From positions 1-50,941 of the IMG/VR virus record IMGVR_UViG_3300025313_000021: DNA of 50,941 nucleotides; one strand, written 5' to 3'. This DNA comes from a virus. A program made the translations under genes and the position numbers. Shown piece by piece: positions 1 to 50,941 of this stretch (the first letter of the stretch is position 1; every line of letters begins with the position of its first letter). The notes below the pieces were generated by a model that was not told the DNA's origin, did no database searches, and saw only the letters and a program-made list of their open reading frames with translations.

Positions 1-1348
1 GATATGATTCTATTCTCCCACCTCTGAAGAGCTCAGGCGACATAGCTGCCCACCATCTACCCTTACGTACAGGTTCCCTACCTTTCTCGTAATACTCTTC
101 TAGTTCATCCCTGCTTAAGCCTACGGGTTGATCTACAAATGGATGTGCTACAAGAGATGTTAATTCTGGAGCAATAGAATGTAAGCGTTTAACAAAGGGG
201 GTTATTCCTGTAATGTCCTTGAGCCATGCTAATCCTAAATTAGCATGCTTATATCCTTCTGCTAATACATCATATGGAGACGTACCAAATACATCTCTAG
301 ATTTAGTGTTTAAATAGTTTAGATAAAATGCTCCTAGAGCTAGAGGAGCAACGCGGCCAAATACTACATTAAGTACAAAGTCAGCAGGCGAAGACATTGC
401 TCCTTCGCCTAAAGCTAGGTACTTACCAAACGGAAGGGCTTGGCGTACTTGTTCATTTAGCTTTATGGCCGTACGCATAAAGCCTAAGGATATATCACTA
501 ACTTCCCCTGGGTATGCTCTAGCTTTCCATAGCTCTTTACCTAATCCTCTTACATCTTCCCAGATGGACTGTTGACCAGTGAAGCGTTCACGTATAGTTG
601 ACCATTGATTAATCTTAGAACGTTCAAAATAATCCGTCCCATGTATTAGATTCTTCCAGAATCCATGTTGTTTAACTTGTTGTTGGAAAGTAAAATCAGA
701 TAATTCAGGTACAGCCTGACTAAATAGAACACTAAATTCTTTAGAATAGGTGCCAGTAAATTGTTCCTCAGTAGATGTTGCACCTACGAAACCACCACGA
801 GTTAGTTTAAAGCCCTTACCAAGAACCTCTTTGCTACGAGTACCATATATAGCACCCCTAATATAGATAAGTTCTTCGTCTACATTTTTACTTAAGAAGC
901 GGAGAGAAGGATGTCTTACTGCCTTACTAAGATTAACTACAAAGGGAGTTTGTGCTTCCTGTACTGCATGACGCAAGCCAACCATACCAGATAGGATATG
1001 TCCTGGCCATGTTTCCTCTAGAACAGTTGTAGCTTTTTGAATAAATGGATGTTTGAGTGCTTGATATCTTAGAGATTCAAGAAGACTCAGTGGACGCTCA
1101 GATGCTTCTTGTATACCGCGTCTGATAGCCTCGGTAGCAGCCCTAGTTGAAGGACCATATCGTAGTTTGCCACCTTGCTCCAAGATCTCAGTAGTAAATT
1201 GCTTAGTTACTGCAGCTGATCTTCCCCGCAACAATAAAGCAGCTCCTCCTGCTAGGAGGAGCCCACCCATACTCCATTTAAGAAGAGCGCTTCTGCGCTC
1301 TTCTGCATCTGGGTCTCGATAGACCCCATATTCTTTAAACATGGTCAT
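1..1348 (-). CDS. Large virion protein, partial (N-terminal ~449 residues)
   Basis: The reading frame is open from an ATG at 1348 to the left edge, so the C-terminus is missing. The start overlaps the stop of the preceding gene as ATGA; a second in-frame ATG lies at 1342. A hydrophobic segment near residues 23-40 (LLKWSMGGLLLAGGAALLLR) looks like a single membrane anchor or signal-like helix. The rest is mixed, with an Arg/Trp-rich stretch (KGRWWAAMSPELFRGG) near the edge. It directly follows the putative tail chaperones, the place of a tape-measure or internal virion protein in many tailed phages. No long coiled coil is visible, so tape measure is a positional guess only. Confidence 0.8.
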   Translation of the reverse strand, partial: MTMFKEYGVYRDPDAEERRSALLKWSMGGLLLAGGAALLLRGRSAAVTKQFTTEILEQGGKLRYGPSTRAATEAIRRGIQEASERPLSLLESLRYQALKHPFIQKATTVLEETWPGHILSGMVGLRHAVQEAQTPFVVNLSKAVRHPSLRFLSKNVDEELIYIRGAIYGTRSKEVLGKGFKLTRGGFVGATSTEEQFTGTYSKEFSVLFSQAVPELSDFTFQQQVKQHGFWKNLIHGTDYFERSKINQWSTIRERFTGQQSIWEDVRGLGKELWKARAYPGEVSDISLGFMRTAIKLNEQVRQALPFGKYLALGEGAMSSPADFVLNVVFGRVAPLALGAFYLNYLNTKSRDVFGTSPYDVLAEGYKHANLGLAWLKDITGITPFVKRLHSIAPELTSLVAHPFVDQPVGLSRDELEEYYEKGREPVRKGRWWAAMSPELFRGGRIESY

Positions 1349-1950
1349 GGCCCTATGTTGTTAGCTCCAAACATCTTTTGGATGATTGCTTCGCGTTCCT
1401 GATCTCTACTGCGAGGTGATGGATTATTGACTTCAGATCTGATTCGTCTACGATATATATCTTCAGCTGTTGGAGGGGGTTTGAGTTGTACTGGATTGAG
1501 CACTAGGTTCTCATGCATCCACTCTGCACGGCTATAATGATATAATAGCTCTTGCATAGACATCTTTTTTATTTCCCACAATGGCATTACAAAGTATCTA
1601 GCAACTATAGCTTCTATCTTATCTTGAAATGAACCGTTAGCTTCTAGCTCATCTCTATAGGCACAAAGCAAACTAGTTGCTTTAGGTCCCCATCCTGATG
1701 CTGTAAGTATTGCTTCTGATAACCCTGAAGCAACTCCCATAGGAAGCTCTAGTAAATCTATATCTTTTGGGTATAAAATACATAACTTACATAGTAACTC
1801 TTCTCGTTCACACTCATTAGTAAATCCCATAAGAGCTTGTTGCTCAAATAGCTTAAGAGATCTAAAAATAAAATTCCATTGTAGAATTTTAACTTGGTAG
1901 ATCCCTCTATATTCAAGTTTCCAATTAAGGATCTGTTCGGGAGTAATCAT
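1345..1950 (-). CDS. Putative tail assembly chaperone, second of pair (201 aa)
   Basis: A mostly helical 201-residue protein of no recognised sequence family, ending in a charged tail. It sits 22 nt after a 133-residue gene, and the pair lies between the tail-tube-like genes and the next large gene. Tail assembly chaperones (G/GT type) occupy that position in many myo- and siphoviruses. Its frame has a TAA at 1957-1959 just upstream of the ATG, so it cannot be made by ribosomal frameshifting from the upstream gene. No clear Shine-Dalgarno precedes it, which suggests translational coupling. The function is inferred from context only. Confidence 0.75.
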   Translation of the reverse strand: MITPEQILNWKLEYRGIYQVKILQWNFIFRSLKLFEQQALMGFTNECEREELLCKLCILYPKDIDLLELPMGVASGLSEAILTASGWGPKATSLLCAYRDELEANGSFQDKIEAIVARYFVMPLWEIKKMSMQELLYHYSRAEWMHENLVLNPVQLKPPPTAEDIYRRRIRSEVNNPSPRSRDQEREAIIQKMFGANNIGP

Positions 1951-1972
1951 TACATATTATTTTAATTAAGTA

Positions 1973-2374
1973 TTAAAGTGGGATTGGGGGTGGCGCATTA
2001 AAACCTGAGACCTCTAGTAATTGTTTAACTATCGTACCAGGTATACCTGCTTTTTTACCAATTAGATCTGTTTGAGTAATAGCTGGCCATAAAATCACTT
2101 TTGAAGTCAATATCTCTTCAAATAATAATTCATCTGTCCCAGAATTCTCACTAAACAATCTCTTATATTCAGCTCGGTTAATACCACGCCAGATTATAAC
2201 CTCATCCATAAAATCCGTAGCATAGATATTAGTATGTACTTGTTTCCAATAATCTCTCTGAGCAATAGTTGGACCTCCTGGAAACAAAACCTCCTGTCCA
2301 GCTTCATTGTAATACTTCTTAGGTTCTGGAACAACTTGAGGAACCTGCTCTATTACAGTAGTATCTTCTGACAT
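1973..2374 (-). CDS. Putative tail assembly chaperone, first of pair (133 aa)
   Basis: A 133-residue acidic protein with a Pro-rich start (EQVPQVVPEPKKYYN) and a Pro-rich end (NAPPPIPL). The start is supported by AAAGGAG upstream of the ATG. Its position immediately after the tube-like genes and before a second small gene fits the first half of a tail chaperone pair. No sequence motif proves this. An 88-nt gap with an imperfect hairpin separates it from the upstream gene. Confidence 0.75.
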   Translation of the reverse strand: MSEDTTVIEQVPQVVPEPKKYYNEAGQEVLFPGGPTIAQRDYWKQVHTNIYATDFMDEVIIWRGINRAEYKRLFSENSGTDELLFEEILTSKVILWPAITQTDLIGKKAGIPGTIVKQLLEVSGFNAPPPIPL

Positions 2375-2393
2375 ATGATTCTCCTTTTAAAAC

Positions 2394-2440
2394 AAATAAG
2401 ATTCTAATAGGCTTTGCCTATCTTATTATAGCATTACTAA
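2394..2440 (-). terminator. Possible weak hairpin terminator
   Basis: On the minus strand, AAGATAGGC and GCCTATT arms around a short AAA loop are followed by a T-rich stretch (TTATTTGTTTT). It lies in the gap between the third tube-like gene and the chaperone pair. The stem has an internal loop, so it may only attenuate readthrough. Confidence 0.3.
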
Positions 2441-2462
2441 AGAATATTATGCAAATATATAG

Positions 2463-3257
2463 TTATGGTTCGGGGAAGGAAATATTATTCTGTCGCTTAC
2501 GCTCATCAGGTATACGAGCTCGCAGATTAATATCTTTAGCAAGAAAAGTAAATTGTTCCATAATAGGTTGTCCTGTTATGTCAGTAACTTGCTGTACTGA
2601 CATAGGATAGATATAGTCTATTGATCTAACATCGGCAAATCTGTTATTGATATCATTATGTAGATTACTAGTATCTTCCCTATATCCATATGTAATAAAA
2701 ATATGTAGTGGTGGAAATTGTATGGATTTGGGATCGTCTTCTTGAATATCTTGGAAGTAGGGTGTTTGTCTTGCAAATTGTTGTAAGTTAGTAGTTGAAC
2801 CTTGAGATACCGACCAATATCTTCCGCGTTGTCTATCTAAGAAGTCTTGGAAGTCTACATCTACTGGTCCATCAAAAGCACTACTAGCACTAGTGTTTAA
2901 ATCATATATGTTGGTGGATTCATTTGCTATGCTGGTTAAATCATTACCTAGATCATTAATATAACTAGATGGTTCTGGGAAGCTCTTACCGTAGTTATAA
3001 AGATATTCATGTAAGTATAGTGCTCCTCTTAAATTGATGTGAAACGTACCACGCACCAATCTAGTACCGCGTATGATTCTATTCGCTATATAATCCGCAT
3101 GTCCATAGATTGGTTGTAGCTGTTCTTCTAGTGAAAATTGTAAGTTAACCACATCACTTACCCATTGATCGTTAAGGAAGATAGCTACATCCGCACCTGA
3201 GAAATACTGAGCGGGATATGCTCTACTTATGGGTATGGGATTATATTCGATAGCCAT
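2463..3257 (-). CDS. Tail-tube-like virion protein, divergent paralogue 3 (264 aa)
   Basis: Residues 17-70 (FSGADVAIFLNDQWVSDVV, then a basic IIRGTRLVRGTFHI) align by eye with the two proteins encoded just upstream: an SGADV/SGADA start, a β-rich segment, and an RG...GT strand before a helix. A later PPLHIFITYGY replaces PPLDITITFANEYG of its paralogues. It has an acidic, Ser/Asn-rich insertion around residues 95-150. The start overlaps the previous stop by one base (TAATG). The family is probably the tail tube or a tube-like initiator/terminator ring, inferred from position next to the sheath. Confidence 0.8.
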   Translation of the reverse strand: MAIEYNPIPISRAYPAQYFSGADVAIFLNDQWVSDVVNLQFSLEEQLQPIYGHADYIANRIIRGTRLVRGTFHINLRGALYLHEYLYNYGKSFPEPSSYINDLGNDLTSIANESTNIYDLNTSASSAFDGPVDVDFQDFLDRQRGRYWSVSQGSTTNLQQFARQTPYFQDIQEDDPKSIQFPPLHIFITYGYREDTSNLHNDINNRFADVRSIDYIYPMSVQQVTDITGQPIMEQFTFLAKDINLRARIPDERKRQNNISFPEP

Positions 3258-3940
3258 TAGGCTATACCACCCGTGCTAGGTATATCGACTGTTTTATCTG
3301 TAAATATAGTATTGCCTGGATTAATATATATGGGTATAAGTGGTTTATATGCAAGTGCCTGGTAGGTCATAGTTTGCTCTGTCATTAAATCATCTATGGA
3401 TATTGTCATGCCATCATCTACTATTGTAATACCCTTAATCGTAGCCGTACACATCTGCCCGTATTCATTAGCTACTGTCATGGTAATATCAAATGGGGGT
3501 AGTGAATCTGCCATAAGATAATTAGGTGGTGTAATTACACTTTTAGGATAATAAACCGACTTTGTATTCCACATATTAAGTAATTCTTGACGAATATCAT
3601 GCAGAGCATATTTATCAAATACGGCAAAAATTAACGTGCCTGCGTAGGTGCGATGCCCACTAGTAAATCCCTTTGGACTTCTAAAGCCTAATGCGCGAAC
3701 AGGTATCTTATCTGTATGTGTAGAAATAGATAGTGTTTGTAGATTACCTATGATATAGGTCTTTCCACTAGCCTTACCAGCAGGAATACCTTTAATTTCT
3801 AATTCCTGACTACGTAGAGGAATAGTAATAGATGCCACCATATCAACACCAGCAAAAGACGAGTAATTGCCAATAGCCTTATACATAGCATCTTTACTGT
3901 TATAGAATCTGGTTTGTTGGCTAAGAGAACCACTTGCCAT
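3257..3940 (-). CDS. Tail-tube-like virion protein, paralogue 2 (227 aa)
   Basis: It shares a clear pattern with the neighbour at 4079-4867: SFAGVDMVAS, then LQTLSISTHTDK, FTSGHRTYAGTLIFAVFD, PPFDITMTVANEYG, ISIDDLMTEQTMTYQA. The order and spacing match SGADAVAS, LQSVTVSTNREK, FTRGKRGIAGTLVFVTFD, PPLDITITFANEYG, ISIDDLQINQAYTYVA. The two are therefore tandem duplicates. GGAGCTTAT precedes the ATG. Context next to the sheath suggests a tail tube or baseplate-proximal tube-like protein. A strong hairpin separates it from paralogue 1, so the copies may be expressed at different levels. Confidence 0.85.
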   Translation of the reverse strand: MASGSLSQQTRFYNSKDAMYKAIGNYSSFAGVDMVASITIPLRSQELEIKGIPAGKASGKTYIIGNLQTLSISTHTDKIPVRALGFRSPKGFTSGHRTYAGTLIFAVFDKYALHDIRQELLNMWNTKSVYYPKSVITPPNYLMADSLPPFDITMTVANEYGQMCTATIKGITIVDDGMTISIDDLMTEQTMTYQALAYKPLIPIYINPGNTIFTDKTVDIPSTGGIA

Positions 3941-4029
3941 ATAAGCTCCTTAGGGGAATAGTTACTTAGCTAGGCTTAGCTAATAAGTTCTTAGGTGTGC
4001 ACTATACTACTTATCTAAGTAGTATAATA

Positions 4030-4058
4030 GAAGGAGCGGGATAATATCCCGCTCCTTC
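4030..4058 (-). terminator. Perfect GC-rich hairpin between tube-like paralogues
   Basis: A 13-bp perfect stem (GAAGGAGCGGGAT, loop AAT, complementary arm) lies in the 138-nt gap between two tube-like genes. On the minus strand it is followed by TATTATACTACTTA, a modest A/T tract. It probably acts as a partial terminator or an RNA-processing/stability element that lets the upstream (first) tube gene be expressed more than the second. Confidence 0.6.
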
Positions 4059-4078
4059 CCTGTAATTTATATTACCTA

Positions 4079-4867
4079 TTATCCGAGGCTATTATTACTG
4101 AACTGAGATGACTGAGGTGAAGTTAAGGGAAGTCTTGAATGGGTTAGGTTATTGAGCATATCAATACCGCTAGGTTGTTTAGCACCATGGACTTCGATAA
4201 GATTACCAACCCTACCCTTACCAGCTGTTTTAAACCCAGGTCTCATTCGATCAATACCACGAGCAACATATGTGTATGCTTGATTGATTTGAAGATCGTC
4301 GATAGATATACCTGTGCCATTATTTAAGATTTCCATCTTATATATTGTCATATAAGAAGCCGCACCATATTCATTAGCAAAAGTAATGGTAATATCAAGC
4401 GGAGGTAATTGGTCGGCGTAGTTATACTCTAGTTGAACAAATGGATTTCCAACAAAATCCTTCTGAGCATTAGCTGCTTGCTGGTTAACACGAGTATAAT
4501 CATCTATACTATATATTCTATTAAACTCAGGAACATTGTTGCGTAGTGAGGTATATGCAGCTATATTACCAGCTGCTGTAAATCCAGGTACAAGATCTTT
4601 ATCTATAGCACCAAGTACCTCACTCATTAATGCATCCCTATCAAATGTAACAAATACTAATGTTCCAGCTATTCCACGCTTACCTCTTGTGAAGGAAACT
4701 GGATCTGGTGAACCCATAACGAATACTGGTCCCTTTTCACGGTTAGTAGAAACCGTTACGCTTTGTAAATTAGCTATAACCACACCATTAAACGAAGCTA
4801 CTGCATCAGCACCCGAATATGATGTATAGGTACCAGTAGCCGCATCTTGTAACGCAATGTTTGCCAT
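4079..4867 (-). CDS. Tail tube-like protein, paralogue 1 (262 aa)
   Basis: The first of three tandem paralogues, directly downstream of the main tail sheath; in contractile phages sheath and tube genes are normally adjacent. Visible pattern: SYSGADAVASFNG near residue 17, RGIAGTLVFVTFDRDAL near residue 62, PPLDITITFANEYGAASY near residue 155, then a β-rich end and a Ser/Gln/Asn-rich tail. A strong GAGGAGGAG ribosome site precedes the ATG, and a hairpin follows the gene, which fits an abundant structural product. It is the best candidate for the major tube protein. Confidence 0.8.
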   Translation of the reverse strand: MANIALQDAATGTYTSYSGADAVASFNGVVIANLQSVTVSTNREKGPVFVMGSPDPVSFTRGKRGIAGTLVFVTFDRDALMSEVLGAIDKDLVPGFTAAGNIAAYTSLRNNVPEFNRIYSIDDYTRVNQQAANAQKDFVGNPFVQLEYNYADQLPPLDITITFANEYGAASYMTIYKMEILNNGTGISIDDLQINQAYTYVARGIDRMRPGFKTAGKGRVGNLIEVHGAKQPSGIDMLNNLTHSRLPLTSPQSSQFSNNSLG

Positions 4868-4882
4868 TGACTACTCCTCCTC

Positions 4883-6526
4883 TTACGATTGTCTAACGAT
4901 TACTGGTCTTAAGGATACTCTTGCGCGTATTTTCTTAAGTTCAAGCGCTGGTACTAAGATAAGGTCGATAAAACATTGTCCTAGAATCTTATCATTAATG
5001 GATTGTATGATTTCAAACTCGAAATCCTCTAATACACCAGCGTCTTTCAGGGAGTTTAAAACCCCTTCTATATTTGTTGCCATTGCATTCTTTTGTATAT
5101 TATTAAATACTTCGCCAATAAATGGTTCGCATACACGCCTTACCATACCAACTGTAACTTGTGTAATACGTAGAGTAGAAGCATTATGGTAGTCGGAAGT
5201 AAAACCTACACCTGTAGGATCCCACAGTCCATATGTTACGCCATCTACAACAGAAGGATTACCTGACGTACTCTGGAATGTAACTATACGAGCTGTTGCT
5301 ATCTTATTGGCATTATGTGCTCCATAGTGAAAGTGTAATCCACGAGAGTTCCGAATAGGTTTTCGTGTGGAACCACTACTTAGCAACATACTAGCAAGTA
5401 ATCCTGCATATGCAGCTTCTGATGTAGATAGTGTTTCTCCAAAATTACGCAGTCTGTATGATTGTCTTCCTTCAAGTAAGCTTATGTAGAACCCCATATG
5501 AAATGTATTGCCTGATTCTGGATCTAGAAGTTCAGATGGAGTTGGAGTAGCTGTTGTAGTATAATCATCCGTAGCATCCATATTAAAATCTAATGTTGAT
5601 AGTAAATCTGCTCTATCTGTGATACGTTGAAGAGTAGGGTTCTCTAGCGGGTCCATAGATAGTGCACCCATTAATTCATTGTTTCGTCCACTAGCTCTGA
5701 AGCAGAAGAGAGCAAGATTCCTTGCGTTTCTAAGATCGTCACCATTAGCACTTGGACCTACATATGCACCAAGAGGCACTACGTAATCAACATCTGCAAA
5801 GTCTTCTAAGTTCTTATAGGCTTGAACTAAAGCATCTCTGTAATCTACATCTGTAACATCTAATTGGTTAGAACCACCTGATAGTACTGTTGATGCCATA
5901 ATATCTAATGGGGCAGAAATAATGGTTTCGCCAGGGTTAGTAGCGATTAAACGTGCTTTGGCTAAAAATGCTTTTCTGTCTACAGCGTCTGTAAGATCTG
6001 ACCAGTAAACATAATCAGATAAAGTAAACGTTTGTGTATTGGCAGCATCTAACACGAAGGTTAATACGCCACCAACTACTAATTTCTTAAACGGTGTAAT
6101 CTTTAATTGTGTAGCAGTTACCTCTACTTCTATTGTATTGTATCTTTCACCAGGATATACTGATTGAGCAAGTAATGGTGTTGGATTACCAATAGTAGAT
6201 GAAGCAAGTGTAAGTTCAGCGAATGTTCCTGTAGCACGCATAAGCCAAATATCCGTACAACCAGCCATATAGGTTTCATTCATATGGAGTGTAAGGGCTT
6301 TTGATTTTTCGCGCTTGGTCATTGTAGTTCTTGGTAAACCAAAAACCTGGTCTCCAAACTCTAAGCTAGTTAATCTAACTGGAGTAAGTAACGGTCCATC
6401 CTCTGATGTTCCAATTAATACAACAGCCTGTGTTAGTGTTGAAGGCGGTGGAATTAATTTAAGACCACCGTCATTTACTTCGGCAACAAACCCTGGTAGG
6501 TTTGGAAAGATATCTGGGTTAGCCAT
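4883..6526 (-). CDS. Tail sheath protein (547 aa)
   Basis: The N-terminus (LPGFVAEVNDGGLKL, then AVVLIGTSEDGPL) and C-terminal part (STLRITQVTVGMVRRVCEPF, then a FEFEI...LGQCFIDLILVPALELKKI strand) are typical of contractile-tail sheath proteins: a tube-binding C-terminal domain plus inserted surface domains. The FGDQVFG-type motif after the first strands also fits. The length is within the normal range for sheaths. GGAGGAAGT lies upstream of the ATG. The tube-like genes follow at once. It polymerises around the tube and contracts during infection. Confidence 0.92.
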   Translation of the reverse strand: MANPDIFPNLPGFVAEVNDGGLKLIPPPSTLTQAVVLIGTSEDGPLLTPVRLTSLEFGDQVFGLPRTTMTKREKSKALTLHMNETYMAGCTDIWLMRATGTFAELTLASSTIGNPTPLLAQSVYPGERYNTIEVEVTATQLKITPFKKLVVGGVLTFVLDAANTQTFTLSDYVYWSDLTDAVDRKAFLAKARLIATNPGETIISAPLDIMASTVLSGGSNQLDVTDVDYRDALVQAYKNLEDFADVDYVVPLGAYVGPSANGDDLRNARNLALFCFRASGRNNELMGALSMDPLENPTLQRITDRADLLSTLDFNMDATDDYTTTATPTPSELLDPESGNTFHMGFYISLLEGRQSYRLRNFGETLSTSEAAYAGLLASMLLSSGSTRKPIRNSRGLHFHYGAHNANKIATARIVTFQSTSGNPSVVDGVTYGLWDPTGVGFTSDYHNASTLRITQVTVGMVRRVCEPFIGEVFNNIQKNAMATNIEGVLNSLKDAGVLEDFEFEIIQSINDKILGQCFIDLILVPALELKKIRARVSLRPVIVRQS

Positions 6527-6562
6527 TTACCGACTTCCTCCTTCTTATTATTTCTTATTAAC

Positions 6563-7285
6563 TTATGGTGCAGGCACAATTGGCGATCTATCTATACCAC
6601 CTATATCGGTTAAGATAGTCTCGTTCTCTGTTCCTCCCAATTTATCCGATATACCTGTTTTTATAATTACTTCACGCAATCTGGCTACAGATTGCGGAAC
6701 TAGTTCATCAAACACTATCATATATTGTACTGGACGCACATGTATTTCTGATGCTCCTTCACTGCGCCTAACTGTTTCATCAGACTCTTGTGAAAGAAAT
6801 ATCATTTGCTGCACGCCGTGAGCCATAATCATACCTTGATATATAATCATAAACTCTTTAAATCGCTTAACCAATAGGTTTGATTCCCTATTCGTGTCAG
6901 CATGCACCCTAAACTCTATAATAGCTTGCTTCCATTGACCCCATACCTGAATCCAATCATCTTTGGAGTTGGGATCAGGAACAATTTCACGTATGCGTGG
7001 CTTCAAATCCTTACGTCCTGAGCCATCATGTGGTACTTCCTTAATTAGTTTCATTGTAATAATAGGTAGTGGTATATCTTTTGCGTTATTATCTTTTGGA
7101 TCGCTTTCTGTAAAAGTCACTGGCTTCTGTAGGTCTTCAAAATCTATGGCAATTATCTTAGCAAGTAGATCTAGTAGACCTGTGAAATCAGCAGCAGTAC
7201 GATCTTGCGACCTCTGTAGGGGAGGACGTGTTTCTATGTGTAGTGATGATGTCTTATAAAAGTGTTGCTCTGATGCGTGTGACAT
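6563..7285 (-). CDS. Tail terminator-like / connector protein (240 aa)
   Basis: The central part reads WGQWKQAIIEFRVHADTNRE, then LLVKRFKEFM, GVQQMIFLSQ and IHVRPVQYMIVFDE. This strand-helix-strand order with a 'fits a ring, removes a residue window' pattern resembles tail terminator/completion proteins. It lies between the two sheath paralogues. AAAGGGAG supports the ATG. The role as a ring capping the tube and sheath is inferred from pattern and position, not from a diagnostic motif. Confidence 0.75.
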   Translation of the reverse strand: MSHASEQHFYKTSSLHIETRPPLQRSQDRTAADFTGLLDLLAKIIAIDFEDLQKPVTFTESDPKDNNAKDIPLPIITMKLIKEVPHDGSGRKDLKPRIREIVPDPNSKDDWIQVWGQWKQAIIEFRVHADTNRESNLLVKRFKEFMIIYQGMIMAHGVQQMIFLSQESDETVRRSEGASEIHVRPVQYMIVFDELVPQSVARLREVIIKTGISDKLGGTENETILTDIGGIDRSPIVPAP

Positions 7286-7297
7286 TTATAACTCCCT

Positions 7298-8560
7298 TTA
7301 AGCTACTCTCAATAATAGTTTAAGAGCTACCTGTATGGCTGTAACTTCAAATATAGGTACTATATCTAACATAATGGTTGCTTCTCCTCGTAACCTATCT
7401 ATATCAATTCTAAAAGAATAGTCAATAATATATTTTAGTGATTTAATACGCTCTAAAGTATTGCGTACTTTCTCATTTAATTTAATTGTATTCAATAATT
7501 CACCTATCATTGGTTCTACAGCATACTTCATTGTGTTTATAACATACTGTGTAATACGTAGATTAACAAAACTCCTATAATCATATTCTGTACCAGTAAC
7601 TCCTAAGTAAACTAGAGATTCCTTAGATGCACTCCACTTCGTTGCTGTGTATCCATAGTTGGCCAAGGTGGATAGATTAATAGCACTTAGTAGTTCTTTA
7701 GGCTTAGATAGTAACTTCTTATTTGTGGGGCTAACTGAAGGCGTTAAAGAGGCTACTAGACCAGCATAGCTGTGTGCCATGTGATTTATGTATTGCCCAG
7801 CGGTACTCTGATTAATTACTAGATTGCCTACTGTCATAATTACATATTTAGCTGGATCAAATATGTCATCGCCTATATATATAAGGTTAGTTACTAATTG
7901 ATCTGATACATTAGCAACACTAAGATTTCTGAAAGTAAGATCCACTGGATTATTCTGTCTGGTTACTTTAGGCACTACAACAGAAGAGCGGTGGTCTCCT
8001 AGAAACGCTATATAGTCTGCTGTACCAGGATCTACTACGGGGAATGTAACTAGTGGTCCATCATCATCTACAGTTAATCCAAAAAAGAAGCCCCCAGGAC
8101 TTATTAGGAAATCACCAGATATACCTGTGTTATCTGGGGCCTGCATAATAGTATATGTGATGTACCCTAGGTTTTCTTTTACATAACTATGGTTAGCAAA
8201 TAACCTAATAATATTATCATCGGTATTACAATGTACGGGACACAATATATCCACAGGAAAGTCTAATAATGAATTGAGTAGTGTTGGTAAGTTGGCTGAA
8301 TGAAATGTGCCTTCATCTATACCCATAGCGTATATGCGTCCTGGACCATAGTCTATTGCTTCACAAATAGCCTTAGATAGCTCACTATCACCAAATAGGC
8401 GTACCGCTTGTTCTAAGCTGTCTATGATATATATAGAACCAATTACTGAAGGATCGGATATTGCACTAGTAGATAGTTCCCCCAAGAACATAACTGTTTG
8501 ACCAATACTAACGTCTCTAACTAAAACCTGATCTGCTATCCACTCTACTCTTACTGGCAT
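7298..8560 (-). CDS. Second tail sheath paralogue / sheath-like protein (420 aa)
   Basis: The C-terminal third matches the organisation of the main sheath: FVNLRITQYVINTMKYAVEP, then MIGELLNTIKLN, and DYSFRIDIDRLRGEATIMLD before a hydrophobic end. The N-terminal part has GQTVMFLGELSTSAISDPSV, which corresponds to the sheath AVVLIGTSEDGP region. It is 127 residues shorter than the main sheath and lacks much of the middle insertion. It may form a sheath cap, a baseplate- or neck-proximal ring, or a minor sheath. It lies between the neck and terminator-like genes, which favours a neck-proximal role. Confidence 0.85.
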   Translation of the reverse strand: MPVRVEWIADQVLVRDVSIGQTVMFLGELSTSAISDPSVIGSIYIIDSLEQAVRLFGDSELSKAICEAIDYGPGRIYAMGIDEGTFHSANLPTLLNSLLDFPVDILCPVHCNTDDNIIRLFANHSYVKENLGYITYTIMQAPDNTGISGDFLISPGGFFFGLTVDDDGPLVTFPVVDPGTADYIAFLGDHRSSVVVPKVTRQNNPVDLTFRNLSVANVSDQLVTNLIYIGDDIFDPAKYVIMTVGNLVINQSTAGQYINHMAHSYAGLVASLTPSVSPTNKKLLSKPKELLSAINLSTLANYGYTATKWSASKESLVYLGVTGTEYDYRSFVNLRITQYVINTMKYAVEPMIGELLNTIKLNEKVRNTLERIKSLKYIIDYSFRIDIDRLRGEATIMLDIVPIFEVTAIQVALKLLLRVA

Positions 8561-8562
8561 AA

Positions 8563-9201
8563 CTATTTACCTTTGTTTTTAAACTCGATTGTATAATTAA
8601 CTAAGTTTCTATTCTTACGTACGTTAATCTTACGTACTGATCTATTAAGGTATTCTTCTTTGCATGCACAGGTATAATACTCTATACGCCCATTATCAGC
8701 TCGATTAGCATGAGAATAGTGTATTGAGTAAACCTCCACTATACTTTTGGGTATGCCATTATGTGGACTAGGGACCCAGGTTACTTCGTATATAATGTCT
8801 TGTATACTTGGATTAACCCAGTGTTTGAAGTAGAATACTTTATCGTGTTTAGCTATTCTACCTGGATTCTCTATGGTATCTGGGGACATAGAATCATCCC
8901 ATCTACGTGTTAAAACCTTTTCTATTATAGGAACGTAACCTTCTCCATCACATATGGCACAGTCTCTAACTGCACTTTCTTGTGTGTGGAAATCAAAACA
9001 ATCACAGTGGAGCTTCTTATTATTTCTACGTATTAAAACGTAATGTCCCCACTTATCTAATATTTCATTAATCTTCTGGCGTAAATCTAAACCCAAACCT
9101 CCACGAGATGTTTCAAATGCTTGTATGAGTGATGTTTGGTTGACCATATCACCTAAGGTATGGGTTTGTCTGCCTAAGTAGGTTGTTTGCTTAAATGTCA
9201 T
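8563..9201 (-). CDS. Head-completion / neck protein with zinc-knuckle motif (212 aa)
   Basis: A motif near residues 65-90, CDCFDFHTQ followed by CAICDGEGY, has the spacing C-x-C ... C-x2-C-x-G-x-G-Y of a zinc knuckle. It is preceded by HYVLIRRNNKKLH. This layout (a WG-HYVL-RR start, Cys cluster, then a β-rich body) is found in neck proteins of many contractile-tail phages that join head and tail; that is family knowledge. The C-terminus is Lys/Arg-rich. It abuts the sheath-like gene with 2 nt between them. Confidence 0.75.
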   Translation of the reverse strand: MTFKQTTYLGRQTHTLGDMVNQTSLIQAFETSRGGLGLDLRQKINEILDKWGHYVLIRRNNKKLHCDCFDFHTQESAVRDCAICDGEGYVPIIEKVLTRRWDDSMSPDTIENPGRIAKHDKVFYFKHWVNPSIQDIIYEVTWVPSPHNGIPKSIVEVYSIHYSHANRADNGRIEYYTCACKEEYLNRSVRKINVRKNRNLVNYTIEFKNKGK

Positions 9202-9219
9202 TTATAAAGTGAAGCTCCT

Positions 9220-10971
9220 TTAGTATCTAGAACGACCAGGTGATCCAAATTTAGAACGCGAAGCAAATGGAAATAACCCACCCCTAAAACCAACTACGGG
9301 TTGAGCGTAGCCACGTCTAGTGTGACCCATAATTCTGTCCCAAAGTTGCGCTAATTGTTTATCGAGGTGTTTAATAATATCTAGGAAATCCCTACCACTA
9401 AATCTTCCTTCGGTAATAGTTAAATCCCCTAGGTGTTTTTCTTCTCCTGATGTGCGCAATAAGTATAAATACACACCATTAATTGCATCTCTAGCAGACT
9501 TAAGGCGTACATATTCTTTGATATAGTATGGAGGATTTAAGTAATCAAAAGGAGCTGGGTATGTAAATGCATATTGCGTAGGTTGGGCAAATGTCTGATA
9601 TATCATGGTGTTATAGAATGGTACTGGGAAAATAAAGAATGATAATGTCTGTTGTCTATATGTTAAATAGTCTATAGCATTGAATTGTGCCCAGAATCCA
9701 TTTTGTCTAATTAACATAAGCAAGTCTTCATCTGTAGCATGACTAAGTATAAGAGGAGCTACTGAACGCACCAGTCTAGGTGTGGAGTAGTATGGAAACA
9801 ACACAGTTGTAAAGTGCCACTCAAAATCTTCATCAGGGAACTTTAATGTAACCGTAATCTTATTATTAATCTTTAAGGCTGTAGTAGGAAATGTTTTTTT
9901 AATAGTAGTTTCATCTTTAACGGCATCATAAGTAACTGTAACAACAGCGTCTGGATCGACTAATATACCTGTTTTTTCTATAGGAGATACATCATCTACA
10001 TGAGTACGAGGTACTTCAAATATATCAGGTGGAAATATAAAGTCTCTAAGGCCACCATAATATGGTGTACCTTCAGGTTCATCTGTAAAAGGAATACCAT
10101 CTACTATAAAATTAGAATCATCAAATGACATACTGGTATAGTTGCCTTTTATTTTAATCCATACCTCTCCTATGTCTGGAGCTATATCATATACATCTGG
10201 TTTTGGATAAGTATCTATAACTTGTATAGGTGCAAATCCACCATATATTGCAGCAGAAGTGCTAACACTATCTTCTAGTGCTATACTACTTAAATCTATC
10301 TCACCTATATAGAATGTGTGGACATCGCTGTAGTGTCCTTTTTGAGTTGATGGACGTACGCCCCTAACTCGCCAGAAGTATTGCTTATCCACATCAAAAG
10401 GTCTATCAGGCATTACCGTAGTTAGAGTATTGTCGATTGTATCTGAAGGTAATGGCCAGTAAATTACATCAAATGAATTAGTTTGAGATACTTCTATATC
10501 ATAGTGATCTGCCCCTGGTATTGCATCCCATGAGAAAGTAGGTTGTACTTGTATGGCGCTTTGATTACTGGGTGAACGAAGAATTGTTTGAGGCAACATG
10601 CCTGAGGTATCTGTGGTAAATGTTGAAAAGAAATTGCCCATCATACCATTACCAAGTATGTCTTTAATACCATCTATAGGAGATGTTGTAGGCTTGTTAT
10701 GTCCAACTACAGTAATACGATATGTAATACCTGGGTCAAAGTTGATTGTTGGTGTAAAGGTAAGGGTCTTGTTTAGAGCAGAGTAAGCTAAGCTACCAGG
10801 AACACGAATATCTGTACCTTCTTTTTCTACTATAAAAGTAGAAGCACCAAAGGTTAGTTGGTCCATTGCTCTAAAGAACTTAACTTCTATTTTACTGTCT
10901 AGAGCAACACCTACACTAAAAGACTTTGGTATTATCTTTTGTATTAGATTGCTTTCACTAAAATCAGCCAC
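9220..10971 (-). CDS. Virion protein with SbsA-like Ig and fibronectin III-like domains (583 aa)
   Basis: Residues ~1-120 have the pattern of a bacterial Ig-like (SbsA/Big_5-type) domain: KSFSVGVALDSKIEVKFFRA, LTFTPTINFDPGITYRITV, FFSTFTT. Residues ~130-225 look like a fibronectin type III or Ig domain: PTFSWDAIPGADHYDIEVSQ and KQYFWRVRGVRP. The rest is β-rich, then a helical part and a Gly/Arg-rich tail. The start is GTG with AGGAG five bases upstream. Such proteins decorate heads, necks or tails and bind glycans weakly. The position beside the neck gene suggests a neck whisker or collar protein. Confidence 0.8.
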   Translation of the reverse strand: MADFSESNLIQKIIPKSFSVGVALDSKIEVKFFRAMDQLTFGASTFIVEKEGTDIRVPGSLAYSALNKTLTFTPTINFDPGITYRITVVGHNKPTTSPIDGIKDILGNGMMGNFFSTFTTDTSGMLPQTILRSPSNQSAIQVQPTFSWDAIPGADHYDIEVSQTNSFDVIYWPLPSDTIDNTLTTVMPDRPFDVDKQYFWRVRGVRPSTQKGHYSDVHTFYIGEIDLSSIALEDSVSTSAAIYGGFAPIQVIDTYPKPDVYDIAPDIGEVWIKIKGNYTSMSFDDSNFIVDGIPFTDEPEGTPYYGGLRDFIFPPDIFEVPRTHVDDVSPIEKTGILVDPDAVVTVTYDAVKDETTIKKTFPTTALKINNKITVTLKFPDEDFEWHFTTVLFPYYSTPRLVRSVAPLILSHATDEDLLMLIRQNGFWAQFNAIDYLTYRQQTLSFFIFPVPFYNTMIYQTFAQPTQYAFTYPAPFDYLNPPYYIKEYVRLKSARDAINGVYLYLLRTSGEEKHLGDLTITEGRFSGRDFLDIIKHLDKQLAQLWDRIMGHTRRGYAQPVVGFRGGLFPFASRSKFGSPGRSRY

Positions 10972-11046
10972 TCAAACTCCTACTTAAGAAATTTATAGCT
11001 CGTTAAGAACATATAGTAGATAGTTGTTTTTTTGTGTCTTTTATAG

Positions 11047-11406
11047 TTAATCTAACTCTACATCTAAGACATGGTTTTCCACTATATCTCTTGCTACATC
11101 CACAGATTTCATTTTCTTTGTTACGCGAAAATATAGATAGAAGAAAATCAACGAGAAACAATACAAGCAACCAATTGAAAACCAAAACGCGGGCATGGGC
11201 GATAGATGAAGCAATCTCAGGCCTATCATAAAGCATCCCATTTGAATCCAGTCGTATCCTAAAGGAAGAAAGAAGAATCCTGCTGTCCAATAAAACATTT
11301 TCTGATTCTCCAGGTTTACGAACCAAGAGGAAATTATCTGTAATTTTTCTTTTATCCTTTTTGTTGTTGACCTTAACACTAGATACACCCCTACTGTTGC
11401 CATCAC
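11047..11406 (-). CDS. Small membrane protein, frame uncertain (119 aa)
   Basis: This frame encodes two strongly hydrophobic segments (around residues 42-65 and 70-95) with a basic, then acidic, tail, a holin-like topology beside a lipase gene. Its GTG/ATG start has no good ribosome site. A competing minus-strand frame, 11003-11443 (146 aa), has a good AAAGGAG, a GTG start, one hydrophobic segment and a Cys cluster (CGCSKRYSGKPCLRC). Codon use does not decide between them. One of the two is probably real; both could be. Confidence 0.4.
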   Translation of the reverse strand: MMATVGVYLVLRSTTKRIKEKLQIISSWFVNLENQKMFYWTAGFFFLPLGYDWIQMGCFMIGLRLLHLSPMPAFWFSIGCLYCFSLIFFYLYFRVTKKMKSVDVARDIVENHVLDVELD

Positions 11407-11594
11407 TTGGCAAAGATAAACCCTCTTCCATTCTTCCCTTCACGTCTCCTTTATAGGACTAGCGTCCTGTTGTGCCATATGGACTCCACCAGTTATCACA
11501 GCGACCCTGTGGACGAATAAACCCATCTACTACATGGCAACGATTAACCCCATCAAAGAACCTAAAAAGCTTTATCTAGCTTAGCTATATCAAC

Positions 11595-12428
11595 TTACTT
11601 AATAGCTAAAAGCGGCTCTAGCACAGCTTTGGCATTCTGATAACCAGCTTCTATAAATTCAGGTATACGCTTAACATCAAAGATAGTGCCACCCCTCATC
11701 TTAGGGGTAAGAAGTGTGAGCTTATCTTCTAGAAGATACTGTGCTTCAGATATGGATTTGTCAATGTGACTATCCCATAGAGATTCGTAAGCAGAAAATA
11801 TAGCATCTATCTTACCACGAACAATATCTTCATCTACACCAGAAGCAACATTCGATACCAATATTCTATCTACTTGATCGTTGTAGCAATAGTGTATGGG
11901 TAAGCAATCAGCTATACCACCATCATAGAAGTGATCACCACCATATCCTGACATAGGAATGGGCCGTGTCCTGAATATAGCAGGTATGGCTGAACTAGCA
12001 GCTATAAGATCTGCTAGATTAATATATGCATGGGAAGTATTTCTGGTTGTAAATAGTATTGGATCTCCCGTACGAACATGAGTGGTAACTATGGATAAAT
12101 CTATTTGTTTTATATTGACCATATATTGGTCTTTTAGAAATCGATTAAGTTTATTGCGTAACTTCTTACCAGGAAACAATCCAGTGCCATTAAATAGTGA
12201 CCATAGATCATATTCTATAAAGAAACCTGGATTCTTAATATCTAGAAATATCTTTTTAATTTCGGCGGGTGATAATCCTGATGCATATAACCCACCAATT
12301 ACTGCACCACCAGAGGAACCTACTATGTGTTTTATATTTATATTATTATGTTCTAAGAGATAAGTAAGTAGACCGATATGTGCTGCGGCTCTAATTCCTC
12401 CTGACGAGAGAACCAGAGTGATATCCAA
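11595..12428 (-). CDS. Patatin-like phospholipase (277 aa)
   Basis: Residues 3-20 carry the glycine-rich oxyanion loop (LVLSSGGIRAAAHIG). The nucleophile elbow GSSGG is at residues 37-41 (Ser39), and the catalytic aspartate is in DGG at 169-171, followed by ADCLP. These are the complete signatures of the patatin family of Ser-Asp lipid acyl hydrolases. No signal peptide is visible. The start is TTG, right after the stop of the small upstream gene (TAA then TTG), with AGGGAG upstream, so translation is coupled. A lipase inside a virion-protein operon suggests it is packaged or helps lysis or entry; that is inference. Confidence 0.88.
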   Translation of the reverse strand: MDITLVLSSGGIRAAAHIGLLTYLLEHNNINIKHIVGSSGGAVIGGLYASGLSPAEIKKIFLDIKNPGFFIEYDLWSLFNGTGLFPGKKLRNKLNRFLKDQYMVNIKQIDLSIVTTHVRTGDPILFTTRNTSHAYINLADLIAASSAIPAIFRTRPIPMSGYGGDHFYDGGIADCLPIHYCYNDQVDRILVSNVASGVDEDIVRGKIDAIFSAYESLWDSHIDKSISEAQYLLEDKLTLLTPKMRGGTIFDVKRIPEFIEAGYQNAKAVLEPLLAIK

Positions 12429-12644
12429 TTAATTTATACTCCCTTCTATCGGTGTATTAAGCTTAATACCTATTGAATAATCTAAGGCAATCCCTACCCC
12501 ATATTTAGCTAGTAAGTCAAATACTTCTTGACGTACAGAAGCAAGGTATTCTTCTTTGTCTTTCTTGGTCATTTGAGCTATATCAGGAAGGATTCCTTCC
12601 ATAGCTGCTGCAAGGAACTTATTAGGCTTCTTTTTTCTAGGCAT
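12429..12644 (-). CDS. Small basic protein (71 aa)
   Basis: The protein starts MPRKKKPNKFLAAAMEG and has an amphipathic helical middle. I chose the ATG at 12644 because GGGAGA lies 7 bases upstream; the longer ATG at 12659 would place that site inside the gene. It is translationally coupled to the phospholipase, whose TTG follows its stop immediately. It may be a chaperone or partner of the lipase. No family is recognised. Confidence 0.7.
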   Translation of the reverse strand: MPRKKKPNKFLAAAMEGILPDIAQMTKKDKEEYLASVRQEVFDLLAKYGVGIALDYSIGIKLNTPIEGSIN

Positions 12645-12736
12645 TTGTATTTCTCCCATAGTTATTTATTCATTTAAAAATCTATTATTATTTTTTGTGT
12701 TTTTTCCACAGCCACATAAGCATAATGACACTTTAA

Positions 12737-13762
12737 TTATAAATCCTCCGACAACATATATAAGGTTGCAGTAGCAAAATTATTTTTATTATAGGTAGGC
12801 CATGTAAAAGGTTGATTATCCATCAATCTAACAACTAATTTCATATTCAGTGAAGACTTTAGAATGGTAGTGGAGATATAGTTCCAAGGAAACACAGTGA
12901 CATCACTTACTAGCTCTCCAAACTTAGGAGAAATAGAGGGGGCATTAGCCCAATTATGAATATCCTGCGCGGATTTATACCTCTGTCCTCCAACTTTATA
13001 TGGCCCAACATAAACTTCAAATAAAATAATATCATTAAATACTTGCATGTCATTGCTAAATTGTCCCTCAACTTTATCAATAACAAGCATCTTACCAGGA
13101 GAAGGAGAGATTTCCCATTCACTCGTGGTAGCATACCAATAATTAGCAGTAATATTTGCACTAGTTGGCGTATCAAATAATACAGATCCGTTCTCATAAT
13201 TAATAGTTAGATTAGAATTAGTTTGCTTATCTTGACTGTTGTATTGCATCTGGGGCACACCATCTATATATATTTGAGGTCTTTTACCTAAATTACTATC
13301 GCTAGTTACCCTATAGGTATCTATCCAATATGGGTAAGCACTTGTAAATGTTAGATTGTCACCTGAATTAATGAGGGTTTCTCCAGTAATCTGTAAGCTC
13401 TTAAGGTGCCATGTGCATTTATCTCCTAGATTGTGTGAAACAGCATATACTTTAGTTGAATCTGTTTTTTCAGTTACGCTTCGTATTAATCCCAACCCTG
13501 TGAAAGGTTTAAATTTTATAAACTGATCAACAATTCCATCTTGCAAATCATTATATGATATTGCTGTTGGTTTAATATTAGTCTCAAAATCAACAATGTC
13601 AGTATTGGAATCTTGAATTAACTTAGTATAGTAGTAAACATCTTTGGGATTATCAACAAGAAATATAGTATAGATTAATCCGTCTTCTATATAACAATAA
13701 CTTAAATTGCGCTGTGTCTTTATTGTTTTTAATTTACTATACGATACTACAAATGATTTCAT
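12737..13762 (-). CDS. Virion surface/fibre protein with shared N-terminal module (341 aa)
   Basis: Residues 1-85 (YCYIEDGLIYTIFLVDNPKD, then VDFETNIKPTAISYNDLQD) are homologous to the N-termini of the proteins at 13759-15162 and 15162-15788. The module reads Y-x-hydrophobic strand, VD/VN, YYTK, DFETN-x-KP-x-A, and then diverges. The remainder is β-rich (YWIDTYRVTSD, PQIYIDGVPQMQYNS). A shared attachment module with variable distal parts is typical of receptor-binding or head-fibre sets. The start overlaps the preceding stop (ATGA), with GAGGAG upstream. Confidence 0.75.
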   Translation of the reverse strand: MKSFVVSYSKLKTIKTQRNLSYCYIEDGLIYTIFLVDNPKDVYYYTKLIQDSNTDIVDFETNIKPTAISYNDLQDGIVDQFIKFKPFTGLGLIRSVTEKTDSTKVYAVSHNLGDKCTWHLKSLQITGETLINSGDNLTFTSAYPYWIDTYRVTSDSNLGKRPQIYIDGVPQMQYNSQDKQTNSNLTINYENGSVLFDTPTSANITANYWYATTSEWEISPSPGKMLVIDKVEGQFSNDMQVFNDIILFEVYVGPYKVGGQRYKSAQDIHNWANAPSISPKFGELVSDVTVFPWNYISTTILKSSLNMKLVVRLMDNQPFTWPTYNKNNFATATLYMLSEDL

Positions 13763-15162
13763 AATAACTCCTCACCAAACATAACCGTAACTGTTCCATT
13801 GGAGTTAGAATTATTTCCTTTTTTACCAACTACCAATAGATTTTCACCTGGATTTATATATAGGGCTAATTCAAAATTAAATACAAAAAATTCTTCATCA
13901 GAGTTGACTGATTCAATTAGTTTGGTGCCATAACTAGAAGTAGTAGGAGTACGATAAACCAACATACTAGAAGAGATAGCAAGATCTTTCAAGTTATTAA
14001 TTGCAACATATGTTCCATTGGATGTAATAGTTCCGTTCTTATATATGAAAATAATATTTTCTTCATCTGTTGAAGTAATATGTATAGATTTAACCCTCAT
14101 TATCTTATCTGTACTTGGATTTTTCAATAGAAATATTGGAGCTGTTTGGCTTGGAATTACAACAGAAGTAGTTGTAATAAAAGCTTTTGATTGCGAAGAC
14201 ATAACTTGCCAGACATCTCCACTAGAAACTACCGTAATATCTCCAAGCCTATCTACTATATCCTTTAGTCTTCCTAATACAGTATAATCTGTTGGATTTA
14301 ATTGAACCTCACCAATTCTATTATCAAAATCCACTTCTGATAGACGTGTTGATAAATCAACATCCAATTTATCTGTATTCAAAGCTATTTCGTCGAGATT
14401 ATTGTTGGCTGCCAACAATGTTGTTTCTGTAGAAGCACCTGTAGGCAAAGACACCGTACCTGTAATGTCTGTAATATTCCAAGTACCTGCTTGATTAATA
14501 CTACCTATTGTGTTATTTCCTATAGGCAATGGAAAATTGAGAAACACACCGCTGGTTTCATTGGTTACTGATGTGACAATATTAGTAGAGCCAGACCCCA
14601 CACCTAATAATCTTATCCTAACTTGGGTAAATCCCGCTACAGTACATCTAAATACAGAACCAGATGTTGGATTGATAAATGTGGTTGAAGACTGACCTGT
14701 ACCAGCCACATATCCGAATATAGGAGTCCACACCCCACTATTATCAACAGTAGCTTCAAATATTATTGTCCCCGTGAATGCGGTATGTATTAATTGAAAA
14801 ACCACATTTCTTCTTTTACTTGTTCGAATCGAAACCATATCATTAATATTAGTCAGCATGCCTGTGTGAGAGTAAGACTGATAATCATAAATCGCATTTG
14901 CAATACAGTCATCAATACTTTCACATAACATAGCCGTAGGTAGTATATTATTAATAAAATCATTATAACTATCTAATTGTAACTGATCTATGACAATCCC
15001 ATTGTTGGGTTTAGTAAGATTTATTTTATATATATTATTAGATAGTACATCTACAACCATTAAACTATAGGTATCAACTAAATCTATATATCCTATCTTC
15101 AGATCTAAAAGTAGGGATAGGTATTTTAGTTGCGTATATTTTACAAATAACTCTTGCATCAT
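13759..15162 (-). CDS. Virion surface/fibre protein (467 aa)
   Basis: The N-terminal ~90 residues (IGYIDLVDTYSLMVVDVLSN) are a divergent copy of the shared module of its neighbours. Next come a β-sandwich-like section (FEATVDNSGVWTPIFGYV), a short heptad-like segment (TTLLAANNNLDEIALNTDKL) and a second β-domain at the C-terminus. I chose ATG 15162 because GGGGAG lies 10 bases upstream and it overlaps the preceding stop as TAATG. The frame is also open to a GTG at 15186, inside the upstream gene. Confidence 0.75.
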   Translation of the reverse strand: MMQELFVKYTQLKYLSLLLDLKIGYIDLVDTYSLMVVDVLSNNIYKINLTKPNNGIVIDQLQLDSYNDFINNILPTAMLCESIDDCIANAIYDYQSYSHTGMLTNINDMVSIRTSKRRNVVFQLIHTAFTGTIIFEATVDNSGVWTPIFGYVAGTGQSSTTFINPTSGSVFRCTVAGFTQVRIRLLGVGSGSTNIVTSVTNETSGVFLNFPLPIGNNTIGSINQAGTWNITDITGTVSLPTGASTETTLLAANNNLDEIALNTDKLDVDLSTRLSEVDFDNRIGEVQLNPTDYTVLGRLKDIVDRLGDITVVSSGDVWQVMSSQSKAFITTTSVVIPSQTAPIFLLKNPSTDKIMRVKSIHITSTDEENIIFIYKNGTITSNGTYVAINNLKDLAISSSMLVYRTPTTSSYGTKLIESVNSDEEFFVFNFELALYINPGENLLVVGKKGNNSNSNGTVTVMFGEELL

Positions 15163-15788
15163 TATTTGATTACTCCCCTGATCCACGCACTTAATGTATT
15201 ACTATTTTGTAATGAAGTTAGTATTACTCTAATAGGTATTACACCGTCTCCTAACATTTCATGATCTATATGTGCTTCGGTAAAACCAGCATCACTATGT
15301 GATATTTTAACAATCAATATATTATCACCAACGGGATCATGTATTAATTTAATATTACCCCTATACTCTGTATTCAGTTGTAGACTGTGTAAATTCCATT
15401 TAACACCATTATCAGGTATGAAATCTATTTGATGAGTTTTACCGCTTTCTAAACTAATTTCTCCTGTAGTTAATTCTATTTTTTCAAATAATTCGGAAAT
15501 AGGAACAACTGTTGGAAAATCTCTATAAAAAGGTCTATTAAGTACTAATTGAGCAGTAATAAAATCCTCTAATATATTAGAGGATGTTGCAGATGGCCTT
15601 AGATTGGTATCAAAATCTATATTATCAACACCCTGATCTTTAAGAGCCCTAGTTAAATAAACAATATCTTTATTACGATCTACTACACAAATATCGTAAT
15701 AATTACTATACTCGACATAACCTACTTGTAAATTAAGAGAGTTATTAATTTCCTTAAATAAACTATAGGTTATATGATTTATCTGCAT
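15162..15788 (-). CDS. Virion surface protein, short member of module family (208 aa)
   Basis: Residues 1-80 (VGYVEYSNYYDICVVDRNKD, then IDFDTNLRPSATSSN) carry the shared N-terminal module. Residues ~110-208 form a compact β-domain (KTHQIDFIPDNGVKWNLHSL). It is the simplest of the three and may show the minimal architecture: docking module plus one distal domain. TTTGGAG lies upstream of the ATG. Confidence 0.75.
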   Translation of the reverse strand: MQINHITYSLFKEINNSLNLQVGYVEYSNYYDICVVDRNKDIVYLTRALKDQGVDNIDFDTNLRPSATSSNILEDFITAQLVLNRPFYRDFPTVVPISELFEKIELTTGEISLESGKTHQIDFIPDNGVKWNLHSLQLNTEYRGNIKLIHDPVGDNILIVKISHSDAGFTEAHIDHEMLGDGVIPIRVILTSLQNSNTLSAWIRGVIK

Positions 15789-15797
15789 TTTATTCTA

Positions 15798-16979
15798 TTA
15801 CTCCAAATCATAAGCTACAAGAATAAACAGTTTCTTATTAGCGCCCATACCGTAAGCACTAAGTGAAAGCACTTCGTTTGGAGCACCCTCAATATGCATA
15901 ACGCCAGACTGATTAAAATTATTACCACCACTATATATTCTATATACTTTTATAGCAGAAGTTAAGAAGTCTACTTCTACCGTTCCATTAGACTCTATAT
16001 TTATTACTATGTTCTTAATACTAATTTTTTTACCTGAAGTGGGAGTTATAATTGTTTGAGATGGAACAATTCCACCTGCTCCTGAAGTGAACTCACTAGA
16101 AAAAGTAAGCATCCCCTCTGTCAGAAGAGAGTTAGTGGTGTTAAGATCGGCATCATTGGATGCTCCTAGTCGTAATATCATACCACTACGAGCATATAGG
16201 TGAACATCGATAGTACTTGAATTAAGATTCGTATTTTCAAACCTAACTAAAAACGTTAATGTTGAGGTTAATGTAGTAGTAGTAGGAGTAACTTTATGTA
16301 TTAACTTTTTATCTTGAAGAAATATTATAGCACCTTGTGTATAGTATATCTCATATAAGTGATAATTAATATCTAATACAAAAGAATTACCTCCATTAAA
16401 ACTACTAACAACCGTATCCGAACTACCTTTTCTTATGCCAATATTAACCGTTGTTCCATTTATCTCATAGTAGGCTGCATCGGCTAAATCGCTTGAGAAT
16501 ACTCCCCACCTACGCCTATTATTGGTTGTTCCTATATCTGGTAGTCTTACCCCTGCTATATAAATATTAGCTGAACCAGAGGAAAAAATACCTATATCTT
16601 GCGAATAAATAGAGACAGAACCATTGGCAGTAGTTCCTGTATGACAAACAAGCTCACCACCTGATACTGTTTGAGAACCTCCATTAACCAGTGAAGATAA
16701 CCATATTCCAACATCAAGAGGAGTGACTGAAAAATTACCACCCGCTAGTTTTATTGTGCTAGCTGTTTTAATCTCACCAAATGTACTAACTATATTATCA
16801 TAGCTAAATACATAATCAGTAATGCCAACCTTGGGATTATTACCTAAGGTAACATTTAAGTTGTTGTCCGTTACACCTACTGTATTGGTACCATCTGTAA
16901 CCACAACAGGCCAGGCATTAGCCAGGGAAGTTGGACTTCCCTGGTCTGCAGCACCATCATTAAATGAATTTATTCCCAT
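15798..16979 (-). CDS. Lectin-like virion surface protein (393 aa)
   Basis: It begins with a Gly/Thr/Asp-rich segment (WPVVVTDGTNTVGVTDNNL) typical of phage fibre/decoration proteins. A jelly-roll-like region follows (residues ~60-260: TNNRRRWGVFSSDLADAAYY, EINGTTVNIGIRKG). Its alternating strands resemble concanavalin-type lectins. A further β-domain ends the protein. A lectin role is inferred from pattern only. It lacks the N-terminal module of the next three genes. Confidence 0.7.
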   Translation of the reverse strand: MGINSFNDGAADQGSPTSLANAWPVVVTDGTNTVGVTDNNLNVTLGNNPKVGITDYVFSYDNIVSTFGEIKTASTIKLAGGNFSVTPLDVGIWLSSLVNGGSQTVSGGELVCHTGTTANGSVSIYSQDIGIFSSGSANIYIAGVRLPDIGTTNNRRRWGVFSSDLADAAYYEINGTTVNIGIRKGSSDTVVSSFNGGNSFVLDINYHLYEIYYTQGAIIFLQDKKLIHKVTPTTTTLTSTLTFLVRFENTNLNSSTIDVHLYARSGMILRLGASNDADLNTTNSLLTEGMLTFSSEFTSGAGGIVPSQTIITPTSGKKISIKNIVINIESNGTVEVDFLTSAIKVYRIYSGGNNFNQSGVMHIEGAPNEVLSLSAYGMGANKKLFILVAYDLE

Positions 16980-16999
16980 ACTATCCTATAATATTAAGT

Positions 17000-17407
17000 T
17001 TATGATATTTCCATAACTCTGACTTCATTACCAGCACTTCCTGCGATAGCATATAATACAACACTACCTATATCTATAGAGAAAGAATCTCCCTTAAGTA
17101 CTTTAATACCATCGGCAGTGGTAACCGCACTACCACCAAGATATATGGTAGTATTACTGTTATTTTGTAAGAATATAGTTTTTCTATCAGTTAAAGTAGA
17201 TGCAGGCAGTGCAACCGCTGATGTTCCAACCGTAACTGCAGTAGTCTGCATACTACCACTATATCCACCAAATGTAACTGTGTTATTGGCTGGATCTATT
17301 TTAATAGTATTAGCACTAGTATCTAGTCCAACCTCACCTATAATCTGACTACCAGCAGGTAACTCTGCTATTACCTCAACATCATGATTGGTAATAAATC
17401 CTGACAT
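17000..17407 (-). CDS. Small decoration-type protein with TIYLGGS domain (135 aa)
   Basis: The last ~80 residues (LTDRKTIFLQNNSNTTIYLG, then GDSFSIDIGSVVLYAIAG) are homologous to the C-terminus of the protein at 17444-18328 (LIDRKTIMVQNKSTSTAIYV, DSWSMDIGSASLYGI). This is a compact β-barrel-like domain; I do not know its function. Two adjacent genes carrying it as terminal domain suggests domain shuffling. AAGGGAGATGATGT precedes the ATG. Confidence 0.75.
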   Translation of the reverse strand: MSGFITNHDVEVIAELPAGSQIIGEVGLDTSANTIKIDPANNTVTFGGYSGSMQTTAVTVGTSAVALPASTLTDRKTIFLQNNSNTTIYLGGSAVTTADGIKVLKGDSFSIDIGSVVLYAIAGSAGNEVRVMEIS

Positions 17408-17443
17408 ATCACATCATCTCCCTTATAACTACATTAATTACAA

Positions 17444-18328
17444 CTAAGAAACTTCCATTATAACAGCTGGAATGCTAGCAGAAGTAGATATACCATACAG
17501 ACTAGCAGATCCGATATCCATTGACCAGCTATCCCTAGGACCTATCCTAAATCCGTTGGTTGTAGTAACACCACTTCCACCTACATAAATAGCCGTAGAT
17601 GTAGATTTGTTCTGTACCATTATTGTTTTCCTATCAATCAATACGGATGAGGGAAGAAGAGACGCAATCATACCTATGGTTATATCTGTTGTTAGGATAG
17701 TGCCGCTTAAACCTGGTGACGCTTGCTCTATATTAACTATAAGAGGATTACTGTCTATGCCTAGTTCATTACCATCATTATCTCTGAGATTAGTGTGTAT
17801 GGCACGCTTGGGCGTTATACGGGCTGCTGCTGCTTGATCTTCAGTAGGATCACTAGCAATTGTATCGTTGAGTATGCCACCAATAGGTATGAATTCATCT
17901 ACGCCTTCTGCAAATGATGTTTCGTCTATTTGACCTGTTAGTGTTCCGCCTACGATATCAACCTTTAGAGCTTTATCTGTACCTATGGTTGATATACCTA
18001 CCGTATCAACTCCGTTTGTTATCTTAACTTCTGCGGTACCATTTGTAAGAGTTAGATCTATGGTGTCTAACTTATCTTCCACCTCATCAGCATTGTTTCT
18101 GATTGTGGTTAATAAGGCAATGATATCATCTAACTTAAGTTCTAACTCGTCTGTATTAATATTTAATTCGTCTAAATCAATATTAATAGGTAAATCTTCT
18201 AAGAGATCTATGATGGTTTGAAGCTTGGTTTTAATATCATCATCAAATACTAGTTCTTCGCGTTCGTCATTTAAAAAAGCTTGGCCAACAAGATGTTGGC
18301 CTCCCAATATTATTTCTTCATCTGCCAT
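17444..18328 (-). CDS. Fibre protein: coiled coil plus TIYVGGS-type C-terminal domain (294 aa)
   Basis: Residues ~25-95 are an acidic, heptad-like helical stretch (DDIKTKLQTIIDLLEDLPIN, then LKLDDIIALLTTIRNNADEV) that would form a trimeric or dimeric stalk. Residues ~140-200 (FAEGVDEFIPIGGILND, ITPKRAIHTNLRDNDGNELG) match a segment common in phage baseplate and head-fibre proteins. Residues ~215-294 are the C-terminal domain shared with the 135-residue neighbour. Overall it looks like a stalk with a distal head. Confidence 0.75.
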   Translation of the reverse strand: MADEEIILGGQHLVGQAFLNDEREELVFDDDIKTKLQTIIDLLEDLPINIDLDELNINTDELELKLDDIIALLTTIRNNADEVEDKLDTIDLTLTNGTAEVKITNGVDTVGISTIGTDKALKVDIVGGTLTGQIDETSFAEGVDEFIPIGGILNDTIASDPTEDQAAAARITPKRAIHTNLRDNDGNELGIDSNPLIVNIEQASPGLSGTILTTDITIGMIASLLPSSVLIDRKTIMVQNKSTSTAIYVGGSGVTTTNGFRIGPRDSWSMDIGSASLYGISTSASIPAVIMEVS

Positions 18329-18353
18329 AGTAATAATCCTATGTTGTATATTA

Positions 18354-18986
18354 TTATTTTAAACGGTAGGCTTCCTTCATAGTAGTATTTATAGATACTA
18401 CGGTATCCTTCAGTGCTTTAAGTTCTGTTATCATACTTGTAGCAGCTTTATCTTCCGACTGAGCAATAACATTAGCCACTGAATTAATTGAGGTTACTGT
18501 ATTAGAGGCTAGTTGATTAGTAGCACCTATTAATTGTTTTTGTAACTCCATCATAGAATCTATCTTAGATACCATCGTTGTTAATGGTACTATTATATCC
18601 TTGTTGTCCTTACCAACGATGGAAGTACTAAGGCTTTGAAGCGCCGTAAGACAACCCATCATAGCATTTAATTTATGAACCATCTCTTGTTCTTGAGCAA
18701 ACATAGATCCTGCAATGTCTACAAGGGAATTATGAATTTCATCTAATTTGGATACCATAGTTATATTCATAGATTGCAATGTATTCTTAACTATATCTAT
18801 CATAGTACTCTTCATACTATCTATAGAATAACTTGTTTGTTTGGTGAGAGCGTCTACAGCCTCTATAGTTTTACCGAGGAGCGCTTCCATCCTATCTAAT
18901 CTAACGTACGTACCTAAGTCCTGATAAGTAGTGATGGTATTATCGGCTCCGCCTTGTTGACCACCAACTGTTATTTCTTTAGCCAT
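18354..18986 (-). CDS. Coiled-coil virion protein (210 aa)
   Basis: Almost the whole protein is helical with heptad spacing (RLDRMEALLGKTIEAVDALT, then SKLDEIHNSLVDIAGSM), few aromatics and a short Gly-rich N-terminus (TVGGQQGGAD). This suits a fibre shaft or a spacer between decoration proteins. TAGGAGCGTG lies upstream of the ATG. Its N-terminus resembles that of its neighbour (MADEEIILGGQ versus MAKEITVGGQQ), so the two may dock to the same site. Confidence 0.75.
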   Translation of the reverse strand: MAKEITVGGQQGGADNTITTYQDLGTYVRLDRMEALLGKTIEAVDALTKQTSYSIDSMKSTMIDIVKNTLQSMNITMVSKLDEIHNSLVDIAGSMFAQEQEMVHKLNAMMGCLTALQSLSTSIVGKDNKDIIVPLTTMVSKIDSMMELQKQLIGATNQLASNTVTSINSVANVIAQSEDKAATSMITELKALKDTVVSINTTMKEAYRLK

Positions 18987-19002
18987 TTATTTCACGCTCC
19001 TA

Positions 19003-19527
19003 TTATATCCTTACGTGTAATGTAACTAATGCGTGTTTTGTTGTTACATCAGCATTAGCGCATGTAATTCGTATATAAAGAGATGGCATATCAAAACCTA
19101 TGATAGCCCTGTTATTGTTAACACTTACTGTGTCATATACATACCATTCCTCGCCATCTGGCGAGAGTTCTAACTGAATAGAAAAGTTACCTGTTGTTAC
19201 TACATAACCTACTACCTTGTTTACATCTCCTACACTTACCACAGCACTTTGAACTGATGAAGAACCATTTACATCTGTATCTATAATACGCTCTGTACGT
19301 ACTCTAGTTTCTCCACCAAACTCTAATGTCATCTCACCTGTAACCTTGACAATAATACCATCTAAGATAGCTTTAGCAATATTGGTAAGATCCTTACCGC
19401 GTAGATCTCCAGATATGGGGTTTAAATGACTTAGATTAGTCCCTGTAATAGGGTCCCAATAATGGGCATATCGAATATGCTTAGGTGCATCTTCATTTAA
19501 TGCTACTGTTAAGGGAATATGAGGCAT
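19003..19527 (-). CDS. β-sandwich head-decoration-like protein (174 aa)
   Basis: The N-terminal ~65 residues (YWDPITGTNLSHLNPISGDL, then ILDGIIVKVTGEM) are paralogous to the next gene (YFDTLTQTNLSLGSPVSSDL, INTGVLVVIEGKI). The C-terminal ~100 residues are a β-sandwich (VTTGNFSIQLELSPDGEEWY), like the common phage Ig/'discrepancy' domain with the SPDG-EW-Y pattern. It lies next to the capsid gene. TAGGAGGGC lies upstream of the ATG. Confidence 0.75.
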   Translation of the reverse strand: MPHIPLTVALNEDAPKHIRYAHYWDPITGTNLSHLNPISGDLRGKDLTNIAKAILDGIIVKVTGEMTLEFGGETRVRTERIIDTDVNGSSSVQSAVVSVGDVNKVVGYVVTTGNFSIQLELSPDGEEWYVYDTVSVNNNRAIIGFDMPSLYIRITCANADVTTKHALVTLHVRI

Positions 19528-19544
19528 ATTGCTTGCCCTCCTAG

Positions 19545-19868
19545 TTAAGCTGTTGTTGCTTCAGCCTTAGCTGAAAGCCTACTGATCGTATCATTCCACT
19601 TCTTCATAATTTTATCCATATCATGTTTCTGTTTAGCTTCATCACTCCACCTGCAGCGTGTTGGAATTACATTGGGTGGTTTAATACCATCTATTTTACC
19701 TTCAATAACTACTAATACTCCTGTATTTATAGCTACCTTAATACCGCTTAAATCCATTTGATCGTTAAGATCGGATGATACAGGTGAACCAAGAGATAGG
19801 TTTGTTTGCGTTAATGTATCAAAATAAGAAGCTGCTGACGGATTATATGGATGTAGTGCTACCTTCAT
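19545..19868 (-). CDS. Small capsid-associated protein (107 aa)
   Basis: The N-terminal half is paralogous to the 174-residue neighbour; the C-terminal half is a basic, helical tail ending EATTA. I chose ATG 19868 (MKVALHPYN) because GGAGG lies 11 bases upstream; a TTG at 19886 would put the ribosome site inside the gene. It is first after the terminator hairpin that follows the major capsid gene. Confidence 0.7.
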   Translation of the reverse strand: MKVALHPYNPSAASYFDTLTQTNLSLGSPVSSDLNDQMDLSGIKVAINTGVLVVIEGKIDGIKPPNVIPTRCRWSDEAKQKHDMDKIMKKWNDTISRLSAKAEATTA

Positions 19869-19962
19869 AAAAATTATATCCTCCAAGAAGTTGTAATTTA
19901 CTTAGGTAGCAGCCAGCTAACATATATCTTGTTTCCTACTAAGAAATAATAGCGATATAAAC

Positions 19963-19997
19963 AAGAAGAACAGGGCTGGAGCAGCCCTGTTCTTCTT
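19963..19997 (-). terminator. Strong hairpin terminator after the capsid gene
   Basis: A perfect 16-bp stem (AAGAAGAACAGGGCTG and its complement) with a 3-nt loop begins 30 nt downstream of the capsid stop on the minus strand. It is followed by GTTTATATC. It probably limits readthrough from the highly expressed capsid gene and stabilises its mRNA 3' end. Confidence 0.75.
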
Positions 19998-20026
19998 TTG
20001 CTTCTTAATTATACTTGTTAAACTAA

Positions 20027-21157
20027 TTATATCGTTTTGACGAGAAGAGCAGGATTGTAAGAAGGTTGTAGGGATATATTCTTAGCAACAGATATTGCAC
20101 GACCTTCATTGAATATACCAGGAGCTCTCCGTTCACGAATACGCATAGACTGAACATCCTTGCGAGGATCTTTGAATTCTTCAATTTCCATATCGGATTT
20201 AACTACCCAACATCCAACTGCATTGCGATCAATTAAATACATATCGAATGTTTTATTGATTAGGTCGATAGGCGCAAAAGGTGTAGGGATGACTTCTAGA
20301 GGTAATGGTAAGTTTCTAGAGATAACTTCTGCACCATCATTAGCTCTTGCAAAAGCAGTAGGTAACTGGTTAGCACCTACTGATGGTAGTTTCAGATCTC
20401 TGATGGGCTTAGCAAGATTCTGTGTAACATGAACAATTTGCTGTCCAAGAGAGCCAAGTATTTCGTTTTTGGCAAATACAGACCATGCTAATGGATGAAT
20501 AAGTAGTGTGGTGGGTATAAAACCATTTGCATGCATTGCATAGTACATATCAATAAAATCAAATGGGCTCAAGGTATTATTGGGTGAACCTGTTGGACCT
20601 ACACCTGTAGTATGAGCATCCGTTCCAGGTAAGCTGTTGTCAAATACAACATGACCGAATTTATTAAATTCGTGGAATAACCACTCTTCTTTAAACCGAG
20701 CCATAGCTTGACCTGCAGCTTTCATATGAAGACCCACAACATCCCACTGAGCATCTTCAATTAACTCGTCAGAGAGTTCAATCATAAGACCAAACTTACG
20801 CACTCTCACATCGAGACTTTGACGATGACGTTGAATATCAAGATAGTCTTGCCTATATTCTCCAAGTTCATCTACAAAATGTGCCCGTAATACACCAATA
20901 GAGGGGAACTCTATAGATACACCTTTCTCTAATGTAATCTCAGGAAGCATAGACCCGAGTACGTAAAGGGGTTCCATTGCTTCACGGATAGCACCAATAA
21001 CTATATTGGGAACTATTACTGCAGCATCAGTTGAAGTTAAAACTTCGTTTATTGTATATCTGCTTGATGGATTAAGAGTATTACGAGACCGCATTTCGAG
21101 GTGAGCTTTTACGATCTCATACTTTTCCTCTAGTTTTAGACTATCAATCCTAGACAT
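20027..21157 (-). CDS. Major capsid protein, HK97 fold (376 aa)
   Basis: The layout matches HK97-type capsids: a helical N-terminus, DAAVIVPNIVIGAIREAMEP, a spine helix with QDYLDIQRHRQSLDVRVRKF, then SDELIEDAQWDVVGLHMKAA, and a P/A-domain FIPTTLLIHPLAWSVFAKNE before the final β-strands with DRNAVGCWVV. It is preceded by protease and scaffold-like genes, is bracketed by two perfect hairpins and has GGAGGAAG upstream of the ATG, all as expected for the most abundant virion protein. There is no obvious long N-terminal delta domain. Confidence 0.9.
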   Translation of the reverse strand: MSRIDSLKLEEKYEIVKAHLEMRSRNTLNPSSRYTINEVLTSTDAAVIVPNIVIGAIREAMEPLYVLGSMLPEITLEKGVSIEFPSIGVLRAHFVDELGEYRQDYLDIQRHRQSLDVRVRKFGLMIELSDELIEDAQWDVVGLHMKAAGQAMARFKEEWLFHEFNKFGHVVFDNSLPGTDAHTTGVGPTGSPNNTLSPFDFIDMYYAMHANGFIPTTLLIHPLAWSVFAKNEILGSLGQQIVHVTQNLAKPIRDLKLPSVGANQLPTAFARANDGAEVISRNLPLPLEVIPTPFAPIDLINKTFDMYLIDRNAVGCWVVKSDMEIEEFKDPRKDVQSMRIRERRAPGIFNEGRAISVAKNISLQPSYNPALLVKTI

Positions 21158-21204
21158 CTATTATTCTTCCTCCTTCGAGATGACGCTCTCGTATTAACTT
21201 AGAA

Positions 21205-21233
21205 GAAGAGGCGAGCGATTAACTCGCCTCTTC
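21205..21233 (-). terminator. Hairpin upstream of the capsid gene
   Basis: An 11-bp perfect stem (GAAGAGGCGAG and complement) with a 7-nt loop lies in the gap between the upstream head gene and the capsid gene. On the minus strand it is followed by a T-rich stretch. With the hairpin at 19963-19997 it isolates the capsid gene, so the latter may have its own transcript or be a stable processed RNA. Confidence 0.6.
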
Positions 21234-21239
21234 CTTATC

Positions 21240-22475
21240 TTACAGAGCATTTACTATTATTCTTATTGCACCAATAGATCCTTTAAAGTCTATATTTGTA
21301 GGTATACCTGCGACTACTTGTTTGAGAGAGGTATATTTTACGTGGTAGGTTTTAATGGAACTAGCACCAGCAATTAATATTTTACCTTTATATCTTTGAA
21401 CTGTATAGCGATCATTTTCTCTTAACTGTACACCGTCTTCGTATACTTGTATTTCAGACATCTTTAATATTGGATTAAGAATGTCCAGGTGACGAGCAAG
21501 ACGATCATGAGTAAGTTTAACCGTACCAAGACCACCATCTACATATAGATTATCTGCTGATGCTAAACCATCTCCAGGATATACACCAACTGATGTAGTA
21601 AGATCGACTTCATATACTTCTTTCTGAGACATTACACCGTCGGTTAATCCAGGGATACCATTTGCAGCACGAAGCTGTTCTGGGAATCCATAGAGAGGAT
21701 CGAAGGGGAACGGCAACGGATAAGTATTATATGAAGGATCTGTGTGCCCTTGCAATCCTGTTAATCCAGGTGAAGGCGGTAGTGGTTGGTTTATGTCGTA
21801 GACATTGTAAGCCCAGTTTGATGGATCGAATGCATTCTTTTCGTTGATGGTCTGTACGCTTTCCCACATAACCCATTGCAACCAACCTTCCAATGGTTTT
21901 TGTGTATCTAAACCCGTAACTTGACCCATTCTTTGTTCTATTGCATCTACGCCAGATACCCATTTTACGAAGTGACCGACTGTATCTGACTTTACCCAAT
22001 CACCTTGTACTAAGTTGGGATCTGCACTAGACTCACGAGTTGCGCATGCCCATGCCATTTCTGATGCTAAAGCAACATCTGGTATGTAAGGTATTTCAAT
22101 GTGAGCTCTCCTTAGTATTGAAGGGAAGTTCCCACGGAACCGTCCAGGAACCACTTGAAAGTAGTTGGTTTGAGCAATACCTAATGGTTTATTGGCTCCA
22201 TTAGCTAATGTAACAACCGTTCTTGGATATCCTGTGTCAGGATCGGGAGCAACAGGACCAGGATCTCTTACTGCAACTATGCGACCCTTTGTAATTACGA
22301 TACGCTCAGGTCTGAAGAAAGTACCTGCGAACGGAAATTCTAATATTACTGGTAATGTTGGATCTGTTACGAATCCACTTCCTAAAGAAACACCTTCACC
22401 AATAACTAATTTGTTCTGTGTGCGGGGATTTAGAAAAGTTTCCCCTACTGGAAAATTACCACCAATTAAACCCAT
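21240..22475 (-). CDS. Head protein next to the capsid gene (411 aa)
   Basis: A β-rich protein with many Pro/Gly residues (FRPERIVITKGRIVAVRDPG, then ANGANKPLGIAQTNYF). It has a late domain with YEDGVQLRENDRYTV and KYTSLKQVVAGIPTN that resembles a phage decoration or collar domain. Its position between scaffold and capsid suggests a head decoration or vertex protein. A good AGGAGG site precedes the ATG. No specific family is recognised. Confidence 0.75.
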   Translation of the reverse strand: MGLIGGNFPVGETFLNPRTQNKLVIGEGVSLGSGFVTDPTLPVILEFPFAGTFFRPERIVITKGRIVAVRDPGPVAPDPDTGYPRTVVTLANGANKPLGIAQTNYFQVVPGRFRGNFPSILRRAHIEIPYIPDVALASEMAWACATRESSADPNLVQGDWVKSDTVGHFVKWVSGVDAIEQRMGQVTGLDTQKPLEGWLQWVMWESVQTINEKNAFDPSNWAYNVYDINQPLPPSPGLTGLQGHTDPSYNTYPLPFPFDPLYGFPEQLRAANGIPGLTDGVMSQKEVYEVDLTTSVGVYPGDGLASADNLYVDGGLGTVKLTHDRLARHLDILNPILKMSEIQVYEDGVQLRENDRYTVQRYKGKILIAGASSIKTYHVKYTSLKQVVAGIPTNIDFKGSIGAIRIIVNAL

Positions 22476-22523
22476 TTATTATTCCTCCTAAAATTTTGTT
22501 CTAGGCACATTCGTTGCTGCATA

Positions 22524-23672
22524 CTAGCTACGTTTGGAGCGGTTTTCAAATTGTCCTAAGAACCACTTTACTTGTTCTAGATCTTCCTTACAACCCTGTT
22601 TGGCTCGATCTAGTACATCTCCACTAAGTTCTGGTAACTTAGCTTCTGAAGCAGCCATTGCATTAGCTGTCAATTCGTTATCCGTATCTGCGCTTAATGT
22701 TGGATCCTTAACCTCTGGTAGCACAACTTTCTTATTAAGTTCTGCCTTCTCATTCTTTAAGTCATTAAGTGCATCTACTAATGAAGAGGCTTCGCGAGTA
22801 AGGTGTTCTTCAAGAGATTGTTCTCTCTCCTCAGGTAATAGCTTGTTGAGTTCTAGCTTTAGTTCTACAACTTGCTCGGCTATACCGTGGTGAACAGATG
22901 CCTTAAGTTCATCACGTTCTGTTTTTAACTGCTCTATTTCCTCGATGAGAGCTTGATTTTCTTTCTGTAACTCACTAAAATCTAATTCTAATTGTTTATA
23001 AAATTGTTTGGTATCTTCTATGGTTTTATCAATATCGCTGTTCTTAGTAACCACTACTTCTTCTTTTGTTTTTTCTGTAGAAGCTATCTCAGATACAATA
23101 GCTTGTTCTTTTTTCATACTTACAATATCATCTTGAAGTGCACATATTGATTTACTAATAGAAGTTAATGCATCACTATATGCTTTCATGTCTTCTTTTG
23201 TTATGTAATCGGCTACAACTGCACTTATCTCTTTCACCTCTAAATCACTCTTTTCTATAGTTTCTTTATAAGAAGATAGAAGTGCCTTGGCATGTTTCTT
23301 AAGATGAGACAATGCTGAACCCTTCTTATCTCCTAAATCTGTCTTTGGTTGATTAGCGCGGACAAGCGCATTACGAAGGTGCGGTAAATCCACACTGCTA
23401 TTATCATCTGGACTACTTACTTTTGCTGTGTGATGGGGTAGTTTACGTAAGCTGCGAGGAACCATTTTACCTTCCTTATCTTTCTTACCACCAGGTAATA
23501 TGGCTGCAAAAGCAGCATCAGGTAAATTGTTTATATATTTACGATCCCATACGGCCTCATTGAGATTGGGGAATTGACTAACTAAAGCTTGTTTAAGACT
23601 AACCAATGTTGCTGTAGTCTCATTACTTAACCGTTCTAATAATTCTATAAGTTGCTGTTCGGTAAATAACAT
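22524..23672 (-). CDS. Scaffold-like protein with protease-associated N-terminal domain (382 aa)
   Basis: Residues ~45-130 (INNLPDAAFAAILPGGKKDK, then LRKLPHHTAKVSSPDDNSSV, DLPHLRNALVRANQ) form a conserved block often found in or next to phage prohead proteases. Residues ~140-340 are a long, highly charged coiled coil (LDFSELQKENQALIEEIEQL), as in scaffolding proteins. The fusion suggests an internal scaffold cleaved by the protease encoded just upstream. The two genes are 2 nt apart. Confidence 0.8.
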   Translation of the reverse strand: MLFTEQQLIELLERLSNETTATLVSLKQALVSQFPNLNEAVWDRKYINNLPDAAFAAILPGGKKDKEGKMVPRSLRKLPHHTAKVSSPDDNSSVDLPHLRNALVRANQPKTDLGDKKGSALSHLKKHAKALLSSYKETIEKSDLEVKEISAVVADYITKEDMKAYSDALTSISKSICALQDDIVSMKKEQAIVSEIASTEKTKEEVVVTKNSDIDKTIEDTKQFYKQLELDFSELQKENQALIEEIEQLKTERDELKASVHHGIAEQVVELKLELNKLLPEEREQSLEEHLTREASSLVDALNDLKNEKAELNKKVVLPEVKDPTLSADTDNELTANAMAASEAKLPELSGDVLDRAKQGCKEDLEQVKWFLGQFENRSKRS

Positions 23673-23674
23673 AA

Positions 23675-24604
23675 TTATTCTGCCTCCTCGGATTCGTCTG
23701 AGGCATCAACATAATCATCTCTATCTAACAACTCCAAGTTTACTGCACTCCACAAATAAGACGCACCTTCTTGATCGCCAAGGTATGTTACATACCTATC
23801 TAATGCTTCCATAGGATGATCCTCCTTATAATAGGCTTCACTTAAGCGTAATGACAATAACCTATCTTCCTTGTAATATTCTTTCATTACAGCATCTAGA
23901 TTAGGATGACGCACTTTAGCTGTGTCATCACTGGGTATATTAACAAATGAAACTTCTGCTATATAAAAGTCGCCTATGCGTCTATACATCATCTTACCAC
24001 GAGGATCGTCAGGACCTACGGCTTCGCCTTTTGCATTGTAGAAATAACCACGCATATGATCACAAGCTTCATCGCTAGCTATATTGGCTTCACATATAGA
24101 ACACCTAGCTTCGTTCGTATCTGCACCAATAGATACTGTCAGGTATCGGCCATCTAATATTTTCTGTATTGCTCCTGGGTCTGTAATTCTGGGTACTATC
24201 ATCATGGGAGCGTTCTTACCCTTTTTATCTCCATCTCCCATATATGCCTGTTCAATTCTACCAAGAGGTTCACTATCTATATCATGATTACGAAGAATAG
24301 GTTTGGGTACGGGATGTGTAGCTGAGTATAAGCCACTCTTCTTTTTCTTATCTCCCATAACCTTTTCTAATGGGTAGTATGTATAATTACGCGTAATCTT
24401 ATCACTATGAATGGCTTCTATTTCGGGGCGCAGCCCCTCACTACCTTTCATACTAGAAGTTGCTGGCATCATACCACCAAGCGAACCTTCATCTGAAGCT
24501 TCTAGTAACATAGACGATGACTGGGTTGCCTCATATATCTTAATATAGCGTTCAGGTAATGCCACCTGAAATCTTTCATATATACGAAATAGCTTATGTT
24601 TCAT
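23675..24604 (-). CDS. Prohead maturation protease, herpesvirus-like fold (309 aa)
   Basis: Residues ~97-109 (HPVPKPILRNHD, His107) and ~154-160 (YLTVSIGA, Ser158) match the catalytic His and Ser of phage prohead proteases of the herpesvirus/HK97 clan. The later EVSFVNIPSD strand also fits. An inserted C-x2-C ... C-x-H cluster (C168, C171, C181, H183) probably binds zinc. It cleaves scaffold and capsid termini during head maturation. The acidic C-terminus could be trimmed autocatalytically. Neighbours are portal and scaffold. Confidence 0.9.
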   Translation of the reverse strand: MKHKLFRIYERFQVALPERYIKIYEATQSSSMLLEASDEGSLGGMMPATSSMKGSEGLRPEIEAIHSDKITRNYTYYPLEKVMGDKKKKSGLYSATHPVPKPILRNHDIDSEPLGRIEQAYMGDGDKKGKNAPMMIVPRITDPGAIQKILDGRYLTVSIGADTNEARCSICEANIASDEACDHMRGYFYNAKGEAVGPDDPRGKMMYRRIGDFYIAEVSFVNIPSDDTAKVRHPNLDAVMKEYYKEDRLLSLRLSEAYYKEDHPMEALDRYVTYLGDQEGASYLWSAVNLELLDRDDYVDASDESEEAE

Positions 24605-24616
24605 ATATGACCTCTC

Positions 24617-26755
24617 TTAGTTAATTTCTACTGCGCATTTACACGCACGATGAAACGGTGGTAAATTATTAAATAATTCACCATAGCTTACTAAAGTCAA
24701 GTCCTTATTAGCTAGGGTACTACATACACTACACTCATTGTTTTGTAGTGTATTGATTCTCAAACCCAACTCTCGCGATCTAAGCACTATACCATAGTAG
24801 TAACTGCGTTTAACTATATCTATTAAGTACTTAGATTTAGCTTCTATACGTATATGTTTATCTATATACTTATCTAGGCTTTCAGAAGAAAGCCCTCTGT
24901 GTTTTGGAATAGCACTATCAATCTCATCGAAGAATGCAGCAAGAACATCACGTATGTAGGAATTCATCCTCATACTCTCTTTAGTAGACATATCTCTATG
25001 AGATCCTAGATGGAATGATTCATTGGCAAAATATTTAATATGAGCTTGTAATTTCTCCTTACTTATGTGTGCTGATAGATGAGCTGTGATGGGTGCTCCC
25101 ACCGTAATTGCATTGCGTATATTATGAGACATCTCTTGTGATATCTTTTCTATTCCACCTATGATTCTATCAAATCCATCTACCGTATCACTTTCTTTTA
25201 ATTCTTTCTTTATCTTAGGACCAAGACGAACACCGTGTTGATTTTGAGGTTGATTTTTATTATTAGTAGCTGGCGTACCAGCTTTGGCCTTACCTATTTG
25301 TTGATCACCTAAGACTACTAATGAAGCTTCTATGTCTTCTCCGCCATATCCAGACCTAGCTAGTCCCTCTGCAACCAACTGAGGTATCTTAACTTTATAT
25401 GTTCGCATCTTATGTCTTTCATCTTCTTTGATTGGATCCATACCTATAGCTTGGCGCATTTCATCTTCGTCTATCGCATCGTGTTCGTATTTATATATTG
25501 TGTGATTTTGGAGTTTAACAAGTAGGTCTGTCTCTATTTCTTCAAATGATAATGCTACCATATTATTTACTGGATCTACATAGAAAGAATAACCGCCTTC
25601 TTCGAGAAGCTCTCTAAATACGAAGTGGGTTATATATGTCTCTATAAGCTTCTGATATGACTTTACCTGATCATGCATTTCTGTGGTAAGGGTATCTGAT
25701 GTACTACGATTAACTGTTTCTCCTAGGCCCATTTGAACGCCTGAAACACCCAATCCTGTGAAGACCCGTTCCCTAAAGTATTTTAGGTAGGGTTCAACAT
25801 CTAGTGCCTCACCTTGTACTCCAACTACCTTAATATCTGTGCGCTCATTAGTTACCCATGTTGCATCCGATGGAGCTTGATCTAATCGATTCTTCATATC
25901 AAGTACTTCTTCTTCAGATGCAAATAGTGTTGGATCATTGGGTAGTCCCACTTTGATTTGCGTAAATGGATAAGTATAACGATATATCAATCTAGCAACG
26001 TTCTCTTCTATTTCACGAAGTAATTTTATATCTTCCATAACAGGTATGAGATGACTATTACCCCATGTAAATCCATCTTCTGGATCTGCTTTAATGTGTA
26101 TAACATCCTTAGGATGGAAGTGAGCTACATTTTCTTTAGTTGACCCTAATACTCTACCAAATTGATATCCATGTCTACTTTGAAGATATGATATAATCTT
26201 CCCACGGTCATCTTTAATAGGAGCTACTGTTGCAGGATGAGCTATGAAATATCCTGCTATTGGAAACTTCTCATCGTTTGTTGGTGAAATAGGAATGCGC
26301 TTAGGCATGCTTGAGTATTCTGCTCGTTGTTTAACTATAAATACATTACCATACAATACCACGTCTTTAGCTATACGATGTAGGAATATATCTGTTGGTT
26401 CTTTGGTGGCATCAGCTAACATCATCAATCTTATACGTAAGTAGTCAACTATCTTGGTATCCTTACCCTTCAAACTCCAACCAGCCTTAAACATAAGATT
26501 AACAAATTTGGAAACCGACTGGCGGACATAGCTGTCATTATAGTATGACATCATTATCTGACGCATATCTAAGAATGGGCGATCAACTACCGTACGTGTT
26601 CCCTTACCCGTACCATGACCTCTAGCTGTTAAAAAGAAGGCTTGCTGTAATCCGCCTAAAAAAGCAGTTGGATTAGCATAAGCTTGTTCTAATTGTGATG
26701 GTGTACTGGAATTGGTTGAAAGAATGTCCTTTATGTTTTTAATTTTCGGAACCAT
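24617..26755 (-). CDS. Portal protein with C-terminal MuF-like domain (712 aa)
   Basis: The first ~480 residues look like a phage portal: YYNDSYVRQSVSKFVNLMFK, VLYGNVFIVKQR, HFHPKDVIHIKADPEDGFTW, RERVFTGLGVSGVQMGLGET and a long helical stem. The last ~45 residues read LQNNECSVCSTLANKDL and end PPFHRACKCAVEIN. That is the Cys/His end of SPP1 gp7/Mu F-type head morphogenesis proteins, usually a separate gene. The middle (490-560) is a low-complexity linker. A single 12-subunit ring could thus carry the minor head protein. Confidence 0.88.
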   Translation of the reverse strand: MVPKIKNIKDILSTNSSTPSQLEQAYANPTAFLGGLQQAFFLTARGHGTGKGTRTVVDRPFLDMRQIMMSYYNDSYVRQSVSKFVNLMFKAGWSLKGKDTKIVDYLRIRLMMLADATKEPTDIFLHRIAKDVVLYGNVFIVKQRAEYSSMPKRIPISPTNDEKFPIAGYFIAHPATVAPIKDDRGKIISYLQSRHGYQFGRVLGSTKENVAHFHPKDVIHIKADPEDGFTWGNSHLIPVMEDIKLLREIEENVARLIYRYTYPFTQIKVGLPNDPTLFASEEEVLDMKNRLDQAPSDATWVTNERTDIKVVGVQGEALDVEPYLKYFRERVFTGLGVSGVQMGLGETVNRSTSDTLTTEMHDQVKSYQKLIETYITHFVFRELLEEGGYSFYVDPVNNMVALSFEEIETDLLVKLQNHTIYKYEHDAIDEDEMRQAIGMDPIKEDERHKMRTYKVKIPQLVAEGLARSGYGGEDIEASLVVLGDQQIGKAKAGTPATNNKNQPQNQHGVRLGPKIKKELKESDTVDGFDRIIGGIEKISQEMSHNIRNAITVGAPITAHLSAHISKEKLQAHIKYFANESFHLGSHRDMSTKESMRMNSYIRDVLAAFFDEIDSAIPKHRGLSSESLDKYIDKHIRIEAKSKYLIDIVKRSYYYGIVLRSRELGLRINTLQNNECSVCSTLANKDLTLVSYGELFNNLPPFHRACKCAVEIN

Positions 26756-26761
26756 GTAAGA

Positions 26762-27808
26762 TTATACCTCTTCTTCCCCATCATCTAATAATGGGTATGA
26801 ACCTATCCGTTTTAATAGCAATTTAGGAGAAGATCCTATGGTTGAAGGTGATAATTTTATTAATACTAGACTATCACTTTTAAGATCTCCAGCCAGAATA
26901 ATATCTGACATAGGGTTAATTATGTATCTAGTAAATACTCGATACAATTCTCTTGCATTATATTCTGGATTAAATCCTATTTTAATTAGATGTTCTATAA
27001 CTTCATCACTAGGTTCTAGTTTAATCTCTAGTCGTTGAAGTTTTTTATTTAGTTCTTTAAAATACTTGCCTAATATAAGTTTGATCTCCACTTCAGTTAA
27101 TGGTTTAAAATAAAGCATAGCTGTTAGTCTATTAATTAGTTCTGGTCTAAGTAATGCCTTTATTTCTTTATTAACTGATTTCTCTATATCAACTATGCGA
27201 TTATTGTTTCTAAATCCAAGTGTTTGATTGTTGCTATAGTTTTTAGAGCCAATATTGGATGTCATAATTATTATTGATTTAGAGAAGTCTGCTTGGGTGC
27301 CCGAACCATCTGTAAGAACAGCTTCATCTAGTATCTGAAGAAATAAATCAAAGAAAGTAGGGTGTGCTTTTTCTACTTCATCAAAGAGAATTATAGTACC
27401 CTTATCCTTACGTTGTTGCATCATACGTATTAATACTGAACCATTTTCGTGTCCAATATAGCCAGGAGGAGCACCTATTAATCTAGTAGCCATAAATTCT
27501 TGAGCATATTCAGAACAGTCTATTTTAATAAGTCCTTCTTTTCCAAATGCATGTTCCGCTAATACCTTTGCAGTTTGTGACTTGCCTGAACCTGTAGGAC
27601 CAACAAATAAAAAAGCACCTATGGGTTTGTTGGGTTCGTTTAATCCAACTAAATATCTTTTAAAGGTCTGTAGAACAACATCTATTGCATTGTTTTGTCC
27701 AAATATGTGATTATTGACTTGGCTTCTTAGGTCGCCATAGAATTTATTTGCATCATAAATTGTATTTAGGAATGGTAGAGAGTTAGGTGATGGCGCTGAC
27801 ATTGTCAT
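26762..27808 (-). CDS. ClpB/ClpA-like single-AAA+ ATPase (348 aa)
   Basis: From the ATG at 27808: Walker A GPTGSGKS (70-77), pore loop GAPPGYIGH (112-120), Walker B ILFDEVEKA (140-148), sensor 1 IIIMTSNIGS, arginine-finger region LRPELINRL and sensor 2 in NARELYR. These match the D2 module of ClpA/ClpB/ClpC. The N-domain and D1 are absent. The start is set by AAAGGAG five bases before 27808; the frame is open to 27910 but without a ribosome site there. It lies between the terminase block and the portal, so it may remodel head proteins. It has no visible ClpP-binding IGF loop. Confidence 0.85.
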   Translation of the reverse strand: MTMSAPSPNSLPFLNTIYDANKFYGDLRSQVNNHIFGQNNAIDVVLQTFKRYLVGLNEPNKPIGAFLFVGPTGSGKSQTAKVLAEHAFGKEGLIKIDCSEYAQEFMATRLIGAPPGYIGHENGSVLIRMMQQRKDKGTIILFDEVEKAHPTFFDLFLQILDEAVLTDGSGTQADFSKSIIIMTSNIGSKNYSNNQTLGFRNNNRIVDIEKSVNKEIKALLRPELINRLTAMLYFKPLTEVEIKLILGKYFKELNKKLQRLEIKLEPSDEVIEHLIKIGFNPEYNARELYRVFTRYIINPMSDIILAGDLKSDSLVLIKLSPSTIGSSPKLLLKRIGSYPLLDDGEEEV

Positions 27809-27839
27809 AGTAACTCCTTTTAAAGTAGTTTCTAGATAG

Positions 27840-29129
27840 TTAATCCATAAGCCGTGGAAAAGGACTAGACTGAAATACTCTTTTTTGTTCACCAAATAAC
27901 TTATTGCCAAATGAAGATAATATGTCTTTAACTGTATTAGACATGTTGAAATCTTTATTTTTTAAACCCTTAAGTTTAGTATTAATAGAATCTAAAGCTC
28001 CATGCATTAATCTTTTACTATCCTTATCATGCAGGAAATCATAGCGATTGTCAAATAATTGATTTTTAAGAGCAAATAACCTAGCCATATTTATCATTTT
28101 CTCTGTTTGGTATTGATGTACTACTCTGGCTGATGAAGTAATTTGAGAAGCCATCATATTAAAATCTTGGTTAGGTGGAGCTAAATTCAATAAGTCTGTT
28201 AAGAAAGATGCGCCAGGTTTCTTTATCTTATCACCCAAAAAAGATATCCCGAGAGCCATCTTAGGATCTATCTCTAGATTACCTACTGTACCAACTACTC
28301 TTTGAATATTGCTGTCCCCTATTGGTTCACTTGAGCGCTTAATATCATTAGCTAATGTGATTATACCCATAAGTTGACTAATACCTTGTATAAAACTTGA
28401 GATTGACTTAGGACTATCTTTAATTGATTGTAATATAGGAGTAGTCATATTAGCAATCTGTTGTCTTACTACCGCCTTCTTACGAAGGGCTATGTAATTA
28501 GATATTGCTATAGCTAGCTTATCCATACCATCGCGCATTACGTTTACATAGTCGGCTATGCCTGGAGGTAATTGAGTACTATGGTATCTATCTAAATCAT
28601 TTGTATTGCTTAATAGATCGCTTTGTAAAAGAGTAATGATTCCACTTACTGCATTTGCATATACATATAGTTCTATATTTCGTATGCCAAATAGATCTGC
28701 ATATATCTCAGCATCTATATTGCCTGTAATGTCAGAAGCCCCTTTTTGGAAAGTATTTACTATGGTTTGAGATAGTGGTTGTGTTCTAGTAAGATAATAA
28801 TTCTTTAGGTCTTGTATGGTTAGAGAACTAATTCCTTGTAGGTAAGTTAGATCTTCGTCTGTAAGATCTAACTCAGATATATTAATTGAGAAGTGAGCAA
28901 GAGATAATTCTATATCATTCAATTGTTCATCTAAGATTCCAGCCGTGTCCTTAACAGCATCCTTTAGGTAAATAATCTCTTGAACAGTTGGAATAAATAC
29001 AAGAGGTAATTCTGCTGCTTGCTCACGCTCACCTAAAGTTTCACCGTCACGTATAGCTGGTGGTGGATGATATGTAATATCAGGAGCAAAACCTAATAAT
29101 TCCTCATCATTACTCTTAAAGTCATTCAT
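27840..29129 (-). CDS. Helical structural protein of unknown function (429 aa)
   Basis: A Ser/Asn/Leu-rich, mostly helical protein (EIIYLKDAVKDTAGILDEQL, YHSTQLPPGIADYVNVMRDG) without recognised motifs. The start overlaps the terminase stop as TAATG. Its place between large terminase and the AAA+ gene suggests a head or packaging accessory protein. It may be a client of the AAA+ ATPase, which is inference from adjacency. Confidence 0.75.
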   Translation of the reverse strand: MNDFKSNDEELLGFAPDITYHPPPAIRDGETLGEREQAAELPLVFIPTVQEIIYLKDAVKDTAGILDEQLNDIELSLAHFSINISELDLTDEDLTYLQGISSLTIQDLKNYYLTRTQPLSQTIVNTFQKGASDITGNIDAEIYADLFGIRNIELYVYANAVSGIITLLQSDLLSNTNDLDRYHSTQLPPGIADYVNVMRDGMDKLAIAISNYIALRKKAVVRQQIANMTTPILQSIKDSPKSISSFIQGISQLMGIITLANDIKRSSEPIGDSNIQRVVGTVGNLEIDPKMALGISFLGDKIKKPGASFLTDLLNLAPPNQDFNMMASQITSSARVVHQYQTEKMINMARLFALKNQLFDNRYDFLHDKDSKRLMHGALDSINTKLKGLKNKDFNMSNTVKDILSSFGNKLFGEQKRVFQSSPFPRLMD

Positions 29130-30844
29130 TAGCTACCTCGCGTAAAACTTCTACGTCTTATACCTGAACCACCAAATCTAGATACTGTAGGATTAAAGCT
29201 GTCGAATCCCCCTCCTCGCAATCCATACTGATTGGATGGTATAAACCCAGGCGGAGGGGGCTCATAATCTATATTGGTGTTGCGTTTTTGTAATGGTGAG
29301 GTTTTGTTTTCAGGTACGCGCTTTAAGATATTGCTAATAGGCTGCATCTCAGCATAAGATTCTACCTTGCCCATATTTAAAAAGTGTTCGGTAATACCAT
29401 ATACTGCTAACATAAGAGCGTCTATGGCATGTTCGTTCTTAGAAGAGAAAATGGGTTGTCCATTTTGGCTCATACGCTTAACTCGATATTCGTTTAACTC
29501 TAGGGTCATGAAGTGATCATGAGGACTTAGTATAAGTACTTCGTCATCAAACATCTGAGTTAATCTATTTACCATTAGTGGTTTGATTGGCGTTGATGAT
29601 CTTACCCTAGTATGCGGATCTAGAATATCTACTGACTGTCCAAAATGTACACCAATTACTTTATCGTGAAGTTTGGTTTCTGGATTCTCCAAACCAACTA
29701 CTTTTAAGTTTTCTATCTGACCTTCTCCATAACCACGATCACAATAGATATAATCTGGTTGATAGAAATCATTAAGCATAACTATTTTCTTAGTAGCGTT
29801 ATGTAGGGTATATTCTCCTATTGGTATTTCATGTCTTGCTATTACGCGCATATAATAGTCTTTATCATCATATCTTTCAAACTGCACAACAACTATCTGA
29901 GTAGCAGCATGATACTTATCCCAATCTACTCCTATTACGATAGGATGTTCTTTGCTATAAAGCTTAGACATAAGATACCCATAATTAGGATGAGATTTGG
30001 GAGAATGAGTATACCATGGTGTATCGCGATTTTTAGCAGTATCTATTTTTTCTTTCTTAAATACCGCAAATGATTCAGAACCAAAATCAGCTAGTTGTTC
30101 ATGTTCATACCTAACTGGCCCAATGAGCATACGTATCTGCCTATCACGTTCTTCATTCCAATCTGGTATTGCTTCCCAGCAATTATAGTGAAATGATTTG
30201 AAGCCTCTGGGTTCTGGATCAACACATGTCTCGTAGTATATACCTCTTTTACCTGATGGAGTAGATGTCATTATAAACCTAATGTCATCTGATTGACCCA
30301 AGATAGCTAAAGCTGATGTCATGTCATCATCCGTACAATAGTCTGCTTCTTCTACCCATATTAAATCACCCCACTTACCACGAATACCCATGGCTGCCAT
30401 TCCCGACTTGGTACCTGCTGTTAAGAATTGTATAACAGCACCGTTTTTAAAACGCAAAAATGCAGGTGCTTTAGCGGGCTTCTCTATACTCTCTTGAAAA
30501 TCTTTAGAGGTATTTATGAGTGTTAGCATATTCTGATAAATATCATTAAGATGGGTTTCTAGTGGAGCCATCACAATAACTTTGTATCGTTGCTTGCGGG
30601 TAGGATCTATGACCTTACCATTAGTAAAACATAACCATAAAACCATCATACATACTAATTCGGTTTTACCACCACGACGTGCTACGCGTAACGCAAAACG
30701 TTTAGCATTTGTTGCAACAACTGTTTGTTGCCAATCACGAAGAGTTTTATCGAAAAATTCTTTTGCGAAGAGAGGAAAGGTCTTAAGAACTTCTATATAC
30801 CTACTGCGTTGTTCTGGAGTAAAACGAGTTATATCTATACCCAT
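29129..30844 (-). CDS. Terminase large subunit (571 aa)
   Basis: The ATPase domain has an Arg-rich Walker A variant (RVARRGGKTEL, ~53-63), Walker B with catalytic Glu (DLIWVEEAD, ~169-177) and coupling motif III (FIMTSTPSG). The nuclease domain has the first acidic strand (VIGVDWDKY), YCDRGYGEG and a final HAIDALMLAVYG, giving the three-metal-ligand pattern of RNase H-fold terminases. It packages DNA through the portal. A Pro/Gly/Arg-rich tail of ~60 residues follows. There is no strong ribosome site upstream, so it may be coupled to the previous gene. Confidence 0.93.
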   Translation of the reverse strand: MGIDITRFTPEQRSRYIEVLKTFPLFAKEFFDKTLRDWQQTVVATNAKRFALRVARRGGKTELVCMMVLWLCFTNGKVIDPTRKQRYKVIVMAPLETHLNDIYQNMLTLINTSKDFQESIEKPAKAPAFLRFKNGAVIQFLTAGTKSGMAAMGIRGKWGDLIWVEEADYCTDDDMTSALAILGQSDDIRFIMTSTPSGKRGIYYETCVDPEPRGFKSFHYNCWEAIPDWNEERDRQIRMLIGPVRYEHEQLADFGSESFAVFKKEKIDTAKNRDTPWYTHSPKSHPNYGYLMSKLYSKEHPIVIGVDWDKYHAATQIVVVQFERYDDKDYYMRVIARHEIPIGEYTLHNATKKIVMLNDFYQPDYIYCDRGYGEGQIENLKVVGLENPETKLHDKVIGVHFGQSVDILDPHTRVRSSTPIKPLMVNRLTQMFDDEVLILSPHDHFMTLELNEYRVKRMSQNGQPIFSSKNEHAIDALMLAVYGITEHFLNMGKVESYAEMQPISNILKRVPENKTSPLQKRNTNIDYEPPPPGFIPSNQYGLRGGGFDSFNPTVSRFGGSGIRRRSFTRGS

Positions 30845-30849
30845 ATAAA

Positions 30850-31323
30850 TTAATAAGATGCTCCATAAAAAGAATTATAACCAGCACCACCAATAGAACC
30901 TGCTCCTGAATATCTTGCTGACATAAGGGCGGCTTCTTGGCCGATAATATTACGAGCATTTAGCTTAGATTGATTTATAGCTGTAAGAGCTCTTGCTCTA
31001 TTAGTAGCCAAATAGGCATTATCTAATACATCTCTAGGTCCAAAGGTTTGGGCACCAAACATCATAGTGCCTGCAGCTTGTCGCCTGTTGGCTTCCATAG
31101 CTGTGCCTGCAGCTGATAAGAAAGGAGCGGCGTGAATTGCTGTCATAGCGGCTGGGTAAAGATACCATAAGGCTTGGGAACCTATTGTTTTAAGAGCTGC
31201 TGTAACGGGTTTATCACGCTCTCCCAAGTGAGAGCGATACTCCATAACCCCACCAATACCAACAGCAGTTGCTGGCAACCATTTAGCTTTAAAATGCTTT
31301 GCTATACTTGAAATTAAAGACAT
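30850..31323 (-). CDS. Ala-rich membrane-associated virion protein (157 aa)
   Basis: Hydrophobic helices at ~15-27 and ~48-75 (ALWYLYPAAMTAIHAAPFLS) are followed by an Ala/Gly/Ser-rich end (YSGAGSIGGAGYNSFYG). It is the third of three consecutive short Gly/Ala-rich genes with a similar look. A virion-internal, membrane-inserting role is possible. TAGAGGATTC lies upstream of the ATG. Confidence 0.7.
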   Translation of the reverse strand: MSLISSIAKHFKAKWLPATAVGIGGVMEYRSHLGERDKPVTAALKTIGSQALWYLYPAAMTAIHAAPFLSAAGTAMEANRRQAAGTMMFGAQTFGPRDVLDNAYLATNRARALTAINQSKLNARNIIGQEAALMSARYSGAGSIGGAGYNSFYGASY

Positions 31324-31347
31324 AGATCGAATCCTCTAAATAACCTT

Positions 31348-31740
31348 CTAAAGAAACATATAAGCAGCCGCCATTGGAGATATATTAACATCTGGTGTTT
31401 TATTTAAACCAAAAACAAGATCTCCTTGAGCACTTGCTTGGAAACGTTGCATAGGAGAATGTCCTCGCACCTCGGCGTACTGTTTAGGATCCACACTAGG
31501 ATAGTTCATAGCACCAAAAGCAAAAGCTCCTGCTGCTATTCCAAAACCAATAGGTGCTTGATACTTATGGGCAAATTTACCTAAGCTCCAAGCTCCTTGA
31601 GCTAAACCCATACCTGTTTGTAGGGTTCCCCTGTTAAACACAGCTCCTGTTACACCCCTAGTAATACCCCATCCTGTACGAGCCCCAAACTTAGTAGTGC
31701 TCCATACACCTTTTAATAATGAACCCAATAAACTTGGCAT
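31348..31740 (-). CDS. Gly/Ala-rich small membrane protein (130 aa)
   Basis: Two glycine-containing hydrophobic stretches (TGMGLAQGAWSLGKFA; APIGFGIAAGAFAFGAM) are typical of packed helices. The N-terminus MPSLLGSLLKGVWSTTKFG resembles the start of the next upstream gene (MPNFVGSIWNNMTRY), so the two may be distant paralogues. The function is unknown. Only a weak AGGG lies upstream of the ATG. Confidence 0.65.
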   Translation of the reverse strand: MPSLLGSLLKGVWSTTKFGARTGWGITRGVTGAVFNRGTLQTGMGLAQGAWSLGKFAHKYQAPIGFGIAAGAFAFGAMNYPSVDPKQYAEVRGHSPMQRFQASAQGDLVFGLNKTPDVNISPMAAAYMFL

Positions 31741-31754
31741 TTGTTATTTTAGCC

Positions 31755-32171
31755 CTATAATCCTATTGGTCCTCTTGACCTACCTCTTTGAAAGTTCTCT
31801 GCGGGACCACCAAAAGCTACTCCACCTAAGTCTCCTAAGGTACCTACGGTAGCACCTAATCCTCGAGCAATAAGATTAGTTCCCATCCAACCTCCACCTA
31901 AGCCCATACCTACACCTGCTACTTTGCCAGCAGTAGACATCCCACCCCATGCTTCAGCTATACCACCACCAAAACCACTCATTGAACCACCAACTCTACC
32001 TAAAAAAGATGGACTTGCAAGATTACCCATAAGACTAGGCGAACCAGCCCAACCACTTCTCATACCACCAAATCCTGCACCAAACATCCCTGCTCCTTGT
32101 TTGATAGCAGCATAAGCTGAAGGGGCATATCTCGTCATATTATTCCATATACTACCAACAAAATTAGGCAT
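31755..32171 (-). CDS. Glycine-rich small membrane protein (138 aa)
   Basis: About a quarter of the residues are glycine, in helix-like repeats (GAGMFGAGFGGMRSGW; GVGMGLGGGWMGTN). Such glycine-zipper composition is found in channel-forming or membrane-penetrating virion proteins. It is placed between the small-terminase candidate and the large terminase, with AAAGGATG upstream. The role is unproven. Confidence 0.65.
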   Translation of the reverse strand: MPNFVGSIWNNMTRYAPSAYAAIKQGAGMFGAGFGGMRSGWAGSPSLMGNLASPSFLGRVGGSMSGFGGGIAEAWGGMSTAGKVAGVGMGLGGGWMGTNLIARGLGATVGTLGDLGGVAFGGPAENFQRGRSRGPIGL

Positions 32172-32173
32172 GC

Positions 32174-32842
32174 CTAATCATCCTTTCGAATATCAGTAAC
32201 TTCAGCATCAAGGGTAAGCAACCGATCAGCTACCTCAGCACCTGTATTACCTGATAGTTGCTTCTTATCAGCTCTCGTAGCTTGTAATAGCCTAAGGATT
32301 TCATGTCTACGGCGCATATGCTTATCGCGAATATCTAGTGATGCATTAACTTCTTTCTTAGTGTAAACCTCACTGTTCTTCGTAGCTAGAACAGGAACAT
32401 CCACTACTTCATATTCAAGAGATAATCTCTTCTCGCATCGCTCGATCATAACCTCTATAGCTACTAACTCCTTCACTAACGTGAAGTCGGCAAAGTGGTC
32501 GTCCTTATTTGGATCTATACCAAACTCACGGAGATACCTATCTGTATTGGTCATAACCAATGCTATCTCAGGCACACACCTGTCACCTATGTGTGCCTCT
32601 TGTGCCTGCCACGCACCACATATAAGAGCAAAAGGACATTGCTCGCCATTACATAACATGGGTACATTAGCAAACATACCATGAGTACTACGTCGTTGTT
32701 GAAGTTCTACTGTTATAGCATCAACCTTACGTTGATCTAAATTCCACTCTCGAGGAAATTTCCATCCAGGAGGAGGAGCTGGAAGCTCCCTATTATTCTT
32801 AACTAATGATTCTATATTTGGCTTACGATAATTTCTTCGCAT
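32174..32842 (-). CDS. Small terminase candidate with Cys cluster (222 aa)
   Basis: Residues ~60-90 carry C-x4-C-x4-C (LCNGEQCPFALIC) and a fourth Cys in GDRCVPEIALV, a zinc- or iron-sulfur-type cluster. A helical body follows (VKELVAIEVMIERCEKRLSL). The pattern and the position as first gene of the packaging cluster suggest a small terminase or a packaging regulator. I chose ATG 32842 because ACGGAG lies 8 bases upstream; ATG 32878 has no such site. Confidence 0.7.
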   Translation of the reverse strand: MRRNYRKPNIESLVKNNRELPAPPPGWKFPREWNLDQRKVDAITVELQQRRSTHGMFANVPMLCNGEQCPFALICGAWQAQEAHIGDRCVPEIALVMTNTDRYLREFGIDPNKDDHFADFTLVKELVAIEVMIERCEKRLSLEYEVVDVPVLATKNSEVYTKKEVNASLDIRDKHMRRRHEILRLLQATRADKKQLSGNTGAEVADRLLTLDAEVTDIRKDD

Positions 32843-33104
32843 TACAATATCTCCGTTTAATTGATGCATTAGATCCATAGGTTATTAGGTGCTAACTAAT
32901 TATATACTGTATATGGTTTTTCCGCAACCTTAATGGATTGCTTATTACTGACAGAGATCTCTGTATGTAATATTACATACAGTAATATCTTATAAGAGAA
33001 CTACTTTTAGTAGTTCTCTGTATTATAATATTACTGACAGTGATGTTATATATATTATATAAAAGAATTAATATATAACATATATTGATCTTTTTGTCAA
33101 GTGA
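32843..33104 (-). promoter_or_regulatory. Late-operon leader: palindromes, hairpin and direct repeats
   Basis: This gene-free stretch heads the late operon. It holds a perfect 22-bp palindrome at 32961-32982 (CTGTATGTAAT and complement), a 10-bp stem with 5-nt loop at 32995-33019, and two copies of ATTACTGACAG(A/T)GAT at 32944-32958 and 33030-33044. All lie downstream of the promoter at 33072-33100, so they are in the 5' leader RNA or act as operators. Candidate sites for a late activator/repressor or antitermination. Confidence 0.5.
33072..33100 (-). promoter_or_regulatory. Consensus-like housekeeping promoter for the late region
   Basis: Read on the minus strand: TTGACA at 33100-33095, exactly 17 bases, then TATATA at 33077-33072. 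The -35 box is perfect and the -10 differs from consensus by one base. It lies just upstream of the packaging/structural block and points into it. No other candidate in the region is as close to consensus, so the host sigma factor may transcribe late genes directly. Confidence 0.65.
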
Positions 33105-33234
33105 TCAGGAATGCCATAAATCCATGGGTGAGGTATTAACTTGAGGAATATGTTCTTCCCGCTTACGCTTATTACCCTTACCAGCTTTATCCATGGCTAC
33201 CGCTTGAACTTTGCTTTTACCTGATCTAATTAAC
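33105..33234 (-). pseudogene. Out-of-frame C-terminal tail of the 33235-33501 gene
   Basis: Downstream of the stop at 33235 another frame is open and clearly coding-like (IRSGKSKVQAVAMDK, then HIPQVNTSPMDLWHS) to a TGA at 33105, but has no start except an internal ATG without a ribosome site. A 10-bp tandem duplication (TAACTCAGCT, TAACTCAGTA at 33231-33250 on the plus strand) sits exactly at the frame junction. Removing one copy joins the two frames into a ~128-residue protein. Confidence 0.55.
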
Positions 33235-33501
33235 TCAGCTTAACTCAGTAATGTTATCTGCAATAGTTTGTTTGCTAGATCCTTTCTTAAGGGGTATAGA
33301 TCTAATACCTCTTTCTGCTTTCCATTTTCCGATCATCGAATCGTCTAGGATGTGGTCTCCTGTATATGCCTCAGGAAACAGCTCTAATTGGTCATATAGC
33401 GCAGAAGTTACTCCAAGTTGGTCTAAGATACCTGTCACCTCTAACTCATGTGTTTTAGGCCCATCTGAGATGATAATACATACATAGGTTATACTATCCA
33501 A
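33235..33501 (-). CDS. Small unknown protein, probably truncated by a frameshift (88 aa)
   Basis: The protein (VCIIISDGPKTHELEVTGIL, then WKAERGIRSIPLKKGSSKQT) has no recognised family; the end looks like a basic, DNA-binding-style tail. It starts at TTG 33501, overlapping the previous gene by 13 nt, which suggests coupling. A 10-bp duplication near its stop appears to have cut off ~41 residues. Confidence 0.6.
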   Translation of the reverse strand: MDSITYVCIIISDGPKTHELEVTGILDQLGVTSALYDQLELFPEAYTGDHILDDSMIGKWKAERGIRSIPLKKGSSKQTIADNITELS

Positions 33502-33728
33502 GAACTATTTGTCCATCGATCTAGAATAGTCATCGTACCTGGTTGAAATTTCTCAGCGTAAGCTACAGCATCATTACTGGTATCAAAGATGTGCCTAATA
33601 GGATTATTTATGCTACCTACTTCAAATCTACCTTCGGTAATAAATACCTTATCCACCGCCGTTAGGAACGGCGATACCTTATTAGGTAAATCATTATATT
33701 TATTACTTCTAATGTTTGGTACTATCAT
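33489..33728 (-). CDS. Small unknown protein (79 aa)
   Basis: It starts MIVPNIRSNKYNDLPNKV and contains FDTSNDAVAYAEKFQPG, a helix with an aromatic end. The ATG at 33728 is chosen because AAGGGAG lies 8 bases upstream; a longer start at 33749 lacks a site. It overlaps both neighbours and is the middle gene of a three-gene operon. The function is unknown. Confidence 0.65.
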   Translation of the reverse strand: MIVPNIRSNKYNDLPNKVSPFLTAVDKVFITEGRFEVGSINNPIRHIFDTSNDAVAYAEKFQPGTMTILDRWTNSSWIV

Positions 33729-33999
33729 CAGGTGTACTCCCTTGGACATCAGTTGTTATATCTCCCCACCCTAACTTGTTAGGGTAATATACCTTTTGGA
33801 TCGAAGCCAGTATTTGATCACCACTTAAGTTACGGGGGAAGGCAATACCTTCCCTGTTGTATATTGGGGGATACTCTATCTTAGCTAATCTAATGTTTCC
33901 TCTGCACATCCATATCTCTTTTGTTAATTCGGGGAAACCATCGTCAATAGATTCATTGAGAATAAGTTGTCCGTTATAACAACACCATCTTTCAAGCAA
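33709..33999 (-). CDS. Small unknown protein, first gene of minus operon (96 aa)
   Basis: It carries CCYNGQLILNESIDDGFPEL and IASIQKVYYPNKLGWGD-like segments; no family is recognised. The only usable start in frame is TTG at 33999, with no strong ribosome site, so the true N-terminus is uncertain. It overlaps the next gene by 20 nt. Confidence 0.55.
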   Translation of the reverse strand: MLERWCCYNGQLILNESIDDGFPELTKEIWMCRGNIRLAKIEYPPIYNREGIAFPRNLSGDQILASIQKVYYPNKLGWGDITTDVQGSTPDDSTKH

Positions 34000-34329
34000 G
34001 GTTACTATTTCTTGGAATATTCATGATATATACCTCTTGTTAGATATAAAAGCTGTTAAAGCCCTGGCGAAAGCTAAATAAGAGAAGGTTCCACTAAAAA
34101 TTTTAGAAGGCTTCTTAAAGCTAGGGGTAATTACCCCTAGCTTCCAGTACCCACCCCTTCCCCTACGATGTGTTCTAGGCTCATTTATTTGCTTGTGGTG
34201 CGAGCAGGTAACCCCGTTAGGGTGAGTGTATGTGTGTGTGGGTGGTAATGCAGATAATATCACAGGGGATTTATCGTTTGGTGCCCCACCCCCCCCTGTG
34301 AACTATGTGGCTGAAAGGAGGTGAAATAT
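34000..34329. promoter_or_regulatory. Divergent intergenic region with perfect 24-bp palindrome
   Basis: No convincing gene. It separates the minus operon (33.1-34.0 kb) from the plus accessory operon (from 34.3 kb). A perfect 24-bp palindrome (AGCTAGGGGTAA and complement) lies at 34119-34142. A GT-rich run at 34227-34245 and a C-rich run near 34282-34294 follow. It should hold promoters for both directions, but no consensus -35/-10 pair stood out. Confidence 0.5.
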
Positions 34330-34404
34330 ATGATATTTGAACTTTGGATTTGTGTCGCCTATTGTTGGGCGATACTGAACGCTGAGTTCGCAACCATAGA
34401 GTAA
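34330..34404 (+). CDS. 24-residue hydrophobic micro-protein
   Basis: AAAGGAGGTGAAATAT precedes the ATG, one of the best ribosome sites in the window. The product (MIFELWICVAYCWAILNAEF, then four residues) is a single hydrophobic helix. Its stop codon lies inside a hairpin (AACCATAGA / TCTATGGTT, 34392-34412), and the same frame reopens with an ATG four bases after the TAA. Confidence 0.55.
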   Translation: MIFELWICVAYCWAILNAEFATIE

Positions 34405-34407
34405 TCT

Positions 34408-34512
34408 ATGGTTGCGGGCTTAACCCCAACCACGGGGTGTAGGTGGGAGGTGGCTTGCGACACCGATGATGAGGTCTATGTAAGACCTGACCGTGAGGCA
34501 GGCTGTAGATGA
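34408..34512 (+). CDS. 34-residue micro-protein in the same frame as its neighbour
   Basis: An ATG four bases after the preceding TAA, in the same frame, opens a 34-codon frame (MVAGLTPTTGCRWEVACDTD, then VYVRPDREAGCR). There is no ribosome site of its own, so it would need re-initiation or TAA readthrough. It contains small hairpins (ACCCC/GGGGT; AGGTCT/AGACCT). It could be chance. Confidence 0.3.
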   Translation: MVAGLTPTTGCRWEVACDTDDEVYVRPDREAGCR

Positions 34513-34524
34513 AAGGAGTATAAT

Positions 34525-34761
34525 ATGAGTATTTGTAAAGGTAGAGAGCTTTACGACGCCATCATGGAATGGTGTCAGAACCCGCCCGCGGGGTTCACTG
34601 GATGGGTAGGCTATGCCTACCCGTCCAGCTGCGCAGCGTGCGCAGCTGAAAAGATTGAATGCACGAGTTTTTACATTCACAGTAACCTCGGCCAGTGCGT
34701 TAATGTTGTAATAAAGGGGAAGGAGGATCTCGGCGCATTCTACGCCGAGGTCTCTGAGTAA
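34525..34761 (+). CDS. Small Cys-rich protein encoded by hairpin-packed DNA (78 aa)
   Basis: AAAGGAG precedes the ATG. The protein (ICKGRELYDAIMEWCQNPPA, then YPSSCAACAAEKIECTSFYI) has six cysteines and a helix-strand pattern; the family is unknown. Its DNA holds at least four hairpins, including a 12-bp stem with one G-T pair at 34600-34626, a 10-bp stem at 34626-34648 and a 10-bp stem at 34726-34752. Followed by a classical terminator, so it may form its own transcript unit. Confidence 0.7.
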   Translation: MSICKGRELYDAIMEWCQNPPAGFTGWVGYAYPSSCAACAAEKIECTSFYIHSNLGQCVNVVIKGKEDLGAFYAEVSE

Positions 34762-34771
34762 AGTAAGTTGG

Positions 34772-34811
34772 GGGGAAGGGAGAGCTTACAAGCTCTCCCT
34801 TCCCCTTTTTT
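34772..34811 (+). terminator. Rho-independent terminator
   Basis: A 16-bp stem (GGGGAAGGGAGAGCTT and complement, tight loop) is followed by six T. This is the strongest terminator-like signal in the accessory region. It ends the transcript of the 78-residue gene. Confidence 0.85.
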
Positions 34812-34868
34812 GCACCCACCAAGTGGGTGACATTACGCCGCTTAACAGCGGCAGAAAGTAGGTATTAT

Positions 34869-35036
34869 ATGATGAGTTTTGAAAGTTGGATCGAAAAGAG
34901 ATACTCGGGTTGGGAACCCGAGTTAGTCTGGGGGCTTTTGGACAAGCTCCCAGAGTATGTCTGGGAGTTACGCTCGCGATATCATCGCGAGCAGCTTTCA
35001 GAAGCTGTTCGCCTTCGAAAGGAGGTGAGCAAATGA
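34869..35036 (+). CDS. Small unknown protein in hairpin-packed DNA (55 aa)
   Basis: From the ATG at 34869 the product is MMSFESWIEKRYSGWEPELV, then helical with many Glu/Arg. A moderate AAGTAGG site precedes it. Hairpins: 9 bp at 34903-34923, a three-arm alternative set at 34928-34967 (one middle arm can pair either way), 9 bp at 34972-34992, 6 bp at 34992-35007. It overlaps the next gene as ATGA. Confidence 0.65.
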   Translation: MMSFESWIEKRYSGWEPELVWGLLDKLPEYVWELRSRYHREQLSEAVRLRKEVSK

Positions 35037-35197
35037 TCAGGGACCTGATTGATGAGTTGTACCTGGAGGCAGCCCCTTGCTGGGGCTGCCTCCAGCAGGT
35101 AGACCAGGACTATGAGTCCTGGTCGGAAGACCTCGTTCTTACGGACGAGGATATCAACGCGATGTACGATGAGTACATCGCGCGAAAGGAGGGATAG
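35033..35197 (+). CDS. Small acidic protein in hairpin-packed DNA (54 aa)
   Basis: AAAGGAGGTGAGCAA precedes the ATG, so the start is clear. The product (MIRDLIDELYLEAAPCWGCL, then DEDINAMYDEYIARKEG) is strongly acidic with a C-x2-C. Its coding DNA contains a 14-bp perfect stem (35063-35095), 10-bp stems at 35102-35124 and 35158-35182 and an 8-bp one at 35131-35150. These leave almost no unpaired coding sequence. Confidence 0.75.
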   Translation: MIRDLIDELYLEAAPCWGCLQQVDQDYESWSEDLVLTDEDINAMYDEYIARKEG

Positions 35198-35211
35198 TTA
35201 GGACTGAGCTT

Positions 35212-35246
35212 ACGAGGTAGTGACCGCCTCGTTAAATAATGGTCAC
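35212..35246 (+). ncRNA. H-type pseudoknot candidate in a 5' leader
   Basis: Two interleaved stems: ACGAGG (35212-35217) with CCTCGT (35227-35232), and GTGACC (35220-35225) with GGTCAC (35241-35246). This order is the definition of an H-type pseudoknot. It lies 22 nt before the ATG of the next gene, just ahead of its ribosome site, so it could regulate translation. Confidence 0.45.
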
Positions 35247-35267
35247 GAGAAAGAGAGGTGAGTAAAT

Positions 35268-35471
35268 ATGTTAAGGTTGTTAATTTGTATTTTTATAGCA
35301 GTACTAGGTTGGTTCCTTCGAAAGAAGGACAACCTAATTGGTACCACCCTCTTATGGGTGGGGTTGGTGGGAGCAGCTTGTGTGCTGCTCCCATGGTTGG
35401 GAGGAGTGCTTGTAGTACTCCTCCTATTAGGAGGAGCAGGGTTTGTTGTTGATATATGCAGCAAGCGGTAG
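35268..35471 (+). CDS. Small membrane protein, two to three helices (67 aa)
   Basis: Hydrophobic segments LLICIFIAVLGWF, TLLWVGLVGAACVLLPWLG and VLVVLLLLGGAGFVVDI are separated by a short basic loop (LRKKDN). The layout and GW...K-D...G pattern match the 80-residue protein at 38332-38574, so the two are paralogues. The DNA carries a 13-bp interrupted stem (35305-35336), a 9-bp stem (35369-35392) and overlapping alternative stems at 35400-35436. Confidence 0.75.
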   Translation: MLRLLICIFIAVLGWFLRKKDNLIGTTLLWVGLVGAACVLLPWLGGVLVVLLLLGGAGFVVDICSKR

Positions 35472-35499
35472 CTTGCTAGATTAGAAAGGAGGGATATTA

Positions 35500-35718
35500 A
35501 TGGAATACTTGTTTAAGTTCGTGCGCTGTCAGTACAGCGCACGAATGATGTTTATCACTAACCCAGAATGGGTTAGTGATCTAGGATACAACCCTGAAGT
35601 AATAAAGGGTTGTATCCTGAAAGCAATCTGGGCACTTTATTTGCCCAGATTGTATGATGGAGCCCTAATAAGATGTGACTGGATATGGTATCTAAGTCAC
35701 GTCTCAACAAACAACTAA
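35500..35718 (+). CDS. Small aromatic-rich protein in hairpin-packed DNA (72 aa)
   Basis: AAAGGAGG precedes the ATG. The protein (MEYLFKFVRCQYSARMMFIT, then RCDWIWYLSHVSTNN) has no known family. Nearly its whole coding DNA is stems: 12 bp at 35518-35545, 12 bp at 35554-35580, 13 bp at 35583-35618, 11 bp at 35624-35652, and an interrupted 10 bp at 35675-35700. All are perfect or nearly so. It is the clearest example of the phenomenon. Confidence 0.75.
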   Translation: MEYLFKFVRCQYSARMMFITNPEWVSDLGYNPEVIKGCILKAIWALYLPRLYDGALIRCDWIWYLSHVSTNN

Positions 35719-35734
35719 AGAAAGGAGGTGAAAT

Positions 35735-35914
35735 ATGAGAATATTATCATCAACTTCTATGGTGGAAGTTGATGATATAGACTTCTGCACTGTATGTGGA
35801 GAAGTAGGTCTCCTGACATCTTGTCAGGAGATGGGCGTATGCGTTGATTGTGCATACGATTGGGGGTGGGTAATAGCCTGCCCCCTGGAAGACGACTACG
35901 AGGATTACTCGTAG
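35735..35914 (+). CDS. Small zinc-ribbon-like protein (59 aa)
   Basis: AAAGGAGGTGAAAT precedes the ATG. The product has C-x2-C ... C ... C-x2-C (FCTVCGEVGLLTSCQEMGVC, then VDCAYDWGWV) and an acidic end (EDDYEDYS). The Cys pattern suggests a zinc knuckle, as in the 72-residue protein at 38578-38796. Hairpins: 13 bp at 35745-35777, 10 bp at 35809-35831, 7 bp at 35836-35858, 9 bp at 35894-35916 containing the stop codon. Confidence 0.7.
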   Translation: MRILSSTSMVEVDDIDFCTVCGEVGLLTSCQEMGVCVDCAYDWGWVIACPLEDDYEDYS

Positions 35915-35919
35915 TCTTC

Positions 35920-35960
35920 GGAGCGGTAGAGGCTTGTTTAGCTCTACCGCTCCCCTTTTT
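35920..35960 (+). terminator. Rho-independent terminator
   Basis: A 12-bp perfect stem (GGAGCGGTAGAG and complement) with a 10-nt loop is followed by CC and five T. It closes the first small-gene operon. Confidence 0.85.
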
Positions 35961-36051
35961 CCTCCCAACAGGGGTGCTTCGCACCCCCCTCCCTACTTCC
36001 TCTTACCTCAAGCCTTCGGCTCCCCTTGTCTATTCCTATTCCAACCTACCC

Positions 36052-36246
36052 TTATCTACTACGCCTTCGGCGCCCAACGTTGATAATACAACATCCGTTT
36101 GAAAAACCACATCCAATAGCCACGCCAGTTTTTGACCACGTAGCAGAGCCATTTTTTGCCTGTCCTTTAGATGTCGTTCCCTGTAGCTGAGGTAGTCTCA
36201 AGTCAATGGTAGAGCCATTCTTAAAAACCACCTTATTGGTACTCAT
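36052..36246 (-). CDS. Possible small protein (64 aa), low confidence
   Basis: A minus-strand frame in the otherwise empty region encodes MSTNKVVFKNGSTIDLRLPQ, then a Gly/Cys-rich segment (GVAIGCGFSNGCCIINV) and a basic end (RRRRSR). It reads like a real protein, but it lies against local plus-strand transcription and has only GAGAG directly before the ATG. Confidence 0.3.
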   Translation of the reverse strand: MSTNKVVFKNGSTIDLRLPQLQGTTSKGQAKNGSATWSKTGVAIGCGFSNGCCIINVGRRRRSR

Positions 36247-36635
36247 CTCTCAAAAACAAATGGCTTTAATCCAGGGTTTTCTTTCAAGGCTTATATAGGG
36301 AGTTATTTTATGCCTCATATATAACCCTTAAAGAACCTCTTAGTGCTCCCATCAGGGGCCTTCGGCCCCTCTTCCCTATCCAACTTAACCTTATAGTATA
36401 AGTTGATAGCCTATACATGAGGATACTATTCCCCCCCACTAACCTTGATGTTGTAATAATAGTGTCCCGACCAGAGGGGCTAAACCCCCTCTGCTCTCCA
36501 GCTACAACACCTAAAAGAGGGAGGGGAGGTGCCACCATCAACTCGCCTCCTCGAGCCCCCCTCTTTAGCTTCCCTCTGTCTCATGCCTCTTTCTTCCCCT
36601 TACTTCTCCTCATCTCTTTACCTCTTTCTTTTAGT

Positions 36636-36773
36636 CAGCAGCTGCCTGCTGCCTTAAAAAGCAAAGCACATGGGGCAGACATTGTCAAGACAAACAGCGT
36701 ATCTTGACAATTCAGTTCCTTGTCTGCCCCATGTGCACCTACAATATCCAAGGCAGCAGGCATCTAGCTGCTG
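36636..36773. repeat. Three-tier nested inverted repeat (large cruciform or RNA)
   Basis: Outer stem 36636-36655 with 36750-36773 (20 bp, one 4-nt bulge). Middle stem 36666-36681 with 36721-36736 (16 bp, perfect). Inner stem 36682-36690 with 36702-36710 (9 bp) closes an 11-nt loop CAAACAGCGTA. The inner 29 bases recur almost exactly at 40901-40929. It ends 18 bases before the ATG of the next gene. Confidence 0.75.
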
Positions 36774-36791
36774 CCAAAAGGAGGTAAAAAA

Positions 36792-37157
36792 ATGAGCTTT
36801 ATAGAAGTTAAAGGGAAAAAAGAAGCGAGCCTTATCGGGCTCGCTAAGGGTTTATTGGCTCGCCCTTTGGGCGAGCTAATAGAAAGATTTAATGCTGAGA
36901 AAGGGAGCGTAAGCTCTCCTGTAATTATTACAGGAGAGCTGGCTGAGATCTTTGATCTCAGCCCAGATGCGTGCGTCTGGACTGGGATCGGACTTGGTCC
37001 CAGGGACACGGGGAACCCGTCCCCGTGGATTACAATAAAGGACGGTGAAGAGTTCAAACTCTACACCGTCCAGTTTGGACGGTACGGAGGAGCTCGCGTG
37101 AGTGAGCTCCTCCAGGAGCCTAAAAAGGCTCCTGGAAAAATCAAGCCTAGTTTCTAG
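36792..37157 (+). CDS. Unknown protein in hairpin-packed DNA (121 aa)
   Basis: AAAGGAGGTAAAAAA precedes the ATG. The protein (MSFIEVKGKKEASLIGLAKG, then SPVIITGELAEIFDLSPDAC) is of unknown family, with a basic end. Its DNA is a second run of stems: 12 bp 36854-36880, 13 bp 36912-36940, 10 bp 36941-36963, 10 bp 37086-37113, 9 bp 37112-37135, and a 10-bp stem around the stop (37141-37163). It lies between the nested inverted repeat and a terminator. Confidence 0.75.
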   Translation: MSFIEVKGKKEASLIGLAKGLLARPLGELIERFNAEKGSVSSPVIITGELAEIFDLSPDACVWTGIGLGPRDTGNPSPWITIKDGEEFKLYTVQFGRYGGARVSELLQEPKKAPGKIKPSF

Positions 37158-37192
37158 GCTTGATTTAGCCGAGGGCATTAGCCCTCGGCTTT
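36824..37192 (+). repeat. Tandem hairpin array (block 2)
   Basis: About 12 consecutive near-perfect inverted repeats cover the 121-residue gene and run into its terminator. Adjacent stems often share or compete for one arm, for example 36904-36915 and 36912-36940, or 37086-37113 and 37112-37135. As in block 1, the hairpins have unrelated sequences. Confidence 0.8.
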
Positions 37193-37194
37193 TT
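37167..37194 (+). terminator. Rho-independent terminator
   Basis: A 10-bp perfect stem (AGCCGAGGGC and complement) with a 4-nt loop is followed by four T. It ends the transcript of the 121-residue gene. A run of about 13 A (37200-37212) follows. Confidence 0.85.
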
Positions 37195-37458
37195 AATTCA
37201 AAAAAAAAAAAAGAAAGAAGGCGTAAAGTTTCAATCCCTTACTGATCAGGTCTCATTTTTCTACTTTTTCTACGGAAGATGAGAGTGGGCGGGTAGGATA
37301 TCTACCACCTGCCCTTTTCTGTTCGTGGGGAAGATAAGTCTGTGGATGACAGGGTGTTTTGCATACGGTGTGCAAGCATCCTGTTATGTATCTTGGTAAG
37401 ACCACCTAAGTTTGTATTGTTTAGGTGGATATTATGGATAAAGAAAGGAAGTGTAAAT
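37195..37458 (+). promoter_or_regulatory. Gene-free leader with A-run and CRISPR-repeat-like element
   Basis: It contains a 13-A run, the repeat-like element at 37228-37264, then GC-rich arms (GGGCGGGTAGGAT / ATCTACCACCTGCCC, an imperfect hairpin at about 37288-37316) before the next gene. The frame is open from 37342, but the ribosome site AAAGGAAG lies only before 37459, so this part is probably untranslated leader. Confidence 0.45.
37228..37264. repeat. Solitary CRISPR-repeat-like element, copy 1 (37 bp)
   Basis: It starts GTTTCAATCCCTTA and ends with TTTTTCTAC. The reverse complement therefore starts GTAGAAAAA and ends GGGATTGAAAC. The final ATTGAAAC is the 8-nt crRNA 5' handle typical of type I-A/B and III repeats (family knowledge). 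Copy 2 at 38255-38291 matches at 35 of 37 positions. There is no array and no adjacent copy. The element lies in a gene-free leader. Confidence 0.6.
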
Positions 37459-37836
37459 ATGTTTATTAATATCAGCAACCACCCATATGGGAAATGGTCA
37501 ATAGAACAAAGAGAAGGGGTAAAAGGGGATATATTAGATATGCCGTTTCCGCAAGTTGACCCCTCCTTAGACAAGGAGGGGATTAGTAAGTTAGCTATGG
37601 ATATGATGTATCAGATAGGAGAGATCCTTGATATTAAGGGGTTATCCCCCTCTCAAGTAATCCTCCATGTAATGGGGGAACAATCGTTATTTTATACTTT
37701 AACTCATATGTGTAAAGAGTTAGGGTATAAAGTAGTAGTATCTACCTCCCGCCGCGAGGCGGTAGAGAAAATATTGACGGATGGTACGGTCGAAAAGACC
37801 GCCATCTTTAAATTTATTCAATTTAGGGAGGTGTAG
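37459..37836 (+). CDS. Small Rossmann-like protein, candidate CRISPR-linked family (125 aa)
   Basis: From the ATG at 37459 (AAAGGAAG upstream): MFINISNHPYGKWSIEQREG, a strand DILDMPFPQVDP, helix, strand VILHVMGEQSLFYTL with helix, strand KVVVSTSRRE, and final strand IFKFIQFREV. This is an alternating α/β (Rossmann-like) layout with conserved-looking NHP, PFPQVDP, MGEQS and FREV. From memory, similar 110-130-residue proteins occur in anaerobic Firmicutes, some near CRISPR type III loci; I cannot confirm that. A CARF/ring-nuclease-like role is therefore only a hypothesis, encouraged by the flanking repeat-like elements. Confidence 0.65.
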   Translation: MFINISNHPYGKWSIEQREGVKGDILDMPFPQVDPSLDKEGISKLAMDMMYQIGEILDIKGLSPSQVILHVMGEQSLFYTLTHMCKELGYKVVVSTSRREAVEKILTDGTVEKTAIFKFIQFREV

Positions 37837-38042
37837 AAGTATGATAAAAAGCAAAATTAGATATTTTGAAACGGTCTCCGAAGAGGAGATCGTTCGTCAC
37901 GAGCTCCATCAGAAGCTCGCTCAGGGGTATGTATTATCCCCTGAAGAACAGGGGATGTTGGAGGAAAGGTTTGATCATCTTCGGCTTCCAGCCGAAGATA
38001 AGTTTAATAAGGTGGTTGGTGCGCTCGAACAGGAGCGCACAA
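37740..38042 (+). repeat. Tandem hairpin array (block 3)
   Basis: Stems: interrupted pair around 37743-37765, 9 bp with one G-T pair 37871-37893, 6 bp 37899-37919, 9 bp 37921-37943, 8 bp 37935-37956, 10 bp 37977-37999, 8 bp 38019-38040. They span the end of the 125-residue gene and the whole following 73-residue gene. The array stops before the 60-residue gene at 38067. Confidence 0.75.
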
Positions 38043-38062
38043 AAAGAAAGGATATGTGGTAA
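37841..38062 (+). CDS. Small helical protein in hairpin-packed DNA (73 aa)
   Basis: AGGGAGGTGTAGAAGT precedes the ATG at 37841. The product (YFETVSEEEIVRHELHQKLA, then DKFNKVVGALEQERTKRKDM) is highly charged and helical. The family is unknown. It is the second gene of the cassette between the two repeat-like elements and the last one with the hairpin-packed coding style. Confidence 0.7.
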   Translation: MIKSKIRYFETVSEEEIVRHELHQKLAQGYVLSPEEQGMLEERFDHLRLPAEDKFNKVVGALEQERTKRKDMW

Positions 38063-38066
38063 AACA

Positions 38067-38249
38067 ATGAATTTATATGAAGTTACAATAGTTTATCCTG
38101 TAACATTTACGGTAAAAGCAAATAATTTTTCATCTGCAGAAAGTATTGCTCTTGAATACTCTGATAGAGTATTTGAATCTTCTTCAATATCTCCAGTTCT
38201 CTCGTCTATAAACATTTCTGAAAAAGAAGGGAAGGGTATCAATGAATAA
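38067..38249 (+). CDS. Small unknown protein (60 aa)
   Basis: MNLYEVTIVYPVTFTVKANN is a β-rich start, followed by a helix SAESIALEYSDRVFES. It has ordinary AT-rich codon use and no hairpin array, unlike its upstream neighbour. The ATG at 38067 lies 2 nt after the previous stop, so it may be coupled. The second repeat-like element starts 5 nt after its stop. Confidence 0.6.
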   Translation: MNLYEVTIVYPVTFTVKANNFSSAESIALEYSDRVFESSSISPVLSSINISEKEGKGINE

Positions 38250-38254
38250 ATTAA

Positions 38255-38291
38255 GTTTCAATCCCTTATTAATCAGGTCTCATTTTTCTAC
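38255..38291. repeat. Solitary CRISPR-repeat-like element, copy 2 (37 bp)
   Basis: It matches copy 1 at 35 of 37 positions (differences at positions 15 and 17). The matched block begins exactly at GTTTCAATCC; flanking sequences diverge at once on both sides except for a later shared ACGGAAGA. It lies 5 nt after one gene and 40 nt before the next. It is a single unit, not an array. Confidence 0.6.
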
Positions 38292-38331
38292 TGTTGATGG
38301 TGCTGTTAACGGAAGAATAGGAGGTTAAATC

Positions 38332-38574
38332 ATGAAATGGTTAGTACCTTTATTATTCGTAGTGATGGGTTGGTTGATATTGAAGATAGGAGGTAAAGAT
38401 GATCCTCTTGGGAAAGGGATAGGAATATTTATGTTAATAGTGGGATGTATTATGTTTGGGTGGATTATTTGCCCCCACCTAGTACTTCTAGTACTAGGTA
38501 TACTGATAATAGCGGGTATGTATAAAGCGATTCAAAATATATTAGGTTCTGTTTCAAGAAAGGGTGGTGTATAA
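38332..38574 (+). CDS. Small membrane protein, paralogue of 35268-35471 (80 aa)
   Basis: Three hydrophobic segments (LVPLLFVVMGWLILKI; IFMLIVGCIMFGWIICP; LVLLVLGILIIAGMYKA) with a short K/D loop follow the same order as the 67-residue protein. ATAGGAGG lies upstream of the ATG. It uses normal AT-rich codons without a hairpin array, so the pair contrasts the two coding styles. Confidence 0.75.
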   Translation: MKWLVPLLFVVMGWLILKIGGKDDPLGKGIGIFMLIVGCIMFGWIICPHLVLLVLGILIIAGMYKAIQNILGSVSRKGGV

Positions 38575-38577
38575 GAC

Positions 38578-38796
38578 ATGCTTTGTGAGATTTGCGCGAT
38601 AGGTGAGGTTTTTTCTAACAATATATGTATGGATTGTTATGAAGGATTTAAGGGAATTTGTATTATGTGTGATAATAAGTTGAAAGGAGAGTATGATATA
38701 GGTGCTTGTGAAGAATGTAGGTATGAGACCGCCAAACAACTGTCTCCCACTAGACAGACAGATATGGCAGAGAAAGCAGAGAAAAAGGAGGAATAG
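38578..38796 (+). CDS. Small zinc-ribbon protein (72 aa)
   Basis: Four C-x2-C pairs (LCEICAIG; ICMDCYEG; CIMCDNK; ACEECRYE) indicate one or two zinc ribbons, followed by an acidic-basic tail (MAEKAEKKEE). This style is common in small phage regulators or adaptors. It starts 3 nt after the previous stop, with AAGGGTGG upstream. Confidence 0.75.
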   Translation: MLCEICAIGEVFSNNICMDCYEGFKGICIMCDNKLKGEYDIGACEECRYETAKQLSPTRQTDMAEKAEKKEE

Positions 38797-38799
38797 ATC

Positions 38800-39081
38800 A
38801 TGTTAACAGCTGATAAACAGGCAGAAGCAATATTACTGATGGAACATACTAAGTTGGGGCATATAGTATTAACCATAGAATGTTCCAACGGCAACCATAT
38901 AGGTCTAGTATTGCTAGAAGGTAGCCAGTGGATACTTGATCGTAAGCTGGCACAGGTTCATGATTTAGAGCATAATAAAACATATGAATTATGGCGCTGC
39001 AAGTCATGTAAAATTACAGAACATATTTATTCTATAGGCGACCCATGTTGTGAAATAAGATATAGAAAGGGAAGTGATTAA
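38800..39081 (+). CDS. Small protein with Cys pairs (93 aa)
   Basis: A β-rich N-terminal half (GHIVLTIECSNGNHIGLVLL) is followed by WRCKSCKITEHIYSIGDPCC, a C-x2-C ... CC cluster suggesting zinc binding. AAGGAGG lies upstream of the ATG. Tightly packed with its neighbours. Confidence 0.7.
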   Translation: MLTADKQAEAILLMEHTKLGHIVLTIECSNGNHIGLVLLEGSQWILDRKLAQVHDLEHNKTYELWRCKSCKITEHIYSIGDPCCEIRYRKGSD

Positions 39082-39364
39082 CACGGATATAAGATTACAT
39101 GATGGAGAACTTCAATCCCTACTATTTCGTTGGTTTAATATCAAAGAAGAAGACAGATATTCCACCAACTTCTATATTAGTTTTTCACCTGTCTTTGCTG
39201 GTGGTTTAAGTGCATTAAATAGTTGTGTTAAAAATACCGAACTATGTTTTAACGCACCCAATAAGGACGAACCATCATGGGCTAATGGTGTACAATTGGA
39301 GTTTCAAATATATAAAGATTTCGAAGTGAAAGTACATAAGCTTGGGAAGGGAAAGAGTAAGTAA
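39074..39364 (+). CDS. Unknown protein (96 aa)
   Basis: It starts at GTG, overlapping the previous gene by 8 nt; AAAGGGAA is the site. The sequence IRLHDGELQSLLFRWFNIKE, then NFYISFSPVFAGGLSALN has no known family. A GTTTCAAT octamer, the same as the start of the repeat-like elements, follows its stop at 39365-39372. Confidence 0.6.
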   Translation: MINTDIRLHDGELQSLLFRWFNIKEEDRYSTNFYISFSPVFAGGLSALNSCVKNTELCFNAPNKDEPSWANGVQLEFQIYKDFEVKVHKLGKGKSK

Positions 39365-39396
39365 GTTTCAATACGCTATGGATATGAAAGGAAAAG

Positions 39397-39684
39397 ATGG
39401 TGTTAAAAATCAATACAGCTCTTCTATTGGCACTAGGCGCTCAACAATATGATATAAATACATATAACCGCCTTATGATGCCAGCAAAAGATAAAACGAA
39501 TATCTATAAGATTCTTGAGTATGTAAAAAAAATGCCACCTATTGATGAATTTGGTAATAATATTCATCATTGGGCATGCTGGTTAGTTGTTGGACTATAT
39601 CTAAAGATAGAAGATGAAAATAAATATGAGTTTTTAAATAGAGCCAAGAATTTACTTGGCTTCCATGATTGGAAGATTAATTAA
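39397..39684 (+). CDS. Unknown protein (95 aa)
   Basis: MVLKINTALLLALGAQQYDI and HWACWLVVGLYLKIEDENKY: a helical protein of unknown family. GAAAGGAAAAG lies immediately before the ATG. Confidence 0.65.
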   Translation: MVLKINTALLLALGAQQYDINTYNRLMMPAKDKTNIYKILEYVKKMPPIDEFGNNIHHWACWLVVGLYLKIEDENKYEFLNRAKNLLGFHDWKIN

Positions 39685-39702
39685 GAACATAGAGGTGTAT
39701 AA

Positions 39703-39957
39703 ATGGCTAGTGATGATCAATTCTTAAAATATGCTAGAGAAAGTATTGAGGAGATGCACTTTAGATTACAGTTTAAACGTTTCTGGTTTCAAGTGTGGGC
39801 ACATGGAATAGAAGCCGCAAGACTAGGTATATCACCGTCAGAACATTGTATTCTAAAAATGCTACAACCTCATGAAGTTAAGAGTTATATCTTTGAACAT
39901 ATACATGATAGTGAGGGCATTCTCGATGTAATTACTCGCATTAAAAGTTATAGTTAA
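39703..39957 (+). CDS. Unknown helical protein (84 aa)
   Basis: MASDDQFLKYARESIEEMHF, then FRLQFKRFWFQVWAHGIEAA: helical, rich in aromatics and charges. AGAGGTGTATAA lies before the ATG. No family is recognised. It precedes the tetrapeptide-array gene by 52 nt. Confidence 0.65.
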   Translation: MASDDQFLKYARESIEEMHFRLQFKRFWFQVWAHGIEAARLGISPSEHCILKMLQPHEVKSYIFEHIHDSEGILDVITRIKSYS

Positions 39958-40009
39958 ACTATTATCTTTTAGTCTTTGTTATCTTTTAATCTTAAGGAGG
40001 TGTAATGTT

Positions 40010-40879
40010 ATGCTATCTGAACCATATAAGGGGCCTACGGGTTCAGGAACAGACGAATTAGGTATTGTGTATTATAGTGCTGTTGATGATGCTGTTAGTA
40101 GTGCTGTTGGTAGTGCTGTTGATGATGCTGTTAGTAGTGCTGTTGGGATAGCTGTTGATAATGCTGTTCGTAGAGCTGTTCGTAATGCTGTTGATAATGC
40201 TGTTGATAATGCTGTTCGTGGTGCTGTTAGTGATGTTGTTAGTGATGTTGTTGATAGTACTGTTGGTGATGCTGTTGGTGGTGCTATTGGTAATGCTGTT
40301 CGTCGTGCTGTTAGTAATGCTGTTGGTAATGCTGTTGGGATAGCTGTTGATGATGCTGTTAGTAGTACTGTTGGTGATGCTGTTGGTAATGCTGTTGGTA
40401 ATGCTGTTGATAATGCTGTTAGTAGTGCTGTTGGGATAGCTGTTGATAATGCTGTTGGTAGTGCTGTTTTTAATGCTGTTGGTAATGCTGTTGGTAGGGC
40501 TGTTGGTAGTGCTGTTGATAATGCTGTTGGTAGTGCTGTTTTTAATGCTGTTGGGATAGCTGTTGATGATGCTGTTCGTAGAGCTGTTCGTAATGCTGTT
40601 GATAATGCTGTTCGTGGTGCTGTTAGTGATGTTGTTAGTGATGTTGTTGATAGTACTGTTGGTGATGCTGTTGGTGGTGCTATTGGTAATGCTGTTCGTC
40701 GTGCTGTTAGTAATGCTGTTGGTAATGCTGTTAATAATGCTGTTAGTATTGCTGTTAGTAATGCTGTTAATGGTGCTGTTAATAGTGCTGTTGATGATGC
40801 TGTTCGTAGAGCTGTTGGTCTAGCTGTTGATAATGCTGTTGGGATAGCTGTTCGTGGTGCTGTTGATGATGCTGTTTAG
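40010..40879 (+). CDS. XXAV tetrapeptide-array protein (289 aa)
   Basis: After ~24 unique residues the whole protein is about 66 copies of a 4-residue unit X-X-Ala-Val, X being mainly Asp, Asn, Ser, Gly or Arg, coded by a 12-bp DNA unit ending GCTGTT. The unit phase never breaks. A block of ~14 units (from 40159 and again from 40564) is duplicated with one unit missing in the second copy, so segment copying occurred recently. AAGGAGGTG precedes the ATG. Such arrays are found inside DUF6745-type proteins; here one stands alone. The fold and function are unknown. Confidence 0.8.
   Translation: MLSEPYKGPTGSGTDELGIVYYSAVDDAVSSAVGSAVDDAVSSAVGIAVDNAVRRAVRNAVDNAVDNAVRGAVSDVVSDVVDSTVGDAVGGAIGNAVRRAVSNAVGNAVGIAVDDAVSSTVGDAVGNAVGNAVDNAVSSAVGIAVDNAVGSAVFNAVGNAVGRAVGSAVDNAVGSAVFNAVGIAVDDAVRRAVRNAVDNAVRGAVSDVVSDVVDSTVGDAVGGAIGNAVRRAVSNAVGNAVNNAVSIAVSNAVNGAVNSAVDDAVRRAVGLAVDNAVGIAVRGAVDDAV
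40076..40876 (+). repeat. 12-bp tandem repeat array
   Basis: About 66 units of the form NNTNNTGCTGTT. Inside it is a higher-order duplication of ~170 bp (40159-40332 and 40564-40731). Units vary mainly in the first six bases, and the GCTGTT half is nearly constant. Length change by slippage would always keep the reading frame. Confidence 0.9.
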
Positions 40880-40896
40880 ATAACACCTTCGCTAGC

Positions 40897-40933
40897 GACG
40901 TTGTCAAGACAAACAACGTATCTTGACAACGTC
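40897..40933. repeat. Second copy of the hairpin with conserved 11-nt loop
   Basis: A 13-bp perfect stem (GACGTTGTCAAGA and complement) with loop CAAACAACGTA. The inner 29 bases equal 36682-36710 except for one loop base. Two further small hairpins follow (40958-40981, 11 bp; 40991-41004, 5 bp) before the next gene. Confidence 0.75.
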
Positions 40934-41011
40934 TTGCTCGATGTTGTGATAGATTTAAGCGTTAAGCTAAAGCTTAACGCTCTAATTTAAGCCTCGATAG
41001 AGGCGAAAGGA

Positions 41012-41030
41012 GGTTGTCAAAATGGCAACC
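41012..41030 (+). promoter_or_regulatory. Hairpin placing the start codon in its loop
   Basis: GGTTGTC (from 41012, overlapping the ribosome site AAAGGAGG) can pair with GGCAACC (to 41030), with one G-T pair. The AUG of the next gene lies at the loop/stem border. It could slow initiation. Weak evidence, as the stem is only 7 bp. Confidence 0.3.
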
Positions 41031-41459
41031 AAAAAAGTAGTAGAGAAAGTAGAAAGTAAAGAAGTAACACAAACGGTGGAGAATACCACCGTAAGTTTTA
41101 TCTATGATAAGGTTCTAATTGGAACCCTACTTGGTGAAGCAGTAGGGAAATGGAATGCTGGCGAAACATCAGGCAAGTTCAAAGAAAAAATAGAGGGGAA
41201 AGAGATAATTAGACCTGCACTAGCATATTTGGATTGTATGGCTAGTGCAAATAAAACATCCAAGAAAGGTAATGCGTATAAAGTAGAGTATAAGGTTCGT
41301 ATCATCGAACCTAATCTTATGAAGAATGCTAAGAATCCACAAGTGTTCATAGAACGATTAGGTTTTATGGGTTTTGATGGTAATCGTATGCAATCAACTC
41401 CCATAGAACGAGGTATTCTGATAAATGGTGAATATGTAGAAATCAGGCAGCATACCTAA
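41022..41459 (+). CDS. Unknown protein (145 aa)
   Basis: It has a Lys/Val/Glu-rich N-terminus (KKVVEKVESKEVTQTVENTT), then a compact region (IGTLLGEAVGKWNAGETSGK; YKVEYKVRIIEPNLMKNAKN) and a Gly-rich end. AAAGGAGG before the ATG. No family is recognised. It lies between the two array-containing genes. Confidence 0.65.
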   Translation: MATKKVVEKVESKEVTQTVENTTVSFIYDKVLIGTLLGEAVGKWNAGETSGKFKEKIEGKEIIRPALAYLDCMASANKTSKKGNAYKVEYKVRIIEPNLMKNAKNPQVFIERLGFMGFDGNRMQSTPIERGILINGEYVEIRQHT

Positions 41460-41573
41460 TCTCATGTTTATTCTATATTTCCTAATAAGTTCTTGGCTTG
41501 TTATGTTTATATGTGATAAAATAAGAGGAAGCTGGAGAGAATAATAGTATAAAAAGAGAGGAGGAAATATAAA

Positions 41574-42851
41574 ATGAAGTTAAGAAAAACAATAACGAAA
41601 TTAACAGACAATGAAAAATCTCTTATGAAACCATTTGCTGATAAGTGGATTCAAGACACCTTAGCACCCCAAGGAGCTAATAGAGAAAGAGTAGAAAAAG
41701 GAATAGTTGACTGCTATAGATTTGCAGGACTTGAACCACCCAAACACATAGTATGGGTTAAATCACCAACTCAGTTGGTTGTAGTTGGACCAACAATTGC
41801 TTTATTAATTGAATTAAGTAAAAAGATATCTACAAATAATGATATAAAAAATATTAGTAAGACCATTGGTAAAGCTGTTTTTAATGCTGTTCGTAATACT
41901 GTTGATAATACTGTTGATAATGCTGTTCGTAATGCTGTTGGTAATGCTGTTGGTAATACTGTTGGTAATACTGTTGGTAATACTGTTGGTAATACTGTTG
42001 GTAATACTGTTGGTAGGGCTGTTCGTAATGCTGTTGATAATGCTGTTGATGATGCTGTTCGTAGAGCTGTTGGTAATGCTGTTGATAATGCTGTTGGTAA
42101 TGCTGTTGGTAATGCTGTTGATAATGCTGTTGGTAATGCTGTTGGTGATGCTGTTCGTAGGGCTATCTTAAATATAATAAGTAGATCTTGGAACAATGTT
42201 TTAGGTGGAAAATACTGGTCAGGATGGTGGTGGAGAGGCACTGCCTGCATTTCTTTTATAAGGGATGTATTGGGTTTGGAACTTTCGCAAGAAATAAGAT
42301 TGAAAAGCCAGGCTTGGGAAGACCTGATGTCTGGTGGATGGATGTGGCTACATAGAGAGTTTGCAATATGTGCAGAACCACACAACACTATCTCACGCGA
42401 TACACGAGATAGGTTACACTCAGATAATGGTCCAGCTATATCATGGTCAGATCATACTGGCTTGTGGTTCTGGCATGGCATTCAAATAGAACAATATATA
42501 ATAGAAAATCCAGAAACAATCACTGTTTCAAAAGTTATTGAGGAGACGAATGCCGAGATTCGCAGAATAATGCTAGACCGTTATATAGGAGGTCCAGGTA
42601 AATTCCTACTTGATGCTAAAGCTCAAGTATTAGATGAAGATCAAGACAGACATGGTCTTAGAACATTATTCAAATTCGACTTGGAAGGAGATGAGCCACT
42701 CGTTATGATACGGGTGCATTGTGTAAGAAAGGATGGTGTTATTGACACATATTTTCTACGTATTGATCCCAAACATACGACATGTAAGAAAGCAATAGCT
42801 TCAACATTTAAAAAGCAACAAAACAACTATCGGCCGATAGTTGAAAGTTAA
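41574..42851 (+). CDS. DUF6745-like protein with internal XXAV array (425 aa)
   Basis: Residues ~10-75 (WIQDTLAPQGANRERVEKGI, then GLEPPKHIVWVKSPTQL) and ~195-425 (RLHSDNGPAISWSDHTGLWF, WHGIQIEQYIIENPETITV, RIMLDRYIGGPGKFLLDA, then YFLRIDPKHTTCKKA) match, as I recall, the family now called DUF6745: LH-x-DGPAI, WHG, ITV-x-x-I and RIM-RYG patterns. Residues ~98-197 are an XXAV array of ~25 units. GAGAGGAGG precedes the ATG. Homologues commonly have a short such stretch; here it is expanded. The function of the family is not known. Confidence 0.75.
   Translation: MKLRKTITKLTDNEKSLMKPFADKWIQDTLAPQGANRERVEKGIVDCYRFAGLEPPKHIVWVKSPTQLVVVGPTIALLIELSKKISTNNDIKNISKTIGKAVFNAVRNTVDNTVDNAVRNAVGNAVGNTVGNTVGNTVGNTVGNTVGRAVRNAVDNAVDDAVRRAVGNAVDNAVGNAVGNAVDNAVGNAVGDAVRRAILNIISRSWNNVLGGKYWSGWWWRGTACISFIRDVLGLELSQEIRLKSQAWEDLMSGGWMWLHREFAICAEPHNTISRDTRDRLHSDNGPAISWSDHTGLWFWHGIQIEQYIIENPETITVSKVIEETNAEIRRIMLDRYIGGPGKFLLDAKAQVLDEDQDRHGLRTLFKFDLEGDEPLVMIRVHCVRKDGVIDTYFLRIDPKHTTCKKAIASTFKKQQNNYRPIVES
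41866..42165 (+). repeat. 12-bp tandem repeat array inside the DUF6745-like gene
   Basis: About 25 units of the same NNTNNTGCTGTT type (some ACTGTT) as the array at 40076-40876, including seven consecutive GGTAATACTGTT-like units. The similarity of units suggests that the two arrays arose from each other or exchange sequence. Confidence 0.85.
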
Positions 42852-42875
42852 ATTAACAGAAGGAGTGATATATAT

Positions 42876-43298
42876 ATGAAAACAACCAATAATCGCCAAG
42901 GTGATGTATTACTAGAAAGCAGCAGCATCCCTGAGGATGCTCAAAAAATAGCGCCACGGCCAATTGCATTCGGTGAAACAACAGGTCATTCACATAGGCT
43001 TGTTGATATTGAAGAGCAGGATATGTTTTTGTTTAAAGAAAACATATCTAAAAATAACGGACAATATATCCCAAAAACGAAAGAAGAGTGGAATTTAGAA
43101 AATAAGTTATTACATGCACCACTATCAGAAAATGTAACTATGTATCAAACAGCCGATGGGACGATGTATCTAAAAATAGATGCATCAGTGATCTTAGTGC
43201 ACGAAGATCATGCCAACCATCTAATTACGCCAGATACAATACTGTATACTCCTCAGTTTGAGTATACACCTCAAGGGCTTAGGAATGTAGCAGACTAA
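42876..43298 (+). CDS. RQGD-motif protein, partner of DUF6745 (140 aa)
   Basis: It starts with NNRQGDVLLESSSIPEDAQK, then FGETTGHSHRL, and ends YLKIDASVILVHEDHANHLI, YTPQFEYTPQGLRNVAD. RQGDVL, GE-TGHSH, HE-H and the REYTP-like end are the conserved marks of a small β-rich family. I recall it next to DUF6745 genes in actinobacteria and cyanobacteria. The His residues suggest metal binding. AAGGAGTGA upstream. Confidence 0.75.
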   Translation: MKTTNNRQGDVLLESSSIPEDAQKIAPRPIAFGETTGHSHRLVDIEEQDMFLFKENISKNNGQYIPKTKEEWNLENKLLHAPLSENVTMYQTADGTMYLKIDASVILVHEDHANHLITPDTILYTPQFEYTPQGLRNVAD

Positions 43299-43302
43299 TA
43301 AA

Positions 43303-43420
43303 TAGAAATGCAACGTACCAACTGACTTCCTTACTAGCCGATCTTGTTAAACTTCCAGGGCTAGGTTTGTTTGTAGAAGAGTTGCAGAACCATCTTAGAG
43401 ATGTTAAGGAGAGTATATAA
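43303..43420 (+). pseudogene. C-terminal gene fragment (direct repeat copy 1)
   Basis: Encodes the last 38 residues (RNATYQLTSLLADLVKLPGL, then GLFVEELQNHLRDVKESI) and stop of the protein at 50450-50938, with no start or upstream part. The identity is exact over 121 bp (43303-43423 = 50821-50941), including the ribosome site and ATG of the following gene. It is either a recombination scar or an assembly join. Confidence 0.8.
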
Positions 43421-43729
43421 ATGGATAATACACTTAAAACCAAGGTAATACATATAAAAGAAGCGCCTTCTGATTTTAAGGGAAATCCTTTATATGTATA
43501 TATTGGACGACCAAGTATGTTTGGTAATCCATTTGCAATTACGGCAACAACCTCACGGAGTGAGGTTGTTGCCTTGTTTAGAGAATACTTTACTGAGCAA
43601 ATAAAGTATAAAGATTTTCAAATTGAGGTAGAAGCTCTCCGTGGCAAAACATTAGTTTGTTTTTGTAAACCCCATGCTTGCCATGGAGATGTAATTGCCT
43701 CATACTTAAACAACTCTCATGGAGAATAA
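43421..43729 (+). CDS. DUF4326 domain protein (102 aa)
   Basis: YIGRPSMFGNPFAI at residues ~26-39 and LVCFCKPHACHGDVIASYL at ~78-96 are the signature of the DUF4326 family: a GRPS-x-FGNPF strand and a Cys/His cluster C-x-C-x2-x-C-H-G-D. Family members are found in many phages and bacteria, and the function is unknown. The Cys/His set suggests metal binding. AAGGAGAG upstream. First gene of the RNA-repair operon. Confidence 0.8.
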   Translation: MDNTLKTKVIHIKEAPSDFKGNPLYVYIGRPSMFGNPFAITATTSRSEVVALFREYFTEQIKYKDFQIEVEALRGKTLVCFCKPHACHGDVIASYLNNSHGE

Positions 43730-43740
43730 GATAGGTTTTA

Positions 43741-44427
43741 ATGTTTAATATTATATCAAATGGCTTGATGCTTTGGGAACCTAAAGATTTAATAGTTCGA
43801 AAGATGATTAGTCAGTATCTGATTACAAATTTAGAACTAGAGTCTCAGTTGATTAATAAGGCATTCTCATTTTATCATATAGATGCGCCAACACTAATGC
43901 TACGCGAAAACATTAACTCTAGTTATACGCTTGATGATATTATGCCAGTTGAAAATCAAGAGTTGTCTTTGCGTCCTGAGACTACATTGGGTAGTTATTT
44001 ATATGCTAAGTTTTTAATCGAAAAACTAGGTACAAGACATAGTATGCCAATGTGTGTGTTCCAGCAAGGTAAAAGCTATCGCAACGAACAAGATAAGACA
44101 ATTAAGCATATGAGGTTGAAAGAATTCTATCAATTAGAATTCCAATTTATTTATGATAAGACAACCAAAGCGGATTATCCAACATTATTAAGAGATGCTG
44201 CAATAAGATTAACGAAAGATCTCTTTTGTGGTTGCTATGATGTAATATTGGAAATATCAGATAGATTGCCTTCTTATTCAGAAGGCACCATAGATATTAC
44301 AGTGGACAATTTAGAGGTTTGCTCTATGAGCAAACGAACTGATTTCTTATTGCCAAACATAAATGTATTTGAGATTGCGTTTGGATTAGATCGTCTAGTG
44401 TACTTGTATAGTAATAGGAGGTTATAA
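43741..44427 (+). CDS. Class II aminoacyl-tRNA synthetase-like catalytic core, glycyl type (228 aa)
   Basis: LRPETTLGSY (~78-87), motif 2 GKSYRNEQDKTIKHMRLKEF (~110-129) with YQLEFQF, and motif 3 FEIAFGLDRLVYL (~211-223). The order and the RPET, RNE, EF, GLDR residues match glycyl-tRNA synthetases (and the related polymerase-gamma accessory proteins). The usual ~460 residues are cut to 228: no anticodon-binding domain. It may charge a special RNA, be a regulatory paralogue, or modify tRNA. Neighbours are RNA repair enzymes. Confidence 0.78.
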   Translation: MFNIISNGLMLWEPKDLIVRKMISQYLITNLELESQLINKAFSFYHIDAPTLMLRENINSSYTLDDIMPVENQELSLRPETTLGSYLYAKFLIEKLGTRHSMPMCVFQQGKSYRNEQDKTIKHMRLKEFYQLEFQFIYDKTTKADYPTLLRDAAIRLTKDLFCGCYDVILEISDRLPSYSEGTIDITVDNLEVCSMSKRTDFLLPNINVFEIAFGLDRLVYLYSNRRL

Positions 44428-44433
44428 GGAAAA

Positions 44434-44850
44434 ATGTTTGGTAAGTTAATCACTAATATTACAAACAACATTAAATTAAAATTACACATGTATTTTAATA
44501 ACTGGTTTAATAACTATGTAGCCAGCGATGAACAATTTAATTGTTCATCGCGTCAATTCTTAATTATGGCACAGCAGCGTATTAAAACAGATTGGGGTAA
44601 GAGATGTTCTGAATATTGCTATGGATGTGGTACGTGTGGGGCATATCATGCTCTAGATATTCTAGAATTATTGTATGACACCAACAGAGAGGTGGGACCA
44701 TATAACACACACCTGCATGATAGGTTATTGCCATTCAAAGATGAATTATTCTATCTACTGTCACCTCTTATAAATGATGTCAGTAAGGAATTAGAGATTA
44801 GAGTTAATCAACAAAAAGAGGATGTGGATACTTTAGATGCTGAGAACTAA
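44434..44850 (+). CDS. Cys-rich small protein (138 aa)
   Basis: A helical N-terminal half is followed by CSEYCYGCGTCGAYHALDIL (~78-97), a C-x3-C-x2-C-x2-C cluster that may bind zinc or an iron-sulfur centre, and an acidic helical end. AGGAGG upstream of the ATG. The family is unknown. Confidence 0.7.
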   Translation: MFGKLITNITNNIKLKLHMYFNNWFNNYVASDEQFNCSSRQFLIMAQQRIKTDWGKRCSEYCYGCGTCGAYHALDILELLYDTNREVGPYNTHLHDRLLPFKDELFYLLSPLINDVSKELEIRVNQQKEDVDTLDAEN

Positions 44851-45073
44851 AGTAAGAAGAAAGTGTGCTAAGTGTTCCTGGCGGATGAAACCTAGCAAGG
44901 GATACATTGGTCATTATAATCATCCAAAAGAGACAGTATGTTCTTGCATTGTATATTTATGTCCTCAACATGCTAAGAATAAAGCATATGTTGTTAGACC
45001 TATACTGAAAGATGAGTGTTATATGCCTATATCTGAGTGGATCACTAAACATAGTGTAAACAAATTGCAATGA
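44837..45073 (+). CDS. Small zinc-knuckle-like protein (78 aa)
   Basis: KVRRKCAKCSWRMKPSKGYI and TVCSCIVYLCPQHAKNK give four or more Cys and a His in two clusters, likely one zinc site. It overlaps the previous gene by 14 nt. Confidence 0.65.
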   Translation: MLRTKVRRKCAKCSWRMKPSKGYIGHYNHPKETVCSCIVYLCPQHAKNKAYVVRPILKDECYMPISEWITKHSVNKLQ

Positions 45074-45091
45074 TAGTGAGGATTTAATTAT

Positions 45092-45415
45092 ATGGATTCG
45101 GAATTTAATTTTGTGCGCCATGGCACATGGTGGACACTGCCATGGTATAAAAAACTTATGCGTTGGTTAAGGTATGTACCAATAGGATATGTAATAGCTT
45201 ATTCATATAATATACCTCATACCATAGCTTACATACTACATAGTTGTGGACTACCACTCAAACAAGCTATTGGATTGGGTCTTAAAAGTGAGACAGATAA
45301 TACTGGTAATTTTAAATCAAGTGGTGTTTTTAGACCACAATTTCTTATTTCACTTGCCATAAGTCATATAGATACACAATTAGACAGAATGTATGTGTTA
45401 GATATTAAAGACTAA
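45092..45415 (+). CDS. Unknown protein, membrane-associated (107 aa)
   Basis: VRHGTWWTLPWYKKLMRWLR, then YVPIGYVIAYSYNIPHTIAY: an aromatic, basic segment followed by a moderately hydrophobic helix. No family is recognised. Confidence 0.65.
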   Translation: MDSEFNFVRHGTWWTLPWYKKLMRWLRYVPIGYVIAYSYNIPHTIAYILHSCGLPLKQAIGLGLKSETDNTGNFKSSGVFRPQFLISLAISHIDTQLDRMYVLDIKD

Positions 45416-45423
45416 GGAGATTT

Positions 45424-46722
45424 ATGACTAACCTTCGTATATCTAGTAATGCATTAGTTATACTTGTGGGATGTAGCGGTTCAGGAAAATCTACCCTTGC
45501 TAAAAGACATTTTCCTCGTGAGTCGATAGTATCTTCAGACCAATGTAGAAGACTTATAAAACATGGCAAGTTAGATATGGTTTGTTCAGAGGCAGACCTT
45601 CAAGAGTATAATGATGGTGCTTTTCTTATATTTCATAATTGGATACGAGCCAAGTTAAAATATAATATGTTAACAGTAGTAGACGCTACTAATACTACCG
45701 ATAAAGCTAGGACTAACATAGAAAATATAGCTAAAGAACAACACAAGCCCATAGTGTATATAATACTAACTACGCCACCAGTCTCATGTATTAGTAATGA
45801 TAAGCTACGACCGTTCCCTGTTGGGGAGAAGGTTATAGAGAAGCAATATCTACAGCTTATACACAGTCTAGACACATTTAAGAACAAAAAAGATATGAGT
45901 GTGTATTATTTAGATAATATAGATGATATATACATAGAAAATACTACTGTATCTTATGCTTTAGAATTAACCATACCCATACATCATAAGAAAATAGATA
46001 TTATAGGTGATGTACATGGCTGTTTAGATATATTAAAAGAATTACTCATTAAGTTAGGGTATACCACTAACAATGATGATTTCTACGCTCATCCTGAGCG
46101 TATTTTTGTATTAACAGGGGACGTAATAGATAGAGGTCCCGATCCATATCTCACATTTGAGTTTGTTAGGACGCACGTAGAGTTTGGATATGCCCTCACA
46201 GTAATGGGTAACCACGAAAATAAATTCGCCAGATATTTAGCTGGCAGAGATGTAAAGATAAAACACGGACTACAAAAAACAATAGATCAGCTAAATTATT
46301 TTAATGAAGATGGTTCATTTAATTTAGAAGATATGAAAGCCTTCTTATTTAAACTACCCCCATATTTAATATATGAAGGCTTATCTAAGCCTATTGTTAT
46401 TACTCATGCTGCATTTAAAAAGGAATATTTAGGGCGGAGGGACAAAGAAGTAAAAGATTATTGTATGTATGGTCCGACCTGTGGTCGGGATCCAAACGAT
46501 TTCCCTATACGTATACCGTGGGAAGATACATATGACGGACCAACTGTAGTATATGGTCATGTCGTATCTGAAGATCAGCAAATTAAAATCACTAATAATA
46601 CATATGGAATAGATACAGGTGCTGTTTTTGGTGGTTCACTTTCAGCACTTCGTCTACCTGAATTTGATATTGTATCTATTCCTGCTAAACAAACTTACTT
46701 TGGGAGGTATGCCGATGGCTAA
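45424..46722 (+). CDS. Polynucleotide kinase plus metallophosphatase fusion, Pnkp-like (432 aa)
   Basis: The N-terminal P-loop GCSGSGKST (16-24) with SSDQCRR and DATN is a kinase of the T4 Pnk/bacterial Pnkp type. The C-terminal metallophosphoesterase has IIGDVHGC (193-200), LTGDVIDRG (230-238), MGNHENK (261-267) and later YGHV. Bacterial Pnkp couples these same activities (5' kinase, 2',3'-phosphatase) for RNA repair, with the ligase here as a separate gene. AAGGAGATTT precedes the ATG. It probably heals tRNA cut by host anticodon nucleases. Confidence 0.85.
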   Translation: MTNLRISSNALVILVGCSGSGKSTLAKRHFPRESIVSSDQCRRLIKHGKLDMVCSEADLQEYNDGAFLIFHNWIRAKLKYNMLTVVDATNTTDKARTNIENIAKEQHKPIVYIILTTPPVSCISNDKLRPFPVGEKVIEKQYLQLIHSLDTFKNKKDMSVYYLDNIDDIYIENTTVSYALELTIPIHHKKIDIIGDVHGCLDILKELLIKLGYTTNNDDFYAHPERIFVLTGDVIDRGPDPYLTFEFVRTHVEFGYALTVMGNHENKFARYLAGRDVKIKHGLQKTIDQLNYFNEDGSFNLEDMKAFLFKLPPYLIYEGLSKPIVITHAAFKKEYLGRRDKEVKDYCMYGPTCGRDPNDFPIRIPWEDTYDGPTVVYGHVVSEDQQIKITNNTYGIDTGAVFGGSLSALRLPEFDIVSIPAKQTYFGRYADG

Positions 46723-46891
46723 GCAATTAGATTTATATGAATATGGTATGTTAGAAGGATTTCATGCCGCTAAGGTAAGAGATCCATCCAGTGGTAAGAT
46801 GCTAACGATTCTAGGTACAACCTTAACAGAAGTAATAGATAAGGTAGAAAACATTCTTAGAAGTAGTGGTATTAAATACACCTTAGATTAA
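46715..46891 (+). CDS. Small unknown protein (58 aa)
   Basis: MAKQLDLYEYGMLEGFHAAK is helical; TILGTTLTEVIDKVENILRS follows. The ATG at 46715 is chosen because GGGAGG lies 7 bases upstream; the gene overlaps the kinase stop by 8 nt. The function is unknown. Confidence 0.65.
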   Translation: MAKQLDLYEYGMLEGFHAAKVRDPSSGKMLTILGTTLTEVIDKVENILRSSGIKYTLD

Positions 46892-46916
46892 AAACATTTA
46901 AAGGAGATGAATAATT

Positions 46917-47219
46917 ATGACTAGGCAAGAGGAAGCATTACGTACTAAGTTAAAAAGCATGGATGCTAAATTAAAATTTAGTTATACTACAGATAATGAA
47001 TTTAGAAGAGTTACAAATGCTGTTATCTTCCATATAGATCGTTACTTTATGGGATTTGCTACGTGTAGTAAAGAAGATGGTTTTAATAGAAAAATAGGTA
47101 GATCAATTGCCCTTGGCAGAGCCTATAGAATGTTAGGATCTAACCTATCTACTTCTATAAGAGAAGTACCTCTACATCTTAGGTTTGATAGTAAGGAAAT
47201 CGTAAGCGATGCCTCGTAA
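46917..47219 (+). CDS. Unknown protein (100 aa)
   Basis: MTRQEEALRTKLKSMDAKLK, then FHIDRYFMGFATCSKEDGFN: basic, with an α/β pattern. It overlaps the ligase gene by 11 nt, so they are probably co-translated. AAAGGAG before the ATG. No family is recognised. Confidence 0.7.
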   Translation: MTRQEEALRTKLKSMDAKLKFSYTTDNEFRRVTNAVIFHIDRYFMGFATCSKEDGFNRKIGRSIALGRAYRMLGSNLSTSIREVPLHLRFDSKEIVSDAS

Positions 47220-48540
47220 GCGTAAGGAGAAGACCATAGAAGAACAATCTCTCCTTGAGTTTTCTGCTGACACAGGAGAAATAACCATAGAACAACAGCG
47301 AAAGGCATTTGTACAGAATAATACAAGAGAATTTGTAGATAGTAACTTAACTAAAGAAGAAGCCAGTGAGATGATAGGTGCTAAATCTAAGAACCTACAA
47401 CCTTTTGATATTACTACGCCGCAAGGACATAACGTGGTTGGTTTTATATGTATGCAATTAGACAATAGGTTGGGTTGCTTAGTAATAGATAAAGTAAATG
47501 GGGAACATACCAAGCAAGTAGTTTTCGGTATGCCTAAGACCCGTTATCCATACGGAGCTAATGGTGTTATAAATATACCTACAGGACCCATACAAATTAC
47601 TGCTAAGCTCGATGGGACAAATATAACTTTTTACCCTTTGAAAAATGCAAAGGGAGACATAATAGAAATAGTACCTAAGGTACGTAGAAATGCCATGTGT
47701 GGACCCTCACCAGTAGACCCCACTATCAACTACCTAGATCTATCTTTGGATATGTTACAGAGACATCCAGCTATCTCTAAGTGTATATTAGAAACAGGAT
47801 ACAGTATCTCAACTGAACTATATGGTTATAAAAATCCGCATATGGTAGCGTATTCTAATCCATTAGATATACGTATACTAATATTCCTAGACCAAAGTAG
47901 GGTAGTAAGTATAAAGGAAGAGCAAGGGCTCTTATCTAAATATGATCTAGCTGGACCTATGATACATTTTCATCAGAATGCACAAGCACCCAAATATTAT
48001 CACTCATCCAATGCATTCTTTAATACCTATGGTATAAGATCAACACAAGACTTTAGCAATATAGAACAAACTTATCGTAATATTCAGCAATTATACGAGG
48101 GTATCAATAGAAATGCAGGTAAGTTTATATTAGAAGGTAGTATGTGGGCAGTAGATGTAAATGGTTGTAAGGTTATCCTTAAGTGTAAGCCTCCAACAGT
48201 AGAAGAGAAACACTTCTTAGAAGCAGGTGGCATACATGACCAGATAATAGAGCAAACCATTAGGAAGGCGATGGAAATACCTAGTAGTGATATGTTAGAA
48301 ATATGTAAACAACTACTTATTGAAGATGGTTACTCGGTTAGAGCAATACAGCAACACGAACTTAGGATAACTAATGCCATTAAACAAATCATTCACGTTA
48401 ATAAACTACGATTATTTGTGGAAGAGGTATGTATGAATATGAATAGTAGAGAACCACGTGTAGTTATGCCTATACTCCATAAGGAATGTGGTAAGGATAA
48501 CAATGGATTATTATTCCAATTATTGACAAAACAAATATGA
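47209..48540 (+). CDS. RNA ligase-like nucleotidyltransferase (443 aa)
   Basis: Motif I TAKLDGTN with Lys133 as the presumed AMP-accepting residue, motif III-like STELYGYKNPH, motif IV EGSMWAV (~305-311) and motif V KVILKCKPP (~318-326). These are the ordered motifs of covalent nucleotidyltransferases (RNA/DNA ligases and capping enzymes). The long N-terminal ~125 residues and C-terminal helical part differ from T4 Rnl2. With the kinase-phosphatase upstream it makes a complete end-healing and sealing pair. Confidence 0.8.
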   Translation: MPRKRKEKTIEEQSLLEFSADTGEITIEQQRKAFVQNNTREFVDSNLTKEEASEMIGAKSKNLQPFDITTPQGHNVVGFICMQLDNRLGCLVIDKVNGEHTKQVVFGMPKTRYPYGANGVINIPTGPIQITAKLDGTNITFYPLKNAKGDIIEIVPKVRRNAMCGPSPVDPTINYLDLSLDMLQRHPAISKCILETGYSISTELYGYKNPHMVAYSNPLDIRILIFLDQSRVVSIKEEQGLLSKYDLAGPMIHFHQNAQAPKYYHSSNAFFNTYGIRSTQDFSNIEQTYRNIQQLYEGINRNAGKFILEGSMWAVDVNGCKVILKCKPPTVEEKHFLEAGGIHDQIIEQTIRKAMEIPSSDMLEICKQLLIEDGYSVRAIQQHELRITNAIKQIIHVNKLRLFVEEVCMNMNSREPRVVMPILHKECGKDNNGLLFQLLTKQI

Positions 48541-48773
48541 ATATAGAAGAAATAGAAGCCAATCAAATTCTTACATATCCATGTTTGTTTGACATTGGAA
48601 TTTCATATATTTCTCAGGCTAATAAAGAAGCAACAAAAGAACTATGGTGTTGTGGCATTAGCCCTTCTAGTATTTTAAATATGCGAGTGGATTACTATAC
48701 CCATCTAAAAAATAGATATCATATTAATAAAACCTCATTAAATAGTCTTGCAAGGTTATTGCTAGGTATATGA
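48537..48773 (+). CDS. Small unknown protein (78 aa)
   Basis: MNIEEIEANQILTYPCLFDI, then NKEATKELWCCGISPSSILN. It starts within the stop of the ligase gene (ATGA) and ends within the next start (ATGA), so it is translated as part of a coupled chain. The family is unknown. Confidence 0.7.
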   Translation: MNIEEIEANQILTYPCLFDIGISYISQANKEATKELWCCGISPSSILNMRVDYYTHLKNRYHINKTSLNSLARLLLGI

Positions 48774-49012
48774 TTAAACCTGGAGATATAATCTTAGGCA
48801 CAAATGAAAGTAAAACTTGTTGGTTTGTATCACAGTTAAATAAAGATATGGTTGAAAATTGGGCTATAAGCGGTACCCCAACAGGATTATGCTCACTAAG
48901 TATGTTACGTTCAGTAAGTGACTTGGTCAATAACTATAATTTTACTGTTGTAAAAGCAACACCGTATAATATAGTAAATTCTCTGTTAAACTTAGGAGAG
49001 GAGGTTATATGA
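48770..49012 (+). CDS. Small unknown protein (80 aa)
   Basis: IIKPG-like start (MIKPGDIILGTNESKTCWFV), then ENWAISGTPTGLCSLSML. ATGA overlaps both neighbours. It reads like a small β-rich protein. The function is unknown. Confidence 0.7.
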   Translation: MIKPGDIILGTNESKTCWFVSQLNKDMVENWAISGTPTGLCSLSMLRSVSDLVNNYNFTVVKATPYNIVNSLLNLGEEVI

Positions 49013-49965
49013 GACTTGAAGATATTGGATTCTATACACTCTCAGATGAGAGAGCTCAAACATCTAGTATTTATACACCATTGTGGCGCTGCGAGTTAAT
49101 ACTTGGTGCTAGATGTAACTTCAGGTGCCCTTATTGTAGACATATTGGTGGTAGGGATCTAGCACAAAGTAAGGCAGAGGATATTGTTAGGTTGTGGGCT
49201 AACCAAGGACTGAAAAATATTAGGTTTTCAGGAGGAGAACCCACCCTTCAGCCAGGACTCACTAATCTTGTTAAACTATCTAAAGAATTAGATATTGAAC
49301 GCATCGCAATCTCCACTAATGGTTCTGCAGACTATGAATTATATCAGTCTCTTATAGATGAAGGTGCTAATGACCTTTCTATATCATTAGATGCGTGTTG
49401 TGCAGAAGATGGTGATAAGATGGCAGGTAATAAGAAGGGTTCATGGAATAAAGTAGTTGATAATATTAGACAACTATCTAAACTCACATATGTTACTGTA
49501 GGAGTTGTGTTGACCGATCAGAATATATCAATTGTTAATGAGACAATTGAATTTGCGCATAACTTAGGAGTGTCTGATATTAGAATTATACCAGCTGCAC
49601 AAAATGGAGATAAGCTTAAGAATATTTATGTCAACAAAGAATTACTAGATGTTCATCCTATCTTAAGATATAGAGTGCAGAATATACAAAACGGGCTTAC
49701 AGTAAGAGGATTATCTTCAAATGATCCCAATAGATGTTCGCTTGTGCTCGATGATATGGCTGTTATGGGAGAAGAACACTATCCATGTATTATTTACATG
49801 AGAGAGCAAGGCAAACCAATTGGGAAGGTTGGACTAAACATGAGATTGGAAAGAGAGGAGTGGTCGAAGAATCACGACACCCATAAAGATCCTATATGTA
49901 AAAAGAATTGTTTAGATGTATGTATAAACTTTAATAGGAAGAGGTGGAGGACAATATGGAAGTAA
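49009..49965 (+). CDS. Radical SAM enzyme with SPASM-like C-terminal cysteines (318 aa)
   Basis: The [4Fe-4S] motif CNFRCPYC is at residues 36-43, followed by FSGGEPTL (~74-81), IAISTNGS and SISLDACC. These are the core radical SAM marks. Four later Cys (CSLVLDD; YPCIIY; ICKKNCLDVC) suggest an additional iron-sulfur site, as in MoaA- or SPASM-type enzymes. GGAGAGGAGG precedes the ATG, which overlaps the previous stop. It may modify a nucleoside or a peptide; the substrate cannot be told from sequence. Its place in a nucleic-acid operon hints at nucleoside modification. Confidence 0.88.
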   Translation: MRLEDIGFYTLSDERAQTSSIYTPLWRCELILGARCNFRCPYCRHIGGRDLAQSKAEDIVRLWANQGLKNIRFSGGEPTLQPGLTNLVKLSKELDIERIAISTNGSADYELYQSLIDEGANDLSISLDACCAEDGDKMAGNKKGSWNKVVDNIRQLSKLTYVTVGVVLTDQNISIVNETIEFAHNLGVSDIRIIPAAQNGDKLKNIYVNKELLDVHPILRYRVQNIQNGLTVRGLSSNDPNRCSLVLDDMAVMGEEHYPCIIYMREQGKPIGKVGLNMRLEREEWSKNHDTHKDPICKKNCLDVCINFNRKRWRTIWK

Positions 49966-50240
49966 AAATTAAGTCAGAAATAGGTAGTATACGATGGGAA
50001 TTACCCTCATGGTTTACTAAACAACTTAAAGGTAAAAAAGATGCTAACACTGCTCTTAAAGTAGTTAGTAAAGAGATAATAGGAAGCGTATGTGGTACTG
50101 TCTTGGCCCTGCTTGTTGTTGGCAATATCATTGGAGAAGAGAAAGCCAAGAAATACTTTAGTAAATTACAGAAAGCACTATATGACATCTCAGACAGTTC
50201 ATGTAAAAACATTACGAAGTATTTAAACAAAAAGAAATGA
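49956..50240 (+). CDS. Small protein with one membrane segment (94 aa)
   Basis: The ATG at 49956 has GGTGGAGG upstream and overlaps the radical SAM gene. KEIIGSVCGTVLALLVVGNI (~45-65) is a membrane-type helix between charged flanks; the end is Lys-rich. A TTTAAAC heptamer occurs near the stop (50222-50228), but the -1 frame ends after 11 codons, so frameshifting is unlikely to matter. Confidence 0.65.
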   Translation: MEVKIKSEIGSIRWELPSWFTKQLKGKKDANTALKVVSKEIIGSVCGTVLALLVVGNIIGEEKAKKYFSKLQKALYDISDSSCKNITKYLNKKK

Positions 50241-50274
50241 TGATAATAGAAGTGGTGATTTAATCTTAGCTATC

Positions 50275-50463
50275 TTGCTCCGCTTCTTTACTGCCAACCC
50301 ACCAGGACCATTATGGAGATATGCCGCATGGGTAGACATGATGTTGTTTCTTATAACTGTGTTTTTATTCATACGATTCATTTATGATGTTTATAAATAT
50401 ACTACTCAAACCGAGTATATATTGGAGAAGTTTTTTGAGAATCTGGAAGATGTGCTACGATAA
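50275..50463 (+). CDS. Small membrane protein (62 aa), start uncertain
   Basis: AAWVDMMLFLITVFLFIRFI is a membrane helix, followed by DVYKYTTQTEYILEKFFENL. The only early start is TTG at 50275, with no clear ribosome site; a start at 50338 (MMLFL...) is also possible. It overlaps the next gene by 14 nt. Confidence 0.5.
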   Translation: MLRFFTANPPGPLWRYAAWVDMMLFLITVFLFIRFIYDVYKYTTQTEYILEKFFENLEDVLR

Positions 50464-50938
50464 ACTCACGTCAGTGAGTGAAAAGGACCAGCAGAAGTTC
50501 GTCTCTTCTTTAGAAGGGATAGGCGATATACTTGTTTTTGAAGTAGAACGAGGTAATAGGAACAAGCTTGTTGTAGATGCTCTCAAGAGACTTAAGAGCA
50601 AGATAGCTCGATTGTTCTTGCTCAAGCAAACTAATCCCAACAAGTTCGAACAGCTTTTATTTAGTAAGGAATTTTTTAAGTTGTATCGCGAAAACAAACA
50701 AAAAGCTCAATTGAGATTAGAGTGGGCGCCAGATAAATATTTGATATCATTTTCTACTGGAATTAACCAATTAGTTAGAATTCATAGAACAGCATTGGCC
50801 AATAAGAATGATGAGATAAGTAGAAATGCAACGTACCAACTGACTTCCTTACTAGCCGATCTTGTTAAACTTCCAGGGCTAGGTTTGTTTGTAGAAGAGT
50901 TGCAGAACCATCTTAGAGATGTTAAGGAGAGTATATAA
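50450..50938 (+). CDS. Unknown helical protein, source of the 121-bp repeat (163 aa)
   Basis: From ATG 50450 (MCYDKLTSVSEKDQQKFVSS) the protein is helical and basic (KRLKSKIARLFLLKQTNPNK), with a middle part EWAPDKYLISFSTGINQLVR. The frame is open to 50384, which would overlap the membrane gene more. The last 38 codons and following leader are repeated exactly at 43303-43423. The family is unknown. Confidence 0.7.
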   Translation: MCYDKLTSVSEKDQQKFVSSLEGIGDILVFEVERGNRNKLVVDALKRLKSKIARLFLLKQTNPNKFEQLLFSKEFFKLYRENKQKAQLRLEWAPDKYLISFSTGINQLVRIHRTALANKNDEISRNATYQLTSLLADLVKLPGLGLFVEELQNHLRDVKESI

Positions 50939-50941
50939 ATG
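50821..50941 (+). repeat. 121-bp direct repeat, copy 2 at the window end
   Basis: Identical to 43303-43423 and ends exactly at the last base of the window, so the true repeat may be longer. The copies lie 7518 bp apart in the same orientation. This copy contains the intact end of its gene; the other contains only the fragment. Confidence 0.95.

Follow-up and report, generated by a model that had tools for sequence, protein, structure and literature searches.

Seven small plus-strand genes of a tailed phage, lying at 34.5-37.2 kb of the 50,941-nucleotide stretch of DNA analyzed here (the window), are predicted to fold 43-101% more stably than their own codon-preserving shuffles. The sheath, portal, and terminase genes identify the virus as a tailed phage and therefore as a dsDNA virus. 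Comparison of each gene with 100 synonymous-codon shuffles gave z-scores of -4.9 to -9.0. The excess remained when dinucleotides were also nearly preserved (20 shuffles per gene, summed change at most 6), and z for the seven genes was then -5.3 to -10.8. The two types of shuffle rule out a composition or codon-bias artefact. The parts of the locus are listed below, with z from synonymous-codon shuffles unless stated otherwise.

34330-34404, plus strand: possible 24-aa ORF at the left edge, from sequence reading; the hairpin 34389-34416 spans its stop
34525-34761, plus strand: hairpin-coded gene 1, 78 aa; z -5.1, and -8.8 with dinucleotides nearly held
34869-35036, plus strand: hairpin-coded gene 2, 55 aa; z -8.3
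35033-35197, plus strand: hairpin-coded gene 3, 54 aa; z -4.9; 4-nt overlap with gene 2; 14-bp stem at 35063-35095
35268-35471, plus strand: hairpin-coded gene 4, 67 aa, hydrophobic (membrane-like by eye); z -6.6
35500-35718, plus strand: hairpin-coded gene 5, 72 aa; z -8.6, the largest excess (101%); stems at 35518-35545, 35554-35580, 35583-35618, and 35624-35652
35735-35914, plus strand: hairpin-coded gene 6, 59 aa, cysteine-rich (zinc-ribbon-like by eye); z -5.4
36792-37157, plus strand: hairpin-coded gene 7, 121 aa; z -9.0, and -10.8 with dinucleotides nearly held; stem chain at 36824-37166
37167-37190, plus strand: terminator-like hairpin with a T tail after gene 7; 33900-38500 holds five terminator-like sites, with 4.5 expected by chance
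37228-37264, plus strand: solitary CRISPR-repeat-like unit 1; CRISPR-DR8, whole model, 25.5 bits, below the gathering score of 39
37459-37836, plus strand: Csx20-like ring nuclease gene (putative), 125 aa, moderately hairpin-coded; NCBIfam CAS_Csx20, E 4e-10, below cut-off
37841-38062, plus strand: hairpin-coded gene, 73 aa, start placed by its ribosome site; z -4.8 with dinucleotides nearly held
38255-38291, plus strand: solitary CRISPR-repeat-like unit 2; CRISPR-DR8, 29.1 bits, E 0.0005, below the gathering score of 39

The hairpin chains reported in a preliminary description of six small genes at 34390-35960 are real and stronger than was stated (z -4.9 to -8.6 for the six genes in that range). 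The range belongs to the feature but was drawn too narrowly; gene 7 lies outside it, and the feature reaches about 37190, and weakly 38062. The two genes after gene 7 have a weaker excess, with z of -4.8 for the gene at 37459 and -5.8 for the 73-aa gene if it is started at 37781; its likelier start is 37841. Between both blocks, 35.95-36.6 kb is mostly without enrichment. Perfect hairpins, defined by a stem of at least 8 and a loop of 3-12, number 87 in the window, and 39 of them start in 34-38 kb. The densest 1.5-kb stretch contains 20 hairpins compared to 0.20 expected from base composition (p 4e-33). The genes at 38-43 kb had been said to lack the property, which holds for the six tested at 38332-39957 (38.3-40.0 kb; z -2.0 to +1.2, codon-preserving shuffles) but not for the gene at 43421 (z -3.9, same shuffles). 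It is likewise absent from six structural-strand genes tested (z -0.8 to -2.5). The overlap of records gives a phage genome of at least 174.8 kb, of which the hairpin locus occupies less than 4 kb, and hairpin counts per 1.5 kb revealed nothing comparable in the 124.5 kb upstream in the same phage. These data confine the property to one locus within the DNA fetched for this phage. The locus lies close to the point where structural genes give way to other genes on the opposite strand.

The property recurs in a second phage, IMGVR_UViG_3300002966_000057, a distant relative (terminase 36%) represented by a 26.5-kb contig. Six of its cassette ORFs, one of them a fragment, have z of -2.8 to -7.2, compared to -1.4 to +1.3 for nine flanking ORFs. 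A 558-aa ORF was z-tested as an 81-codon fragment, and one ORF was taken 3 nt before its ATG (7344) in the sense-antisense, site-opening, and pairing tests. As in the window, the cassette lies on the strand opposite to the terminase and upstream of it, and the two cassettes have no protein similarity at E 0.01. The same property in unrelated genes at the corresponding place indicates that it belongs to the locus and not to a protein family. The short ORFs form chains and have strong ribosome sites, and by eye hairpins stand directly upstream of several of these sites in both phages.

Searches for homologues of genes 5 and 7, the Csx20-like gene, and one second-phage gene returned only identical copies or nothing, as did a DNA search of named phages. 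Scans with genes 5/7, terminase, second-phage, neighbor, and Csx20-like genes recovered the same phage, the second phage, a further match (L012) whose sequence ends before the locus, and relatives that lack the property. Among 74 loci (L027-L100), many of them short and not covering the corresponding place, the second phage (L031) reaches 12 hairpins in its richest 1.5 kb, and no other exceeds 4. Further large relatives, in the sequence fetched for them (244, 198, and 100 kb, plus Moorella phage MTATph1), reach no more than 5 hairpins per 1.5 kb. In MTATph1, 7 of 39 genes tested at about 155-174 kb have z of -3 or lower (lowest -6.2), with an excess below 7 kcal per 100 nt except in two short ORFs, a weak and diffuse tendency that is not counted as an example. 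A stem-coverage score run on 1,602 ORFs was blunt, selecting antisense ORFs and overlooking the greater part of the second cassette.

The two cassettes together contain 60 hairpins, 49 of them inside one gene and 11 not. The coding stems are 8-14 bp, none is above 14 bp, and 38 of the 49 are 8-10 bp (loops searched, 3 to 12 nt). Coding hairpins are distributed across the codon registers 19:16:14, all three alike. The statement that almost every base lies in an 8-14 bp stem was too strong, as perfect stems of at least 8 bp cover 15-45% per gene. Paired bases in the predicted fold make up 60-69% of the seven genes compared to 48-63% of three control genes. The difference from the controls is the long perfect stems, not the share of paired bases. 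The earlier observation that the hairpins share no sequence was confirmed. Those in 34380-37200 have no common sequence family, and the direct repeats there are only ribosome-site boxes and short matches present in two or three copies, which rejects a dispersed repeat family or Rickettsia-type palindromic elements. A known RNA family was rejected, as nothing in the window reached the gathering score of an Rfam model. Weaker Rfam matches were taken as chance except for CRISPR-DR8 at both repeat-like units; among the weaker matches, snR86 at 36588-36823 was attributed to a long inverted repeat that fits the model by chance.

Among mismatches inside stems, the GU:AC ratio is 11:1 in each phage compared to 27:28 in the rest of the window; a narrower census gives 7:1 in the window (p 0.04-0.05) and 11:1 in the second phage (p 0.005-0.01). 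The preponderance of G-U over A-C suggests selection on the sense mRNA. An earlier, uncontrolled sense-antisense difference was largely composition and was replaced by a controlled test. Of the 14 cassette genes tested, 12 had a greater per-base excess in the sense than in the antisense direction, compared to 1 of 8 controls. By z-score, sense exceeds antisense in only 9 of the 14, and the antisense excess is nearly as large as the sense excess. Selection for structure, as the preliminary description proposed, is thus supported, and the sense RNA rather than the DNA is likely what selection acts on.

In six of the seven genes the order of amino acids permits more stems of at least 10 bp than shuffled proteins do (at most a 0.03 fraction of 100 shuffles), compared to 0 of 8 controls at 0.05; with stems of at least 12 bp, only 4 of the 7 proteins stand out. 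The cassette proteins are themselves fitted to the stems, and the view that they look ordinary holds only in part. The best match of the seven genes in Pfam and PHROGs was E 0.06, with no known function, and the predicted structure of gene 7 has low confidence (pLDDT 45). Opening a 36-nt site costs a median of 21.5 kcal/mol, whereas the shuffles require 14.2 and the control genes 10.1, and wide-open 36-nt sites are rare in control genes too (2% versus 1%). UA steps stay exposed (42% unpaired compared to 28% for all steps), as do A-rich steps. Pairing is lower at ribosome sites and first codons than in the body of the genes.

The product of 37459-37836 resembles Csx20 and, judged by its sequence, is a putative type III CRISPR ring nuclease. 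Residues 65-124 match NF040559 with 40 bits, under the cut-off of 70 (E 4e-10), and the protein shares 34% identity with a bacterial relative, which also scores under the family cut-off. No convincing solved structure was found by sequence; a single-sequence model, examined for a CARF-like fold, has pLDDT 70, and its best fold match has Z 5.4, with none clear. The z-score of the gene is -4.8, -5.5 when run beside bacterial relatives, and -3.6 with dinucleotides nearly held. All 29 bacterial relatives tested are without comparable excess (mean z -0.65, minimum -2.5; 29 of 30 kept, one dropped as shorter than 240 nt), and one bacterial Csx20 gene had z -2.7 in a separate one-strand pass.

The two repeat-like units, both within 0.5 kb of this anti-CRISPR-like gene, have two differences and are 1,027 bp apart. 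CRISPR-DR8 covers the full Rfam model at each, with scores below gathering score. The window contains no further copy within 3 mismatches. The units resemble those of an array of 16 repeats on a Methylocaldum plasmid, and among 398 genomes of one phylum three had one imperfect match each. The 26.5-kb contig of the second phage has no match to the unit, nine of its proteins have no counter-defence match in Pfam, and eight of its cassette proteins gave nothing informative there. In PMC10651486, RNA anti-CRISPRs (Racr) are reported as solitary repeat units with acr genes enriched within 1 kb. The two solitary units close to an anti-CRISPR-like gene are similar to that arrangement, but the likeness concerns the edge of the cassette, not the hairpins, and the units are candidates only.

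Pervasive structure in coding RNA has a precedent in genome-scale ordered RNA structure (GORS) of animal and plant RNA viruses. PMC3950689 measures GORS as the excess over order-randomized controls with composition kept, sets a threshold of 3%, finds up to 16% in its positive-strand RNA virus panel, and links this structure, made of short duplexes, to escape from innate RNA sensing. The locus has the same pervasive coding structure, short duplexes, and excess over randomized controls, and its 43-101% lies above that threshold, although our folding settings and methods differ. GORS extends genome-wide in RNA viruses, whereas here the structure occupies one locus of a dsDNA phage and not a whole genome. 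The coding sequence of the RNA phage MS2 is likewise filled with hairpins in an RNA of the bacterial cytoplasm, but that RNA is the genome, whereas here only mRNA is involved and the excess is larger (28-40% for three MS2 genes by the same test). The SPO1 host-takeover and T5 first-step-transfer genes, which we take to be small and expressed first, are without comparable excess (-13 to 25%, z -2.9 to +1.1 for 30 SPO1 and T5 genes). The SPO1 record notes host shutoff, and in the T5 record the repeat enters the cell first.

We tentatively suggest, at somewhat below an even chance, that the cassette mRNAs are armored against an RNA-targeting defence, most likely type III CRISPR. The locus would be an operon-like cassette of small phage genes in which synonymous and amino acid positions are selected to make each message a series of consecutive short hairpins, with the ribosome site and first codons left comparatively open. 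Guide RNAs could not easily invade such a closed message, and single-strand RNases triggered by cyclic oligoadenylate would find little to cut. Translation of the protected messages would come first and supply counter-defence in the form of the Csx20-like ring nuclease and two CRISPR-repeat mimics, after which later genes would need no armor. Early expression, a type III CRISPR system in the host, and the protection itself are what we infer. The shuffle z-scores, the second phage, the GU:AC ratio, the protein fit, the opening cost, the Csx20-like gene, and the repeat-like units count for this reading. Counted against it are the small protected length, which helps little unless the cassette genes act first, the absence of a repeat-like unit from the second-phage contig and of a counter-defence match among nine of its proteins, and a Csx20-like gene that is only moderately structured and under its family cut-off. 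The weaker narrow mismatch census, the large antisense excess, the protein result at 12 bp, the exposed UA steps, and the rarity of wide-open sites in controls also count against it.

The main rival, which we regard as unlikely though worth weighing, is a general armor in which long-lived messages withstand single-strand RNases, whether of the host or made by the phage, without any particular tie to CRISPR. It accommodates the sense-RNA structure, the hairpins upstream of ribosome sites, an excess above that of MS2, and a second phage without recognized CRISPR features. It does not predict a Csx20-like gene and repeat-like units at the cassette edge, the structural-strand genes also need stable mRNA and lack the property, and UA and A-rich steps are left exposed. 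Expression control, with structure tuning translation speed, blocking Rho-dependent termination, or coupling small genes, is improbable. The less paired gene starts and the chains of short ORFs suit it, but control structures are normally few and placed; here hairpins run through entire genes, with all registers alike, in both phages despite their unrelated genes, and this was counted against it. The slow translation that had been offered earlier does not account for the link of the property to a single position in two phages whose genes are unrelated. A cause acting on the DNA (cruciforms, a site for replication or packaging, or inverted-repeat-making mutation by template switching) would account for the antisense excess, the nearby strand switch, the proteins fitted to stems, and the 11 hairpins not inside one gene. 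It is already weakened by the G-U mismatches, unexpected from DNA or mutation, and by the less paired gene starts, and we hold it to be quite improbable. RNase III processing or a dsRNA decoy is very unlikely despite the many perfect stems, as the usual RNase III substrate is a two-turn duplex, and such duplexes, longer coding stems, and a common motif are all absent. Among the options listed at the outset, protection from RNA attack fits best and the RNase III or decoy option poorly.

Armor against RNA-targeting defence can be put more broadly, and a little less confidently. DNA phages may write a whole counter-defence operon, including its amino acids, as self-folding mRNA that is unreadable to RNA-guided immunity. 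On the same footing, this could be a coding-level anti-CRISPR that needs no protein or escape mutation and keeps its position while the genes change. In the open-licence literature on phage coding structure and RNA evasion, the titles and abstract openings among the matches listed mention no such locus. The mRNAs of a dsDNA virus are predicted to be more structured than the genome of an RNA phage, at one locus in two distantly related phages. If the armor is true, it would be a new way to evade RNA-targeting immunity, with a logic comparable to GORS in animal viruses. On that reading one could test whether the folding of an mRNA is by itself enough to blind type III CRISPR. In addition, codon-level excess folding may serve as a signature for finding counter-defence genes that have no recognizable protein family.

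Perfect hairpins occur at 7–14 per kilobase at 34–38 kb compared to 0–3 in most of the window, and the densest 1.5 kb contains 20 where 0.20 are expected. The preliminary description reported that six small plus-strand genes are coded as consecutive hairpins. This was confirmed: each gene (starts 34525, 34869, 35033, 35268, 35500, and 35735) folds far better than shuffles retaining its protein and codon usage, and the excess persists with dinucleotides nearly held. A seventh hairpin-coded gene (36792–37157) ranks among the strongest, the genes at 37459 and 37841 show a moderate folding excess, and the property extends no further than about 38,062. In a 161.4-kb record of the phage, no 1.5 kb of the first 124.5 kb, nearly all of which is upstream of the window, has more than 6 hairpins. 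The DUF4326 gene (43421–43729) has an isolated folding excess (z = −3.9 against codon-preserving shuffles) and a 14-bp perfect hairpin at 43543–43573. Between the hairpin blocks, 36000–36600 has reversed GC skew and three GCCTTCGGC-type loops without a clear gene. Two similar inverted elements (TTGTCAAGACAAACA...TATCTTGACAA; 36681–36711 and 40897–40933) may be operator or promoter sites; a longer inverted repeat 5′ of the seventh gene contains the first. Interlocked GAGG/CCTC and GTGACC/GGTCAC pairs seen by eye before the fourth gene (35213–35246) may form an H-type pseudoknot.

The folding excess of these cassette genes is 43–101% of the shuffled energy, calculated from the codon-shuffle test. 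The same test gave 28–40% for three MS2 genes and −13 to 25% for 30 genes of SPO1 and T5, taken from regions regarded or labelled in the records as expressed first. Viruses with genome-scale ordered RNA structure (GORS) are described as reaching 16% by their authors' different method (PMC3950689). The cassette differs from GORS in being restricted to one locus and in a DNA virus; by analogy, it may work like GORS without being GORS.

The window, 50,941 bases, is a complete virus record of a contractile-tailed phage with these landmarks:
Window, minus strand: sheath, portal, and large terminase genes
The same phage is present in further IMG/VR records, including one that is 161,400 bases long, that match the locus at 100% identity, except one at 99.97% with two gaps across 13.2 kb. 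One record starts inside a repetitive coding stretch (40010–40879) that resembles another at 41866–42166. A Bacillota host is possible because the closest named terminases are those of Moorella phage MTATph1 (35.7%) and Bacillus phage KLEB27-3 (32.5%). Translation of 5515–7938 in the sister-phage record L012 gives what we take to be a Clp-like ATPase with an apparent intein within its P-loop (GSGKC...HNT); the window homologue (27840–29129) is shorter.

Among loci around related terminases, one other contig, IMGVR_UViG_3300002966_000057, includes a stretch rich in hairpins. In both phages this stretch is located upstream of the terminase gene and on the other strand, at about 3.7–7.2 kb in the second phage and from about 7.7 kb outward in the window. 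The second-phage stretch spans at least 4.5 kb and reaches the contig end. The z-scores are −2.8 to −7.2 for six of its cassette ORFs, including one tested as a fragment of a 558-aa ORF, compared to −1.4 to +1.3 for nine flanking ORFs. Its proteins show no similarity to the window cassette proteins at E 0.01. The property thus recurs at the corresponding place with unrelated genes, and therefore it is bound to the locus while the genes vary.

Stem mismatches were used to distinguish RNA from DNA. Selection on sense RNA should bias broken pairs towards G-U, whereas under selection on DNA or antisense RNA A-C would serve equally well or better. Single mismatches within stems (arms of at least 3) were 11 G-U, 1 A-C, and 7 other in the window cassette and again 11, 1, and 7 in the second-phage cassette, compared to 21/21/105 and 6/7/43 in two control stretches of the window. 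A narrower census gave G-U:A-C ratios of 7:1 (p 0.04–0.05) and 11:1 (p 0.005–0.01). Per-base folding excess was greater for sense than antisense in 12 of the 14 cassette genes tested (one by only 0.1) and 1 of 8 controls; by z-score this held in just 9 of the 14. Since the pairs are mostly Watson-Crick, the antisense strand also shows a large excess. These data indicate that selection likely acts on the sense RNA, and DNA-level explanations fit worse.

The proteins also accommodate pairing. Counting the stems of at least 10 bp that any synonymous coding could form, 6 of 7 cassette proteins have counts equal to or above those of at least 97% of 100 shuffled proteins, and none of 8 controls stands out at the 5% level; at 12 bp or more, 4 of 7 stand out. 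The hairpins use all three codon registers (19:16:14). The cassette amino acids were thus chosen, or tolerated, for pairing. Mean pairing over 15 starts is 0.40–0.53 in the vicinity of the start and its ribosome site, and from codon 10 on it is mostly 0.6–0.8. Several genes in both phages have, by eye, a short hairpin immediately before the AGAAAGGAG-like ribosome site. The median cost of opening 36 nt, about the footprint of one guide, is 21.5–21.6 kcal/mol in both cassettes compared to 14–15 in cassette shuffles and 10.1 in control genes.

The gene at 37459–37836 has a match to Csx20, a family of ring nucleases, at E 4e-10, scoring below the curated cut-off. Csx20 is described as breaking down cyclic tetra-adenylate and as present in four of 28,114 phage genomes (PMC12409355). 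The phage copy has a z-score of −5.5; the 29 testable of 30 bacterial loci fetched (398 genomes, one phylum) average −0.65 with a minimum of −2.5. The simplest reading is that the gene would have gained its structure within the phage locus. It and its neighbors are flanked by two units:
37228–37264: 37-nt CRISPR-repeat-like unit
38255–38291: 37-nt CRISPR-repeat-like unit
Both align to the entire Rfam CRISPR-DR8 model, under its gathering score, and are similar to the repeats in a Methylocaldum plasmid array (16 copies, the first degenerate; spacers of about 34 nt). In the window they are solitary, outside any array. Solitary repeat units are reported to serve as RNA anti-CRISPRs and to be enriched close to acr genes (PMC10651486), and these two are candidate RNA anti-CRISPRs. 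A polynucleotide kinase-phosphatase-like protein (45424–46722; AAA_33 and Metallophos), possibly for RNA repair, may be a further hint of conflict over RNA.

Open-licence literature on phage coding structure or RNA evasion showed no comparable locus among the matches listed. General armour of the messages against RNases fits nearly as well as the reading we favor, and the scanned part of the second phage's 26.5 kb held no CRISPR-related feature. RNA-processing explanations fit worse. The likeliest reading is that the hairpins would shield early messages for counter-defence from RNA-directed immunity, most likely from type III CRISPR; the early timing, host, immunity, and protection are what we infer. 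This reading is favored because it accounts for several features together: a signal at the level of RNA, its tie to one locus, gene starts that are more open, duplexes that are short, and neighbors related to CRISPR.
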